Below, one piece after another: positions 1-64,000 of a stretch of 64,000 nt of DNA. Origin of the DNA: Linum tenue. Lineage: Eukaryota > Streptophyta > Magnoliopsida > Malpighiales > Linaceae. The stretch is from assembly GCA_946122785.1 (NCBI GenBank), contig CAMGYJ010000005.1:91010547-91074546 (forward strand), given 5' to 3'. Position 1 is the first letter of the stretch. Every line of letters begins with the position of its first letter. Under the pieces are notes generated by a model. The model ran no database searches, was not told the DNA's origin, and was given only the letters and a program-made list of their open reading frames with translations. Both the position numbers and the translations under genes were made by a program.

Positions 1-503
1 TGTCCAACACTTCACCTTTTACACTATTTCATTCTCTCAATGGAGGTAAAGCCTTCAAGAAGTCTTCATGTGAGCCCAAAAGGACTCTACTAGAGAAATT
101 TCAGCTCATTTTGAGAAGAAAATCCATGGTGATCATGTGATGGGTCCAAGCGCCATAGGGTGAACCTAACAAGTCGCGCTAAAAATCCTTGCAGAGGTTA
201 CTTGTTGGCCAAGCCCATGGAAGCTTCAGAAATATGCTTTTTCTTCATCATTAAATCAAGAAATATGTATCCCTGTGGTAAAAGTACACCTCTGACCGAG
301 TTTTAGGCTGAAAAGGCCTGAAAACCCCTTCTTCCATACTCTATAAATAGAGGGCCAAGCTATAGGATTAGTGAGATTGCAACTACTACAAATTTAACTC
401 TTTACAAACTCGATCAAGGAGACACTTGACTCAAGTGGAGATCGAAGTAACATTCATAGGAGGGTGCTGTTAAGGAGATGCCTTCGTCCTCAATGGCGGT
501 ACC
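1..503 (+). repeat. LTR-like promoter/leader remnant
   Basis: No open gene is present. A clean TATA box (TATAAATAG) lies at 342-350, followed about 120 bases later by the motif TAAGGAGATG at 471-480 and a GGTACC. The same arrangement (TATAAATAG at 38320-38328, TAAGGAGATG at 38427-38436, then GGTACC) recurs in an otherwise diverged sequence near 38.3 kb. Two copies of a TATA-plus-leader unit fit the U3/R part of an LTR retrotransposon or of an integrated pararetrovirus-like repeat; which one cannot be decided because no adjoining gag or pol is visible. Confidence 0.4.
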
Positions 504-660
504 CAATGTAGTCAAAAGCTAGCTTTAAAGCCTAAAAGCCTACGCTTTTATGCTTTGGAACCCCCAAATATTGTAGCTTTTGTTGAAAAGCCTTTTGCAC
601 CAAAAGCCCAAGTAAAAGCCATCAAGCCAGTAAAAAGCCTTAGAAGCTAGCTTTTGACCT
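504..660. mobile_element. Short inverted-repeat element (hAT-like MITE)
   Basis: The left end has GTCAAAAGCTAGCTT and the right end (643-658) has its complement AAGCTAGCTTTTGAC, so about 15 bases of terminal inverted repeat bound a 150-base element rich in AAAAGCC-type subterminal repeats. The left end, CAATGTAGTCAAAAGC, closely resembles the end of the hAT element at 52012 (CAATGCAGTCAAAAGC), suggesting the same family. No target-site duplication was made out. Confidence 0.5.
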
Positions 661-1330
661 CTTCTTTACACTTTTGATATCCAAGTATGATGATCATATT
701 TGGTCGTGTTTGGTTCAATTTTTATGCATCTTCTTTCTATTATTTAATGAGATTCTTTGACCATTATATGCCTTTATCATTGGATGCCTATATCATTAGA
801 TGCTTTATGCATGTGATGCTTATACCATTCAAATGCTTTAGGTTTATTATTCCTTAACCATGTGATGCTTATATCATCTATATATGCTACTATGGTATTG
901 TTTATAATTTCATATTAAGTGATAGGAAACTGACCATATGTGATGTTTTATTGTCTTATACGTGTATGGAGTGGAATGATCAACCATCCATGCTTGTATG
1001 AGATTAATGCTTGATGCCTTAGATCATCAATGTTATAGACCATTACTATAGTTTATAAATGCCCTAAATAAATAATATAATTCTTGAAATCCATCTTTCC
1101 TAGGACGGGCATTTCTTTACACAAAGTCTAAGTGAACATCTTAATGTGTTTATGAAAAATTACAAATAAACATTCATATTTATATATCATACAAATTTTA
1201 TTTAGAAACTCCTTTAAGTTTTGAAAATTTTCCAACCCCTTGGTTGTGTAGTTTTCTTTATAACAGTCTTTAGCGTTGATTTACTTTAGAAAAAATCCAA
1301 ATCTAACACTATTTAAAAAAATTACAAATA
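661..1330. other. Non-coding AT-rich spacer
   Basis: No gene or recognised element. A short degenerate repeat built on GATGCTTATATCATT-like words occupies about 765-895. The remainder is AT-rich with no open frame worth reporting. Confidence 0.5.
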
Positions 1331-1939
1331 TATTACCCAAACCGAAAATATTCCAAATCTACTACCATTATTTGAAAACCGCTCCCTAAGGAGGCGGTTT
1401 GCATATGAATTGCATGGTGAGGTCGCGGTTTGTTGGAGAACCGCATGGTGAAGAGGCGTTTTAAATTTTTTGAGCAAAACGCCTCTTGGAGAGGCATTGG
1501 CTGCCCTAAAACAAACCACCTCATGAAGGAGCGGTTATACGTCGACAAATGAAACCCCTTCTTCAAGAGGAGGCAGTTTATTGTGTCGACAGACAAACCG
1601 TTCTCTTCCCCAGCGGTTTGTGTGTCGTCCCCATTCCCCTGACATCCAACATGTCGGCAGCCAGGGGGTGCATACGTGGGGCTGCATGCCAGACTAAAAC
1701 CGCCCCTCCCCCAACGGGTTTTAGTCAAAATTTTGCCTATAAAAGGAAGCTCTAAAAGTCTCAGTTCTTCACCCCTCTCCTTGTTCTTCTTCAAATTTCT
1801 CTTGTGCACCTTACTTTTTCGAGTTTTTGCGATTAACGTTACTTTGTAATTTTATTTTTTATTGCTTTTTATTGTGATTTGTGATTTTTATGATATTAAT
1901 TTAGTTACGATTTTATTGCATATGACATTTTAAAAGTTA

Positions 1940-2700
1940 ATGCTTGGGTTACGGTGGAATGGTTATACGGAAGAGACCGAAAATGAAGTACGTTATGTCT
2001 GTGATAATTTTCATAAAGTGAAGGTCTCTACGAGACCGAACCTTGAAGAGGTCCGTCAAATGTGTACTGAGGTTACTTGCATTGATGGCACAAGAAGAGT
2101 TGATCGTATGGTGTATTGATATCCAAACAGACATGGCGGGTCATTGTGGTATGAAGAATTTCTCATAACCACCCAGGAGGACGTAGATGCCATGGTCGAA
2201 TTTTTGATCGCCAATAACATTAAAAAAATAGAGATTTTCATTTACACCGAGGCGGTCGAAAGACAGTGGAGGTCATTCTGGAGATGGCCAAACATCTGGT
2301 ATCCACGATGGAGGTGGGTTATAAGAAGATCATCCTTACCAAGGTTACCATGATCCTCGTACCTACCATGAGTACCGGGAAGGAGGTGGAGGTTATCATC
2401 AATCCTTCCCATCAAATGAAGAAGAAGCCCAAGGGTACCATGACAACCAATAAGAAGGCTACCAATACCAACCCGAGTACAACTTCCCCCAAGGCAGCGG
2501 TAGTTATCACAACTACCATTACAGACCTGATGAAGGTGCCTTTCATTATTTGGAACAGATGGAAGATGCCCTGCCATGTTCAGTTAGTGACCTTGAGGAT
2601 GAAGAGGAGTAAGGTGATGTCAGTGCAGACAGCTCCGACCCTCTTGAAGGTGCTGATAATTCAGGCCTAGACTCAGATGAAAATCATGATGATGTATCTC
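1940..2700 (+). pseudogene. Decayed MuDR-type N-terminal (PB1-like) protein
   Basis: From ATG at 1940 the frame reads MLGLRWNGYTEETENEVRYV and runs 60 codons to a TGA at 2126-2128, then continues in frame with a WYEEFLITTQEDVDAMVEF stretch and a beta-like segment ending IEIFIYTE. This is the pattern of the PB1-like N-terminal domain of plant MuDR transposases (family knowledge). Near 2265 the frame shifts into a Gly/Tyr/His-rich segment (GGGGYHQSF, QGYHD) that ends in an acidic stretch (DLEDEEE), with further stops. No transposase catalytic region follows. At least two nonsense codons and one frameshift make it non-functional. It probably is the remnant cargo of the surrounding element. Confidence 0.55.
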
Positions 2701-3505
2701 GTGACCATGTACCTATCCCATACTAAAAATCACATTCCAAATGAAATTTATTTTGTTGATGCTGACATGGAGCCGCTAGTGGTGCCAGTATGAGGTTCAC
2801 TCACTGTGTACCTATACCGTACTACAAGATATATACATAATTTTATAAAACAAACATATTAAGCATACTAAAATAATTAACTAAAATGAAAACCATTTTC
2901 AAAATTTAAATAAAATTAATTGTGTACACATACACTTAAAATTAATTATATTATTTTGTACTTTGTATTGGTTGTTTTCAATAATTTAAAGCAATACAAG
3001 TACACTCGTTAGACTCTTAGCCGAGGTATTGATCTCCTTAGAAACACAGCCTTTTCGATAAAAAAAAGGGGCGATCCTAGGATCGCTTAGAACCCGATTT
3101 TCCCCGGTCATGGGAGGATCATGGTGATCGCTTAAGACCCCATTTCCTTGGGCATGTATCTCTTTATAATGAGTCTAAATAAGTGGCACACGGTATTATT
3201 TTAAATCATTGAAAATAATCAATACGATTAACTAGTTACAAATTTATTTTACAAACCACTAACTTACGTTAAAAAAAGAAATGACAAGTGATGATAAATT
3301 ATATGTACCTTATGATCGTTCCAAACATCACTTGTAGTCATCATAGTAAATACCCTCTTCTTCGAAAATATCGGCCATTTTTCAGGAACTAGACAGGGAT
3401 TCGACGGGTTTTGAAGGAAAACCAAAGAAATATTTTCTGGTACTAGATCAGACTTAGCCGCAACCAACAAACCACTATTTTCTAGATTTTTGAGTGGAGA
3501 GGGGA

Positions 3506-3507
<2 letters not shown>

Positions 3508-3549
<42 letters not shown>

Positions 3550-3550
3550 G
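3508..3550. repeat. (GA)n microsatellite
   Basis: An uninterrupted GA dinucleotide tract of about 33 bases followed by a slightly imperfect AAGAGAGAAG tail, inside the MULE near its right end. Confidence 0.95.
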
Positions 3551-3919
3551 AATGGGTTTTGGTGTGAAGAAATGAGGAATGGGGTTTATATAGTTTTTGA
3601 ACCGCCTAGCTAGGGGGCGGTTTTGTAATTTTATTCCAAAGGAAACCGCGCCCCCAGCCAACGGTTTTCATTTCCCAACGCGCAAACCGCACCTTCGAGG
3701 TGGTTACCACGACCAGATGCGGATCGCTTACCTAGCGTGCGGTCTACCGTAGGATCACGCCCTCATCCGATGGTTTTCTTAAACGCCACATGGGGAAGCG
3801 GTTTTTTGGCTATCCTAAGGGAAACCCCCCCTCCCCACGCGATTCTCCTTTGAACTGCCGCTTCCCCAGACGGTTTTCAAATAATGGTGATAGATTTGGA
3901 AGTAGTTTTTGCCAACTTT

Positions 3920-5755
3920 TAGAGATGTCTAATAAAACTAAAGATGGAAACTGAATTGTTTAAATTTGACACTCATTTTAGCCCATATTTATTGGTTCAT
4001 TAAATGTTGATGATTCATCTGAAGTGAATCCAAAAAATATATCCATTGTCCTTATACATATGAGTCATCTCAAAATACACTCAAATCCAATATCTCATGG
4101 TAAGTCATGTGGGTTATCAAAATGACTCATCTAATGTGGTCATGATTCACTTTCAAATGAACCTAAACAGAACACCTCATGGTTAGCCATATGAATCATG
4201 GAAATGACTCATCTAATATGATGATGATTCATTCTCAAATCGACCTAAATTCAACACCGCATGTAATAATGTGAAAGATAAGGATGATTACACCATTATA
4301 ATCCACCTCTTCCTTATTACCACCTCACACTTAGTTACCACCTCGTGTTCATTAACACATCATGCTAATTGCCACCTCATGCAAATGCCACCTCTTGTTT
4401 AATGAAAATAACAATTATTTTAATAAACAACCAGGATATTTCTGCTAGCTCCTTAATTAAATGCTCAAAGCATAACACTCCATACTTTAGTCCATTGCCA
4501 ACATGCTCTGACTCCAAGTCCTCACAGACACTAAAATCACCAGGGCATATACCATGGTACCCTACAACATAAAAACAAGAAAAAGAATTATTGTCGATTT
4601 AATTTATCTATGCAATAATAATAATAATAATTAAAATACGAATTGAACGAAAAAGATGTAATCCATTATTTTATAGATTTTACTCATTGGTTGATACATT
4701 GTCTTATGATTTTCTTCCAAGTAACAAGTAAGAAGAGTAAAGTCTTTAGTGTTTTCTCAATTTGTAGATGTGTTAAAGTAAATGTACCTTATTTATAAGA
4801 AGGTAAGCTTGAATAACATCATGCACCAATGGCTTATCTATAGAATCACTATATCCCTTTTACTAAGGACATTTTCTACTCATACATGCACCTCTTGCGA
4901 TAAAGATTTAACTAGATATACAAAGCACGATTCATGTTTACATAAACACCCAACATCACATCAAAAACTTTAATATGATATCAACATTTATTCTCACACC
5001 TTTACTGATTTTAATGAGTACAATCAACTAAAAACTTGCGATAAAGATTTAACTAGATATACAAAGCACGAATCAAAACTCTAGTTAAAACTCAATAGTA
5101 GGCTTTGGGGTCCCAAAGACATAGCAAAAATATAACCAAAACCCTCAATAATCCAAGTGAGGCATTAAGAACTAGAGTTTAAAATTATAACCTTTAGAAT
5201 GACACAAAATGAAGAGTTGTAGGATCAAGAGCCATCGACAACAGTTGTAGCCATATGCTCTTTTGGTATCTACACAATCTTCGATCGGATAAGAGATGTC
5301 TAATAAAGCTAAAGATGGAATTTGAATTGTTTAAATTCGCAGTCATTTCAACCCCTATTTATAGATTCATTAAATGGTGATTCATCTGAAGTGAACCCAA
5401 AAATATGCCCCTCGCCCGGAAACATATGAGTCATCAAATTACTCGTCAAATGTGGAGATGAATCATCCCAAAATGCAGTTAAATTCAACACCTCATGATA
5501 AGTCAAATGAGTCATCAAAATGACTCATCTAAAGTGGTGATGATTCAATGTCAAATAAACCTAAATTCAAAACTTACTGTTAGCCATATGAATCATCGAA
5601 ATGACTCATACAATATGATGATGATTCATTCTCAAAGGAATCTAAATTCAACACCTCATGTAATAATGTGAAAGATAAGGATGATTACATCATTATAATC
5701 CACCTCGTGCTTATTACCACCTCACGCTTAATTACCACCTCGTACTTAATTAAAA
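3920..5755. repeat. Direct duplication, copies 3920-4360 and 5288-5755
   Basis: Both copies start AGAGATGTCTAATAAA, share TCATCTGAAGTGAA and ATGTAATAATGTGAAAGATA, and end in a run of ACCACCTC words. They lie about 1.37 kb apart in the same orientation with moderate divergence. The first copy begins directly at the right end of the MULE, so the MULE appears to have inserted at its edge. The spacer (4361-5287) has no open gene; 4443-4660 is separately repeated at 8350-8605. Confidence 0.75.
4443..4660. repeat. Dispersed repeat, copy 1 (copy 2 at 8350-8605)
   Basis: The segment beginning CTAGCTCCTTAATTAAATGC and including CACTAAAATCACCAGGGCAT and ACCATGGTA matches 8350-8605 in the same orientation. 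The second copy has an extra internal duplication around ACTTCGACTACTCCAAGTC. On the minus strand copy 1 has an unbroken frame of about 40 codons (starting GYHGICPGDFSVCED) that copy 2 breaks with stops, so this may be an exon fragment of an unidentified gene. I do not recognise the protein. Confidence 0.55.
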
Positions 5756-6040
5756 TTCATTAATTAATAGCACAAGTATAATTACACTATTTCTCACGAA
5801 ATTGTCTCCCTCGGTCACTATTCATTATTGCTAAAATTAGGTGCGGCCGCAACCACTGAAACCGACGGAGAAAACCAGAATCCGCTTTTCTTCATCTTGC
5901 AGCCTTTTTTTATCATCTTTAATCATTATAATCAAGGTCGCCGTATGGATCACCCAAACAAAGTTACAAAGGTCAAATTCCCATCTCTCATAATTCTCAA
6001 TATCTTAGCCTCTGTAGCGCTATTGAATTGTACAGAGTAA
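5756..6040. other. No gene recognised
   Basis: AT-rich sequence with a short frame of 70 codons from 5828. Its translation has no recognisable motif and there is no supporting context, so it is not called as a gene. Confidence 0.4.
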
Positions 6041-6430
6041 TATTTATAAAATTATATCCTATCAGGGGACTTACCGAAACAACGCCTAGAGTAGTCCAAA
6101 CCGGTAGACATTTCTAACGGTATAAAATGGTTGAACCAAAGTTAAATTATGGTTTCAACACAAAATATCATACCACTAACTTTTTCGATGTAACTTTAGT
6201 AAGATTTTACGATCTTCTCTCACAATTCCCAATAGCTTACCCCCCTAGCGTTACTGAATCGTACTGATGAAGACACTATGATTAATACACTATGTTAAAT
6301 TTTATAGCAATATTTATAAAATTATATCGTATCAGTGGTCTGACTGAAACAACACATATTGGAGCCCAAACCGGTAGGCAATTTTAACAGTATAAAATTG
6401 TTGAACCAAAGTTAAATTATGGTTTAACAC
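6041..6430. repeat. Direct repeat pair, 6041-6165 and 6305-6430
   Basis: Two copies of a roughly 125-base unit share AAAATTATATC, CCAAACCGGTAG and GTTGAACCAAAGTTAAATTA in the same orientation, about 260 bases apart. They are diverged and non-coding. Confidence 0.7.
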
Positions 6431-6439
6431 AATTTGATT

Positions 6440-6790
6440 TATAGAAGGATCATGTCTATTTTTTATCCAACCTTTTTTCAAATGCTTTTATATTATCCAA
6501 ACCTATTAAAATTCTATTAATTAGTCAAATTATTCATAATGCATCAAAATATTAGCCATTTTTACGTTATCGTTAATAATTCTGTAGCTCTTTTAATAGT
6601 TAAAATACTAAATTTTGAAATTTTGACCTTCATGGGTCTCTTCCAAGTCAGTATTATCTTACCAAGTCAATATTACTAACAAAATTGCTAACTGAAAGTT
6701 AACTTTTGTCTAATTCTTAGTATTTCGATATGTTTGGATAATATAAAATAATCTGAAAAATGTTTGAATAAAAAATAGAAATTACATTTA
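6440..6790 (+). mobile_element. MITE-like dispersed repeat, copy 1
   Basis: The segment shares AATGCATCAAAATATTAGCC, CTCTTCCAAGTCAGTAT and surrounding AT-rich sequence with 42365-42770, in the same orientation. The second copy shows convincing terminal inverted repeats; this copy is more degraded at its ends. Confidence 0.55.
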
Positions 6791-7049
6791 TAGAATGATA
6801 GATATTTCTATGTATCAATTAAACAAACTTATTACGTAAATCCATCGTAATATAAGTTTTAAGGAACCAAATTTTTTTATTTTATAAATGAATGCAAAGC
6901 ATCCTTACCTTCATCAAAATTGGACAGGATTCATAGATTCACTGAGCGTCATACAAAATCCATATCATCAAAGCAAGATCGGAGCTAGGAACAAAAAATT
7001 ATGTGCATTTATACCCTCTCTATAAAAATATGAAATCCCAACTATAACC

Positions 7050-8300
7050 AAATTTATTTATTATTAAATAAAATATTTACCATCTCATCAATTTTTTTTA
7101 CATAAAGTTTCTAGAAATTCAATTATTTTTTACATAATAGTTTAATAAAATTTGATGCTTTAAGTAACTTAATTCTTTTGGTATTTAATAATAACTCCTA
7201 TATTATTAACTAATATATCTATCATCTTATAAATTTACAGTACACAAAGATTTTATAAGGTCATTTAACTTTTACATAATTTTTTAAAAGAACTGATACT
7301 ATTTTTGCAACTTGATTTTATAATTAGACCATACATTATAAAATATTTACATAAGGTCATTCTATGATAGTTATGAAAATTACAAACACATTATGTAAAA
7401 TTTAAAAAGTAATAAGTATTTCTTATTTATAAATTAAACAAACTTATTATGTAAGTCTTTTGTATTGATTAATACACTAAATAAAGCTTATCGAGGAATA
7501 GTTATTTTTTAAGTATCAAATTTTTGGGAAATGTATTTCTTATGTATTAATTAAACAAAATTTTACTTAAGTCTTTTGTAATATAAATTTAACAAAATTT
7601 TATTTGTTATTGACTAAATTGTTGACCATTTTATCAATTTTCATTACATAAAGGTTTTGCAAAGTTATTATATGTTTTTTTTTGCCAATATTAAAATCAT
7701 GTTAATATAAGTTTCGAATAAATATTTCATTCTTATTTCTAAATTGTGGACCATCTCATCAAATCGCATTACAAAAAGTTTGTATAAGGTAAATTTTTTG
7801 TATAATTGTTCAATCAAACTTAATACTTTTCATAACTTAATCTCTTTATTAATAACTAAAATATTTATCATGTCATCAATTGCGTTACACAAAGATTTTA
7901 TATGGTTGGTAACCTTATACATAACAATTTAAAAAAAGATGTGATACTTTCAATTACTTGATTTTATTTTTTGACCATATTACGAGCAATTATGTAAAAT
8001 GATACATACATTACAAAAAACTCATGAATTTTTATTTATTTCTTATGGCCCAGTTAAACAAACATAATTAGTATGTCTTTAAGAGTATTACTTTGAGTGA
8101 AAATTCCTTTATTATTAACTAAATAGTCGTCCATCTCGTCAATTTATATTAAGAAAAAATTAGTAAGTTAAATTATTTTTTACGTAACAGTTTAATTCAA
8201 TATCATACTCTCTATGACTTAATTCCTTTATTATTAACTAAAATTCCTTCGTTATTAAGAAAATATTAATGTTTTCTAATGTGAATTAACTTTTACGAAA
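7050..8300 (+). repeat. Degenerate AT-rich tandem array, unit about 125-140 bases
   Basis: At least six imperfect units begin near 7065, 7190, 7590, 7725, 7850 and 8105. Each follows the order: TTATTAACTAAAAT, then CATCTCATCAATTT, then TTACATAAAG followed by TTT, then TTTTTACATAA, then GATACTTT and ACTTAATTCCTTT. Units are interrupted by unrelated AT-rich sequence (about 7330-7590 and 7960-8100). There is no coding potential. It looks like an old satellite-type or tandemly duplicated repeat. Confidence 0.6.
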
Positions 8301-8349
8301 TAGCTTAATTTCCAAAAGCTAGTAATAATTATTATACTTAACAACCATG

Positions 8350-8605
8350 ATAATTCTAGCTCCTTAATTTAAATGCTCAAAGCATTAAACTCACTGGGGC
8401 ATACAATATACTTCGACTACTCCAAGTCAATATACTTTAGTCCATAGCCGATATGCTTCGACTACTCCAAGTCCTTGCAAACACTAAAATCACAGGGGCA
8501 TACACCATGGTAGCGTACAACATAAATACATGAAAAAGAATTATTGTAGATATGATTTATCTATGCAAAAATAAAAAAATAAAATACAATTTCAACTAAA
8601 AAGAT
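8350..8605. repeat. Dispersed repeat, copy 2 (copy 1 at 4443-4660)
   Basis: Same orientation as copy 1 and recognisable by CTAGCTCCTTAATTTAAATG and CATACACCATGGTA. An internal piece containing TTCGACTACTCCAAGTC is present twice (about 8410 and 8457), which explains the greater length. The following 8606-8937 has no gene or repeat that I recognise. Confidence 0.6.
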
Positions 8606-8945
8606 ATAATTCGTTAGAATTAAGAAAAAGATATTGTCTATCACCATGCAACCATCTTAGTTAGAGCTCCACCCATGTGATTGATATTCACAACGTGCTT
8701 TTGGGATTCCATTCCTGGGTGGTTTATTTGGTATCGGCCTAAGTGATATAGGCTCCGAGCTGCTACATAGACAGTGTGACATCTCTATTGAGCACACTTA
8801 TAGAGAGAATAGCACACTTATAGGGAGAGTAATAATTGTGTAGATTTTCTTACTAATCGAGGGTATCATGTAATTGGATTAGAAATCTTTCATTAATGTC
8901 ATATGTAGAATTATGGATAGGTTTTTTACCATAAGACTATACAGG

Positions 8946-9718
8946 TAGGGATGTACATGGATCGGGTGGTTCGGGCTTAGTCATTTTAATCACCCGACCC
9001 ATGCACTACGGTTTGGGAAATATCAAACCAAAACCCACCCAAAAAAATTTAAACCCTACGGTTTGCATCTAATTGGGTTGGGTCGGGTTGGCGATATTTT
9101 TAAGTAAAACCCAACCCAACATAAAATATATAATTATTCTACATCATAAAAATATTTTATAACTAATTAAAATTTCAAACGAATGAACCAAGGTGAAAGG
9201 TATGAAAATTCACAAATGTTGTTTAAATTTTAATAAAATGTTATTTACTTCAACATATATCTTGTTTTTTTCACGATATTTGTTGAAATAGGCTAAAAAT
9301 GTTATAAGCAAATGTATCCACCATATGTTATTCTATTAAAATTGTACACAAGAAAAAAGATTACGTGAATCATACCTATATTCAATTTATGTCTAAACTT
9401 TAAGTCGAATAATGCATTAGATTAGGGAGACCATGAGAGAAAAACCTGGCGAAATATCTTAATTTTCTCATAAGTATATGACTATATACTACATAAATAT
9501 TTTTTAGATCCGAATTCATACTAATAGTTGGAACACGGGTTGGGTCGGGTTTTACGGGTTGTGTAATCCAAAATCCAAACCCAACCCAAAAGAGGCGGGT
9601 TGTACAAAAGAAAACTCTCACCCAACCCAAAACCTTCGTTTTAGCGATAAATACGGATGGGTTGGGTCGGGTTGGACGAGTGGGTGGGTCGGTTTGCGGG
9701 TGTGTTTGTTCACCCCTA
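8946..9718. mobile_element. hAT-superfamily element, non-autonomous, 773 bp
   Basis: The element starts TAGGGATGTACA and ends TGTTCACCCCTA, which are imperfect inverted repeats of the TAGGGGTG type. It is flanked on both sides by the same 8-mer, TATACAGG (8938-8945 and 9719-9726); an 8-bp duplication with TA(G)n ends is the hAT signature. Subterminal regions are loaded with GGGTTGGGTCGGGTTGG-type repeats on both sides, typical of transposase-binding arrays. The interior is AT-rich and non-coding, so mobility would need transposase from elsewhere. Confidence 0.9.
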
Positions 9719-9726
9719 TATACAGG

Positions 9727-10280
9727 CTATCGGCTACCCAAGTCTTGTACGAACTAGAAAGACACTAACCGGATTGCATCTTTCCACCACCAATTACCCT
9801 CAGATGACGCGGGAAAAGAAAAACTAAAACACAAGTGGAAGCCTTTCATAATCTATTACTAGTAATTAATCCTACTATAACTTTTGCAGAATGAAACAGC
9901 TTTTCTGAATTTTTTCATTAGTATTTTAAAAAAAAACTGTTGAGTGTTTAATTGAAAAACTATCAAATTACTTTTTAATATAAAAGGTAAGGAAAAATGA
10001 ATAAAAAAGATTTCTAACATAAAATATGAATACAAATTCTAAAAAATAAAAAATATTTAAAATGAATCACGTTAAATTTATTTCATATTAATAATATTAT
10101 TTTTCAATTTATTTTTTATAATGATATATATGAAAGATTTTGTTTTCTAGAAAAAGAAAAATATATGGTAAGGACACTTTTGAAACATAAAACTTCTAAA
10201 ATTTGGGCCAAACATAATTGTACTCTTTTGCCTTTGAGGTAATCGTAGTTCTCGTTTATGAAATTTTTGGACTGATTGCA
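9727..10280. other. Non-coding AT-rich spacer
   Basis: No open gene, repeat or element end recognised. Strongly AT-rich from about 9900 to 10160. Confidence 0.5.
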
Positions 10281-10289
10281 GGTTTAAGA

Positions 10290-10860
10290 AGGTTCAACTC
10301 GCATTGATTGATTCAAATTAGGCTGGATACCAATGGATTTGGGTTCAATTGTCTTTCTCAAACAAAATGAAAAAGCAAAATGAAAAACACTAAAGTTAAA
10401 ACTCGCTACCGACTCAAAACTCGTCAACACCAAGTTAAACTCGCTTCGACCTGATTGGACTGAGTTTTGGACAAATTCACACCTGACACATGCAACACGC
10501 CAATTACAAAACAGATAAAACTTGCTCCCGGCGAAAACCTGTAAAATCGGGTTCAAGTCGCTTTGGTCGGGTTGAATTAGATTGTATACCAATGCGTTAC
10601 ACAATTGTCATTATCAACCAAAACGAAAAAGAAAAAAAAATAATAAAGCGGATAAAACTCGCTCATGACCCCAAACTCTCAACACTACGTTCAACTCGCT
10701 TTGATCGGGTCAACCCAGTTTTAACAAATTCACAATTTAGCCAACCTGTCAATTACAAAAGCAGATAAAACTCGCTCTCGATACGAAACACGTCAACAAT
10801 GGGTCAGAGTTCAATTTTCATTCTCAACGGAAAGGAAAATGAGAAATAAAAAAAATTAAA
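10290..10860 (+). repeat. Degenerate tandem repeat, unit about 250 bases
   Basis: The words AATTACAAAACAGATAAAAC (10502) and AATTACAAAAGCAGATAAAA (10751) recur about 250 bases apart, as do AAACTCGCT followed by CAACAC and then TTAAACTCGCTTCGACC / TTCAACTCGCTTTGATCGG. Roughly two and a half units are present, and short AAAATGAAAAA spacers separate them. It is non-coding. Confidence 0.6.
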
Positions 10861-11124
10861 GCGTACAATGATTGTCAAAGACGATGATTTATGTTCAAGG
10901 TAGGAGACCGATGTGTTTGAGTTACTCAACAAAAAGGAAGAAAAGAAAGAAAAACGCTAAAGAGGATGAAACTTGGTCCCGATAAAAAAACTCGTGGTAG
11001 CGGCCTTGGAAAACGGTGTTGGGGAACAACTTAGGATCCCGACGACAGTATTTCGAGATGGGCTGCAAAATGGTGGGCAAAGGCGATGATTTGTGCAAAA
11101 CGTCATGGGCGAAAACCTAGGGAA

Positions 11125-11517
11125 TAATAACAAAACACAAAAGTGATGATTTGTGCAAAAAGCCATAAACGAAAACCTAGCGAACAATTACTAAACACAA
11201 AGGTTATAGAATGGGGAGTGGGGTAAAAGAAGGATTTGAAGCTTCCCCACTTGCACTTGGAGGAGTGTGAGAGCCACTAATGAATAGTAGCAGCAAACCT
11301 TGGCTTTTATATATTAATTAATAAAGTCATAGACGAAAACCTAGCGAACAATAACAAAACAAAAAAGAGATAATTTGTGCAAAAAGCCATAGACGAAAAC
11401 CTAGCGAACAATTACTAAACACAAAGGTTATAGAATGGGGAGTGAGGTAAAAGAAGGATTTGGAACTTCCCCACCTGCAATTGGAGGAGTGTGAGAGCCA
11501 CTAATGAATAGTGGCAC
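11125..11517 (+). repeat. Tandem duplication carrying an empty and a filled hAT site
   Basis: The unit containing AAAACCTAGCGAACAATTAC, GGTTATAGAATGGGGAGTG and GTGTGAGAGCCACTAATGAA occurs at about 11150-11330 and again from about 11390, continuing after the inserted hAT at 12298-12345 with ACCTTGGCTTTTATATATTA. The first copy is uninterrupted at AGTAGCAG, whereas the second is split by the hAT element, so the first copy documents the pre-insertion site. Confidence 0.8.
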
Positions 11518-12297
11518 TAGGGATGTCAATCCAACCCGTAACCATGGATATCCTACCCGATCGTAACCGGTCAACGAGGGTAATTACCCACTTTGACGGG
11601 TTAAGAGACGGGTACGGGTAATACCAGGTTTCAAAATAAAGGGTAGGGTACGGGTATGGTAATAGATAATACCCGCCCCACTAATCAAAGGGTCAATTTT
11701 CCTAGCCATAACCCTACCCAGTAGTCGATTTTCCTTGCCCACACACAAGTGAGGTGCTTGCTCGGGCTCTTCTTGAAACTTTACTTGCTTGGGATATGAC
11801 ACAACGGTATCTACGATTACCATGGATAATTGTTCTACTAATGATGCATTGATGGATGTCATGAAGCATAAGTTAAGCAGTGAGCATTTGATGTGGTCTG
11901 GTTCTCATATTATCTTTTGCTGTTTTGTATATGTGTGGATTGTTGAAGCTAGAACAAATATGATGTATTTTGTTTTTGTTTGTGTGGATTGTAGAAGCAA
12001 GAACAATTATTATGTGTTTGCTGTTTTTATTTGTGTGGATTGTTAAAACTAGAACAGTTACAAGTATTGAGAATTTTAATAGACAATAGTATGTATGTGC
12101 ATATATGTGTATAAGTTCATATTTTAGGATTCGTACCATGGTTACCCGAATACTCGTGGTTACCCGGTGGGTAGGGTATGGTTATATCATTTTCATACCC
12201 GGTGGTTATTTGGTCGGGTATTTTACAAGGCTCTACTTGGCGGGTTAGGAGTTGGTATAGGGTAAACTCGCAACTGATCCTACCTATTATCACCCCT
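11518..12297 (+). mobile_element. hAT-superfamily deletion derivative, 780 bp
   Basis: Starts TAGGGATGTCAATCCAACCC and ends ATTATCACCCCT, with near-matching 8-bp flanks AGTGGCAC (11510-11517) and AGTAGCAC (12298-12305). The uninterrupted duplicate of the flanking sequence confirms insertion. Subterminal GGGTACGGGT-type repeats lie on both sides. The interior retains a short piece of hAT transposase (see 11789). Length and content show it is an internally deleted, non-autonomous copy. Confidence 0.85.
11789..11935 (+). pseudogene. hAT transposase fragment
   Basis: The frame from 11789 reads MGYDTTVSTITMDNCSTNDA, then a helix-like segment ending GSHIIFCCF. The 'sITMDNCSTNDAlmd' block matches the RNase-H-like core of plant Ac/RICESLEEPER-type hAT transposases, where the first catalytic Asp sits in 'TvDNassNd' (family knowledge). 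The expected next block (HVRCxAHILNL) has decayed to IIFCCF. Only about 45 residues are recognisable, against roughly 650 in a full transposase. It identifies the autonomous parent of this element as a hAT. Confidence 0.7.
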
Positions 12298-12305
12298 AGT
12301 AGCAC

Positions 12306-14135
12306 CAAACCTTGGCTTTTATATATTAATAATTAATATATTAATTAATGTATCTATCTGTACGTGGGCTAATTCTGTGCGGCCTCAAATTTTTCCTTGC
12401 AGGGCATCATGAGCAGTCCGCTGAAACTTTCAGTCAAAACCGAGATAAGGAAATATATGCATCAATAGCCACCACTGCAACAGTGTCATACAGTAACAAC
12501 AACACAATCCTCCTTTTTCCACCATTTTCTTTGTGGTTTCATTGGGGATGACTGATGAGATGGGAAAAGGTGATGCCACCCATTTCTGCAGATGAATGCG
12601 AATAAGTGGCCACAGTGGACTGGAGAGTCAAATGGATTGGAGAAGCTGTGAATTAACCAACCCACAACAGCCACCAATTTCAAGATAAGTCAAAGCAAAG
12701 AGTTTGGAGGAAAATAGACCAACACCAATATTAAAAAAAGTGCTCAAAATGGATAGAAAGAAGAATGCCACTAGCCTTTAGTGGGTTGGAGAAGTGCTGT
12801 GCAGTGCAGTGCAGTGCAGGAGCCCCACAGTCCCACTCACCATTTCCCGGACTAGATAGTGATAATTAGTACAGAAGTAAAGCTGTGTACTCAAGACTGC
12901 TGCTTTCACGTTGTTGGTTCACACTCTGCCTCTTCCGACTTGTGTTGACAATATCTTCTCAAAGTAGGAATGACCTTTACTAAGCTAAGATCTGACGCTA
13001 AGATCTGGTGAACAATGGGATTTGGACAATCCAGATGTGGGTTCTTAACTAGACTATTTTTGGCATCATGATCCAGACAAGCGCAGATGCACAAACTTCC
13101 ATCCCAACTCCAACTGTGCGCATACTCAACTATCTTGACCCAAATACCTCCACCGGGTAATGATTTTGTCATGGACCAGTATCAACAAGACAACACTATG
13201 CATTCAAAGTATCTTAATATCAATGAATTTACCACTCTTGTGCAGTTTTCCCATAAGACTTTATATACTTCTGTCTTCTCTGTTTTCTGCAAGTGCAACG
13301 AAAAGAAGAACAACTTCCATGCTGCATTTACAGATAGCTTATGAAAGTAAATTGATGCTTGGTCTCGGTAAATGGATGCTCTGCTTCACTTCAGCAAGTA
13401 CACGTGATATAGGATAATTTTCAGGCTCATTCATTCAGATAATCAGGCAAAGCAGGTGACTTTCTGGTAGCAGAAACATCATCTTTCACGAACTTGAGGT
13501 ATTGACAATAGGGCAGGTCAAAAGTGGAGGTTAGTACTAAACAGCCCACCAAGGAAGGCAATTGGATAGCAAATTAGGAAGAACAAGTGAAGTTGCTATC
13601 TAGTATCTACAGAGTCGTGCCATGCACCTCTTCACAACTCACAAGGAAACAATGTTTGAAGCCTCCGAGAATTCTTGATTACATACCCATGACTACAAAT
13701 TTATTTTCATGTTCTTCACATTTTCCCTTCCAGTTGCTACCGACCGAAGGTGTCATACATGCTCGGAGTACATAACAAGAAGTGTTCCGTTAAAGTATTG
13801 GGGTTCAGTGTACTGCACAGCTTGCCCACAACCACAATTCATGAGTTTTGATACATGGACGGATAAAGCATCAACCGATTGTTGAAGATTGGAACGATTA
13901 CCTCTTCAGACTGATAACAAGTCGCCAGCCACGACTGAAAGCACGATCACGATTCACGACTGGTGGAGATTTTTTGAACATCCAGATGCTCATTTAATGC
14001 CCACTACCTGTAACCTCTTTTGTTCAACTTAGTCAGCGGAACCAAAGCCAGAATGGTTCTACTCAAATAACCAATCCATGTGAGACTCAGTTGGACTCAG
14101 TACTGACCATCTGGAAGTCCATAAGTTCCATCCAG
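12306..14135. other. No confident gene
   Basis: The first 50 bases finish the duplicated host repeat. A short GTGCA tandem (about 12797-12820) is present. Frames up to 88 codons occur on both strands but none has a recognisable motif. The part near 13850-14135 continues, on the minus strand, the helicase-like pseudogene sequence in broken frames (for example LSRT followed by ALNEHLDVQK). Otherwise nothing is seen. Confidence 0.4.
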
Positions 14136-14149
14136 TCACAAACTCATAT

Positions 14150-14756
14150 CATAAACTTTAGAGCCTGAACTCCTGGAATTCACCCCATCTCTAATTCTGG
14201 TCCTACCATTGTCCTTCCGAATGCTACTACTGGTCCTGTTGTCCCTTCTGCTTGAAAAGGTCCTCCCTTTGTGCTTTATCTGGGATTGGAAACTCCGATC
14301 ATACATCTCAGAGCCCGAATTCATGGCATTCCAGGGATCACCATCACTATTGTTCTGAATGCTTCTAGTAGTCCTCCTCTCACTTGTCCTATATATAGTC
14401 CTTCCTCTATGCTTAATACGGGATTCGAAATTCGCATCATAAGTTTCAGAGTCCAAATTCCTACCATTCCTAAAACTCGAGCCTCACCATCACTACGGTT
14501 ATGGATCCTAGTAGTCCTGCTCTCACTTCTACTTGACGAAGTTCTGCCTTTATGATTAATCTGGGATTGGAGACTCGAAGCATAATTCAAAGTCACGATT
14601 CCTGCCTTTCCTGAAACCTCGAGCATACCCTTCCTCATCACTGCTGTTACGGATCCAAGTATTACTGCTCTTATTTCTGCTGGAAGAAGTCCTTACCCTA
14701 TGATTTATGTGGGATTGGGAACCCGAACCATAAATTTCAGAGTCACGATTCATGCC
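14150..14756 (-). repeat. Coding minisatellite, unit about 135-150 bases
   Basis: Minus-strand units begin near 14753, 14615, 14456 and 14325, each encoding a variant of S-E-x-Y-x(5)-Q-S-x-I-x-H-K-G-R-T-S-S-S-R-x-E-x-R-T-T-R. A further relative lies at about 15075-15240. Unit-to-unit frameshifts show that selection on the reading frame has been lost. Confidence 0.65.
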
Positions 14757-14758
14757 TT

Positions 14759-14990
14759 TTTAGTGTTGTGGTATATGATCCACGATTGAACCTCTTTCAA
14801 CAACTCGAGTTATTGGGACCAACTGATTCTTGACATGGTATAAGAGCCTTCTGTGACCGAGAGGTCCTGTGTTCGATTCCCGGTGACCCCCATTTGTTAA
14901 GCACATGGTATTCTTGACTTCAGACTTGTGCAAACTTCAAGCCCTTATAAGTTGCTTTCGTTTGAGGGGACGTGTTAGTATTGTGGTATA
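14759..14990 (+). mobile_element. TRIM-like miniature LTR retroelement
   Basis: A 75-80-base left repeat (14761-14835) starts TAGTGTTGTGGTATATG and ends GACA. It is immediately followed by TGGTATAAGAGCC (14836-14848), one mismatch from the usual Met-tRNA primer-binding site TGGTATCAGAGCC. At 14973 the sequence TGTTAGTATTGTGGTAT reopens the terminal repeat after a purine-rich GAGGGGACG. The right repeat is truncated and the host repeat resumes near 14998. Internal GTTCGATTCCC (14871) resembles a Pol III B box, so a SINE is the main alternative. Confidence 0.55.
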
Positions 14991-15872
14991 GCCCCCCCTT
15001 CTTCATCACTACTGTTATGGATCCAAGTAGTATTGCTCTTATTTCTGCTTGACGAAGTCCTTACCCTATGATTTATTGATTCTTGCCATTCCGGAAACCT
15101 CCATCGTCGCTTTCTCCATCGTTATGAACCCTACTGCTCCTGATCTCGCTTCTACTAGATAATGTCCTTCCTGAGAACTTCATCTGAAACCCAACATGAT
15201 TTGACTCCATTTACCCATTAGCATTCCCAAACTTTCCACTCCCTCTATTCGTCATTTCACCACCATTTCTCCTCCTCCCAACGCTCTCGTACTTGTGCAC
15301 CCCCGAGTTGCCGCTGAAATGCTGCGAACTCCAATCTTCCAAATAAAAATTTCTCTAAGAAAAGTTCCCATTTTTAAACCTCAGAATACCTCTTCGCATC
15401 CTTCCATTTTTGAGAACACCGTTTTCCCCTTCCATACCCGACACATCACCCAGTTCTTCATCCTCCAACTCATCATCAAGCCCATTAACCTTCCCGTATG
15501 GCCTCACGCTCTGAACGACCCCTTGAGGTAAAAATCTAGCGGAAGGGATGCCGTCGTCGGGGGTCTTGAACAATTGGGGGCCATGTCTCTCCGTGCACAA
15601 ATCGAACCCACCTGGCTTCTGAAACCTATCTGCCAAAACCTTCACCTGCTCATCAGCGCCCACCGAATATAAAGAGGGGCCTTTTTGAAAGCATCCCAAG
15701 GACGCTCCAGTTCGGCGACCGCTGCCTTAAGTTCGGCTCGCTTCCTCATTTTGTGGATTTGCCTCTCGCGGCTCAGCCAAACCTTGAGGAGTTGTTTGCC
15801 TTTCTTGGCCTGCATCTGTTTCCACTGCCAGCGCGATACTCCGCCTGGGAAGGTTCGTGGGTCGTCGCCCAT

Positions 15873-16183
15873 TCAGATTACGGTGGATTTCCTCGGTACA
15901 AGTTGGGATTGGATGGAGAGGAAGGAGAATTTAGAGAGGAACAGAGGGGTTTCAGATGTTAGGGTTTTGGAGAAGGAGAGATGGGCAAGGAGGATTGACA
16001 GCACCATCGGCCGCTGAGTGTCAGGTGGACTAGCGGGGACACCTCCCGGACTTGAAGTTCCTAATTTCCCGGCGGCGACAGTGGTAAGAGCGAGGTAATG
16101 GTTGGCCCGTGCTTTGCCTCCAGATTACACTAGATTTGGGCCCAAGTTGGCGGATAAATTTCGTTAATACTATAGATAAATAT
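15873..16183. other. 5' flank of the helicase-like pseudogene
   Basis: GC-richer sequence upstream of the minus-strand ATG, probably the old 5' UTR and promoter. No clear TATA box was found. The plus-strand frame 15685-16017 is antisense to the pseudogene and is not a gene. Confidence 0.4.
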
Positions 16184-16453
16184 AGGGGACGTTTGATTTT
16201 TTTTAAAATCCGGGGTACTGCATACCTTGAGTAAGAAAACGCTATTCAAAACTTGAATTGACTGATATTTCAGACATGATACTATACTCTAACACTTAAA
16301 TATCAAAATCTAGGTCTTAATTCTCTAAATCTTATACCCCAAGATCAATTTAATTAGAAAAAATAATTCCTGCTAATTAGAGGTCTAGATAGCGTTTTCA
16401 TACTCAAAGTATGCGGTACCCCGGATTTCACCCGGGGTACCGTAGGAGGCACC
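16184..16453. mobile_element. (TA)n-flanked inverted-repeat element, family A, copy 1
   Basis: The right end GGGGTACCGTAGGAGGCACC abuts a (TA)n tract. The left end GGGGACG followed by a T run and AAAATCCGGGGTACTG is a diverged version of the family A end, and is preceded by TATAGATAAATATA. Inner arms pair: CATACCTTGAGTAAGAAAAC with its complement near 16397-16412. It is 270 bases long and non-coding. Confidence 0.7.
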
Positions 16454-16465
16454 ATATATATATAT
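16454..16465. repeat. (TA)n tract between elements
   Basis: Twelve bases of AT repeat exactly separate two inverted-repeat elements. Confidence 0.9.
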
Positions 16466-16872
16466 GGTAACTACTTCGGTGCACTCACAAAAATGAATGC
16501 GTTCAATGCACCCAACTCAAAAACTAGTCTTAAGGTGTAGGATTTTGAATTTTAATTTGTAGAATTAGTGTAATATGATGATATAACAGATGATAACAAC
16601 TAATTAGTGGATTACCCTAAGCCCTAGACCTCCAATTTTGAGTTCTATCCCTAAACCCCAAATTGTAAACCCTAACCCTAAATATCTAAACTCTAAATCC
16701 TTCAAATTAAAGTAAATCTTCAATGGTTTTTGTGCAAATTCATGTGCGTTATTGTTCATCACATCATAAGTGATGAATGACATCATTTTGACATATATCA
16801 CATATTTAAAATGACGGTTATGAAGTGAGTGCACTGAATGCACCCAAAAAAGTGAGTGCACCGAAGACGCCA

Positions 16873-16874
<2 letters not shown>
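16466..16874. mobile_element. (TA)n-flanked inverted-repeat element, family B
   Basis: The left end GGTAACTACTTCGGTGCACT pairs with the right end AGTGCACCGAAGACGCCACC, and a second inner pair is AATGCACCCAA at both sides. Both outer ends abut (TA)n tracts. The 409-base interior is AT-rich with AACCCTAA-like words and no coding capacity. The terminal word (C)TTCGGTGC resembles the CTTCTACGGTGC end of the large element at 17338. Confidence 0.75.

Positions 16875-16908
<34 letters not shown>
16875..16908. repeat. (TA)n tract, 34 bases
   Basis: An uninterrupted AT repeat between the family B element and the second family A element. Confidence 0.95.
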
Positions 16909-16910
<2 letters not shown>

Positions 16911-17313
16911 GGAGTTCTATGGTACCCCGGGTGAAATCCGGGGTACCGCATACCTTGAGTAAGAAAACGCTATCTAGAACTTGAATTGACTAATCTTTCG
17001 GACATGATACTATACTCTAACCCTTAAAGATCAACATCTAGGTCTTAATTCTCTAAATCTTATACCCGAAGATCAATTTAATTAGAAACAATAATCGACG
17101 GTTATGATTCGTCCGAATACAGGTAAAAAAATCAATGCACCATCTTAGGGTTTATAGTTTATGATTTAGATAATTAGGACCTAGGGTTCACTCATTAAGG
17201 GTTAGGGTATAGTATCATGCCCAAAAGTCCTGGTAATTCGAGGTCTAGATAGCGTTTTTATACTCAAGGTATGCGGTACCCCGGATTTCACCCGGGGTAC
17301 CGTAGAAGGCACC
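16909..17313. mobile_element. (TA)n-flanked inverted-repeat element, family A, copy 2
   Basis: The left end GGGGAGTTCTATGGTACCCC and right end GGGGTACCGTAGAAGGCACC are the outer parts of an inverted repeat of about 65 bases, continuing inward with CCGCATACCTTGAGTA and CGCTATCTAGA on the left and complements on the right (17256-17300). Both ends abut (TA)n. It is 405 bases, non-coding. It matches copy 1 closely over TTCTCTAAATCTTATACCC. Confidence 0.85.
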
Positions 17314-17337
17314 ATATATATATATATATATATATAT
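17314..17337. repeat. (TA)n tract, 24 bases
   Basis: An uninterrupted AT repeat between family A copy 2 and the left end of the 13.3-kb element. Confidence 0.95.
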
Positions 17338-18186
17338 GATGACTTCTACGGTGCCCAGGGCAAAATCCGGGTACGGGTACCTTGGCCGATCTTAACCATC
17401 CATTTTCAATCTCCACGGCTCACGTTTGTTAAACCTAACTGCGCCACTAAATAACTAAACAAATTACAAAAAGCCTCTTGCCGCGTTAAGTTTGTTTTCA
17501 TCCTAGTCCAACTAACTGCCCCGATTAAATTAAATGGATTAAGACTGCAAACCCAATTGGGTAGACCCACTGCCGCCCTAACCAATTTCCAGTCTCCCTA
17601 ACCAATTACACGATCCCTCTCTCGTCTTGAAGGGATGCCCCTTCACAGTTCCAAGAGAAGCTCCCCATCCAATTTGAACTCCCCAACTTAATCATCTTTT
17701 TGAATCCCAATTACTTGCATCCACATTCGACGTAGATTGAATTTCCCAATTTATTTTGTCTTGTTTGTTCTTCGCCATTTTATTTCTCCTCGCCTATCTC
17801 TTTCTAACACGATTGCGACGACCATGTCTATTATTGTGTTCATCAAACTTTTCATTTGCAAAAGAACCCTTGAAAGAGGTTTGCTAACCCTAGGGTTCAT
17901 GTCGCTAGTGCTTTGTCATCTTGTCTTAGCGTTATTGTCATTTTCTCGAAACTTCTATCACTCGGTGAAATTAAGGTTTCCTTATATGTAGTGTTCGTCT
18001 CGCCCAGAGGATTGAGGAAGAAGATGAAGAAGACAAAATTTGATTCGAATCGGATGGAGAGGTCTCCTTAATTTGTGTTTATGTATTAACGGTGCGTTTA
18101 TGACTAATTCTAGTTGGACTGGGTCTGATCATTGATTTTTGCAAGCTTTTAAATAACATTCAAAAGTGGGCTTGTACATGACCCAT
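17338..18186 (+). repeat. Left terminal inverted repeat of the 13.3-kb element
   Basis: Pairs with 29692-30609. Three zones are visible: a conserved outer 40 bases, a diverged middle with a short matching island (CCCTAACCAATTTCCAGTCT at about 17576), and a highly conserved inner 380 bases. The inner zone contains an 84-codon frame (17737-17991) that is mirrored in the other arm, but its translation has no family motif and it is probably incidental. Confidence 0.85.
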
Positions 18187-18239
18187 GCAATATTCAAAAG
18201 TGGGTCTGGAACGTGCGAGCCCATTTCATTTCTCCTACC

Positions 18240-18248
18240 GTATAAATT
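18240..18248 (+). promoter_or_regulatory. TATA box upstream of the transposon-protein frame
   Basis: CGTATAAATTTG lies about 200 bases upstream of the ATG at 18438 and just inside the left inverted repeat. The position suits a promoter for the first plus-strand gene of the element. Confidence 0.4.
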
Positions 18249-18437
18249 TGTGCGCCAACCCTAGTTTAACTAGCTTTACTTACCCTAATTTAACCTACAC
18301 GAGTTACCATCATCATTACATATCTTCCGAAATCTTCTAACTCTTGACATTCCAGACTCAACCGTCTCCATACTCAACGCCCACGATCACTTTTTCTTAC
18401 ACCTACATTCTCTATTTCCTCCATCTTCACCTTCCCC

Positions 18438-19334
18438 TTGTTCCTTCTTCCTCCAGACGCCATTGCAAACAAAGGTAAATCGTTTGCTGAAATGGGGATA
18501 CTATCTCTATCAAATGAAGACTGCCGATCCACCCAAAGTCTCGGTGACTATCTTTCATTTACAAGCAAGACAACAATTGTGGCCGAGTACGAGTTCATCC
18601 GCCTAAGTCCTTTCCCTCCATAAGTGAATAAGTTAATAAAAAATGTTGGCTGGGAAAAGTTCTTTGATCTCTGGAGTCGAGGAAGCACCAGTTACTGCCC
18701 CCATGTGGTGAGGAAGTTCTACCACAATTTACAGCTTTCTGGTCCCTGTGATTCTCATCTCGTGTCGATCTTCCTGAGACATAGAGTTTGCTTCCAGCCT
18801 CATCAGTTTGCTGAGATCCTCGATCTTCCCGCCGGAGGACACCCCATAGAGAGCATAAGCGATCTTGGGCGGTTGTACGATTTTGAGTTTGAAGTTGAAC
18901 TGGCGAAACTCACGAAGGGGCGGATCCAGGCTTTTTTCCTCCCAGATCCTCTTCGATTCCTCCACTGGATGATCTCCAACTACTTCCTGCCAAGGTACCG
19001 TGGTCATTCGATTATTCGTAAACTTGACTTGGTTATCCTTGTGCAAGCTCAAAGAGGTGTTCCTGTTAACCTCGCATCTCTGATGTGACTGAACATGGTT
19101 GAGGCTGCTCCTAAAGGGGAAAACTGGTACACTGCCTTTCCATATGCCACCTTCGTGACCACCTTTCTTGAAAGGGTTGGGATGGATATGGGGGTTTATG
19201 TTAAGGAGGACCAGTGCGCTTATTTGCCGGTGTACCGTATAGCCGAATTGACCAATACTTTTATTGACCTTCGGCATACGGAGCATCAAGAGACCCCTGA
19301 GGCCTCCTCAAGCAAACGTCCTCGGCTTACATGA
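18438..19334 (+). pseudogene. Putative plant transposon protein (Transposase_32-like)
   Basis: One reading frame of 298 codons runs from ATG at 18438 to TGA at 19334, broken by TAA at 18621-18623 and TGA at 19086-19088 with no frameshift. Landmarks are VRKFYHNLQL, FLRHRVCFQPHQFAEILDLP, then WMISNYFLP, LVILVQAQRGVPVNLASLM and FVTTFLERVGMDMG. This order (VREFYANL, RG-x-x-v-x-F-s, lgLp, W-h-l-v-x-s-n-l-p, l-l-y-a-i, fp-x-l-I-t-x-L-c-x-x-a-G-V) is that of the putative plant transposon protein domain; the biochemical role is unknown to me. It ends in a basic SSKRPRLT tail that could be a nuclear signal. It is the first plus-strand gene inside the left TIR. Confidence 0.6.
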
Positions 19335-19626
19335 GAGTCGATTGATGCAGGGCGGGGTGGAGCGTTGGAGCAGCAAAGGGGCCAGCAATGAATGTCTTCT
19401 GTTAACAAGTTTCCTAAGTCTTTGTTGGTTTTTTTTCCAGTCTTTTGTCTTTTCCTTAATTCTCCAGCACTTAAAACTGTCAGGTACTGAGGGGAGCCAG
19501 TACATCATCTGACTAGGAAAGTCTCCCATTTTTTGAATTGTCCAGACCAATATTTTTCTATGCATGCAGTATTTTTTGAATTTGCCATGGCTAAGTTCCC
19601 TTAGACAGGTGACGAGATGCAGTAAT

Positions 19627-19860
19627 GGTCATATCCAATGGTGCAATTTTTGTGACTTGCAAGATGATGTGGCAAGGAGGTGCAATTGCATCTCTAAATT
19701 GCTATGATGTGAGAAGCTATTGCAAGGGTGCAAATTTGCATAAGAGCATATCCAATGGTGCAATTATAGTGACTTGCAAGCTGATGTGGCAATAAGTTGC
19801 AATTGCAACTTTGAATTGCATTGATGTGGGGTGCCCTTGCAAGTGTGCAAATTTGCTTGG
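19627..19860 (+). repeat. Tandem duplication, unit about 116 bases
   Basis: Two units share CATATCCAATGGTGCAATT, GTGACTTGCAAG, TGATGTGGCAA and GTGCAAATTTGC. Both are built from TTGCAA/GCAATTGCA words. A looser third relative extends to about 20035. Confidence 0.75.
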
Positions 19861-20824
19861 TGTGCAAATTTGCTTGCAATTGAAATGGGCACACGAGTGG
19901 GGACTATTGATGAAATTGCAATTGACTTTCATTGTTGGAGAGAGGATGAAGTTGAGAAGTGGTGTTTTCTCAAAATTATAGAAGTGGAAGTAGGGACTAC
20001 CTATGAAATTGCAAATGAATTTCATTGGGGGAGATTTTAATCCGCTTTTGTTCTAAGCAGTTCTAATTAGGTCGAAGAATGTGTTTACTTATTTCATCTA
20101 TGGTGATTTTTTTCCCTTTTTCATCAAGACTCATGCTTCTTTTATTCCCCCGGTGGATCTATGATGCTTCGTTTATAGTAAAATACCCTTTTAATTATAC
20201 ACAATAAAGAATAAATTAATTATGTAAGCCTTTTTATTGTATTTATTAATACAATAAATTCTCTCACTAAAAGGAGAGTGCATACATCGTTGGTGGAAAT
20301 TCAAGGAATGTAAGTCTTTCCATATCCTAGGAACATTAAATTAATTACCTAAGAATTTTCTATCTGCCTTGTACGGGTTTTGGTAATTAATTATGCTGAT
20401 TGGGAGCCAATCAGTTTTACTTTTTGGGTTAACTATACATGAATGCAAATTTAATTAGAAGAGGGCAATTGGGAACGAAGTGGAATGATATGATCTCAGT
20501 TAAACCTCTCTACAAGATACAATAGCTTTATCAAAAGCAACCTCATTCACAAGTTGGAAGCTGGAATTTTGGTCAAGCCCCTTTGCCATTTCGGGCAGCT
20601 CACTTTGGAAGCCTGTTCGTCACGCATGGCTCGATGAAAATGAGATTTTATTGATTTGTATTGAACCTGGGATATTTGTGAACACCAGGGATTACTTGGG
20701 AGCTGGAGATCAGGTCCAGAAGGTCCCTTTTCAGGTTGTGCAAATGTGTAATAGCCAGGTTAAAGCTAGATACTTTGAGACTCGATTCGGAAGGGATGGC
20801 TGTCCGAAAAGTCAATATAGTTTC

Positions 20825-20890
20825 CACAAAAAAACAAACCAAACCAAACCAAAACCAAACCAAAAAACAAACCAAACCAAAAAACAAATA
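20825..20890. repeat. CAAAC-rich minisatellite
   Basis: A run of imperfect ACCAAACCAAAC units with AAAAAACAAA interruptions. It generates spurious Phe/Trp-rich frames on the minus strand. Confidence 0.85.
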
Positions 20891-20992
20891 TAGAAAGCAT
20901 TCACCAAACCAAACCAAAAATGGTTGTCCATCATCTTGAAAAAAAAAAACATAACATGGTTGTCCATCATCTTGAACTCTTCGACTGAAGCT

Positions 20993-22225
20993 TCAACTTG
21001 AGGTGCAATTGTCCTTGCTTCCGTGAGCACCATATGCCTTGTAGTTCATGGGCTCTCGAACAAGGTACAAAGCAATCTGCATCCTCCTCACTTGAGTGCA
21101 TGGCTATAAACATCAACAAACATGGTGCTTAACGCATGATTCAAAAATAACAATCAAGTGTGGCTTTCTAATATGCGAACTAGAATTGTCTTTACCCAAA
21201 TATAAGAGGAGTCCCAGCTTGCGCCATACATTCACATGCAGACCCAGACTCCACTGTTAGACCTACATAAAATGAAAGCATCGCATGATAAACAAGTTGA
21301 TAAGCCGTCGTTTAATACACACAAAATGGGCATACTTACCGATGAAGTTGTTATTGATCATTTGAAGGATTTGTGTACGAAAACTCTGCAATCCTCGGTG
21401 GCGACAATCCTGGAAATTGTTGACGATAGAGAATCTTCCACAAGGCTTTCATAAATCTCATCTGTACAAATTAAGAAATGTTTGTATTTAGAAAGAGTTA
21501 TTTACATTTTTTTGTGTTATAACGGCACAATGTCACAAATTTACCATTGTTTGAACAGATTGTAGTCGAAAGGAATTGCGGTCTTCATTTGGTTGTGGAT
21601 CCAAGATATGGACTTCTTCCTTGTCCAACTTAATGACAGCCAAGTACCAATGGGCATTATCTGTCATCGGAACACACACCTACATATGCGGAAATTGTCA
21701 ACACGTATTAAAAAAATAAACTGCAAACCATGTAATACTTATTAAGACTAAGGAATTTTGACTCGTATAGGTCTAATGCCCTCTTGGGTGTTATTCCACA
21801 TGAAATCACTAGTTCCTGCCCATGTGGTAGTTGCACAATTGAAATTTTGTCAACACAATATCATTCACGCTAAAAAAACATGTGTTGTATTTTTTTGGTG
21901 AGAGGAAATTAATCTTAAGCATAATCGGAGCAGAACCTGTAGTTCAGCAGGCAGATAGCACACTCCTTTTTCGTCCTTAGAATTTGTCGACAACTCTTCT
22001 AGAGTCAAATGGCAGGCCACCGCTGTTATAACCTAATATAACATGGACAAAAAACACTTCATGATACTATAGATTTGTTACAAAATAATTCTACGTAGAA
22101 AGCATTGATAGTGGACAAACAAAACAAAATTTTGGAGTTCCGTTGATTACTTCAGCATCTACGAATGAGCGAGGGCTTAAGGACCACAATGATAGTGGAA
22201 CCACTGCTCTACCGCTGAAGATTAA
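20993..22225 (-). pseudogene. Ulp1-like cysteine protease (peptidase C48), decayed
   Basis: Spliced minus-strand exons can be followed: about 22225-22151 (LSPRSFVDAE), 22032-about 21945 (VITAVACHLTLEELSTNSK), about 21875-21760 (KFQLCNYHMGRN, two-base loss, DFMWNNTQEG), 21679-21545 (VCVPMTDNAHWYLAVIKLDK then HILDP), 21461 onward (LWKILYRQQFPGL) and an exon reading SNSGVWVCM. Exon phases match at GT-AG junctions. His (HWYL) and Asp (ILDP) of the C48 triad are present, but the expected DCG nucleophile block reads NSG, so the cysteine is missing. Stops occur after SNDQ and after VCM. The end, MQIALYLVREPMN, resembles the usual C-terminus. In plant MULEs and CACTAs such proteases are common cargo (family knowledge). 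It lies divergent to the transposase, with about 480 bases between them. Confidence 0.7.
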
Positions 22226-22703
22226 TTATATATACAAGGTTAGGATAAAATGTGGCGGCATATTTTTCCCGCGGAAAAATAGTTAGGGTTTAGTCTAAGG
22301 TACATGAACTTGGGATAAACATGGGTAGTTATTAAACCTAAAATTAAAAATATACTTTTTTCGATTGAATAAAAAATTGAGTGCTATTAGTAAATATTCG
22401 CTCATATTAATGTTTGATCCTTCCCCATACACGTAGTACCCAGCTAGAGTCAGCTGGCGTTTGGCTTTACTAAGCATACCTTTTCATTTTAAATATTTTC
22501 GTTATTTATGAAAATGGTAAAGAAATCAATAAGATAAAGAATAGAAAGTTCAACTCGTTCCTACCAAAAAAATAAGATATCACAAATCGTGTTATTAATG
22601 GGGATAATTATTAAATGGCCCATTGAAGCATTAATTCGCCTATCATTCCCAGTAGGGTTTTGTAGTTTACATCCTTGGTTCCCCAAAATTTCCAGCAGTG
22701 ACA
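22226..22703. promoter_or_regulatory. Divergent intergenic region between protease and transposase
   Basis: About 480 bases between the most upstream recognisable protease exon (-) and the transposase ATG (+). It is AT-rich and carries no recognisable coding motif; a 60-codon minus-strand frame is not convincing. By position it should hold both promoters, but no unambiguous TATA pair was identified and the protease may have additional 5' exons here. Confidence 0.35.
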
Positions 22704-25463
22704 ATGACGTCGGCGGCAGACCCACCATTGACGTCGGAGGAAGTCCTACTATTGACGTCGGAGTCAGTCCAAGAAAACGCTGGTGTCGGAGCTAGTCACA
22801 CCACCCAGGAAGATAATGTCGCCGATCTCATATTTCTACAGCCTGAAGATTTTAAAAAATGAAGTTCGATGATACAGAAGAAGCCTATGATTTCTACATG
22901 GACTACGGGTTAGTTAAAGGCTTCGACATCAGAAAATCAGACATTGGTCGTGATAAGAACAAAGTTATGATATGGCGTGACTATGTATGCTCTGGCAAGG
23001 GAAAGAGGCGCATGAAGAGCACAAAACGAAAGAGAGAAGCAAGAGGGGAGACCAGATTTAACTGCAGAGCCAAAATGCGTGTTAAACAAGACAATGTCAA
23101 TGGGAAGTGGTATGTGCACCAGTTTGATGATGTACACACACATGAAACGGTCCCCAGATAATATAGACACTACATGAAAGGGAAACATCGTATGAGTGAT
23201 GCAGTCAAAGCAGCGATAAATTTTAGAAGAGCTGCAGGTATGAAAACTTCTCAAATTGTGAATCTGGCCGTATCAGAAGCAGGAGGCTACGACAATTTGG
23301 GGTACACGAGGAAGGATGCATATAATTATGTGGACAAAGAGAGGAAAGAACAAATCAGTGAAGGTGATGCCGCAACATCCCTAGCCTACCTGCAAGCTAA
23401 ATGCAGCATGGATGATCATTTCGTTATTGAACTAAAGAAGGATGACGACGACCGGCTTATTAACATCTTGTGGGCCGATAGTATTTCTGTTGCTGATTAT
23501 GCATGCTTTGGAGAATTACTGTCATTCGATGCTACTTACAAAAGGAACATTTACCAGATGCCTCTCGTGATTTTTTCAGGTACTTTTCCTTCACACATAG
23601 AATTATCCCGAGCATGCTAAAATAACCCTAGCAGTTTGCATAATCTAACTTATTTTGTACTTTTTTAGGTGTCAACCACCATTCGCAAACTTGCGTATTT
23701 GCATGTGCTTTCTTGGCTAACGAGAGAGAGGAAAATTATATTTGGGTGTTGGGAGCTTTGAAGAGAAGGCTAGGTGGTGTAGATCCCAAGACTTTATTAT
23801 AGATGGGGATAGAGCAATGCGTAATGCTATTCAGAAAGTATTTCCCGATGCAACACATCGTCTATGTTCCTGGCATATAGACAAGACTATAACCAGAAAT
23901 GTGAAGAATCATCCTACTTTGTTGCCCCGATGGAAGCATTTTGTGACAGCTGACTGGGAACCTTCAGAATTCGAAGAAAAGTGGAAATCAGTGGTTGAGG
24001 AATGCTCCCTTCAGCACAACAACTGGGTCTCCAATTTATTTGAGCAAAGACATGAATGGGGGTATGCATATTTGCGTTCGAAGTTCTTCGCAGGCTTGAG
24101 TACAACATCAAGATGTGAAGGACTGAACTCTCAACTTGCCAATTATATCGAGAAGGATAAAAATCTCCTTGAGTTCTTTATTCACTTTGATCGTTGGACT
24201 AGGGATCTGAGGGAGAATGAGCGTCATGCTGATTTTGAATCGATTCATCGAGAACGAACTATCACAAGCAATGTCTTAGTCTCACTTCAGAAGAGTGGAG
24301 CGGCAGTTTTCACAAAGAACGCATTCTTCTTATTCAGAGATGAGGTTGAAAAGTCGGCATGTTGCATAAGGGTGGAGTCAGAGCGATCGGAAATGGAGCG
24401 TGTGTACCAGGTCAAGGTATCTGGCATGGATAAGGTTTTTCAAGTCACGTACACAGTTGAACCCTTTGCAATGGAGTGTAGTTGTAATCACTACGATTAT
24501 ATGGGAATACCATGTCGTCATATGATTTTTGTACTGAAAGAAGAGAGTATACTGGAACTTCCTGAAGGCCTAGTACGTCGAAGATGGTCAAATAAGCCGA
24601 AGACACTAGAGAGCTTGGAGGAACGGGACATAAATAGCTGAATCGCAACTTTTCGCATTGAGGTTTGCCATGACTATCACTTTTTTTTTTTAATATTGGT
24701 TCGAAGCTAGGTGAACGTTAATTTTACTCACTTTGTATAAAATATTGTGTCAATCAGGTATGGTACTATTCAACAAAACAACTTACAACTAATGTTAAAA
24801 GGGGCAAAATCTAGTGAGTGCTTCAAGATTGCTCGTGAGGGAATTCAATCATTATATGAAAAGCTGGACATGGTGGACACTGGCAACGTGGACCTACCCG
24901 GCATTAATAGACCGAAGGCGAATGAAATTTTGTTGGATCCATTGCAGGTCAAAGCTAAAGGTTCGGGGGCTAAAAAATCTAAAAGGAAGAAAGGAGAACC
25001 ACGACAGTGTAGCAATTGCGGTGAATTTGGCAACTATAGGACCCGATGCCCACATCTTGTTGGCTATGTGAAGCCAACCTCAAACGGTGATGCCCCGAAT
25101 GCTGGTGTTTCGGAAGAAGGTGGCGGTGGCGATGACACCGATGTTGATCCTCCAACCACTCAAGATCAGTCGCAAACAGTACCGAAGAGAAGCCAAAAGC
25201 ATTGCACTAAGTGCGATTCTACCAATCATAATGCAAGAACGTGTACTGGGTCTGGGCCATCCAATGATAAAAATGACGATGATGAAAATGACGATGACGA
25301 CGATTACGAGCAACCTAGGGTAAGAATAAAATATAATTGTTCGTGTCTACACAATGCAGTTGCATCCAAAATTTTTGTACGACTAAAATCGTCGTTATCG
25401 ATTTTGCAGAAGAGGCATGTTACCAGAAGTAGCAACCTAAGGAACAGAGATTTGGACACTTGA
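22704..25463 (+). pseudogene. FAR1/FHY3-type MULE transposase, four exons
   Basis: Exons 22704-23579, 23669-24662, 24758-25319 and 25410-25463, all with GT-AG introns in matching phase, give about 820 residues. In order: an acidic N-terminus (MTSAADPP); a FAR1 DNA-binding zinc finger (EEAYDFYMDYG, YVCSGKGKR, CRAKMRV, HTHE); the MULE core with Asp in LLSFDATY (23528), Asp in IIDGDRAM (23802), C2H in HRLCSWHI and Glu in SRCEGLN (24117); a SWIM finger (CSCNHYDYMGIPCRHM); RYGTIQQNNLQLMLKGA; and two zinc knuckles, the first with His replaced by Asn (CSNCGEFGNYRTRC), the second complete (CTKCDSTNHNARTC). An acidic tail follows. Breaks: one base lost in the A run near 22852, TAA at 23159-23161, a one-base shift near 23797 and another near 24636. 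The catalytic DDE residues survive. Confidence 0.85.
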
Positions 25464-28318
25464 GTTCTTCGGAATACATGTGTAAAAGGGCTGCAACTAT
25501 TTGATCAGTGTTGAAAACTTGAAGTGAAGATGGAAGTCCTTATCCTATTCGGATTAGGATTATGTGAAGACTGCCACTGTCAGCTTGAAGTGGCGTCGTT
25601 TGGTTTATAAAAAGACTGTTGCCTTCTGCGGTGTCATTTTACTTATGTGTCTCTTTGGTTTATAAGAAGACTGCTGGTTTATGCGGTGTCGTTTTATTTA
25701 TGTGTCTCTTTGGTTTATAAGAAGACTACTGCCTTATACGGTGTCGTTTTATTTAGTTCGGATGGATTTGATTTAAATCATGTGCAACATTTCAGATGAG
25801 TAATTTTTCTCACTCGTTTTTTTTATTGAATTATTATATCGTATTTTTTACTTGTTTATAAATTTATTTAATTTTGGCTACTAAAATTATGAAATGAAAA
25901 TTTTTCTTTTTCCATTTGACTTTATTATTTTAGGCGTGAAATGACAAGAGCATGCGGCGACAGATGAGCAAAGTTCGAAATCCGGAAAAAATACTGTTGG
26001 CCCAATAGTAAAATACTTCTGAAAATGGAGGCAGTAATCAAGAAATAAACTACAGTATTTTTATTGAGTGAAAGATCCCTCACTGATATATTATTAAGAT
26101 CTCAAACACTAAAAGTACAAATCTTGAAAAACAAAACAATGTACTTTCCCTCCTCCCACTTTTATACTATACTACATATGGCAACTTTCCCCTCTTGTAT
26201 ATATTTTCGGAGCATGATCAACATGTACGCTTCAATATTGCACAAAAGAACCATCATGTGACGTAGGGTTCCACAACACCTATTATGGAATCGTAACAAC
26301 ATATGATGATTCTTTCGGCAATATTCAGACGACGACTTATTGTCATTGCTCCCCTCCCTGCCTCTAACAAAGGCCCTGTATGGAGAGAAAAGAAGAAACA
26401 ATAAAACGAAAGAGTTAGTTTAACAGTCATGATCTAACAATGATCTAATGAAAGGAACTGAGATCTAAAATAATACGCAGTCTCATCATTACCACTACAC
26501 CCGAAAATAAAGCATGGGACAGGAGGACGAAGAGGCGGATGGGGTTGATTTTCAGAGTTTCATATCGAGAAGATGGGAGAAAGGGGTATTTTCAGGGATC
26601 GAGAGGAGGAGGAACGAACAACGGCAGGAGATGAGTGCCTCTCGGGTTTCGGAGCATGGTCTCTCCTTCTCTGATTAAAGAATTTATAAACGGACTCATA
26701 AAATTACTTTGCCTTTCCAGCCCTTCCCATTTACTGAAAATCACACTCCCTACCGCTGCCTCGGCCTTGGTAACGTCAGCACTGGCTATGGGCAAATGCT
26801 ACTTTCCGAAAACGGAAAAATCTGATTGGGTGACACGCCACGGCAAGGATTGAAGGTCTTTCACCATCGGATTAAAGGAAAAGTTTGGGAATTAACGACG
26901 GGAGATGGTGATGTGCTTTTAGACTGGCTTTGTAGATTAACTAACTTTTTCGTTTATCAAAATTAATCTATTGCTTTGGTATATGTTATTGCAACCTTAA
27001 ACCCTAAACCCTAAACCAAACCCTAATACCCGAACCAATCAATACCATATACTCTATAACAATAACACCTTATACCCTAACCAATCAATACCATATATGG
27101 AAGATTTCATTAGATGAAATTCAATATGGAAGAGGCAAAGTGGGCCCACTTCAATTGGTTAGAGAGTATACAAATTATTTGTTGTATTATAAACGTGAAT
27201 AGGGCCCACCATATGAAATTGAAAGTAGATTTCATGGATGTAGACAAAATGGAAGTGAAGAGATGAAATTGTAAAAGGTGTATACATGGCGGTAGGGGCC
27301 ATAAATGAAATAGTTAGGCTATTTCATGGCTATTTCATGGTTGTTAATGGCTTCATCCCCAACTTTTAGCAATTGCTAAAGATGAGGTGGAGCTTAGATG
27401 GCAAAAACATAGAAATGGTTTAGGGAAGGCAAAAGCATTGCAGTAAGTGCTGTTCTACCAATCATAATGCAAGAACGTGTACTGGGTCTGAGCCATCCGA
27501 TGATGAAAATGACGAGCAACCTAGCGTAAGAATAAAATATAATCGTTCGTGTCTACACAATGCAGTTGCAACCAATATTTTTGTACGACATTCCTCGTCG
27601 TTATCAATTTTGCAGAAGAGGCATGTTACCAGAAGTAGCAACCTAAGGACCAGAGTTTTGGACACTTGATTTCTTTGGAATGCGTGTGTAAAAGCCTGCA
27701 ACTATTTGATCAGTGTTGAAAACTTGAAGTGAAGATGGAAGTCCTTATCCTATTCGGATTAGGATTATGTGAAGACTGCCACTGTCAGCTTGAAGTGGCG
27801 TCGTTTGGTTTATAAGAAGACTGCTGCCTTCTGCGGTGTCGTTTTATTGATGTGTCTAATTGGTTTATAAAAGAAGACTGCTGGTTTATGCGGTGTCGTT
27901 TTATTTATGTGTCTCTTTGATTTATAAGAAGACTACTGCCTTCTACGGCTATGGGCAAATGCGACTTTTCAAAAATGGCGAAATTTGATTGGGTGACACG
28001 CCGCGACAAGGATTGAAGCTCTTTCACCATCGGATTAAAGGAAAAGTTTAGGAATTGACGGGGGGAGATGGGGATGTGCTTTTAAACTGGCTTTATAGAT
28101 TAAACTTTTTCGTTTAGCAAAATTAATCTACTGATTTGGTATATGTTATTGTAACCCTAAACCCTAAAAAATTTAAACCCTAAACCCTAAGGGAGATAAG
28201 GGCCCACTTTAGAAATTGCTTATTGATTGTCACCATCTCCATCCCCAACTTTTAGCAATTGCTAAAGATGAGGTGGAGCTTAGATGGCAAAAACTTAGCG
28301 ATGGTTTAGGGATGGAGG
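25190..28318 (+). repeat. Duplicated 3' tail of the transposase region
   Basis: Segments 25190-25745, 26787-27025 and 27345-27425 recur in order as 27430-27945, 27942-28190 and 28238-28318. The second copy therefore equals the first minus about 1.0 kb and 0.3 kb of internal sequence. The repeated part includes the second zinc knuckle, the third intron and the last coding exon. Intervening 25764-26790 has only short frames of no recognised family. Confidence 0.8.
26994..27025 (+). repeat. Short CCCTAAA run
   Basis: Two to three CCCTAAA units (plant telomere motif) in tandem. A similar run sits in the duplicated copy at about 28155-28190. Too short to suggest an interstitial telomere. Confidence 0.7.
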
Positions 28319-28419
28319 AGTTCTTTCTAAACTAGGAAGATTGCTAAATTATGAATGCTTCTAGCAATGCCACATAGATAACTATTCTCTTTTTCTATTT
28401 TATTGTTTATTAACTTTTC

Positions 28420-29605
28420 TTGCCCAACTAAAGTACATATGTACTTCAAAATTGAAATTCTAACTTTCTGTTCTAAACATAAATTAAAAATTGATAGTCG
28501 CTAAGTATCAAACCACAAACATCTACTTTATTAACTCAGCAAGTAAAGGACAATTAACCAATTAAGCTACATGACATTTATAATCATCATGTGAAATTTC
28601 GCTTTCTTATTAAGTGAAGGGTTAAAATGAACGGTAAATATATCATAGTGGATTTTTTCTGCTTCGTGGGGGAGTGAGAGAGTGGAAATGGTGAAATTAA
28701 TGAAGAGTTAAATTGGACGGATTGTCTTTAGCACGCCACTACAAAATCCTTCGGAGCAAAAACATGCAGGTTCAAATCAAACAATAAATGAAGAAAGATG
28801 AACTTAATAACTCTAACTAATTTTCATTCCATATGTGGCGAATGGCTAATGGCCGTGATCACCAACAAGGCAAAATAGATAATAGGAACCTACCTTGCAC
28901 ACACCAAATCATTTTATCTCGTACCGATAAATGTGTCATGCTACAATAATTATGTCAAAGTTTTTTTAGTAATAAGGCATGATCAACATTTATAAGCAGA
29001 TATAAAGAAAATATAAAATCGAGAAAAAAATAAAACAACTCCTACCCTCACCCTTTAACCAATCAATACCATATGCTCTAAACCATCAACACCTTATAAC
29101 CTACCCATATACCATATACTGTATATCATCAACAACCTAATACCCTAAGCAGTCAGTACTCATTTCCTTTAACATCAACACCTTATACAACAATCGTATA
29201 CCTATACGCTGATAAAATTTTACATTTTGAAAATACTTGCTCAACTAAAGTACGTAGGTACTTAAAAAGTGAAATTCTAACTTTCGTTTCAAAACATAAA
29301 TTATAAAAATATCTTCACTCAGTATCCAACCACAAGCCTCTAATTAGTCTACAAGAGGTTTGTTATGTACGAGTGCATTGCATGAAGAGGGGCAATCAGT
29401 GAGAGAGTGGAATAGGATCTCAATTAATGAAGAGTTAAATTGGGCGGATTGTAGTTTACCTCGTACCGCTAAATGTGTAAAGAGACACGCTAGCATTTAC
29501 CAAATCCCAAAAAAAGAGGGAACACATAATTATGTTTAACTTGCGTGAACTCAAGGCATGATCAGGATTTTAGAAGCAGAAGCAGATGAAAATAAGTAAA
29601 ACAAA
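28420..29605 (+). repeat. Diverged direct duplication, 28420-29040 and 29235-29605
   Basis: Shared blocks in order are GAAATTCTAACTTTC, AAACATAAATTA, GTGAGAGAGTGGAA, TTAATGAAGAGTTAAATTGG and TAAATGTGT with AAGGCATGATCA. About 0.75-0.8 kb separates the copies. The spacer has TCAACACCTTATA-type repeats also seen near 27060. No gene. This forms the subterminal region beside the right TIR. Confidence 0.65.
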
Positions 29606-29691
29606 GAACCGCCACTGAGATAGACAATTATCAAAGGCCCAACCTAATGACAATCCGGAACTCAGTATCTATTATCAACAAACTAGGTGCG

Positions 29692-30609
29692 ATGGGTCAT
29701 GTACAAGCCCACTTTTGAATGTTATTTAAAAGCCTGCAAAAATCAATGATCAGACCCAGTCCAGCTAGAATTAGTCCTAAACGCACCGTTAATACATAAA
29801 CACAAATTAAGGAGACCTCTCCATCCGATTGGAATCAAATTCTGTCTTCTTCATCTTCTTCCTTAATCCTCTAGGCGAGACGAACACCACATATCAGGAA
29901 ACCTTAATTTCACCAAGTGATAGAAGTTTCGAGAAAATGACAATAACGCTAAGACAAGATGACAAAACACTAGCAACATGAACCCTAGGGTTAACAAACC
30001 TCTTTCAAGGGTTCTTTTGCAAATGAAAAGTTTGATGAACACAATAATAGACATGGTCGCCGTAATCGTGTTAGAAAGAGATAGGTGAGTAAATTCCGTC
30101 CGGTAATAAAATAGCGAGGAACAAAACGTCGATTTGTGGATACAAGGATTTGGGATTCAAAATGATGATTATGTGAGGATTTCATATTGGATGGGGATCT
30201 TCTCTTCGAATGTGGATACATAGATTTGGTGTATGAAACATGATGATGTTGGGGATTTGAGATTGGATAGGGAGCTAAATCGAATGTGGATCAAATAATA
30301 AAAGGATTTGGGTTTCGAAACGATGATTTTGTTGGAGATTTCAGATTTGATAGGCAGCTTATGATCGAACTTCGAACTAAGAGGGGACCCTCCAAGACGA
30401 ATGAGGCATCGTAGAAGGGAGACTGGAAATTGGTTAGGGCGGCGGGTCGTATCCATAGGGGTTAACCTCTTAATCGATATAATTAAACCGGGTACAGTTA
30501 GGTTGAAGTCCAATGAAAAAAGCTTAAACGCTTTGTGATGCTTTTGGTAATTTTCCTTGCCCCCGGTTACCCGTACCCCGGATTTTGCCCTGGGCACCCT
30601 AGAACTGCC
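29692..30609 (-). repeat. Right terminal inverted repeat of the 13.3-kb element
   Basis: Inverted copy of 17338-18186. It is longer because a roughly 70-80-base unit (30137-30360; words GAATGTGGAT, GATTTGGG, GATGAT, TTGGATGGGG) is present three times where the left arm has one. The outer end reads, on the minus strand, GCAGTTCTAGGGTGCCCAGG, and abuts TATATATATA. Confidence 0.85.
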
Positions 30610-30619
30610 TATATATATA
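30610..30619. repeat. TA tract at the right end of the element
   Basis: TATATATATA immediately outside the right inverted repeat, matching the much longer (TA)n outside the left one. Confidence 0.85.
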
Positions 30620-31265
30620 ACTAGAGGTATACTTGGAACAAAAAAGGAATCCAACATTCTACTCAAAACTATCTCAACAATTTCAAGTTTTAGTATAGAT
30701 AGTACTATCACTCATTTTGAGTGATAGTTTCCATCACATCAAGCAAACAATGCATGTATTGTTTGTGCAGAAAATTAAAAAAAATGCATTGTGAACAATA
30801 CATGCATTGTAACTATCGCAACCAAACAATCACTAAAACCAAACGACCCTATAGTAATTGTTCGAAGAAAGGTATGTCTTATTTCATAAAATAAAAGATT
30901 TTAAATGATTAATTTGATGAAAATATCATACTCGTATAATTTTCAAGATGCTAACCTCATTTATATACTAAAGTCATTACTAAAAGTAAAAACAAAAACC
31001 ATGTAAGAAAACCGACTCATAAATTTAATCAAACCACGCTATTAGCTCATCGTTGTCAAGAACTATTGCAAATTTAATTTAGAATTTCTTGTGATTGCTC
31101 TGCCTCAGCCTTCTAAAGCTTTGTCATCTCCATCAGTTATAATGTCCTTCTCTTCCTTAACAAAACATTTATCTTCATAATAGGTTGTTCCTACTTTTTT
31201 CATTATAATGTCTCATGAACATTTTATGAGATTTGTTATTTCCCCTATTTCAAACAACCCAACGA
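30620..31265. other. Non-coding AT-rich spacer
   Basis: No gene recognised. A short inverted pair around ATGCATTGTTTG / CAATGCATGTATTGTT words (about 30745-30815) is the only structure noted. Confidence 0.45.
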
Positions 31266-31273
31266 CCAACAGA

Positions 31274-31967
31274 TAGGATGGCAATGGGGCGGATTTGGAT
31301 AAACCATCCCCATCCTCTCTTTCAAATACCCAAACCCATACCCGCCCCATACCCATGCAGGGGAGGGTTTTCCAAACCCGTCTTCATATCCGTGGGTTTC
31401 TAGTACCCATGGGTAACACCTAAAATTTTATATATAATTTTTCAATTATAACAGTACACACACCTACTATATCATGAAAAAAAGATAATCATTCTTAACA
31501 CAGTTCAATTCATATTATCCTAAAGCATCCGTTAATTCATAAGATAAAATGCAATGTAATCCAAATCATTATTCTCTTACTCTAATACATCTACTAAGTA
31601 ATAACTAACTAACATAATCTTGTTAACAATCGAAACATTGAAAAAGTGAAGAAAGAGTTGGGGAAAAAGAATTAAGTTTTGATTTGGGTAGCCACCCAAT
31701 TACATTTCTACTTAATATTTTTTTAGTTACCCTCACTATTATAGATAGGTTACAATTTAATCATTGTATTTTTTATATGTGAAGAATTTTCCTAATAGGG
31801 CGGGTATGGGTATGGGGCGGGGGAGGCTAAAACCATACCCGCCCCATACCCATCAAACGTTTTGGGGGTTTTACCCATACCCACCCCATACCCGATCCAA
31901 ACAGGGATCGTTGACTGTTTCGGGGGAGGGCGGGTACCTGTGATCATGAGTTTGATTGCCATCCCTA
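31274..31967. mobile_element. hAT-superfamily element, non-autonomous, 694 bp
   Basis: Starts TAGGATGGCAATGGGGCGG and ends TTTGATTGCCATCCCTA, an inverted repeat of the TAGGGATGGCAAT type. Both sides carry the identical 8-mer CCAACAGA (31266-31273 and 31968-31975). Subterminal repeats of CCCATACCCGCCCC and its complement crowd both ends; the middle is AT-rich and non-coding. Confidence 0.92.
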
Positions 31968-31975
31968 CCAACAGA

Positions 31976-33515
31976 CAAATTTGATAATTTACAGATTAAA
32001 AACTTAATGAATAATCTGTAGGCATTGGCTATTCTCCGATAAATATGTTTCTTCTTTCCTATATATCTGCATATTTTATTTCTCATTTTGTAAAAATGGC
32101 TGAGAAAAGTTTGGCGGTTGGCAATGAAAATAATTAAACCTGCCAATGTCATTCTCTATATGTGGTGGTTTTATTTATAATTTAGAAATCATGAATTAGG
32201 TGGAGAGTATCATGATCATTCTAAGTTGACTTTACTATTCTCTAATAAATTTTTTTCTTCATTCTTATATACATGCCAACTACCTAACATTCACCGGGTT
32301 TGTCTAAAGCGGTTTACACTTGTCCACTTTAGACAAACACAGTAAATGCAGGTTGTATGTCAGAATAAATAAACTTCCGCACGTTTTTGCTGAACCAAAC
32401 CTATTCACCATTTCTGCCAAACCCCTTCCCCATTTCTTCCAAAAACCTTCTGCATACCTTGCACAACCACGTCTTGTCATCCCCGGGGTGTCTAAGATGA
32501 TGCAGCTCGACCACTTCATGTGGATATGGGTCCCATATCACATAGACTTAATAATTATATGCAATTAGTACCAATTACATCCACACTATTTTAAAAAGAT
32601 AAACATATTGAATTGTAATGTTTAACCGGTTGCACCAAGACTTATCAAACTCAGCACGATAAAACAGTAAAGAGTGCTCAGGTTGGTGGTCGTTTGTATT
32701 TGCTCCGATCCACCTTGTAAGTTAAAGTACGCATATAAGTATTTTATAAAGCATGTAGACTAAGCATGTAAGAATTTCTTAAGCATCTAATCAAATTACG
32801 AAATAAATTTATATTATATAAATCTAAATTAAATAAAGCTAAGCATGTAATAAGTTTTAGATTGTAATCAATCCACTCATGTATAAAAAAATGAATACTA
32901 AGCAGGTAATAAATTTATGTTCGTAATCAATCTGTAAATAAATGTAAATTAATTACAAAGTTGAAAGTAAATTAAATTTACTTATTGCCTAGAATTGGAA
33001 GATGAACATCACACCACCATCTTGTTTCTCTCCCACCTTCGAGCAAGTACACAGCTCCCTATATACCCCGGCTAACACGGCCAGCCCCCAACTCTTTTTC
33101 CTGATCGTGTCCAAGTCACCAAGGAGCAACGACAACCACATGTCATGTATCCACCTATTTGCCTTGTTGGGGAACTGAAATCCACCACATGTCATGTAGA
33201 CGCATGCATACTGCTCTACTTGATGTTTGGTGGATGCTCACGTCCTTGGAACTCAGTTTGGGTCGGCATGTCAAATTGCACGGGAGCGATATGTTGCTTG
33301 CTCGGATAAATACATAAATAAATAAAACTTTCTATCCCTTCCTCTTTGTTTTACACGCCTGACCCAAAAAAGCTTCCCATCTTTCCCCACTGCAATTCAT
33401 CTGAAATAGTGTCCTTCCCTTTCTCAATCTCCCTCTCAATATCAATCTCAACCAACAAATCTCAAGTTTCCCTAATTGTTGGTCCAATCTAAATCCTTCT
33501 CTCTATGGTTGTTCG
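31976..33515. other. No gene recognised; one strong hairpin
   Basis: A perfect 12-base inverted repeat, GTTTGTCTAAAG (32298-32309) and CTTTAGACAAAC (32327-32338), encloses a 17-base loop. The frame at 32320-32568 has no motif. From about 33340 the sequence turns C/T-rich, as in a plant 5' UTR, leading to the ORF at 33516. Confidence 0.45.
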
Positions 33516-33788
33516 ATGAGGCTAAGGGCTGCAGCAATTCCGGCACCTCCGCCTTCCTGTCGGCTCTCCTCTTCCGCCTCCTCATCCTCGCCCTCACCGA
33601 CTCCGACTTCGACTCCTCTACCTGAAAACCATGGACCGACGAAGCAGCAAAATGATTCCGGCCTTCTTCCTTCTCTCCTCCTTCAACTCCTGCTAGATTG
33701 CGATGAACGACGCCTCAAAACTCTTGACTCCGCCACTGACTCCGATTCCTCTGCCTTGTTGTCGCCGACAGCAAGCTTGGTGAGCTAA
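33516..33788 (+). CDS. Unidentified exon-like ORF
   Basis: A 90-codon frame starts MRLRAAAIPAPPPSCRLSSS, is Ser/Pro/Thr-rich at first, and ends in a more ordered segment (LLLQLLLDCDERRLKTLDSA). It is preceded by a C/T-rich leader typical of plant 5' UTRs and is GC-richer than its surroundings. Reading on in frame past the TAA (33786) gives PGRVALVSGAIGFYLAKAMF, which looks protein-like; alternatively GTGAGC at 33780 could be a splice donor. The N-terminus resembles a transit peptide. I do not recognise the family. It may be the first exon of a truncated host gene or a captured fragment. Confidence 0.35.
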   Translation: MRLRAAAIPAPPPSCRLSSSASSSSPSPTPTSTPLPENHGPTKQQNDSGLLPSLLLQLLLDCDERRLKTLDSATDSDSSALLSPTASLVS

Positions 33789-34927
33789 AAACCAGGGAGA
33801 GTTGCACTTGTATCCGGGGCCATTGGTTTTTATTTGGCAAAAGCCATGTTCATGGATAGTTTCAGTGTCTTTTTCAGTTTTTTGGGCATAGTCAAATATG
33901 GTAGCTGGGAATAAATCACTTATCCCCTCGTCCTTCCACTTTTGCACCCCGATTTGGGGGGTGAGGTGGAATAGTAGATTTCCCCTCACTTTATGCACCC
34001 CTAGAACTGTTCCAAAACATCCAAACAGGGGTAAGTTCCTAGGGAACCCCATTTACCCCTGCAACATGCGCCCCCACCCCTTACCCCTGCTTTCCAAACA
34101 GAGCGTTAGGGTGTGATCCTAACACCCAGAACTTACTTGTAGGACAATCACAATGGTATGCACTATCAATGATCGGTGGTGCCTAAAAAAATCAAAGTCG
34201 GGTAAACTTCACTTTCATCTCTTTGTGTCAAAACACACTCTCAGATGAGGACCTTGTCAACTAAGGAGGTTTAGACATATCACGTGTGCATTGATGACTC
34301 ATAGAAAAGATGTGAAAAGTGAAGGAATCCATGGTGGTGTTCCAATTTTTTCAAAAGAGTACTCAATTTATCGAACTTGAACTTAAACTTTGTTGTACAT
34401 GCCACCACATTTTTGCAATTTTAAGCATCTTTCCCTCTTTGCCAAGAGAGAAAGAACATTGCCTTCCAAATCTCGGCCCCATGTGGGGAACATGATGGTC
34501 GGATTCAATGCTCGAGCACCACTTCCCAACCTACACTCCTTGTCTCAACGACATACAGGTTGCCACACATGTCAAACAAACAAGAGCTGAGGTCTCGTAA
34601 CTCGCTTAAAGGCACTATCTCCTTACCATATGAGTCCCAAAGGAGGAGAGATATTTGGAGGTAAAAATTAGTAAAAGATTATCAAGATGCTAGAAAGCTA
34701 TCCGCTCCCCAAACACATCCTCAAATGGAACTCCTAACCGAAAGAAAAGCCTTTTGACGACTTAACCCAAACACTTTGCCTGGTTTCCTCTCACGTGAAA
34801 ACCTCATATTTTTCAAAATATTTTTTTTATAATTGGAGCACCTTTTGCAAAACTTTTTTTTAGCCTGAAATTTTGGAAAGTCTCACACATGTCCTAACCT
34901 CCATAACAAACACTTGCACACATGCGA
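33789..34927. other. No gene recognised
   Basis: About 33900-34110 is C/G-rich with GGGGTAAG and CTTACCCC words, suggestive of a decayed MITE but without provable ends. The rest holds only frames under 70 codons. Confidence 0.4.
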
Positions 34928-35266
34928 GAGGAAATAGAAGTAAAGCCACTCATTATCGAAGAATTTTTATGGCACCATACTGTTCCCTATGCACAATCAC
35001 AATCGTCCAACAATTCAAAGTACAGTAATCAAGATCATGATTGGGAAAATCGTACGTGTTTGGAACCCCCAAAATTTTAAATTTTTTAGCAGGCAATCTA
35101 GGTTCCAAAACACACAAAATGTATGTCATAGTCAATTCATTCACAAACATGTGCATGGAACCCTCAAAATTTTGAAATTTCGGTATTAATTAAGGCTCCA
35201 GGCATTTATAGAATAGACTAATCATTAGTTCACACCACTCAGTCACACACAAATAACACGCAATAC

Positions 35267-35298
35267 TCCCCCCCCCCCCCCCCCCACACACACACACT
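35267..35298 (+). repeat. Poly-C followed by (CA)n
   Basis: About 19 consecutive C then CA repeats; the duplicate copy near 36229 has a shorter C run and a longer CA run. Such runs are prone to slippage and sequencing error. Confidence 0.9.
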
Positions 35299-35479
35299 CA
35301 CTTAAGCACGACATTGTCCTCAATGGATAAAAATAAGGAGTGTAGAATGAAAAGTTACAGGATTAGGTGTGAATAATGGTGGAGGGACTAGGAGGACGGG
35401 TGAGATTCGTAGGAGCAATGCAACATCCAAACACCACAAGCTCCCCAAAGGTTGTATTTTTTAAAGGAAAAGAAATGCA

Positions 35480-35540
35480 AATCGTAGTGGTTGGGTTGCC
35501 TCCCAGCAAGCACTTCTTTAACGTCGTGAGCCAGACGGTG
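35480..35540 (-). repeat. Gypsy post-pol signature, minus orientation
   Basis: GGGTTGCCTCCCAGCAAGC followed by TTTAACGTC is the complement of the GGGAGGCAACCC signature downstream of pol in Athila/Tat-like gypsy elements; the plus-oriented element here has the same word at about 62019. It fits a decayed minus-strand gypsy element. Confidence 0.6.
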
Positions 35541-36759
35541 GCTCCTAAGTCTTGGTCCCACTCAAAACCTTGTTGAAGTTGAGGTTCTCGTCAGTGATGT
35601 AGTTTTTTAAGACACGAGCATAAGTCCATGATTGAGGGCTTGTGAACTTGAATGATGTTGAGGCTCCACCCACGAGACCTCTTTTTCTTATTTTTCTACT
35701 TTCTTCTCTTTGCCCCATACCATGTAGGACATCATTGATTGAACACTATCACATCAAACAAAAGGGATCAATCATGGTTTGGCAAGCAATTTCTTCAATA
35801 CAATACTCTTGCATCTCCTTCTTTGTGCATAACCCTTCAAAGCTCAAAGCAGAGTGGTCCACCACCAAATGACTTGATTATCGAAGAGGAAATAGAAGTA
35901 AAGCCACTCATTATCGAAGAATTTTTATGGCAACATACTGTTCCCTATAATTCACAATCACAATCGTCCAACAATTCAAAGTATAGTAATCAAGATCATG
36001 ATTGGGACAATCGTACGTGTTTGGAACCCCCCAAATTTTAAATTTTTAAGCAGACAATCTAGGTTACAAAACACACAAAATGTATGTCATAGTCAATTCA
36101 TTCACAAACATGTGCTTGGAACCCTCAAAATTTTGAAATTTGGGCATTAATTAAGGCTCCATAGCATTTATAGAATAGGCTAATCATTAGTTCACACCAC
36201 TTAGTCACACACAAATACCACGCAATACCCCCCCCCCCCACACACACACACACACACTCACTTAAGCACGACATTGTCCTCAATGGATAAAAATAAGGAT
36301 TGTAGAATGAAAAGTTACCGGATTAGGTGTGAATAATGGTGGAGGGACTAGGAGGACGGGTGAGATTCGTAGGAGCAATACAACATCCAAACACCACCAA
36401 ATGACTTGATTGCTCACCATCCTCTCGGGAGCACTCCAGGATTAGTTCTTCTTACTCCTTACAGTCTTCATAAATTTCCTCCTCAACTTTCTCTATTGGC
36501 AAGACATGGTTGTGAGCAAGTTGTTCACATGCTTGCTCGACAATCCCTCCTAACCTCTCCAAGTTTTAAAGGATCTCATCTTATGTCCATAGGAAGGATG
36601 AGTCGATAGGGATGGTGGGTGAGGGTTCCACATTGGAGCATGCTTCGATATCCTAGGAAAAACGCTCCACCATGAGCTCTAGTTGGCTCTTTGGATGCGG
36701 TTGTGGAGAGTCACATGGTCTTGAAGAAAGCCCCATGGAAGACTCCATGGCCAACTCCA

Positions 36760-36977
36760 ACTTTGATTTCACCTTAGATTGTGGAGGGAAATCTCCTTGG
36801 TGTGGGGAAGCTTCTTGATATCACCATGAGAATTGTTGTTCTTCTTGAAAAAGGAGGTTGCTAAAACAACCCTAATCCTTGACTTCCACCATCTTGATTG
36901 TACCATGAATCCCCATGGTAACCACTTTCGGGTGGTGGTGGATACCCCCACACTTTGGTGAAATCATAAGAATCCAT
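36760..36977 (-). pseudogene. Gypsy gag leader fragment, minus strand
   Basis: From ATG at 36977 the minus strand reads MDSYDFTKVWGYPPPPESGY, then HGDSWYNQDGGSQG, and stops after about 40 codons (TAG). It lies about 150 bases downstream of a gypsy-type primer-binding site (37139-37156), where gag should begin. The rest of gag and all of pol are absent or unrecognisable. Confidence 0.55.
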
Positions 36978-37138
36978 AATTCAATACCTAAACAAACAAA
37001 AACACAAAAGGAAAATCAAACAAACACAAACACAAACCACCCTTCAACACAAAGAGTGGATTAACACAACACAAACAAAACACAAAAATAAAAACGATTA
37101 AGTAATAAACCCAAGCCCTTTCCCGACAACCTAGAATG

Positions 37139-37156
37139 TCCCCGACAACGACGCAA
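37139..37156 (-). promoter_or_regulatory. Gypsy primer-binding site (tRNA-Asp type), minus strand
   Basis: The minus strand reads TTGCGTCGTTGTCGGGGA, differing from the site in the plus-strand Athila element (46001) by two C-to-T changes. It sits a few bases inside the LTR border at 37163. Confidence 0.7.
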
Positions 37157-37162
37157 AAAACT

Positions 37163-37900
37163 TGGCTCACTCTAACTAAATATTCTCAATCGATGACTAA
37201 TATAACCAACGACCGAGTGTAGCATAGGGTAAGCAAGAAATAAAATATTGAATCACGGGTCTCTAGATGTACCTTACTTTGGCTTAAATTTTGTTATCTA
37301 TCCAACCAAGAATAGTGATTAAGACTAAGCTAACTAAACTAATTTGAACACTACCCTAGTTAAATACAAGCCTTAGGAGCACAATTAGACATGAATCTCC
37401 CTAATCCCTTCATTTGGTTGATTTTGATTACTTTCCAAGATTGATTGACTCCTCATCTCTACCATGGAGATTACTAGACTAGGTTGAACCCCATATTCGA
37501 GTTCATCCAATCCCGCTCAATTTCACTACTCGGAGAGGTGTACCGAACAACCAGCGAAGGCAATTGAGGTGCTAACTGCTAATTCCCACGACTAGGTAAA
37601 CCTGACACGGTGCTACCAAATGCGACACTATGTACCCGATCACAATTGTTTAAAGATTCGTAGTGCTGGATTGGTAGTGCTCTATTCAACCTAGGGAAAT
37701 ATACTCCAAGCTCTAATGGTGATTGGAACGTCCAAATTAGCTCCAAGAACCCTCTTATACCTCTCTCTCTCTCTCTCTCTTACTAGAAACACCTCTTTGG
37801 TATTTTGGGTCGAACCCTAAATCACAACTATTTCATCAACGAGCTTTTTATAGACCTAGGCAATGTTCTTGAACTCTTTAATACCTTCTTGGTATGTTTT
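37163..37900 (-). repeat. 5' LTR of the minus-strand gypsy remnant
   Basis: On the minus strand this ends GTGAGCCA immediately before the primer-binding site. A TATA box (TCTATAAAAAGC, complement of about 37840-37851) lies where a U3/R promoter is expected, and a (CT)n tract is at about 37759-37780. The outer border is not resolved; 37900 is approximate. Confidence 0.5.
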
Positions 37901-38480
37901 TTTATGGTTTTGAAGGTACAAAGCAACCTAAATAAATTTGGATCAAGCATTGAAGAACTCTGGTGGACCAAATGAGCTACAAAGAGAAGATTAAGGAGCT
38001 TTTGTGGGAAAGAAAAGGTCAAATGACAAAGAAGTCTACTAGAAGTAGCTACATTATCCCAAGACAAGCCCATAGGTGGAAGACTCGGCCCAAGATGAAG
38101 AAAGAACGAGTGGAGGACCAACAACGGATCCAACCGCCGGCACCCAAACACACGTCAGCATGGGCCCAAATTGGAAGGAGGAGGAGTCCAAGACCAGAGG
38201 ACGCTAGTCCACGAAGAAAAAAGCCAACCCTAATCCTAATGGGAGAAGTTTACTTAGCATACAAGGTTTAGGAGAGTCTTTCTAGTCGGGTTAGGACATT
38301 TTAGGCCGGGATTTTTCTCTATAAATAGAGAGCATGACCCATTAGCTTAGTAAGGCTGCATAAACACAAATTCTATGTAACACTCTACGCTAGTGATAGC
38401 GTAGTCGAAGTAGAGGGGTCTGCAGCTAAGGAGATGTTGTCGTCATCAATTGTGGTACCTTCCTTCTCATCTATGTAGCT
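37901..38480 (+). repeat. LTR-like promoter remnant, related to 1-503
   Basis: TATAAATAG at 38320-38328, TAAGGAGATG at 38427-38436 and GGTACC just beyond repeat the layout seen at 342-510. Upstream is purine-rich sequence with a 102-codon frame (37963-38271) of low complexity (Lys/Arg/Glu). No gag or pol adjoins. Confidence 0.4.
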
Positions 38481-39604
38481 AGTCGAAATTGATTGTATAA
38501 GGACGTGATCTTGTTTATTGTTATGTGAATGAATATTATGATTTTATCTCATGCTTGTATTTGTCTATGAAATTTCTGATGTTATTGCCTATGTGTGGAT
38601 GCTTTATATTTTTTAGTATGAGGTGAAAGTTTTGTGAATATTTTAAGTTATATTTTTTCATTATTTTTTAATTGACAGGACATCAGTTTAACAATTAAAC
38701 GTTAGAATTGATTGTCACCTAGGACAAAGATAACGAAGGGTGACTATTGATGAAACACAAATGTATTGTTAGGGACGGTTAATGCAATTAAAATTTGTTA
38801 ATGACAAAAGAGAAACAAATAATAATTTCAGTAACCAAACTTGTAATTTAACCAGAATCCTCCTCACACTAGAATGTGAACTGAAGGACAAATGTACTGC
38901 TAGTGACGGTTAATGCCACTCCATTCCTTTCCCTTTCCCCTCTCAATAGAGGTGCAAAGAAATTTCTAGCAAAAAAAAAAACTCCTCTCGCCACCCTTTG
39001 TAGCGCCGCACTAGTCGCCATTTTGTTTATTTAGCGGTGACAACCTTTGACTTGTAACAGAGCTTCTCCGAACCAAGATTAAGCGAAGGTAGATAGCCAG
39101 TTAGCCACAGAGAGAGAGGAAGTGCACATTCAAATAAATTAACTCCGCTCGGTTAATAAGTTACGTTAATCCTCTCCCATACGGCAAATTAAGCAGAGGA
39201 GTGAATAGTCGGCTGCCTGCTTGCTTTCGAATCTGTCTAGAAGGATTATGAATATCATACCTTCGGTAAATATTATACGCACGACACGGATTGGATACAA
39301 TGAACCCACCACCACCCTAAGTACGGCCATGGGGGCCCCACCGTCAGATCTTCTTGTCTTCCTATCAACTTCTCTCCACTCAACCTTCCAGAAAACAACA
39401 CAAGTAGGTAATGCATACCAATCAATGCACGCACACGGAGTTTCCTGCAACTTGCTCTCCTTCCTTTCGGTGGAATTTATGAATGTTGAAACTAAGTGGT
39501 ACTCTTCTAATCACTAGTATTAAGATAATTTGATTTGGTGAATTTGAATAATTGTTTGGTTTTGTTAAAATTTTTGGTTTATTTGATTTAGATAGTTTGG
39601 TGGA
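38481..39604. other. No gene recognised
   Basis: A short direct repeat (about 38757 and 38889; TAGGGACGGTTAATGC / TAGTGACGGTTAATGC) is present. Frames near 39166-39517 on both strands have no recognised motif. Confidence 0.45.
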
Positions 39605-40910
39605 AAAAATCTCAAAATACTCAAATTTTTTTAAAAAAATTCCTAAGTACACACGTTATGAAAAAAAAATTCCCAAAATACACATGTTTGGGCGTCACTG
39701 AAGTCGTCAACCGCAGTGAATAAATTTACCGCGGCAGACGAAAGCAGTGAATCCATCACCGCGGTTGACGATCGCGGTGAATGTCTGACGTAACACTGGA
39801 ACTTCAAACAGACGTAATTTTGCGCTAGGTTATCTGATTGTAGCGATTTTTTTTATTCCACATAACTTTTCAAGATCTTTCATTCTACAACAAGCCTTCA
39901 TCCCAATAAAAATTTCGTTTGCTACCCCGAAAGAGCAATTTATCGATTTTCACAAACTTTGGAAGACTATAACTTTGTACTCCACGATCCGAATGTCATG
40001 AAATTTTTTTCAATTTCACATAACTTTTGATGGGCTACAACTTTGATTATAACCATAATTTTGGAATGTATCACTGCGGTCGTCAACCGCAGTGAATCAA
40101 TTTACCGCGGCAGACGAAAGCAGTGAATCCATCACCGCGGTTGACGGCCGCGGTGAATGTCTGACGTAACACTGGAACTTCAAACAGACGTAATTTTACG
40201 CTAGGTTATCCGATTGTATCGATTTTTTTATTCCACATAACTTTTCAAGATCCTTCATTCTGCAACAAGCCTTCATCCCAATAAAATTTTCGTTTGCTAC
40301 CAATTTTGACAAACTTTGGAAGATTATAACTTTGTACTCCGCAATCCGAATGTCATGATTTTTTTTTCAATTTCACATAACTTTTGATGGGCTACAACTT
40401 TGATTATAACCATAATTTTGGAATGTATGTGGATTTGTGAAAAGTAAAGGCAAAGTTATTCCCAAAATCCGTATACGCAAAATTATTTGTTTTTTAAAAA
40501 ATTCTTTCCTAGTAAAACTTTACGACGTTCGGATTGAGGAGCTAAAAGTTATGGCCTTTCAAAGTTTGGTCAAAATCAAAAAATTGCTCGTTCGGGGTAA
40601 CAAACGGCATTTTTTGTGATGAAGGCTAGTTGCAAATTGAAGAATCTTGAAAATTTATGCAAAAAAAAAAAATCGCTACAATCGGATAACTGAGCGCAAA
40701 TTTATTTTCATTTGAAGTTTCGGTGTTACGTCAGGCATTCACCGCGGCCGTCAACCGCGGTGATGCATTCACCGCTTTCGTCTGCCGCGATGAATGAATT
40801 CACTGCGGTTGACGGCGACAGTGATGCCCAAACATGTGTATTTTGGAAAAAAATTTTATAACGCGTTTATTTTGGAATTTTTTTTAAAAATATGTGTATT
40901 TTGGGATTTC
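39605..40910. mobile_element. Foldback-type element with long arms and a tandem left arm
   Basis: The left end (CTCAAAATACTC, then CCCAAAATACACATGTTTGG) is matched in inverted form at the right end (CCAAACATGTGTATTTTGG, then TATTTTGGGATTTC). Arms extend about 480 bases with GC-rich palindromic words (GTCAACCGC, ACCGCGG, GCGGCAGACGAAAGC). A unit of about 376 bases (39705-40080, 40081-about 40425) is doubled in the left arm only. It has no coding capacity. It may be a MULE-type foldback; the TSD was not resolved. Confidence 0.75.
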
Positions 40911-40999
40911 AGTCTTTGGTTTAGGTACTTCTAATCAATTAACTAATTAAGCAATTAGTCATACATAATATATTATATACCATACTTCATACTTTGCAT

Positions 41000-41319
41000 T
41001 AGGGGTGAGAAACGATGCGGTCCGGACCAAACCAGTCCATCTACATGTTCTATAATCCAGATCGAGAGGTTAATTATACGGTTGTTGTTATATACTATTG
41101 ATTATATAAATTATGGATAAATGCAATACAATTAATTTTTTTCTTACATAGTGATAATGTTACGTTATATTAGTTAACATGATTAACCAATTAACCAAAT
41201 CGACTAAACTTTAATCTGTATTAGCTTGGTCTGTTTGGTTATGATATTGTAATCCATGGTTAATACATTTAGAATTAATTGGTTTGATAATTATCATGGT
41301 AACCATTTGAACACTCCTA
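41000..41319. mobile_element. Possible hAT-like remnant
   Basis: Starts TAGGGGTGAGAAACGATGCGG and ends GAACACTCCTA, with inward GGTCCGGACC and ACCAATTAACCAAATCG words reminiscent of hAT subterminal repeats. No matching 8-bp flanks were found, so the ends are uncertain. Confidence 0.35.
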
Positions 41320-41452
41320 ATATTAATCCACAATTTGCATTTATGGAGAAACATAGATACACTTGGATATACGAGTATATTATTCCCATTCATAATCTAA
41401 TCTTTAATCGCCAAAACAAAGTTATTCAATGGTAAATTCACAATGCATTTAT

Positions 41453-42145
41453 GGCGGTTGTCATGGTCCTTTGGTTGATCTGACGGTCTCAAAATAGGGT
41501 GGTCATTGAAGGTAAACAATTTGGGATCCCAGATTTAATGCGACAATTTCACCAGCAGTATCAGGAATGGAATAGCTTGCCATTTGATCGCGTGGTCCGG
41601 TCATCCTTCTCACCAACGAGTTACTTTGGGGGGTGAGAACCCTAATTCAGTGATGTGCATGTGGGATGGGGCATTTAATAGTGGGTCTCACTCAGCGTGG
41701 GGCATTATTATCAAGGACCAAGGGGGGATGATCCTTTTGGTGAAAGAAGTGCAGTTTGTTGATATTGATGATCCTATGGTAGTCGATCTCATCGTTCTTC
41801 GGGAGGCAATTCTCTGGTGTTTGGAGAATGGGTTTACGGAGACAAGGTTGGAAGGTTATGCCAAAGTGATCATTGATAAAATAATTCAGTCTAATACCTG
41901 GGATAATCAAATTTGGGTCATCCTTGAGGAAGTCACGCGCTTTTTGGTTGTTCACACTAGGCTTAATGTGCGATTTGTAGGTCAATGTAGTAATAGGATA
42001 ACTCATTTGATGGCTAGGAAGGCCCTTTCTTTGTACCCGACTACGTGTCGTTTCTTTAATTTTCTGGCATGGGTAAATTTCAGGATGTAATGATTTATTG
42101 TTCGAATCAATATATATGATTATCTTTTGTAAAAAAACAAAAAAA
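41453..42145 (+). pseudogene. 5'-truncated LINE tail with RNase H-like domain
   Basis: The open frame 41584-42090 contains MWDGAFNSGSHSAWGIIIKD, then VLREAILWCLENGFTETRLE and an HLMARKAL-like end, the pattern of the RNase H-like (RVT_3) domain at the C-terminus of plant LINE ORF2 proteins. Just upstream, in another frame, WLI-stop-RSQNRVVIEGKQFG is the preceding linker, broken by a TGA and a frameshift. After the stop come about 50 bases and an A-rich run (42130-42147) that could be the poly(A) tail. Most of ORF2 is missing, as in 5'-truncated LINE copies. A domesticated RNase H gene is a less likely alternative. Confidence 0.65.
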
Positions 42146-42364
42146 ATTCATAACGCATTCTCTTGAACTAGATGTTGGTAATGCGTTCGTGAGCATAAAT
42201 TATTGGTTAAATACTAATTATTACCAAAATATTTCCAAAATATTAGCTCAAACTATCAAAATAAGAATAATTAGCCAAACACTAACTTCTCGTTAACAAT
42301 TTCATTAGTAATGATGAGTTGGTTTCCATGTTGCGGTCAACATACCATCATTTTTTATTATTTA

Positions 42365-42770
42365 TTTTACAAAATCACGGGTAAATACAATTTATTAGCC
42401 AAAATTTTCAAACTTTTGAAATTATTGGTCAAATCTTTCGAAATACAAAATATTAGTCAAATCTTTTGTAATGCATCAAAATATTAGCCAAATCTTTTGT
42501 AACGCATCAAAATATTGGCCATATTTATATTATTGTCAATAACTTTGTAACTCTTTTCTTAATTTAAATACTAAAGTTTGAAATATTGACCACCACGTAT
42601 CTCTTCCAAGTCAGTATCATGTTGGCAAGTCTATATTACTAACAAAAAAAAATTGCTAACAGTAAATTAAATGTGGCTAATATTTTGTATTTTGAAAGTT
42701 TGACTAATAATTTAAAATGAGAAAGAAGATTTGGTTGATAATTAGTTATTACCCTACAAATAAGTAGCCA
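42365..42770 (+). mobile_element. MITE, copy 2 of the 6440 family
   Basis: The left end (GGGTAAATAC, then TTGGTCAAATCTTTCGAAAT, ACAAAATATTAG) is mirrored at the right end as the complement of GGGTAATAACTAATTATCAA, then ATTAGTCAAACTTTC and AAAATACAAAATATTAG. It is about 400 bases, AT-rich and non-coding. Flanks TACAAAATC and TACAAATAA are similar but not a clean TSD. Confidence 0.65.
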
Positions 42771-43340
42771 AACTTTGTATAACACCTTTTTTCATTCAAA
42801 TCTCAAAAGCCATTTAAGTAAGAAAGTCAAAGAGTGAAATATCTTTACCTAACTCATTTGCTTTTTATTTTTTTGAAAGAGTGACACCATCGACATCTAA
42901 TTTGTATAAATAATGGTTCGATCTATGATTATTCTCATTGTATCATAAGAGAGCCAATTTCAAATATTAGTCACTCATATAAAATGAATGTATGCCAAAT
43001 TTTACAAAATGAACCCTATTAGCAAAGAGTCGGCAGCACAATTGCAAGCCCAAAATATAAACTCATTTTCTTCCCCAGTGGGAGTCTGGGAGATGGAAAG
43101 AAAAGAAAAAAGAATTAAGCCAACCCGAAATTGTCTGGCATTTTCCCTTTTGTTCTTTGTTCTAGAAGGCCAAACTAGTTGAAAGCAATTCTCTCGTCTC
43201 ATTATCTGTCCCACTCTCCCAACAGATGGAGTCACCATCCCCTACTCCCTTCTCCTTCTAGATTGATCTACTCTTCAAAAACCAAAACCCCATTTTCCTT
43301 CCCATAAACTACCCACCCGTCCTTTTATTCAAACATTTGT
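42771..43340. other. Upstream region of the cysteine-rich peptide gene
   Basis: No gene. A short ORF at 42988-43182 lacks any motif. The part after about 43250 becomes C/T-rich toward the promoter. Confidence 0.4.
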
Positions 43341-43349
43341 CTCTTCTTG

Positions 43350-43360
43350 TATAAAAAAAG
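43350..43360 (+). promoter_or_regulatory. TATA box of the cysteine-rich peptide gene
   Basis: GTATAAAAAAAG lies about 150 bases upstream of the ATG at 43501, with a C/T-rich leader in between, as usual for plant promoters. Confidence 0.5.
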
Positions 43361-43500
43361 CTTCCCCATCTCCCCTTGATAGCCAATCACCTAGTCCTCT
43401 ATCTATCTTTCTTGCTCTTTTCATTTCCAACTAAGAGAGCCTTTAAAACCCAGATACCCAACAACCCTCGTCACGTCAGGAGCTCCCAAGAAGGAAGACT

Positions 43501-43900
43501 ATGGCAAACCACAGGATCTCTCTGCCTCTCCTGTTTCTACTGCTTTCTCTCTCTGCCAATCATTACTCAACTACTGCAGAAGCAAGAACACTTCCCTTCT
43601 CATCTACTCACCTCCTAAGTAGGTGTTTTCATCATATCTCAATCCCTGTATAGTTCAATTCAATTCTATTCATCTGCGGCCTCGATTGATAGAGTCTCTG
43701 TTTTCTCATCGTTCCCTTTTAATTAATTCTTTTCAGGATCTTCAAAGATTTTTGCAACTCTGGGAGTCATTTGTAAGTGCTGCGACAATAGAGAGGGTGA
43801 GAATGGTGAATGCGCAAGCTCCTGGGAAGGGTCCTGTAGCGATGTCCAGTGCCTTCCCTGGAGAAGTGGGAAGCAGCTTTCTCTGCCAACAGCCGGCTAA
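43501..43900 (+). CDS. Small cysteine-rich secreted peptide, two exons
   Basis: Exons 43501-43618 and 43737-43900 with intron GTAGGT...TTTTCAG join in phase 1 to give 93 residues. The first part is a classic signal peptide (MANHRISLPLLFLLLSLSAN), then a TAEARTLPF junction and a short linker. The second exon gives ATLGVICKCCDNREGE, then GECASSWEGSC, then VQCLPW, six cysteines in all (C-x-C-C-x8-C-x6-C-x4-C). I recall similar small plant proteins with V-x-C-K-C-C-D and C-L-P-W blocks but no assigned role; secretion to the apoplast is inferred. The GT at 43623 would put the second exon in a frame that stops quickly, so 43619 is preferred. A TATA box and intact frame, unlike everything around it, argue for a live host gene. 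Confidence 0.75.
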
Positions 43901-44705
43901 ATCTTGGTTTCCGTCCGTCTCCTTGGCTTTGCTTGTACATATATAAGACGGAAAGTTTTGTAAAATCAATTCCCCCCCCCCCCCCCCACAGCTGTTGGTA
44001 GGTTAGAATGCCTTCTCAGTATCTCCTAATCGCGCGGTGTGTTAACCAATTTGCATCCTTGAGTACAAAATCGGTGTTGATGATGCGGGCTTGCTGCTGG
44101 CGTTGGCAAATGTTATTCAACGATGCTTAAACATAGTTTGCCCATTATGTTGTTGACTAAAGGGAAAATTCCTATCCAAACCCCTCTTGGTTTCTCAACA
44201 GCGTATTTTCCATAGGAATTATAAGTTGACTTGGCCAATTTCTTTAGCAAGTACACGGGAAGAAGGGTCCATTGCTTCGTCTGGTACAAATCAAGCCAAA
44301 TTGTAACATAACATGCATCAGCATATAAATGTTTCTTCTAGGTCTAGAAAGTTGACATCACCAAACACCAATTTGCAAATGTGCTCTGCTCTCAACATGA
44401 CCACAGAAACTATCAACGGCCAAAGACCGATTCCCACCCTCCTCTGCTCATCTATCCTTATTAAAAAAGTTTGCCGCATAATTAATATATTGGGTGGGGT
44501 GGCGGGGGAAGCTTAGCTTTGAAGGCGTCATGATTGTGAAGTTCAAACAATTTTGATTCCATCTTTAAATTTCTTCCAGAGTTGCTAAAGAAAAACAGAA
44601 GCCTATAAAATGGGGAGAAAAAACAATTTTGATTCCATCTAAAAGTGTGCAATAAGATGACTGAAAACTCAATATTTCACATGTTTTTGTACAGTATTCT
44701 TATAC
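43901..44705. other. 3' flank of the peptide gene; no gene
   Basis: Includes a poly-C run (about 43972-43987) that may be a slippage site. No recognised element until the Athila LTR. Confidence 0.5.
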
Positions 44706-45994
44706 TGCGTGAGGCTCGTTCTCGTGTTTTAAACTAATTTCACGTTAGGATGTTCTTGTTATTGACATTTCACGTCCTAGTACGCGAATTAAGGCTTGGG
44801 CACGAGTTCGGGGTCAATTGGGCGAAATTAGGACGTTTGACGGAAAGTTGAGGAATCTGCACGGCCTGCACATGATTCGTGCGTTGTGGTCGTGCAACTG
44901 GGACCACGCGACCAGGGGTCGTACCGGCCGTGCGAGTTTTCCAGGGGCTATAAACGAGCACGACTGAATTCCACACGGTCGTGCGTTTGCCCGTGTGTTC
45001 CCCACTACCAACTAATCGGAACGCGACGTTTGGGAGTTACACGGGCAGACACAGGATTTTACACGGCCATATGTTGTCCGTGTAATAGGGCAAATCTGAA
45101 TTTTAACAAAATTTTGGATTTTTGGAGATGGGATCCAAGTTTTAGAGTAGAAAACAGAGAGTTAGAGAGAGAAAGTGACAAACTCATCCTCCAAGGTGAC
45201 CTGGATCCAGTTTTGACACCATTGGAGCTCGATTGAAGCATGAAAAAGCACCTATTAACAATTAGGAGCTGAATTCCATCCTCTATACGATGATTTTTGC
45301 ATCTGAAGCTGATTTCCTCTCTCTCTCTCTATGGAGTAAACTCCCTCTGTCACCTGAGTATGAACCCAAGTACATGCTATTTTGATACTGATTATACTCA
45401 ATTGAGGCATGATTTCAGAATTGCATGAGCCTTTTTCACATTCTTGTAATTTCTGCTTTGACCTAGAAAGAGAATATCTACATAGGTTGATAAAGCACCC
45501 TTAAATGAAAGTGGTGAATTGACTACTTCAGTCAAGAAGTCAATTCACTGCTATGTACTGGATTTGATCTAGTAGATGAGGTTTTGCATGTTAAGGTCCC
45601 AGTTCGTTTACTCCGGTGGAGGTTAGTCGCCCTCCTGGTCTTCAAACTGTGAGAGTTTGAAGGCCTTTAGTCGAGACTTTAGACTGACTAAGAACCTTGC
45701 GCAGTATAACTATCATTATATTTGGACTTGGTAAATTACAATTCGGCTTAACTTCAATTTAGGGGGAACCATAACCGGGAGACCTCTCTCGAACTTGAAT
45801 CACAACTTTTATGCTTTGTGTTTTCTTAGATTAAATTCAACTTCACAACATTCAAACTGCCGAATAAAGAGAACTTCACAGAGTAGTCATCACATCTAGG
45901 ACCCGAGTTGATAATTAAAACTAAACCCGTTATACTACGCATTAGTTTGTGGTTATACTTGGCCACTTTCTAGTGTGACGGTATTGGCGAGTCA
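44706..45994 (+). repeat. 5' LTR of an Athila-like gypsy element
   Basis: The right border is firm: the LTR ends GGCGAGTCA directly before the primer-binding site. A TATA box (GGGGCTATAAACG) lies near 44945, in a region full of CACGGCC/GGCCGTG and CGTGCG palindromic words. The left border at TGCGTGAGG is a guess because the 3' LTR is outside the window. Confidence 0.5.
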
Positions 45995-46000
45995 AGTTTT

Positions 46001-46019
46001 TTGCGCCGTTGCCGGGGAA
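46001..46019 (+). promoter_or_regulatory. Primer-binding site, tRNA-Asp type
   Basis: TTGCGCCGTTGCCGGGGAA differs by one base from the TGGCGCCGTTGCCGGGGA site used by Athila/Tat-lineage gypsy elements (family knowledge). It places the LTR border and sets the plus orientation. Confidence 0.85.
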
Positions 46020-46126
46020 CGACGACTTGATTGTTGAAGAAATGTGATTTCTGTCTGCATTGTTTTCTTTTATTTCTTTCCACCTTTTGCCGTCACGGGT
46101 TTTCCTGCAGCATGTGTGCAGGTAGT

Positions 46127-47330
46127 GCATGACCCTTAGTCGGGAGAATTATTGTCGTTGGATCAGGAACTTGAATGGACTTGTCGTCAGTTTAAGAAAA
46201 CACTACAAGCGAGACTGGCTGCGAAGGAAAAGCAAGTCGACGGCCGGATAAGCAGCGACTCCGAGTAGGAGGACGACATGGGAGACGAACAGAATCGGAT
46301 GAACAACTTGAACCTGGGGCAGAATCCACCTCTGAACCAGGGATAGCCTCACTTGGGGATTCCTTTCCAGATCCCTTTGGTGAATCACGCCCGCAATCCA
46401 CAGGCAGACGCTGCCAACCATCAGCCACCTCCGCAGGAGCACACCATCGAGTACTTCTACACTCTATAGATCGCCGACATTTGCCCAGCCATCCAGTACC
46501 CGCCCATACCTGCTAACAACTTTGAGATCAAGACCTGCTTGATCCAGTTGATTGCGACCTCCATCCAGTTTCATGGGCTCAAGATGAAGAACTGAGGGTG
46601 CACCTTGATCGGTTCTTGCAACTGACCGACGGTTTCAAGCTTAACGGTGTTCCAGATGATGCAATCCGACTTCACCTTTTTTACTACACTCTGGCCGGGC
46701 GCGCAAAGAGGTGGCTATAAACTCAACCGACACTTTCCATCACTTCCTGAGATGATCTGGCTAACAAATTTGTTAACTGCTACTATCCGGCTCCGAAGAC
46801 TTCAGAAATTCAGCGAGAGATCACCCATTTCTGCCAGGAAGGTGATGAATCATTGCGAGACGCTTGGGAACGATATTATGGCCTGTTCTTGAAGTGTCAC
46901 CATCACGATTTCAGTGATGCATTCACTGTGGGGAACTTCTACAGTGCCTTGTCACCAGAAAGTCAGGGTTGATCGAGTCTTTGTGCGCGAGTGGAGACAT
47001 CCTCACGAAGACTCCGCCAGAATTGAATGAGATGATCGATACTTTGGCCTCTCGGGACCATTCTTGGGGGCAGACCACATGAGGCAGGAGTTCAAGTATA
47101 GAGGTGTGCATGCCATGGAGACCAAATCAGGCCTTGAATGAGAAGTGGCAGAGTCAGTTCAGTCATTGAAGCAGCCCAACAGCCTCATACCTGGTAAAGG
47201 CATGGCATCACCTCCAATGGTCCAGTGTCAATTGTGCGAGAGCTCCAGCCATTCGGTGGAGGAGTGTCAGGCAATGCGAGAATCTACCACCCTAGAGAAG
47301 CAGTAGGACTTCAATGCCAATGCTCGGCAT
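46127..47330 (+). pseudogene. Gypsy gag (Athila-like)
   Basis: After a charged start (LDQELEWTCRQFKKTLQARL), the capsid region is recognisable: NNFEIKTCLIQLIATSIQFH, a shift, then LTDGFKLNGVPDDAIRLHLF, YYTLAGRAKRWL, YYPAPKTSEIQREITHFCQE, ESLRDAWERYYGLF. Near 47221-47270 a zinc knuckle follows (CQLCESSSHSVEEC, C-x2-C-x4-H-x4-C). At least six stops and one or more frameshifts occur, so no particle protein can be made. The order matches gag of Athila/Tat elements. Confidence 0.85.
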
Positions 47331-47607
47331 TTTGATCCCTACGGCGATGCTTATAACGAGGGGTGGCTCCAGCACCCCAACTTCTCCTGGGGTGGCAGCA
47401 ACGGCAGCACCACCCAAGCCTCCTGGCTTCGCAGCATCGATTGGTGGCTTTCCCTAGAGGTAGCAGCACCAGACCCGATCGGGTCGGTTCCAACAACAAC
47501 AGCCATTCCAGCCCAACCAAGGGCAATCTTTTCAACCGTAGCAATGACAGATTCAACAGCAGACAATAGTTCCAGCACAGGGTGACCAGATATCCGAGCT
47601 GCGAAAT

Positions 47608-48690
47608 TTGGTAACGACCTTTGTGAGTACCAGTACTCAGAAGTTCGCCAAGATCAAGATGGACCAGTTCATGGATATTTCCATAGGAACATTCAATGAA
47701 CTAGGGGAGGGTCAGAGGAACCAGAATGCCATTCTACAGGACCTCAAAAACCATATTGGGGACATAGCCCAGCGCAACACCACTAGAGCATCAAGGACTC
47801 TATCTGCCAAAACCATCCCAAATTCTAGAGATTCTCACCAGCAGTTGGATGCCATTACTACGAGTAGTGGCAAGACGATGAATGCAATTCATGCTCCGGT
47901 CAGGCAGGATGAAATGAGACATGTTTCAGCCGAAGACGAGGAAGTGGAGATTGAGAAGGAAGCGCCTGCTCCCAAGCCACAAACAGTGGTTAAGAAGCAT
48001 GTTCCCCAACTTTCTTTCCCCACTTGTATGCACAAGGACAAGCTGGAGACTGAGTTTGCCAAGTTCATGGCAATGTTGAACATGATCAACATCAGCATAC
48101 CATTCGTGGAGGCACTGTGGAAGATGCCCAAGTACACGAATTTCATGAAGAATCTCATCACCAATAAGAAGAAACTTGGGGATCTATCGACAGTGATGTT
48201 GAGTGATGAGTGTTCTGCAAACCTGTAGAACAAGATGCCCGAGAAGCGGAAAAACCCAGGGAGTTTTACTATCCCTCTTGTTATTGGCAACATGCATGTA
48301 GGAAAGTCTGTGGCGGACCTAGGTGCTAGCATTAATGTCATGCCCTATAAATTGTTTAAGAAGGTAGACCTAGGTGAACCCAGAACCACTAGGATGAGTA
48401 TTCAATTAGCTAATCCACCGATTGTGCATCCTAGGGGTATCATTGAGGACTTGCTTGTTAATGTGGGTGCATTCACACATCTTGTTGATTTTGTTATCTT
48501 GGACATAAATAAGGTTGTGGATGTGCCGTTGATTTTGGGTAGACCGTTTCTCTCCATCGCCAAGGCGTTGATTGATGTGCATAGTGGCAAGTTAATTTTG
48601 AGGGTTGGTGATGAACAAGCTACTTTTCTGTGTCTGATAATGCAAAGCATCCCAACCTGCATGATGACTTGGATTATTGTGACATTATAA
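47608..48690 (+). pseudogene. Gypsy gag-pol linker and aspartic protease
   Basis: A single frame, broken only by TAG at 48226-48228, runs from 47608. It has a Q/E-rich linker, PQLSFPTCMHKDKLETEFAK, WKMPKYTNFMKNLITNKKK, then KNPGSFTIPLVIGNM, ADLGASINVMPYKLF (the retropepsin Asp sits in DLGAS), LADPP-like and VPLILGRPFLSIAKALIDVH blocks. This is an intact-looking protease domain. The stop falls where relatives have Gln, consistent with CAG to TAG. The C-terminal end stops at 48690 before the reverse transcriptase. Confidence 0.88.
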
Positions 48691-49398
48691 CATATTTTAA
48701 ACCGTACTCGCCATCACGAGTGCGGGTACTGATGATGTTCTTGAGCGCTGTATTTTGCTAGGTGAGCAGGTATCGCAAGAGCTGCAGCTGGAGGAGAAGT
48801 TGGCAACACTAGAGCGTGGCTAATTCCTAGAGGTCGAGAAGCCATTCAAGACGATCTCATCCTCTAGCCATATCACCACCTCATTGGACGGACCACCAAA
48901 ACCGGAGCTGAAGCCCCTCCCTTCCCATTTGGAGTATGCATTTCTTATGGAGAGGAACAAGCTTCCAGTTATCATTAACTCGACCCTCACACCCAAGCAG
49001 CAGAACAGATTGGTGGCCCTGCTAAAGGAGTATGAGCGAGCTCTGGCATGGAAGATCATCAATATCCGGTGGATCATACGGAGAGTAAGGTCGTGACAGT
49101 TCCCACCGGATCCTGATGGAGGATGACATTCGACCGGTGAGGCAGCCTCAGAGAAGATTGAAATCGAATTTAGAGGTCCTGGTCAGAGTAGAGATTATCA
49201 AGCTGATGGAAGCGGAAATCATCTTTGCCATTTCTGACAGCGAGTGGTTCAGTCCCAATCAGGTGGTGCATAAGATGGGCGGGATGACTGTGGTCCCAAG
49301 TGAGTAGAATGAGCACATACCGATGAGAACGATGACTGGGATACCGCGTCTGCGTCGACTATCGCTGCCTCAACGATGCCACAAGGAAGGATCATTTC

Positions 49399-49793
49399 TG
49401 TTTCACCCTAGAATGTACCCAGGGCTAACATAATAATTATTGAGGCATTAATCTGGACTCCCTCGTTCGATCTCTTCGCGAGGCAAGGAATCTTTAAAGA
49501 GCAGGGGGCGGCCCCCGAGATCTACGCTCCGACGCCCAAATTAGTACGAGATAGGATAATGGTGTATGGTATGTGAAATGTAGAGAAATAAAGCTAGAGA
49601 GAGACCTCAAGTGATATAAAATAAGGGGGGGAGAGAAGGTCTCCTTTTGGCTTGGAGGCATGAGTCTCCTTTTATAGGTGTCCTAGGCTTCCTTTCGTGG
49701 GCTTAGGCCCGAGAAGATGCATGGAGCGATGGGATGGGCCCGTTAATGACGTAGTTGTTTTTCATATTAGGTGGATTAATACCACACCCAACA
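49399..49793 (-). repeat. 3' LTR of the nested element (element on minus strand)
   Basis: 395 bases, starting TGTTTCACCCTAGAATGTAC on the plus strand and ending CACACCCAACA. Matches 55063-55455. Confidence 0.92.
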
Positions 49794-49894
49794 ATTGCCC
49801 ATTTACTTCTTGTATTCTGTAAGAATGGAAGGAGTAAAATAAAGTCTTAAAGTGTATTAATTTGTCTTACTTTTGAGACTGGATGATGCATTCT

Positions 49895-50645
49895 GCCCCT
49901 TGAGCCTGTCGAGAGGCGTTAAGGCTTTGAGTGTGGTCGATGTATTTTGCCCCCTTGTACGAGTTGCGTTTAATTATCCTTGCCCCTTGCTTAGATTTTG
50001 ATGCCTTGAGTTAGAGTTGTCAAATCGTTTGATATTTGCCCCACTAGCACATTATTGTTAACTATGTGCTAGGGAGGGTGACCCCCATGACTTGAGAGTT
50101 GTAACTCAAGACATTCCCGGAGGCGGGTGATGTGGGTTTCGGAGTTCTGTCTTCCAGCGTGTGTGGAGGCATTCCTTATTTTGAGCATGTCGGGAGGCAT
50201 TTCTTCTCTTGGCCTATCATGGGGTGTTACTCCTTTGGGCCTGCTTGTAGGCATTTTATGTTCAGCCGTTAGGAGGCATTTTTTCTTTGAGCCTGTCGGA
50301 AGGAGGTTATCCTTAGGGCCTGACGGGAGGCGTTTAAGCCTTTCGAAAGGAATTTCTCCTTTTAGTATGTCAGAAGACGTTTAAGCTTTGAGCCAATTGG
50401 AAGACGTTTAATTTTCGAGCCTATCAGGAGGCGTGTATGCCTATTGGAAGACGTTTCGAGTTTTTGCCTGATGAGAGGCGTTATTCCTATCGAAAGGCAT
50501 TTGAGCTCTTTGCTAGTCGGAAGGCGTTTCTCCTTTGAGCCTGTCGGAAATCGTTTTTCCTTTGAGCCTGTCGAGAGGCGTTTTTACCTTTGAGCCAAGC
50601 CCGGAGACGTGAGACATAAGTCTTCGAGCCAATCCTGGAGGCGAG
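49895..50645 (+). repeat. Minisatellite, unit about 30 bases
   Basis: Imperfect units of the form CCTTTGAGCCTGTCGGGAGG and CGTTT recur more than fifteen times with one- to three-base variation. Confidence 0.85.
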
Positions 50646-50649
50646 AGGC

Positions 50650-52003
50650 GTGTGCCTTCACACCTTCGGGAGTTGCTTCGGAGCCGTTCTGCCTTCGGGG
50701 TGGGGTGTTATGAATAACTTCATGCCGCATAAGGCATTTTTGTGGAGTCTCTATGCCTTTGGGGTGGCGATTTATGAGCGATCTCCTGCCTCAGAAGGCT
50801 TTTTGTGGTTGGGTTGTTCTACCTTCGGGGTGGCGTGTTATGAACAACCCTACTTTGGAAGGCTTTTTATGGAGTCGCTCTGCCTTTGGGGTGGCGATTT
50901 ATGAGCGATCTCCTACCTCGGAAGGCTTTTCGTTGTTGGGTTGTTCTGCCTTCGGGGTGGCGCGTTATGAACAACCCTACCTCGGAAGGCATTTTATGGA
51001 GTCGCTCTGCCTTCGGGGTGGCGTTTTATGAGCGATCTCATGCCTCGGGAGGCATATATCTTCGAGCTAAGCCCGGATATGGTAGGCAAAAGTCCACGAG
51101 CCTTGGTGAGTTGCTCCGGAGTTGTTCTGCCTTCGGGGTGGTGTATTATGAACAACTCCATGCCTCAGAAAGAATTTTTGTGGAGTCGCTCTGCCTTCGT
51201 GGTGGCGTCTTATGATCGATATCCTGCCTCGGATGGCATTTTGTGGTTGGGTTGTTCTATCCTCGGGGTGGTGTGTTATGGACAACCCTGCCTTGGAAGG
51301 CATTTTATGGAGTCGCTCTGCCTTCGAGGTGGCGTTTTATGAGCGATCTCTTGCCTCAGGAGGTATAAATCTTCGAGCCAAGCCTGGAGGTGAGAGGCGT
51401 ATGCCTTCGGGCCTTGGGGCATTGCTCCAAGGTTGTTCTACCTTCGGAGTGGCATGTTATGAACAACTCGATGCCTCGGAAGGCATGTTTGTGGAGTAAC
51501 TCTGCCTTCGGGGTGGCGTTATATGAGTGATCTCCTACCTCGGGAGGCATAAGTCTTCAAGCCTTGCCCACAAGCCTTGGTGAGTTGCTCCGGAGTATTT
51601 CTGCCTTCGGGGTGGCGTGTTATGAATAACTTCATGCCTTACAAAGCTTTTTTGTGGAGTCGGTCTGCCTTCGGGATGGCATGTTATGAGCAATCTCCTG
51701 TCTTGGAAGGCATTTCTTTGTTGGGTTGTTCTGCCTTCGGGTTGGCGTGTTATGAACAATCTTGCCTCGGAAGGCATTTTATGGAGTCGCTTTGCATTCG
51801 GGGTGGCGTTTTATGAGCGATCTCCTGCCTCGGGAGGCATAAATCTTCGAGCCAAGCCCGAAGACGGGAGGCATAAGACCACGAGCCTTGGTGAGTTGCT
51901 CCGGAATTGTTCTGCCTTCAGGGTGGTGTGTTGTGAACACCTTCATGCCTCATAAAGCATTTTATGGAGTGCACTGCCTTCGTGGTGGCATCTTATGAAC
52001 AAT
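50650..52003 (+). repeat. Minisatellite, subunits about 75 bases, left part
   Basis: Subunits built on TCTGCCTTCGGGGTGGCG, TTATGA(A/G)C(A/G) and CCTCGGAAGGCATTTT(A/G)TGG recur about fifteen times and are grouped in larger blocks that begin GAGTTGCTCCGGAGTTG (about 50665, 51110, 51584, 51896). All long frames here (repeated FGVAxYER-type words) are by-products of the repeat. The array is split by the hAT at 52012 and resumes at 53218-53335. Confidence 0.88.
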
Positions 52004-52011
52004 CTCCTACC

Positions 52012-53217
52012 CAATGCAGTCAAAAGCGCGATTCTACCTAGAAACGGTGAAGGGGTAAAATCGTAAAGCGTAAAATCGAAGCGTAAAAGCGTAAGTTTTT
52101 AATGCATCCTGTAAAATTTCATTCCATCCCTTCGCCCCTAATTTCCCTTACTACCAATATAAAACAAAGAAAAGTCATACACATTATTGAAATAAGATAA
52201 GCTTGTTCTTATCCAACAAAATTTGAAATTTTCCATATAAGTGAAGCTTGGAGGAGAGCAATGATGAATAGAATGGAAGTCGGCCAGGAATCAGAGTAGT
52301 GACTAGTGAGTGAACAAAAAGAGAATAAATGAAAGGGTCAAGTCTCTGCTCATAAAAAAAAAAGAATATCATCATCAATCCATCATCAATCATCAACGTG
52401 TATTCAAAAGGGAGATTGAGTATTGATGGAAATGTCCAAATCTCTACTCAAGGATAAATGAAAACAAAAGCAGGGGATCACATATAACAATAAAACAGCT
52501 CCGGTCCATTTTAGATAATATATGCATACCAACTGGTAGCTAGCTAGCTAATTGGAGCACCGAAAATTAAAACCCCCCACAACCACTCGACATGAAAAGG
52601 ACCATTCAACTTGCTAGCGAGCGCGGGAGTTGCGCTAGGATAATGAAAATGTTCTTACATCGGCAGATGTGTGTTGGAGCGGTGAGTTTTGCAGTGGCAG
52701 AGCGTGGTGGAGAGATGTTCTACAGCTGGCTGGTGGCAAAGAGACTGGCTTATGCAGTCGAGACATATTTTGCAACTGCTGTCACCAATTCCTGCAGCAA
52801 CCAGTGGTGAAGTAGGCCGACAAAAAGTGAACGGGCGGGAAGAACTGGAGAAGATGAGCGCCGAGCGGCCTGGACTTCGAGGAAAGGAGGTTAGGGTTCT
52901 TGGCAAAATTGAATCCTCCTCTCATCTCTCGACAGTAGATAGATCGCCCGAGTCCTTACATTTTTCTTTTGAGTTAAAACACCGTAAAACGGCGCCATTT
53001 TGGCTAAATTAAGCCATTTTTATGGCTTTCTCAAAAACGGATAAAAGCGTAACAGAAACGCGATTTTATCGTTTTTTTGCGTTTTTACCGCTTTTACCAC
53101 CGTTTTTATATGCTTTTATGTACAATACGACTTTAGGTAGAAACTGAAGCGTTTTTGTGGTTTAGATAGGTAGAAACGTACGATTTTACGCTTTAAAGCG
53201 CGATTTTGACTGCACTG
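52012..53217. mobile_element. hAT-superfamily element, non-autonomous, 1206 bp
   Basis: Starts CAATGCAGTCAAAAGCGCG and ends CGCGATTTTGACTGCACTG, inverted repeats of CA(A/G)TGCAGTCAAAA. Identical 8-bp flanks CTCCTACC lie at 52004-52011 and 53218-53225, inside the minisatellite of the LTR element. Subterminal repeats of GCGTAAAA and TTTTACGC type are dense at both ends. The interior has frames up to 107 codons (52689-53012) without a transposase motif. It is the youngest layer of this nest. Confidence 0.93.
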
Positions 53218-53334
53218 CTCCTACCTCGGAAGGCATTTAGTCGTTGGGTTGTTCAGCCTTCGGGGTGGCATGTTATAAACAGCCCTGCCTCGGAAGGCAT
53301 TTTATGGAGTTGCTCTGCCTTTAGGGTGGCGTTT

Positions 53335-53660
53335 TATGCTTTGAGACTGCGTGCCGATGACCCGCCTATGAAAAGCGAGATCAGGCTTTACCTCCGCACC
53401 GATGACCTGCCTTTGAAAAGCGGGATCAGGTTTTACCTCCGTGCCGATGATCCGCTTGTGAAAAGTGGGATCGGGCGTTACCTTCATGCCAATGCAAGAT
53501 CGGGCTTTCGTTTCCCAGAGGAAGCATTCCCGCGATGGGAGCATCACCCAGAGTCGGAACATTCCCGTGACGAGAGCATCGCCCGTCGGCGGGACTTTCC
53601 CGCGATGAGAGCATCGCCCAGGGCGAGACATCCTCATGCTAGTAGCTTCATTTAGAGGCG
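53335..53660 (-). repeat. Minisatellite, unit about 50 bases
   Basis: Units containing GCCGATGACCCGCCT(A/T)TGAAAAG and GGGATC(A/G)GG recur about three times (53346, 53397, 53442), then GCGATGAGAGCATCGCCC-type units twice. They translate on the minus strand as repeated EVKPDPAF words; no protein family is implied. Confidence 0.7.
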
Positions 53661-53919
53661 GGATGAATGTATATCCGTGAAAGGTGTTTGTGGCTAGTGC
53701 CCAACATATTTTGAGCATAAAAAATAAGCATATCACACTTGAGAATATCCTAGCATGGTGATGAGTCTCTTCATGTATTTTTCTAGCATGGTGGTAACGA
53801 GCCTCTTTATAACTTGGAATCAAGCATAGCAACAATGAAGAAATACTTAGCTTGTGAGTAGGAGTGGCAGAAAACAGATCATTAAATAGTGGACGGCGTA
53901 AATTGGAAACACAAAGTCG

Positions 53920-54185
53920 TATGCAGTTCAGTGGTTAGCAAGCTTGCTCTTGGAGGCTGGTTTTTGGTTCGATTCTTGTCAAAAGCGTTACCTTATTTCT
54001 TTTTAATAGGATGCTTCTCTTGATGACTGGTTCATTGGGCTTGATGCGTCAGAGAGAGGATGGGCTGTGTTTGTTTGCTTGAGGTAACAGGCTCGCGTGC
54101 AACACGGGGCGTTATTGAAGGCTATACGAGTGGGTCGCATCCTATGAGGATCTACTTGATGTGAGTCTTGTTTCAAAAAATAATA
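53920..54185 (+). mobile_element. Possible tRNA-derived SINE
   Basis: CAGTTCAGTGGTTAGCAAG (53924-53942) resembles a Pol III A box, and GGTTCGATTCT (53966-53976) a B box, about 32 bases apart as in tRNA-headed SINEs. A tRNA-like cloverleaf is not complete. Ends and TSD were not resolved. Confidence 0.4.
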
Positions 54186-55043
54186 GGTCCACAAGCCCAT
54201 TAAAGAGAAGGCGAAACGTGGTTGACGTCAGGCTTTAGAGGTGAGCACATGCGAATATGCGACGTGGGGACGGGACGAAGTTTGGTAGAGTGGGCTGAAT
54301 GCGAAGCAGGCCGTTGGATGAGGCCCCTGTGACGCATTTGGGGACTGGGCTGGTGGAAGCGGGATCATGGACTGTGTCGGTGCTCCCTAGTGGCGCAGGC
54401 CAGACACATTGGTTTTGAATGCACAGTAGGTTGAAAGTTGATACGGGTGCCGTGACGCAGAGCGGGTCCGTATCGCGAAGGCGGGTTGATTGGAATTCAT
54501 GGGCTACCAATATCGGAAGCAGGCCAAAGATGGAGATGTTCGTGGTGGGATCTGCTTACGCGCTCTAAAGGTGAAGCGGGTGATCGAAGGCGGGTGATGC
54601 ACAAACCTCGAGGCTCCTAATATCGGAGGCGTGGGCCTCGGAGGCTGGCCAAATATTGGAATGGCAGTGGAAGCTGATGTTGCTGGGGTGGTGGTGCCGA
54701 TGCCATAGAGTTCGAGAAGAAGCCGACTAGTAAGAGGATAAATTGACGGTGTTTGTTGACCGCCTCTCTATTTTCGCTTTTTTTGGAAGCGGCGGCCCTG
54801 CGTTGCTTTATTTTTCTTCTTGATTGTTATTGCCTATAGCCTTGGGGAGGAAGATCGAATTTGGGATGACCTTTGTTATTCCTTTTCTCTTTTTCTTTGG
54901 TCGAACTATCAGGAGAAGCAGATGTGAGAATCTCTTCTTTGCCTTCTGTGATTTCTCTTTGCTCCGGAGTGTCTTGCGGATTTGGCAGCGGCTGCTTTCA
55001 ATGTATGGAAAAGGATCCCTCTTCTCTCCTCTCCCTTCGAAAT
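54186..55043. other. Interior of the LTR element, no gene
   Basis: GC-richer sequence with GGAGGC and GAAGCGGG words. Frames up to 91 codons have no recognised motif. Minus-strand primer-binding site follows at 55044. Confidence 0.5.
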
Positions 55044-55062
55044 GCCACGATGGGCACCAAAC

Positions 55063-55455
55063 TGTTTCACCCTAGAATGTACCCAGGGCTAACATAAAAA
55101 CTATTGGGGCTCTGATCTGGACTCCCTCGTTCGAACTCTTCGGGAGGCAAGGAATCTGTAAGTAGGAGGGGCCGACCCCCGATATCTACGCTCCGACGCC
55201 TAAATTAGTACGAGATATGATAATGGTGTATGGTATGTGAAATGTAGAGAAATAAAGCTAGAGAGAGACCTCAAGTGATGTAAAATGAGGGGGCGAGAGC
55301 TCTCCTTTTGGCTTGGAGGCATGAGTCTCCTTGAATAGTTGTCTTGGGCTTCCTTTCGTGGGTTTTGGCCCGAGAAAATGTATAGAGCGATGGGCTTGGG
55401 CCCGTTGATGACGTAGTTGTTTGTCGTATTAGGTAGATTAATACCACACCCAACA
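55063..55455 (-). repeat. 5' LTR of the nested element (element on minus strand)
   Basis: 393 bases, matching 49399-49793. On the minus strand it ends just before the primer-binding site and so is the 5' LTR. Confidence 0.92.
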
Positions 55456-56039
55456 ATTTCCCTCTGCCATTCATTGACCAGATGCTCGAGAGGTTGGCAT
55501 GCACGAGTTTTACTGTTTCCTGGATGGGATGTCACGGTATTTTCAGATCACCATAGCACCGGAAGACCAGGCGAAGACCACCTTCACCTGCCCTTTCGTC
55601 CCATTTGCCTACCGACGAATTCCTTTCGTGCTTTGCAATGCCCCTGCCACGTTTCAGAGGTGTATGCTCGCCATCTTCGACCACCTAGTCAGAGAAATCA
55701 AGGAGGTGTTCATAGAGGAATTCTCGGTTAATGGAGAATCTTTCTCTCACTGTCTCCATAACCCTAGAACTCGTCGTGCAAAGATGTGAGACAAACCTAG
55801 CGCTGAGTTGGGAGAAATGTCACTTTATGGTTCGAGAAAGAATAGTCCTGGGGCATAAGATCACCGATATGGGGATAGAGGTAGACAGATCCAAGAATGA
55901 GACAATTAGCAAGCTGCCTCCTCCCACTTCTGTGAAAGGAATTCGAAGTTTCCTAGGTCTTGCAGGTTTTTCAAGGACTTCTCAAAGATTGTCTTGCCCC
56001 TATTGAAGCTTCTTGAAAGGATGTCCCCTTCCATTTATC

Positions 56040-56330
56040 TGACGAGTGCACAACAAAATTCACGACCTTGAAGGAGCTCACTCATGCTCCTATCATGGTC
56101 ACTCCTGATTGGACCTTACCGTTCAAACTGATGTGCGATGCGAGTGATTTCGCGGTTGGAGCTGTCCTGGGGCAGAGGCGAGATCAGCACTTCTGGCAAA
56201 TATATTATGCATCTAAGACCCTCAATGATGCCTAGGCGAACTATACCACTACAGAGAAGGAGCTGCTAATTGTGGTGTTCGCCTTTAACAAATTTCGTCC
56301 TTATCTGGTTCTGTCACGTGTGGAGAGGAA
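56040..56330 (+). pseudogene. Gypsy RNase H fragment
   Basis: Frame fragments ELTHAPIMVTPDW, FKLMCDASDFAVGAVLGQRR, YYASKTLNDA, then TAG (56233-56235) and ANYTTTEKELLIVVFAFNKF, RPYLV. The Asp in CDASD and Glu in TEKELL of the RNase H active site are present. The TAG replaces a Gln in relatives. The frame is cut at about 56335 where the LINE begins. Confidence 0.85.
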
Positions 56331-56505
56331 CTAAAACCTTCAATTTTTAAACATTTTACAAATTATTTTTTTGATGAAGCGGTTGGAATTTCATTTCATC
56401 AAAAGAGCCAAGTACACTGCTGGCAACATCTCTGCCAGCTGAGAAAAGGGGAAAAAACAGGCCCCTGTACACTCAAAAACCAAAGAATTCACTCATTCTA
56501 ACAGC

Positions 56506-59500
56506 TCAAAAGAACATACAGACAACTGAAGGATCTACAACCACCCTAATATTACCTTGGACCCTCTGAACCAGAGCATGGAACTCATCTTTCTTCCCTG
56601 CAAGTTTAATCAAACATCTCTCTCTCCAAATTGATGCAATGAGAGCATGCCAAATCAGCTTTCCAGTTTGTGCTAAGACAGTGGCACCTTTGAAAGCAGT
56701 TAAGGCCCACTGAAGCTCACCATCCCATTGATCACCTGGAACTCGATCTGCAAAATTGCCAAACAAAGCTGCAAACAGCTGTTTAAACCTAGAGCACTCA
56801 GCAAAAAGATGCGATCTTGTTTCCGGGCTACAAGAGCAGAAAGCACATCCAAAATCACCAGAACCACCCCATCTTTGAACCTTCTCTCCAGTTACAATAC
56901 AATCAGTAATGACCAGCCAAACTAGGAATTGATTCTTTGGGATGCTAGTTCCTTTTCAAACCAGTTTCCCCCAAGATACAATACCCTGTTTTGGACGAAG
57001 CTCCTCCCAAATCTTCCTTATGCAGAATTTTTCCATAAGAGCACCTTTCCAGTAAACTCCATCAGCAGCAACAGAGAGCAGCCCCCTGAGTTTATCTCTG
57101 ATTTTCAAGACTTTCTGCCATAACCAAGACCCTGCTTTAGAGGTAAGAGTCCAGAAACTGCCCCCTTTTATACGATACTCCCAGAGCCAAGCAGCCCATA
57201 ATGACCCTTGCCTAATCAACACAGCCCAGATATGCCTAACCACACAAGCAAGATTCCAAGTATGCATATCTTTGAGACCAAGCCCCCCTTCATGTTTAGG
57301 ATAAGTGATTCGAGACCAAGCCACCACTGCTTTCCTCCTGGCCCCCTCTCCTACTCCCCATAAAAAATCACTGCACATTTTCTCTATAGCCTTAATGATA
57401 GCCTTAGGTAAGATGAAAATTGACATCCAAAAGTGGGCAAGACTAAACAGCACAGACATCACCAGTTGGAGTTTGCCAGCATAAGAAAGTGTTTTTGACT
57501 TCCAGCTACTGATTCTACTCGTAACTTTATCAATGAGAGGCTTACAAGCCTTAATGGAAAGCTTACCAGGGAGCAGAGGAAGACCTAAGTATCGAACTGG
57601 CAGTGACCCCAACTTATACCCTGAATGCTGAGACATCAGCTTCTGCCATTGATCATCAATACCTCCACAATAAAGCTCACACTTGGAAGGATTTGACTTC
57701 AAACCAGACATGTATCTAAACTCATTCAATACCTTTTGGATACACTGAATTCCAAAATTTGATCCATCAGAGAATAATAAGAGATCATCCGCAAACATTA
57801 AATGAGTAATCCTCAATCTTTTGCACAAGGGGTGGAAGGGCATGGCATTTTGAGCAACAGCTTTATGCATCAAGCAAGAAAAGACCTCCATGGCCACAGC
57901 AAAGAGGTAGGGGGAAAGGGGGTCCCCCTGCCTCAAACCCTTCTTGGCTGGGAAGAAACCTACTGACCCTCCATTAAAACCAATACTGAACTTTGGTGTG
58001 GTGACACACATTCTCAACCAGTCGAGAAATTTAGATGGAAAGCTCATAGCTTCAAGCACTCTAAACAGAAAAGCCCAATTTACAGAGTCAAAGGCTTTCA
58101 TTAAGTCAACTTTAACTAAAGATCTGGAGGAGATATTTTTCCTACCATATTTATGAACTAGTTCATGTGCCAACAATATGTTTTCCCCAATGACTCGACC
58201 CTTAACAAAGGCAGTTTGGGATTCACTAATGACACAAGGCATAACTGCACTTAATCTAGTTGCAAGTATCTTGGCTATGCACTTATAGAGAATGTTGCAG
58301 CAAGCAATTGGTCGAAAAAACTCCATTTCTTCAGGGCTAGGGACTTTAGGTATAAGGGCTAAAAGTGTGGAATTAACACTGACATGGATATTAGACACTT
58401 GAAAGCAATATAAGATAGCACTTGTTACCTCAGCTCCCACAATACTCCAAGCTACCTGAAAGAAGCAAGCTGGATATCCATCAGGTCCAGGGGCTTTGTC
58501 CCCATTAAAGCCAAACATTGTGGCTCTGACTTCCTCTGCAGTGACTGGTTTGCATAAGTCGACCCCCTGATCAGGGAGCAACTTCTTTAACAATAAGCTT
58601 CTGAGCTGATCTACCTTAGGAGCAACCACCTCTTTATCTTCCTCTCCCAATAGCTTTATGTAGAATTCTTCTGCTATCTTAGTCATACCCTCCAAATCAG
58701 TAACCCTATGACCAGCCTCACCAATAAGAGACCTAATCATGTTTCTCTTCTGTCTAGATTTAACTGACCTGAAGAAATAAGGAGTGTTTGAATCTCCCTC
58801 CTTCAACCAAACTTTTCTAGATTTTTGTCTAAAAAATGACTCCTCGGCATCTCTCAACTCTTTTGCTTCCTTAGAGAGCCTATTCTCAGCCTCAAATGTA
58901 AGTGGTGATGGGTGATTCAGAGCTTCTGCCTGAGCCAGAAGTAACTCAGCAGCTTTCAGCTTCACTGTTGCAGACAAATCAGAATACACCTCTCTGTTGA
59001 GTTTCTTTAACAAGCCCTTCAATATCTTCAGCTTCTGACATACTCGTACCAAAGGAGAGCCAACTACTTGTGAACTCCATGCCTGTTTGACCAACTCCAT
59101 GAATTGAGGGTGCTGAATCCAAAATTTAAAAAACTTGAACATTTTTGGCAATGATTTCACTGAACAGTCAGAGTCAAGCAGAATGGGGCAGTAATCTAAG
59201 ACTGAGGGATCAAGGAGATCCACTGTACTCAAAGGCAATTCAGTCAACCATTTAGTGTTTATAAAAACTCTATCAAGCCTCCTAGCTATTGGATTACCCT
59301 ACTGCTTATTAATCCATGTAAACCATGGCCCTAAGGCCTTGTGCTCTTCCACCTCACAATCATACTTCCACTTTCTGAAGTCAGACATACTACTAGATAC
59401 TTGAGGTTGATTTGAAGCTTCACTTGGGTCTCCAATAGCGTTGAAGTCCCCTAAAACAGTCCATGGGAGTGAATCCACTTGATATTTAACCAACTCAGAA

Positions 59501-59850
59501 TAAAGGCACCTTCTGTCAGCCTCCTCATTTGAAGCATAGATGACAGAGAAAAAGAATGGGACCCCTGACCCAACCATAACATGAATAAGTTGATCTGTTG
59601 TATGTAAAACCTGAAGTTTAATGTCAGCCTTCCACAGAAGCCACAACTTCCCCAGACCAGCAACATTATTAGAAACTTTAGACTTCCAACCAGAGAAACG
59701 CCTATTTATCAACTCATCAGCTTTATTACTTCTAACTCTAGGTTCTAGTATAACTACAATATCTATACTATGTGTATTAATCAGCTGCTGTACAGCTTTA
59801 TTCTTATCCGGGTCATTAAACCCCCGGATATTCCATGTGAGTATCTTCAT
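56506..59850 (-). pseudogene. LINE ORF2: endonuclease, reverse transcriptase, zinc finger
   Basis: One frame of 1115 codons with two nonsense codons only. The endonuclease starts MKILTWNIRGFNDPDKN, with ILEPRV and GDFNAI. A TAG at 59299-59301 follows NKQ. The reverse transcriptase has GFNGDKAPGPDGYPACFFQV, RPIACCNILYKCIAKILATR, KVDLMKAFDSVNW, LRQGDPLSPYLFAVAMEV and the catalytic HLMFADDLLLFSDGS; the LGLPLLPGK thumb and WKSKTLSYAGKLQL follow. A TGA at 56956-56958 replaces a Trp before a zf-RVT-like block (IPKNQFLVWL, CAFCSCSPETRSHLF). The polypeptide stops at 56506. Catalytic residues survive; only the nonsense codons disable it. Confidence 0.92.
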
Positions 59851-60893
59851 TTCTTCTTTCCAATTCTCCCCCCTTTACGAGGAAGAACAGGCTCAATCAC
59901 TCTTGAAGTAGTAGACTTCTTCTTGGAGCCAACAGTTATCCAAGGATTTGCCTCTTTTACAATTGCTGGAGTCTGAGTAACTAGCTTCCCTGAACCAGGT
60001 GAACTAGCTACAACAGGCTGTTGTAGTAGGGAACTAGGACTCCCAGTATCAACTGATGATCCCAGAACCACATCCACAAACCTAGCATTTGCATTTCCAT
60101 TTGGAGGAGGAATATTTGAGACATCCTGAACACTCACACTGGTAGCCACAGGTTCTGTTGACTGTGTTTTGTCAAGCAGCACAGCACTAACCACAGATTG
60201 AACTATATGACCCTCTTCAGTTCCAACTCCATCTTGCAATTCAGACCCAACCCCAGAAGACTCCCCAGAAACAACAAGAGCAGCCCCCGAATCTGTCACA
60301 ATATTAGACTGAACCTTCTGCTTTACTACCCACTTCTTATTGCTTCGAGCCAAAGCATTGCAATCATGACCATAAACAGCACAGACTGGACAGACCCTAG
60401 GTAAATTCAGATATTCTACTTCCACAGCAAAACTTGGATCCTCATCAGGGTAAAGACGGATCGAGGAGGGGAAGCCACAATCCGCAGCAAGATCAACACA
60501 TACTTTGGCATATCCCAGCTGCCCCCCCACCCTTGTGGTTTTATCCATCCAGAGAGGAGGGCCAACCGTGCTAGCAACCCATTCCAACCCTTCCACCGAG
60601 TGGTACTCCAGAGGAATACCCCAAATGTCAACCCAGATAGGAAGAGATTCTACCTGAGGAGCAACTGGATGTATCCCTGGCGCCCACTTCCTGAGATAGA
60701 GCTGATTTCCTTGATAATGCCATGGTCCTGATTTGAACACCCACCTGCTGGTTGAAGCCGAAGGAAACTGGAAAATGAACAATCGAGGCCCAAATTTGGA
60801 CACCCGGACAGTCCCATCTCTTCCCCAAATTGAGGTAGCCCACGTCTGCAACTGCGCCACCTTGGGTTGAGCTCCAACGAACTGCCCGATCAA
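59847..60893 (-). CDS. LINE ORF1: DUF4283 nucleic-acid-binding protein
   Basis: About 348 residues without a break. The N-terminal DUF4283 region shows IGQFVGAQPKVAQLQTW, LFIFQFPSASTSRWVFKSGP, WAPGIHPVAP, PIWVDIWGIPLEYHSVEG and YAKVCVDL. A zinc-knuckle-like CPVCAVYGHDC follows, then a Ser/Val-rich tail ending in basic residues (RKGGRIGKKK). The frame stays open upstream (GEERWQNCLIGQ), so the true start is probably 5' of 60893, which is not an ATG; the start given here is only the last in-frame candidate. ORF1 proteins bind LINE RNA (family knowledge). It ends overlapping the ATG of ORF2. Confidence 0.85.
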   Translation of the reverse strand: MIGQFVGAQPKVAQLQTWATSIWGRDGTVRVSKFGPRLFIFQFPSASTSRWVFKSGPWHYQGNQLYLRKWAPGIHPVAPQVESLPIWVDIWGIPLEYHSVEGLEWVASTVGPPLWMDKTTRVGGQLGYAKVCVDLAADCGFPSSIRLYPDEDPSFAVEVEYLNLPRVCPVCAVYGHDCNALARSNKKWVVKQKVQSNIVTDSGAALVVSGESSGVGSELQDGVGTEEGHIVQSVVSAVLLDKTQSTEPVATSVSVQDVSNIPPPNGNANARFVDVVLGSSVDTGSPSSLLQQPVVASSPGSGKLVTQTPAIVKEANPWITVGSKKKSTTSRVIEPVLPRKGGRIGKKK

Positions 60894-60974
60894 GCAATTT
60901 TGCCAACGCTCTTCCCCTTTTTGTTTGACCTCCCGAGGGATGCGAAACCCATCCTTAACACGCTCTGGATGATG

Positions 60975-61990
60975 ATGTTTATGGTGGAGAGTGTCACCCC
61001 TTGGTTCTCGAACTTCACGAAACTATCTTGTTGGCCAACAGTTGCCCAAGGGAATGACGACTCATGCGAAGAGAAAAATTTTCTCCAACCTGAAGCACTA
61101 CTTCTGGGACGATGCACATCTTTTTTGGATCGGAGCCGACGAACTCATCCGTCGATGTGTCATGGATAATGAGATGGAGGGCATTCTATCTCATTGCCAT
61201 TGCCATGAAGGACCTACTAGTGGGCACCATGGTGGTAACCGCACGGAGAGGAAGGTGCTACAGTCGGGCTTTTACTGGCAATCGCTCTTCAAAGACGCTG
61301 ACGCCTTCGCACGCTGGTGTAATCGATGCCAGAGGTCAGGTAACATTTCTACCTGAAATGAGATGCCCCATAATTTGTTTGTTATTTGTGAAATTTTTAA
61401 TGTCTGGGGTATCGATTTCATCGGCCCATTCCCTTCATCTTTTGGTAATTTGTACATCCTAGTTGTTGTTGATTACGTCTCTAGCTGGGCTGAAGCACAG
61501 GCTTTGCCCACCAATGATGCCAGATGTGTTTTTCGGTTTCTTAAGCAGCTGCATATATGACTGCCTACAAGATGGCGATTGGTACCTCTCCCTATCGACT
61601 CGTCTATGGAAAGCCATGTCACTTGCCACAAGGCCTTTTGGCCCTTTAGCTTCTAAACTTGGATGTGAGCCTTGCAGATGTTTAACGCAAGATGTAGATG
61701 TGGAAGCTGGAGGAATGGCGTTACCATGCATACGAGAACACCAAGCTGTACAAAGAGCGAACAAAGTGTCTCCATGACGCTCGATTGAGGGCCCCAAAGG
61801 AGTTTCACATTGGCAATCGAGTTCTTCTTTATAACATGGAAAGCTCCACTTCATATGGTCGAGACCGTTCACGGCCACGCAGGTGTTTTCTTATGGACAC
61901 CACCTCAAGCTGTATCTGGGAGGCGATGTCGAACCCGCAGAGTTGGTGGTTGAACTCGCGGACCCTTAGTTCCGTTAGCTGTGTCTACCT
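60975..61990 (+). pseudogene. Gypsy integrase (Athila-like), internally deleted
   Basis: The frame at 60991-61356 carries the zinc-binding region (GHHGGNRTERKVLQSGFYWQ, ARWCNRCQRSGN). After a stop come [20 protein letters not shown] and [19 protein letters not shown], with the first catalytic Asp. At about 61555 the frame jumps to a piece matching the C-terminal side (TAYKMAIGTSPYRLVYGKPC) and, in other frames, ENTKLYKERTKCLHDARLR and FHIGNRVLLYN. The part with the second Asp and Glu of the DDE triad is missing, an internal deletion. The enzyme cannot be active. Confidence 0.85.
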
Positions 61991-63145
61991 AAGGAAATAA
62001 AAGAAAGCGCTTGTGGGGAGGCAACCCCACCATGGTTTACATTTCTTTCCCTTTTTCTTTTAATTTTTAGTCTTTGAGTCGTGTTGTGTGTGTCGAAGTA
62101 GCTGAATGCCTCGTTTTTGTGATAAATCGTCAATACTGGGGTTGCAGGGGTTCTGCACGGCCACGCCACAGAAGCGTATGGCCGCGTAATTTTCATACTT
62201 TTCCATGCATAGTCTTTGGAAAACACACACGGGCAAAAGAGGTACCTACACGACCGACGGAAATCCTCGGGTTTCCCGTGCAGAATCCTTGGCCGCGCAT
62301 GGGAAGCTTTTGAGTCCGCATGGCCATACGGCCTGCCCATGCGAACCCATTTTTAACACCTTCTCGCCAGAATCCTCCCCCCCACCCCCACACCGAAAAA
62401 TTGCAATTTTCCGATCTCTTGGTCGATTTTCCTGCCGTTTTCAGTCTCTCTTTGGGAAACCAATCCCAGACCCATTCCCTCCTCCACCTCTCCACCCTCT
62501 CCCTTCATTTTGGAGCGATTTCGGCCGATTTTGTGTCACAGGAGGAGATTTCCGGCGATACTCCGACGAGCAATTTCCGGACAGATTTTTGGCGTCTTGT
62601 TGCTTCCCTTGCCTTCTCCTCATCTACCCCTACACCTCTACTTGAGTCTCCAGGTTGGATTTTGCTCTTTAACTTGTGAATTGTGGAGAATTGGGTGTTC
62701 AGGTAGGGAATCAGATTGAATTGCATGATTTTGTAGAAATTGACCGAGGGGAAGGCTTGGTTTAGGTGTTGAACATATTGTGGCATGTTTCTCTTGCTTG
62801 ATTGGGCTCTTGTGTGCTTGAATACCTTAATTATATGCTTGTTTTGTTCACACACGCAAGGTGTTCGATAAAATGCATGTTTTTCTCATACCCTTTGTGG
62901 GGGCTGGTTGGTGCCCTAAATGATGTGATCTGATGGTGTGCTTGTTATGGTTGTGAACCTCATGTTGCCTACTTTCGTGTTTGATGACACCCCTTCTTGC
63001 TTGTGCTTCTTTGATTGAGTTTTTACCTCAGGAACTATGGATGGCACCATGGTTTGGGTGTGCTTGTAATCAAGTGTGGGGGTGTGCTAACCTTCACTTG
63101 ACTGTTTGTCTTGACTCCGCTTTGGTTCATTTTCTTGCAGGATCA
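61991..63145 (+). other. Non-coding region between pol and env-position ORF
   Basis: Contains GTGGGGAGGCAACCCCACC (about 62014), the post-pol signature, and CACGGCCACGCC-type palindromic words like those in the 5' LTR. ORFs at 62205-62679 overlap one another in several frames and have no recognised family. A C/T-rich stretch at 62370-62640 is notable. Confidence 0.55.
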
Positions 63146-64000
63146 TGTCGAAGCCCAACCTCAAGCACAGGTTCATTCAAGATCTTAAGTCGGGGCCGCA
63201 CAAAGCCCAATTTAAGCACGTCTTGAAGGCTAAGTTTGGCTAGTACCAATTTTAGAGCAAGAGAGCATTATAGACCATCAACTACTATGATTCTGTTGCT
63301 CGCAACCGGATGTGGTGCCACATGTTGGCCCGGCACGATAAGGTGTATTATGAGTTGGTGATCGAATTTTACTCCACCTTTGTGCACACCGCGACCACTG
63401 ATTGGAAGGACACTGAGGCTATCAAATTCATATTGGGCGGAGATTACCACTCCATGAGCTACCACGAGTTTGCCGCTGCCTTCGACCTCGTGCCCGAATA
63501 CACTCATAGCTTCGACGTCGAGGTCGCCAACCCGCCCGGTGCCACTTTCCAGACCTTCTACCGCCAACTTGCTCAGCCACCCTACGACACCGCCACTGAG
63601 GGTTTCACCGCCGGTCAGACGAAGGCCAACACTCTGCAAACCGAGTATCGTCTACTCCACCTGTTGACTAAGTCCCATGCTCCGAGTATCGAGAGTGCTA
63701 GCACCCTGACAAAGCGGTCCTTGTACTTCATGCATTCGATTTTCACCACCCACCATAATCTTCACTTGGTATCCGTTTTGGCGAAGACTTTCGCCAAGAG
63801 TGCCGTGACTCTAGGGAATCTTCACTACACTCCACTTATCACTGTGTTGGCCGCCCACCTTCAGATTGAATACCAGGATTGCACCGAGCATGGCGGCACG
63901 TGGTCATTTAGGGAGGACACAGTTTCCAAGATGCGGCTACTGTGGGAGTCACGCAGAGTCAAGTGGGTCGAGGGGCTACTCATACCGGCCGTCCCTGACC
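63146..64000 (+). pseudogene. Athila env-position ORF, runs off the window
   Basis: From ATG at 63146 the frame reads MSKPNLKHRFIQDLKSGPHK, meets TAG at 63241, 63253 and 63271, then stays open for 243 codons to the window edge. Recognisable blocks are WCHMLARHDKVYYELVIEFY, AIKFILGGDYHSMSYHEFAA, then TLTKRSLYFMHSIFTTHHNL and HYTPLITVLAAHLQ. The position after integrase and the F-x-L-G-G-x-x-x-x-S pattern match the ATHILA ORF family (PF03078, from memory). No membrane segment is visible in the part seen. The open frame is incomplete on the right. Confidence 0.65.

What the first reader, a model, noticed from the sequence alone, without database searches (positions are those of the whole stretch)
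17338..30609. A 13.3-kb MULE-type element with long TIRs, a FAR1-type transposase and a Ulp1-like protease, bounded by (TA)n
Seen directly: inverted arms of 849 and 918 bases, matching outer ends, and TA tracts immediately outside both. Between them are a FAR1/SWIM MULE transposase, a C48-type protease in divergent orientation and a putative transposon protein. Known: Ulp1-carrying MULEs exist in plants and many lack long TIRs. Inference: this is a long-TIR relative whose insertion preference is TA microsatellites. The 9-base MULE duplication would be hidden in such a tract. The combination may not have been described.
Basis: partly seen in the sequence, partly recalled or inferred. Interest (0 to 1): 0.88.

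Follow-up and report, generated by a model that had tools for sequence, protein, structure and literature searches.

The report
TA-tract-homing jumping gene of flax
A 13-kilobase jumping gene in a wild flax genome belongs to a family of closely alike copies that sit beside stretches of repeated TA, and besides a transposase gene it carries a relative of SUMO-cutting enzymes with serine in place of the key cysteine, so that protein would likely hold the SUMO tag without cutting it.

Summary
Window 17338-30609 is a Mutator-like element (MULE) with inverted arms of about 852 and 922 nt, a FAR1/SWIM MULE transposase, a divergent C48 (Ulp1) gene and a PF20167 ORF, flanked by (TA)n. The assembly is Linum tenue (contig lengths equal those of NCBI-labelled proteins). 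It is one of many: all 40 scored left ends (of 447 candidates) are 98-100% identical, 30 of 30 fetched left ends follow a TA tract, and nine of ten copies followed for 20 kb reach a matching right end (9.3-16.4 kb; TA outside 8 of 9). The window copy is broken; two of ten others have stop-free transposase frames. Neighbouring TA-separated MITEs with similar ends form the unnested array called SaTar. TA-targeting long-TIR MULEs and Ulp1-carrying TIR MULEs are both published; my searches listed no element with both. The unexpected detail: the C48 nucleophile position is Ser in 9 of 9 copies that carry the gene, as in the SENP2 chains of PDB 5aek and 2io0. SUMO binding without cutting is inferred; weak constraint (dN/dS 0.63-0.80) leaves decay open. 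A genome-wide Ser/Cys count could not be run.

The parts
17314..17337 (.). (TA)12 tract at the left boundary, shared with MITE2
17338..18189 (+). left inverted arm (~852 nt); outer ~40 nt and inner 17789-18186 best conserved
18492..19331 (+). PF20167 ('putative plant transposon protein') ORF, 280 codons, two in-frame stops in this copy
   Evidence: 40.1 bits, cut-off 45; 90% to P0121 of L. trigynum
21153..22187 (-). Ulp1/C48-like gene, exons by homology, most of exon 1 missing, two stops; motif Q-x5-Ser-Gly in place of Q-x5-Cys-Gly near 21250 (bounds approximate)
22704..25463 (+). FAR1-MULE-SWIM transposase gene with C-terminal Cys-rich motifs; likely intron 23580-23668; frameshifts near 22853-22858 and 23790-23800, stop 23159-23161
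25186..29345 (.). repeat-rich tail, with a second partial copy of the transposase 3' end at 27422-27870
29688..30609 (-). right inverted arm (~922 nt)
30610..30619 (.). (TA)5 tract at the right boundary
16206..16453 (.). MITE1, a MITE2-like element lacking its left end
16454..16465 (.). (TA) tract between MITE1 and MITE-B
16466..16874 (.). MITE-B, a second TA-flanked inverted-repeat element family
16875..16908 (.). (TA)17 tract between MITE-B and MITE2
16909..17313 (.). MITE2, whose two ends match the element's two ends at 19 of 23 bases each

Best explanation
[quoted passage not shown] The enzyme would bind the conserved ~40-base ends, cut the element out and insert it in (TA)n; the tracts left on either side would then receive further elements, which builds unnested arrays. 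The same transposase would likely move the neighbouring MITEs, whose ends are alike. The divergent Ulp1-like gene keeps the expected His, Asp and Gln but has Ser at the nucleophile position, so its protein is predicted to hold SUMO without cutting it, and might shield SUMO-marked transposase or chromatin. Shown: anatomy, copies, TA flanks, arrays, the Ser. Inferred: mobilisation, target choice by the transposase, and every role of the Ulp1-like and PF20167 proteins.
For: 40 of 40 scored left ends at 98-100% over 119-123 bases, 447 candidates in the first look. TA tract before 30 of 30 left ends, run lengths 5-66 nt in 28, two bases between in L017 and L025; outside 8 of 9 right ends. Same gene order in eight of ten copies, the other two internally deleted. 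An opposed Ulp1 first exon 2.5-12 kb inside 21 of 40 left ends, against 0.04 on average in 200 shuffles. DDE motif residues intact in each copy that holds the piece, and no stop in the transposase pieces of two of ten copies. MITE2/MITE-B-like pieces within 150 bp of 11 of 30 left ends. dN/dS between window and other copies 0.31-0.39 for PF20167 and 0.32-0.49 for transposase. Ser in 8 of 8 relatives and the window and in P0127-P0129.
Against: No transposition was seen and no empty site was compared; TSDs cannot be read in TA. One of nine right ends (C9_30.10) has no TA outside. No fetched copy has all three genes open. Ulp1 constraint is weak, dN/dS 0.63-0.80. Within the young group transposase dN/dS is noisy, 0.13-3.07. 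The structure models failed, so SUMO binding has no structural support here; the PDB matches are weak (E 0.018 and worse).
Confidence: 0.8

Rival explanations
1. The Ulp1-like gene is passenger debris: a captured protease gene that lost its nucleophile once in a founder copy and is carried along without function.
For: dN/dS 0.63-0.80 between the window and eight copies over 173-174 codons; Ser would disable the protease (recalled); papers say transposon Ulp genes are weakly expressed (PMC6117577, passages).
Against: All six exon pieces are open in six of eight copies; the same gene, about 91% alike over the aligned part, is annotated in L. trigynum (P0130).
Confidence: 0.5
2. The TA tracts are not a target but arise from the element: its insertion or repair makes or expands (TA)n from other AT-rich sites.
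For: MuTAnT flanks are longer than empty sites (means near 12-15 against 9 repeats; PMC4486113, parts 1-2 read).
Against: In MuTAnT the empty sites are themselves TA repeats (same paper). Here 30 of 30 left ends have TA, and unrelated MITE families share the tracts.
Confidence: 0.12
3. Chance nest: two dispersed repeats around a FAR1-related host gene, not one transposon.
For: Many hits in other plants are named FAR1-RELATED SEQUENCE 5.
Against: The same arm-genes-arm order recurs on several contigs, and 28 of 30 left arms run into the same interior to the end of the fetched stretch.
Confidence: 0.01

Closest known systems
MuTAnT / AutoMuTAnT, Medicago truncatula (PMC4486113; parts 1 and 2 of 4 read)
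   Same: MULE with a Jittery-like transposase inserted in (TA)n microsatellites, with many small non-autonomous relatives; that FAR1-type transposases belong near Jittery is recalled.
   Different: AutoMuTAnT is 4.9 kb with one ORF; here 9-16 kb with Ulp1 and PF20167 genes and arms of 0.85-0.92 kb.
SaTar elements and autonomous AgS-/ArS-MULEs of guayule and rice, including Micron (PMC5907723; passages)
   Same: Long-TIR MULEs and MITEs at microsatellites, stacked without nesting, ends shared between large and small elements.
   Different: The AgS-MULE1 described is 5.3 kb with 400-bp TIRs; the words ulp, protease and FAR1 do not occur in the main text. SaTars also use non-TA repeats.
Ulp1-carrying TIR and non-TIR MULEs of grapevine, melon and rice (PMC2528002; passages)
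   Same: TIR-MULEs with a Ulp1 domain, either orientation, including Jittery-like families.
   Different: Ulp1 lies downstream of the transposase in grapevine; here upstream and divergent. No TA targeting in the passages seen. Catalytic Ser not mentioned there.
Kaonashi (KI) MULEs and VANC/KIU proteins, Arabidopsis (PMC13317346, PMC6117577, PMC6117582; passages; original papers not read)
   Same: MULE with a C48 gene opposite to the transposase; suggested anti-silencing role for KIU.
   Different: Non-TIR; C48 domains described as intact or potentially catalytic, whereas here the nucleophile position is Ser.
Pineapple Ac-mMITEs (PMC8449440; passages)
   Same: Mutator-like MITEs in (TA)n, often clustered.
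   Different: No autonomous partner was found in pineapple.

Membership tests
Mutator-like element (MULE) | MULE transposase domain with DDE residues | tested here: met
   PF10551 E=2.3e-27; D, D and E motif residues kept in the copies that hold those pieces; which residues are catalytic is recalled
Mutator-like element (MULE) | terminal inverted repeats | tested here: met
Mutator-like element (MULE) | 8-11 bp target site duplication | tested here: inconclusive
   flanks are (TA)n on both sides in the window and 8 of 9 copies, so no duplication can be read; copies outside TA were not sought
TA-microsatellite-targeted MULE (MuTAnT/SaTar-like) | ends abut microsatellites | tested here: met
   30 of 30 left ends, 8 of 9 right ends
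TA-microsatellite-targeted MULE (MuTAnT/SaTar-like) | unnested stacking with small elements with like ends | tested here: met
   window array; neighbours at 11 of 30 left ends
TA-microsatellite-targeted MULE (MuTAnT/SaTar-like) | empty sites that are TA repeats | not tested
   no second accession at hand; paralogous empty sites not sought
Kaonashi (KI) MULE | no terminal inverted repeats | tested here: not met
   long arms present
Active C48 (Ulp1) cysteine protease | C48 domain | tested here: met
   PF02902 E=7.3e-8 for the window, 1.6e-9 for copy C9_30.10
Active C48 (Ulp1) cysteine protease | nucleophilic Cys in the Q-x5-C-G motif | tested here: not met
   Ser in 9 of 9 copies with the gene and in P0127-P0129; aligned to SENP2

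The most novel reading that the evidence does not exclude
A spreading plant transposon has turned a captured SUMO protease into a SUMO trap: a family-wide Ser at the catalytic Cys, the same exchange that sets SENP2 of PDB 5aek and 2io0 apart from that of 1tgz, leaves a protein that holds SUMO-marked partners instead of freeing them, and shields the transposase or its chromatin from silencing while the element stacks itself in TA microsatellites.
Probability: 0.2. Interest if true: 0.7.

Novelty: new variant of a known kind. Interest (0 to 1): 0.42.

Why it matters
It joins two known habits of plant MULEs, homing to TA microsatellites and carrying Ulp1 domains, in one family that is still young, in a chromosome-scale assembly where target choice and stacking can be tested. 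If the Ser-for-Cys protein binds SUMO, it would give a direct handle on the open question of why plant transposons keep Ulp1 domains; if it is decay, it is a clean case of a spreading transposon that no longer needs one.

Tried and rejected
Chance nest of dispersed repeats: rejected by the copies. AlphaFold models of P0127 and P0121 had mean pLDDT 41 and 34, so no fold search was made and the folds stay untested. I first took the window's Ser motif for a private loss of the catalytic Cys; the other copies showed that it is family-wide. Genome-wide counts of Ser against Cys codons, of TA-adjacent against other ends, and of PF20167 and transposase copies were asked for and not answered. Empty sites were not sought. 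Identities of 73-86% come from copies with deletions or insertions in a fixed 2.25-kb slice and were not used for age. The printed line says 1000 shuffles; the script ran 200. Of the ten copies followed for 20 kb, chosen from the top of the hit list, L010 was passed over. For one search I copied 126 first-exon rows from the part that was shown (224 matches, 150 of 1498 candidates scored, not all listed) and dropped rows for other exons. For codon counts only copies with gap-free frames were used: PF20167 three of ten, transposase seven of ten, Ulp1 eight of ten, each with the window; codons with stops were dropped. PMC9569675, the one paper with all five terms, was looked at (passages): the Ulp1 and microsatellite passages shown are entries of its reference list.
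Full report
What is there. Window 17338-30609 is bounded by inverted arms of about 852 and 922 nt. The arms are a mosaic: the outer ~40 nt match at 94.6%, an inner block of ~400 nt at 95.8%, the part between at 73-85% with insertions. Of the nine relatives with both ends fetched, six show the inner block at 93-95%; three (C4_29.29, C10_8.46, C9_30.10) share about 110 nt of it at 89-91%. The outer ends match at 92-97% in all nine. The arms thus diverged in the family's past and only the outer ends are kept alike in each copy, which fits a transposase-binding site (inference).

Genes. On the + strand a PF20167 ORF (18492-19331, two stops); on the - strand a multi-exon Ulp1/C48-like gene (about 21153-22187); on the + strand a FAR1-MULE-SWIM transposase (22704-25463) with two frameshifts, one stop and a likely GT-AG intron. 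The Pfam hits rest on read-through proteins with X at lesions. The PF20167 hit, 40.1 bits, is under Pfam's cut-off of 45, but the ORF is 90% identical over its whole length to a 280-residue L. trigynum protein that carries PF20167. The tail, 25.2-29.3 kb, is repeat-rich and holds a second partial copy of the transposase 3' end.

Host. The best transposase match is a protein labelled Linum tenue, 93% over 58% of the query. The contig lengths given for the L. tenue proteins P0001 (72,476,498) and P0127 (91,441,714) equal those of C2 and C5 of the window's own assembly. So the window is from L. tenue. L. trigynum has related proteins: P0121, in a cluster of 28, and a partial Ulp1 protein, P0130.

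A family. The left 123 bases gave 447 first-look candidates; 40 were scored, the window among them, and all 40 are 98-100% identical. Of the 30 fetched, 28 run into the same interior to the end of the fetched stretch, L009 is deleted from 18725 to 24683, and L010 stops matching at 18083. Ten others, from the top of the list with L010 passed over, were followed for 20 kb: nine reach the matching right end, 9.3 to 16.4 kb long; the tenth (C10_39.26) carries a ~7-kb insertion. All three genes are recognisable in eight of ten; C8_57.44 and C11_12.43 are internally deleted. Independently, an opposed Ulp1 first exon lies 2.5-12 kb inside 21 of 40 left ends, 20 of them at 4.7-6.2 kb, against 0.04 on average in 200 shuffles. 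Both lists were cut, so this is a lower bound: two copies read directly (C5_36.39, C10_8.46) have the exon but were not in the list. Ulp1 first exons also occur at about a hundred listed places away from these 40 ends; whether those lie in further copies of this family or in others is not known.

Target. TA tracts precede 30 of 30 left ends: runs of 5-66 nt in 28; in L017 and L025 two bases intervene; L030 lacks the first end bases. TA lies outside 8 of 9 right ends; the ninth (C9_30.10) abuts sequence like that inside MITE2. All four (TA)>=5 runs of the 64-kb window abut element ends.

Arrays. Left of the element lie MITE1, MITE-B and MITE2, separated by TA tracts, none interrupting another. 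MITE2's two ends match the element's two ends at 19 of 23 bases each. MITE-B ends match them at 11-14 of 23; 14 was reached by 9 and 4 of 40,000 random window 23-mers, but 11 by 357 and 345, so the MITE-B likeness to the right end is weak (one base of the right end was supplied from other copies). A MITE2- or MITE-B-like piece lies within 150 bp of 11 of 30 left ends, the window included. This is the SaTar pattern of PMC5907723 (passages).

Activity. Two of ten copies (C9_30.10, C2_29.15) have transposase pieces without stops. PF20167 is open over 280 codons in two of ten. Ulp1 is open in all six exon pieces in six of the eight that have it. No fetched copy has all three open. Six copies without large changes are 96-99% alike over the left 2.25 kb, and the window copy is 93-94% from them. 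dN/dS between the window copy and others is 0.31-0.39 for PF20167 (three copies) and 0.32-0.49 for transposase (seven copies, 233-235 codons); within the young group it is 0.92-1.05 for PF20167 and scattered, 0.13-3.07, at very low dS for transposase. This suggests selection on the source lineage and little since insertion. For Ulp1 the value against the window is 0.63-0.80 in eight copies, too weak to claim constraint.

The serine. After the last splice junction the eight relatives with the gene read D-S-G-V-W-V-C-M, and the window reads N-S-G-V-W-V-C-M. The annotated proteins P0127, P0128 and P0129 end in S-D-S-G-V, which supports the junction. A Gln lies six residues before the Ser, the spacing seen in SENP2 in the alignment. 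The best, weak, PDB matches are SENP2 chains: 5aek and 2io0 have Ser at this place (E 0.018 and 0.02), 1tgz has Cys (E 0.085). That the Ser chains are engineered catalytic mutants, and that such mutants bind but do not cut SUMO conjugates, is recalled. KIU domains of Arabidopsis MULEs are described as intact or potentially catalytic (PMC6117577, PMC6117582; passages). Whether other Linum Ulp1 copies keep Cys is not known: the pattern searches did not complete.

Known or new. TA-targeting MULE with a Jittery-like transposase: PMC4486113 (parts 1 and 2 of 4 read). Microsatellite-targeted long-TIR MULEs with arrays: PMC5907723, whose main text holds no 'ulp', 'protease' or 'FAR1'. Pineapple TA MITEs: PMC8449440 (passages). 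Ulp1 in TIR-MULEs, either orientation, and in Jittery-like MULEs: PMC2528002 (passages). VANC/KIU anti-silencing: PMC13317346 (passages). Flax transposons: PMC3544724 (passages; no 'microsatellite'). Searches that bear on the combination listed no paper that by title, abstract start or passages joins TA targeting with Ulp1; most listed papers were not opened, and only open-licence papers are held. Verdict: a real, young family, a new variant of a known kind.

Noticed in passing
56956-61022, - strand: Long open frames of 780, 191 and 391 aa whose sequence looks like a LINE-type reverse transcriptase, endonuclease and gag-like protein; identification by eye, no search made.
   Followed up: no
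50680-51840: Tandem array of ~64/127-bp units over about 1.2 kb.
   Followed up: no
25186-25870 and 27422-27990: Direct duplication, 90-95% alike, of the transposase 3' end and the following repeats about 2.2 kb apart.
   Followed up: partly
G000:C8:1557850 and G000:C8:83291214: Groups of Ulp1 first-exon matches with nearly equal scores (86% and 88% identity) at many places, perhaps other subfamilies or another element; the letters could not be fetched.
   Followed up: partly
L010 (G000:C10:37460415-37463535): Left end whose interior stops matching at 18083, while an opposed Ulp1 first exon lies 10.0 kb inside, so an insertion of about 5 kb is likely.
   Followed up: no
18624-19307, - strand: A 192-aa open frame lies antisense to the PF20167 ORF, without a Pfam match; probably a by-product of the coding strand.
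   Followed up: partly
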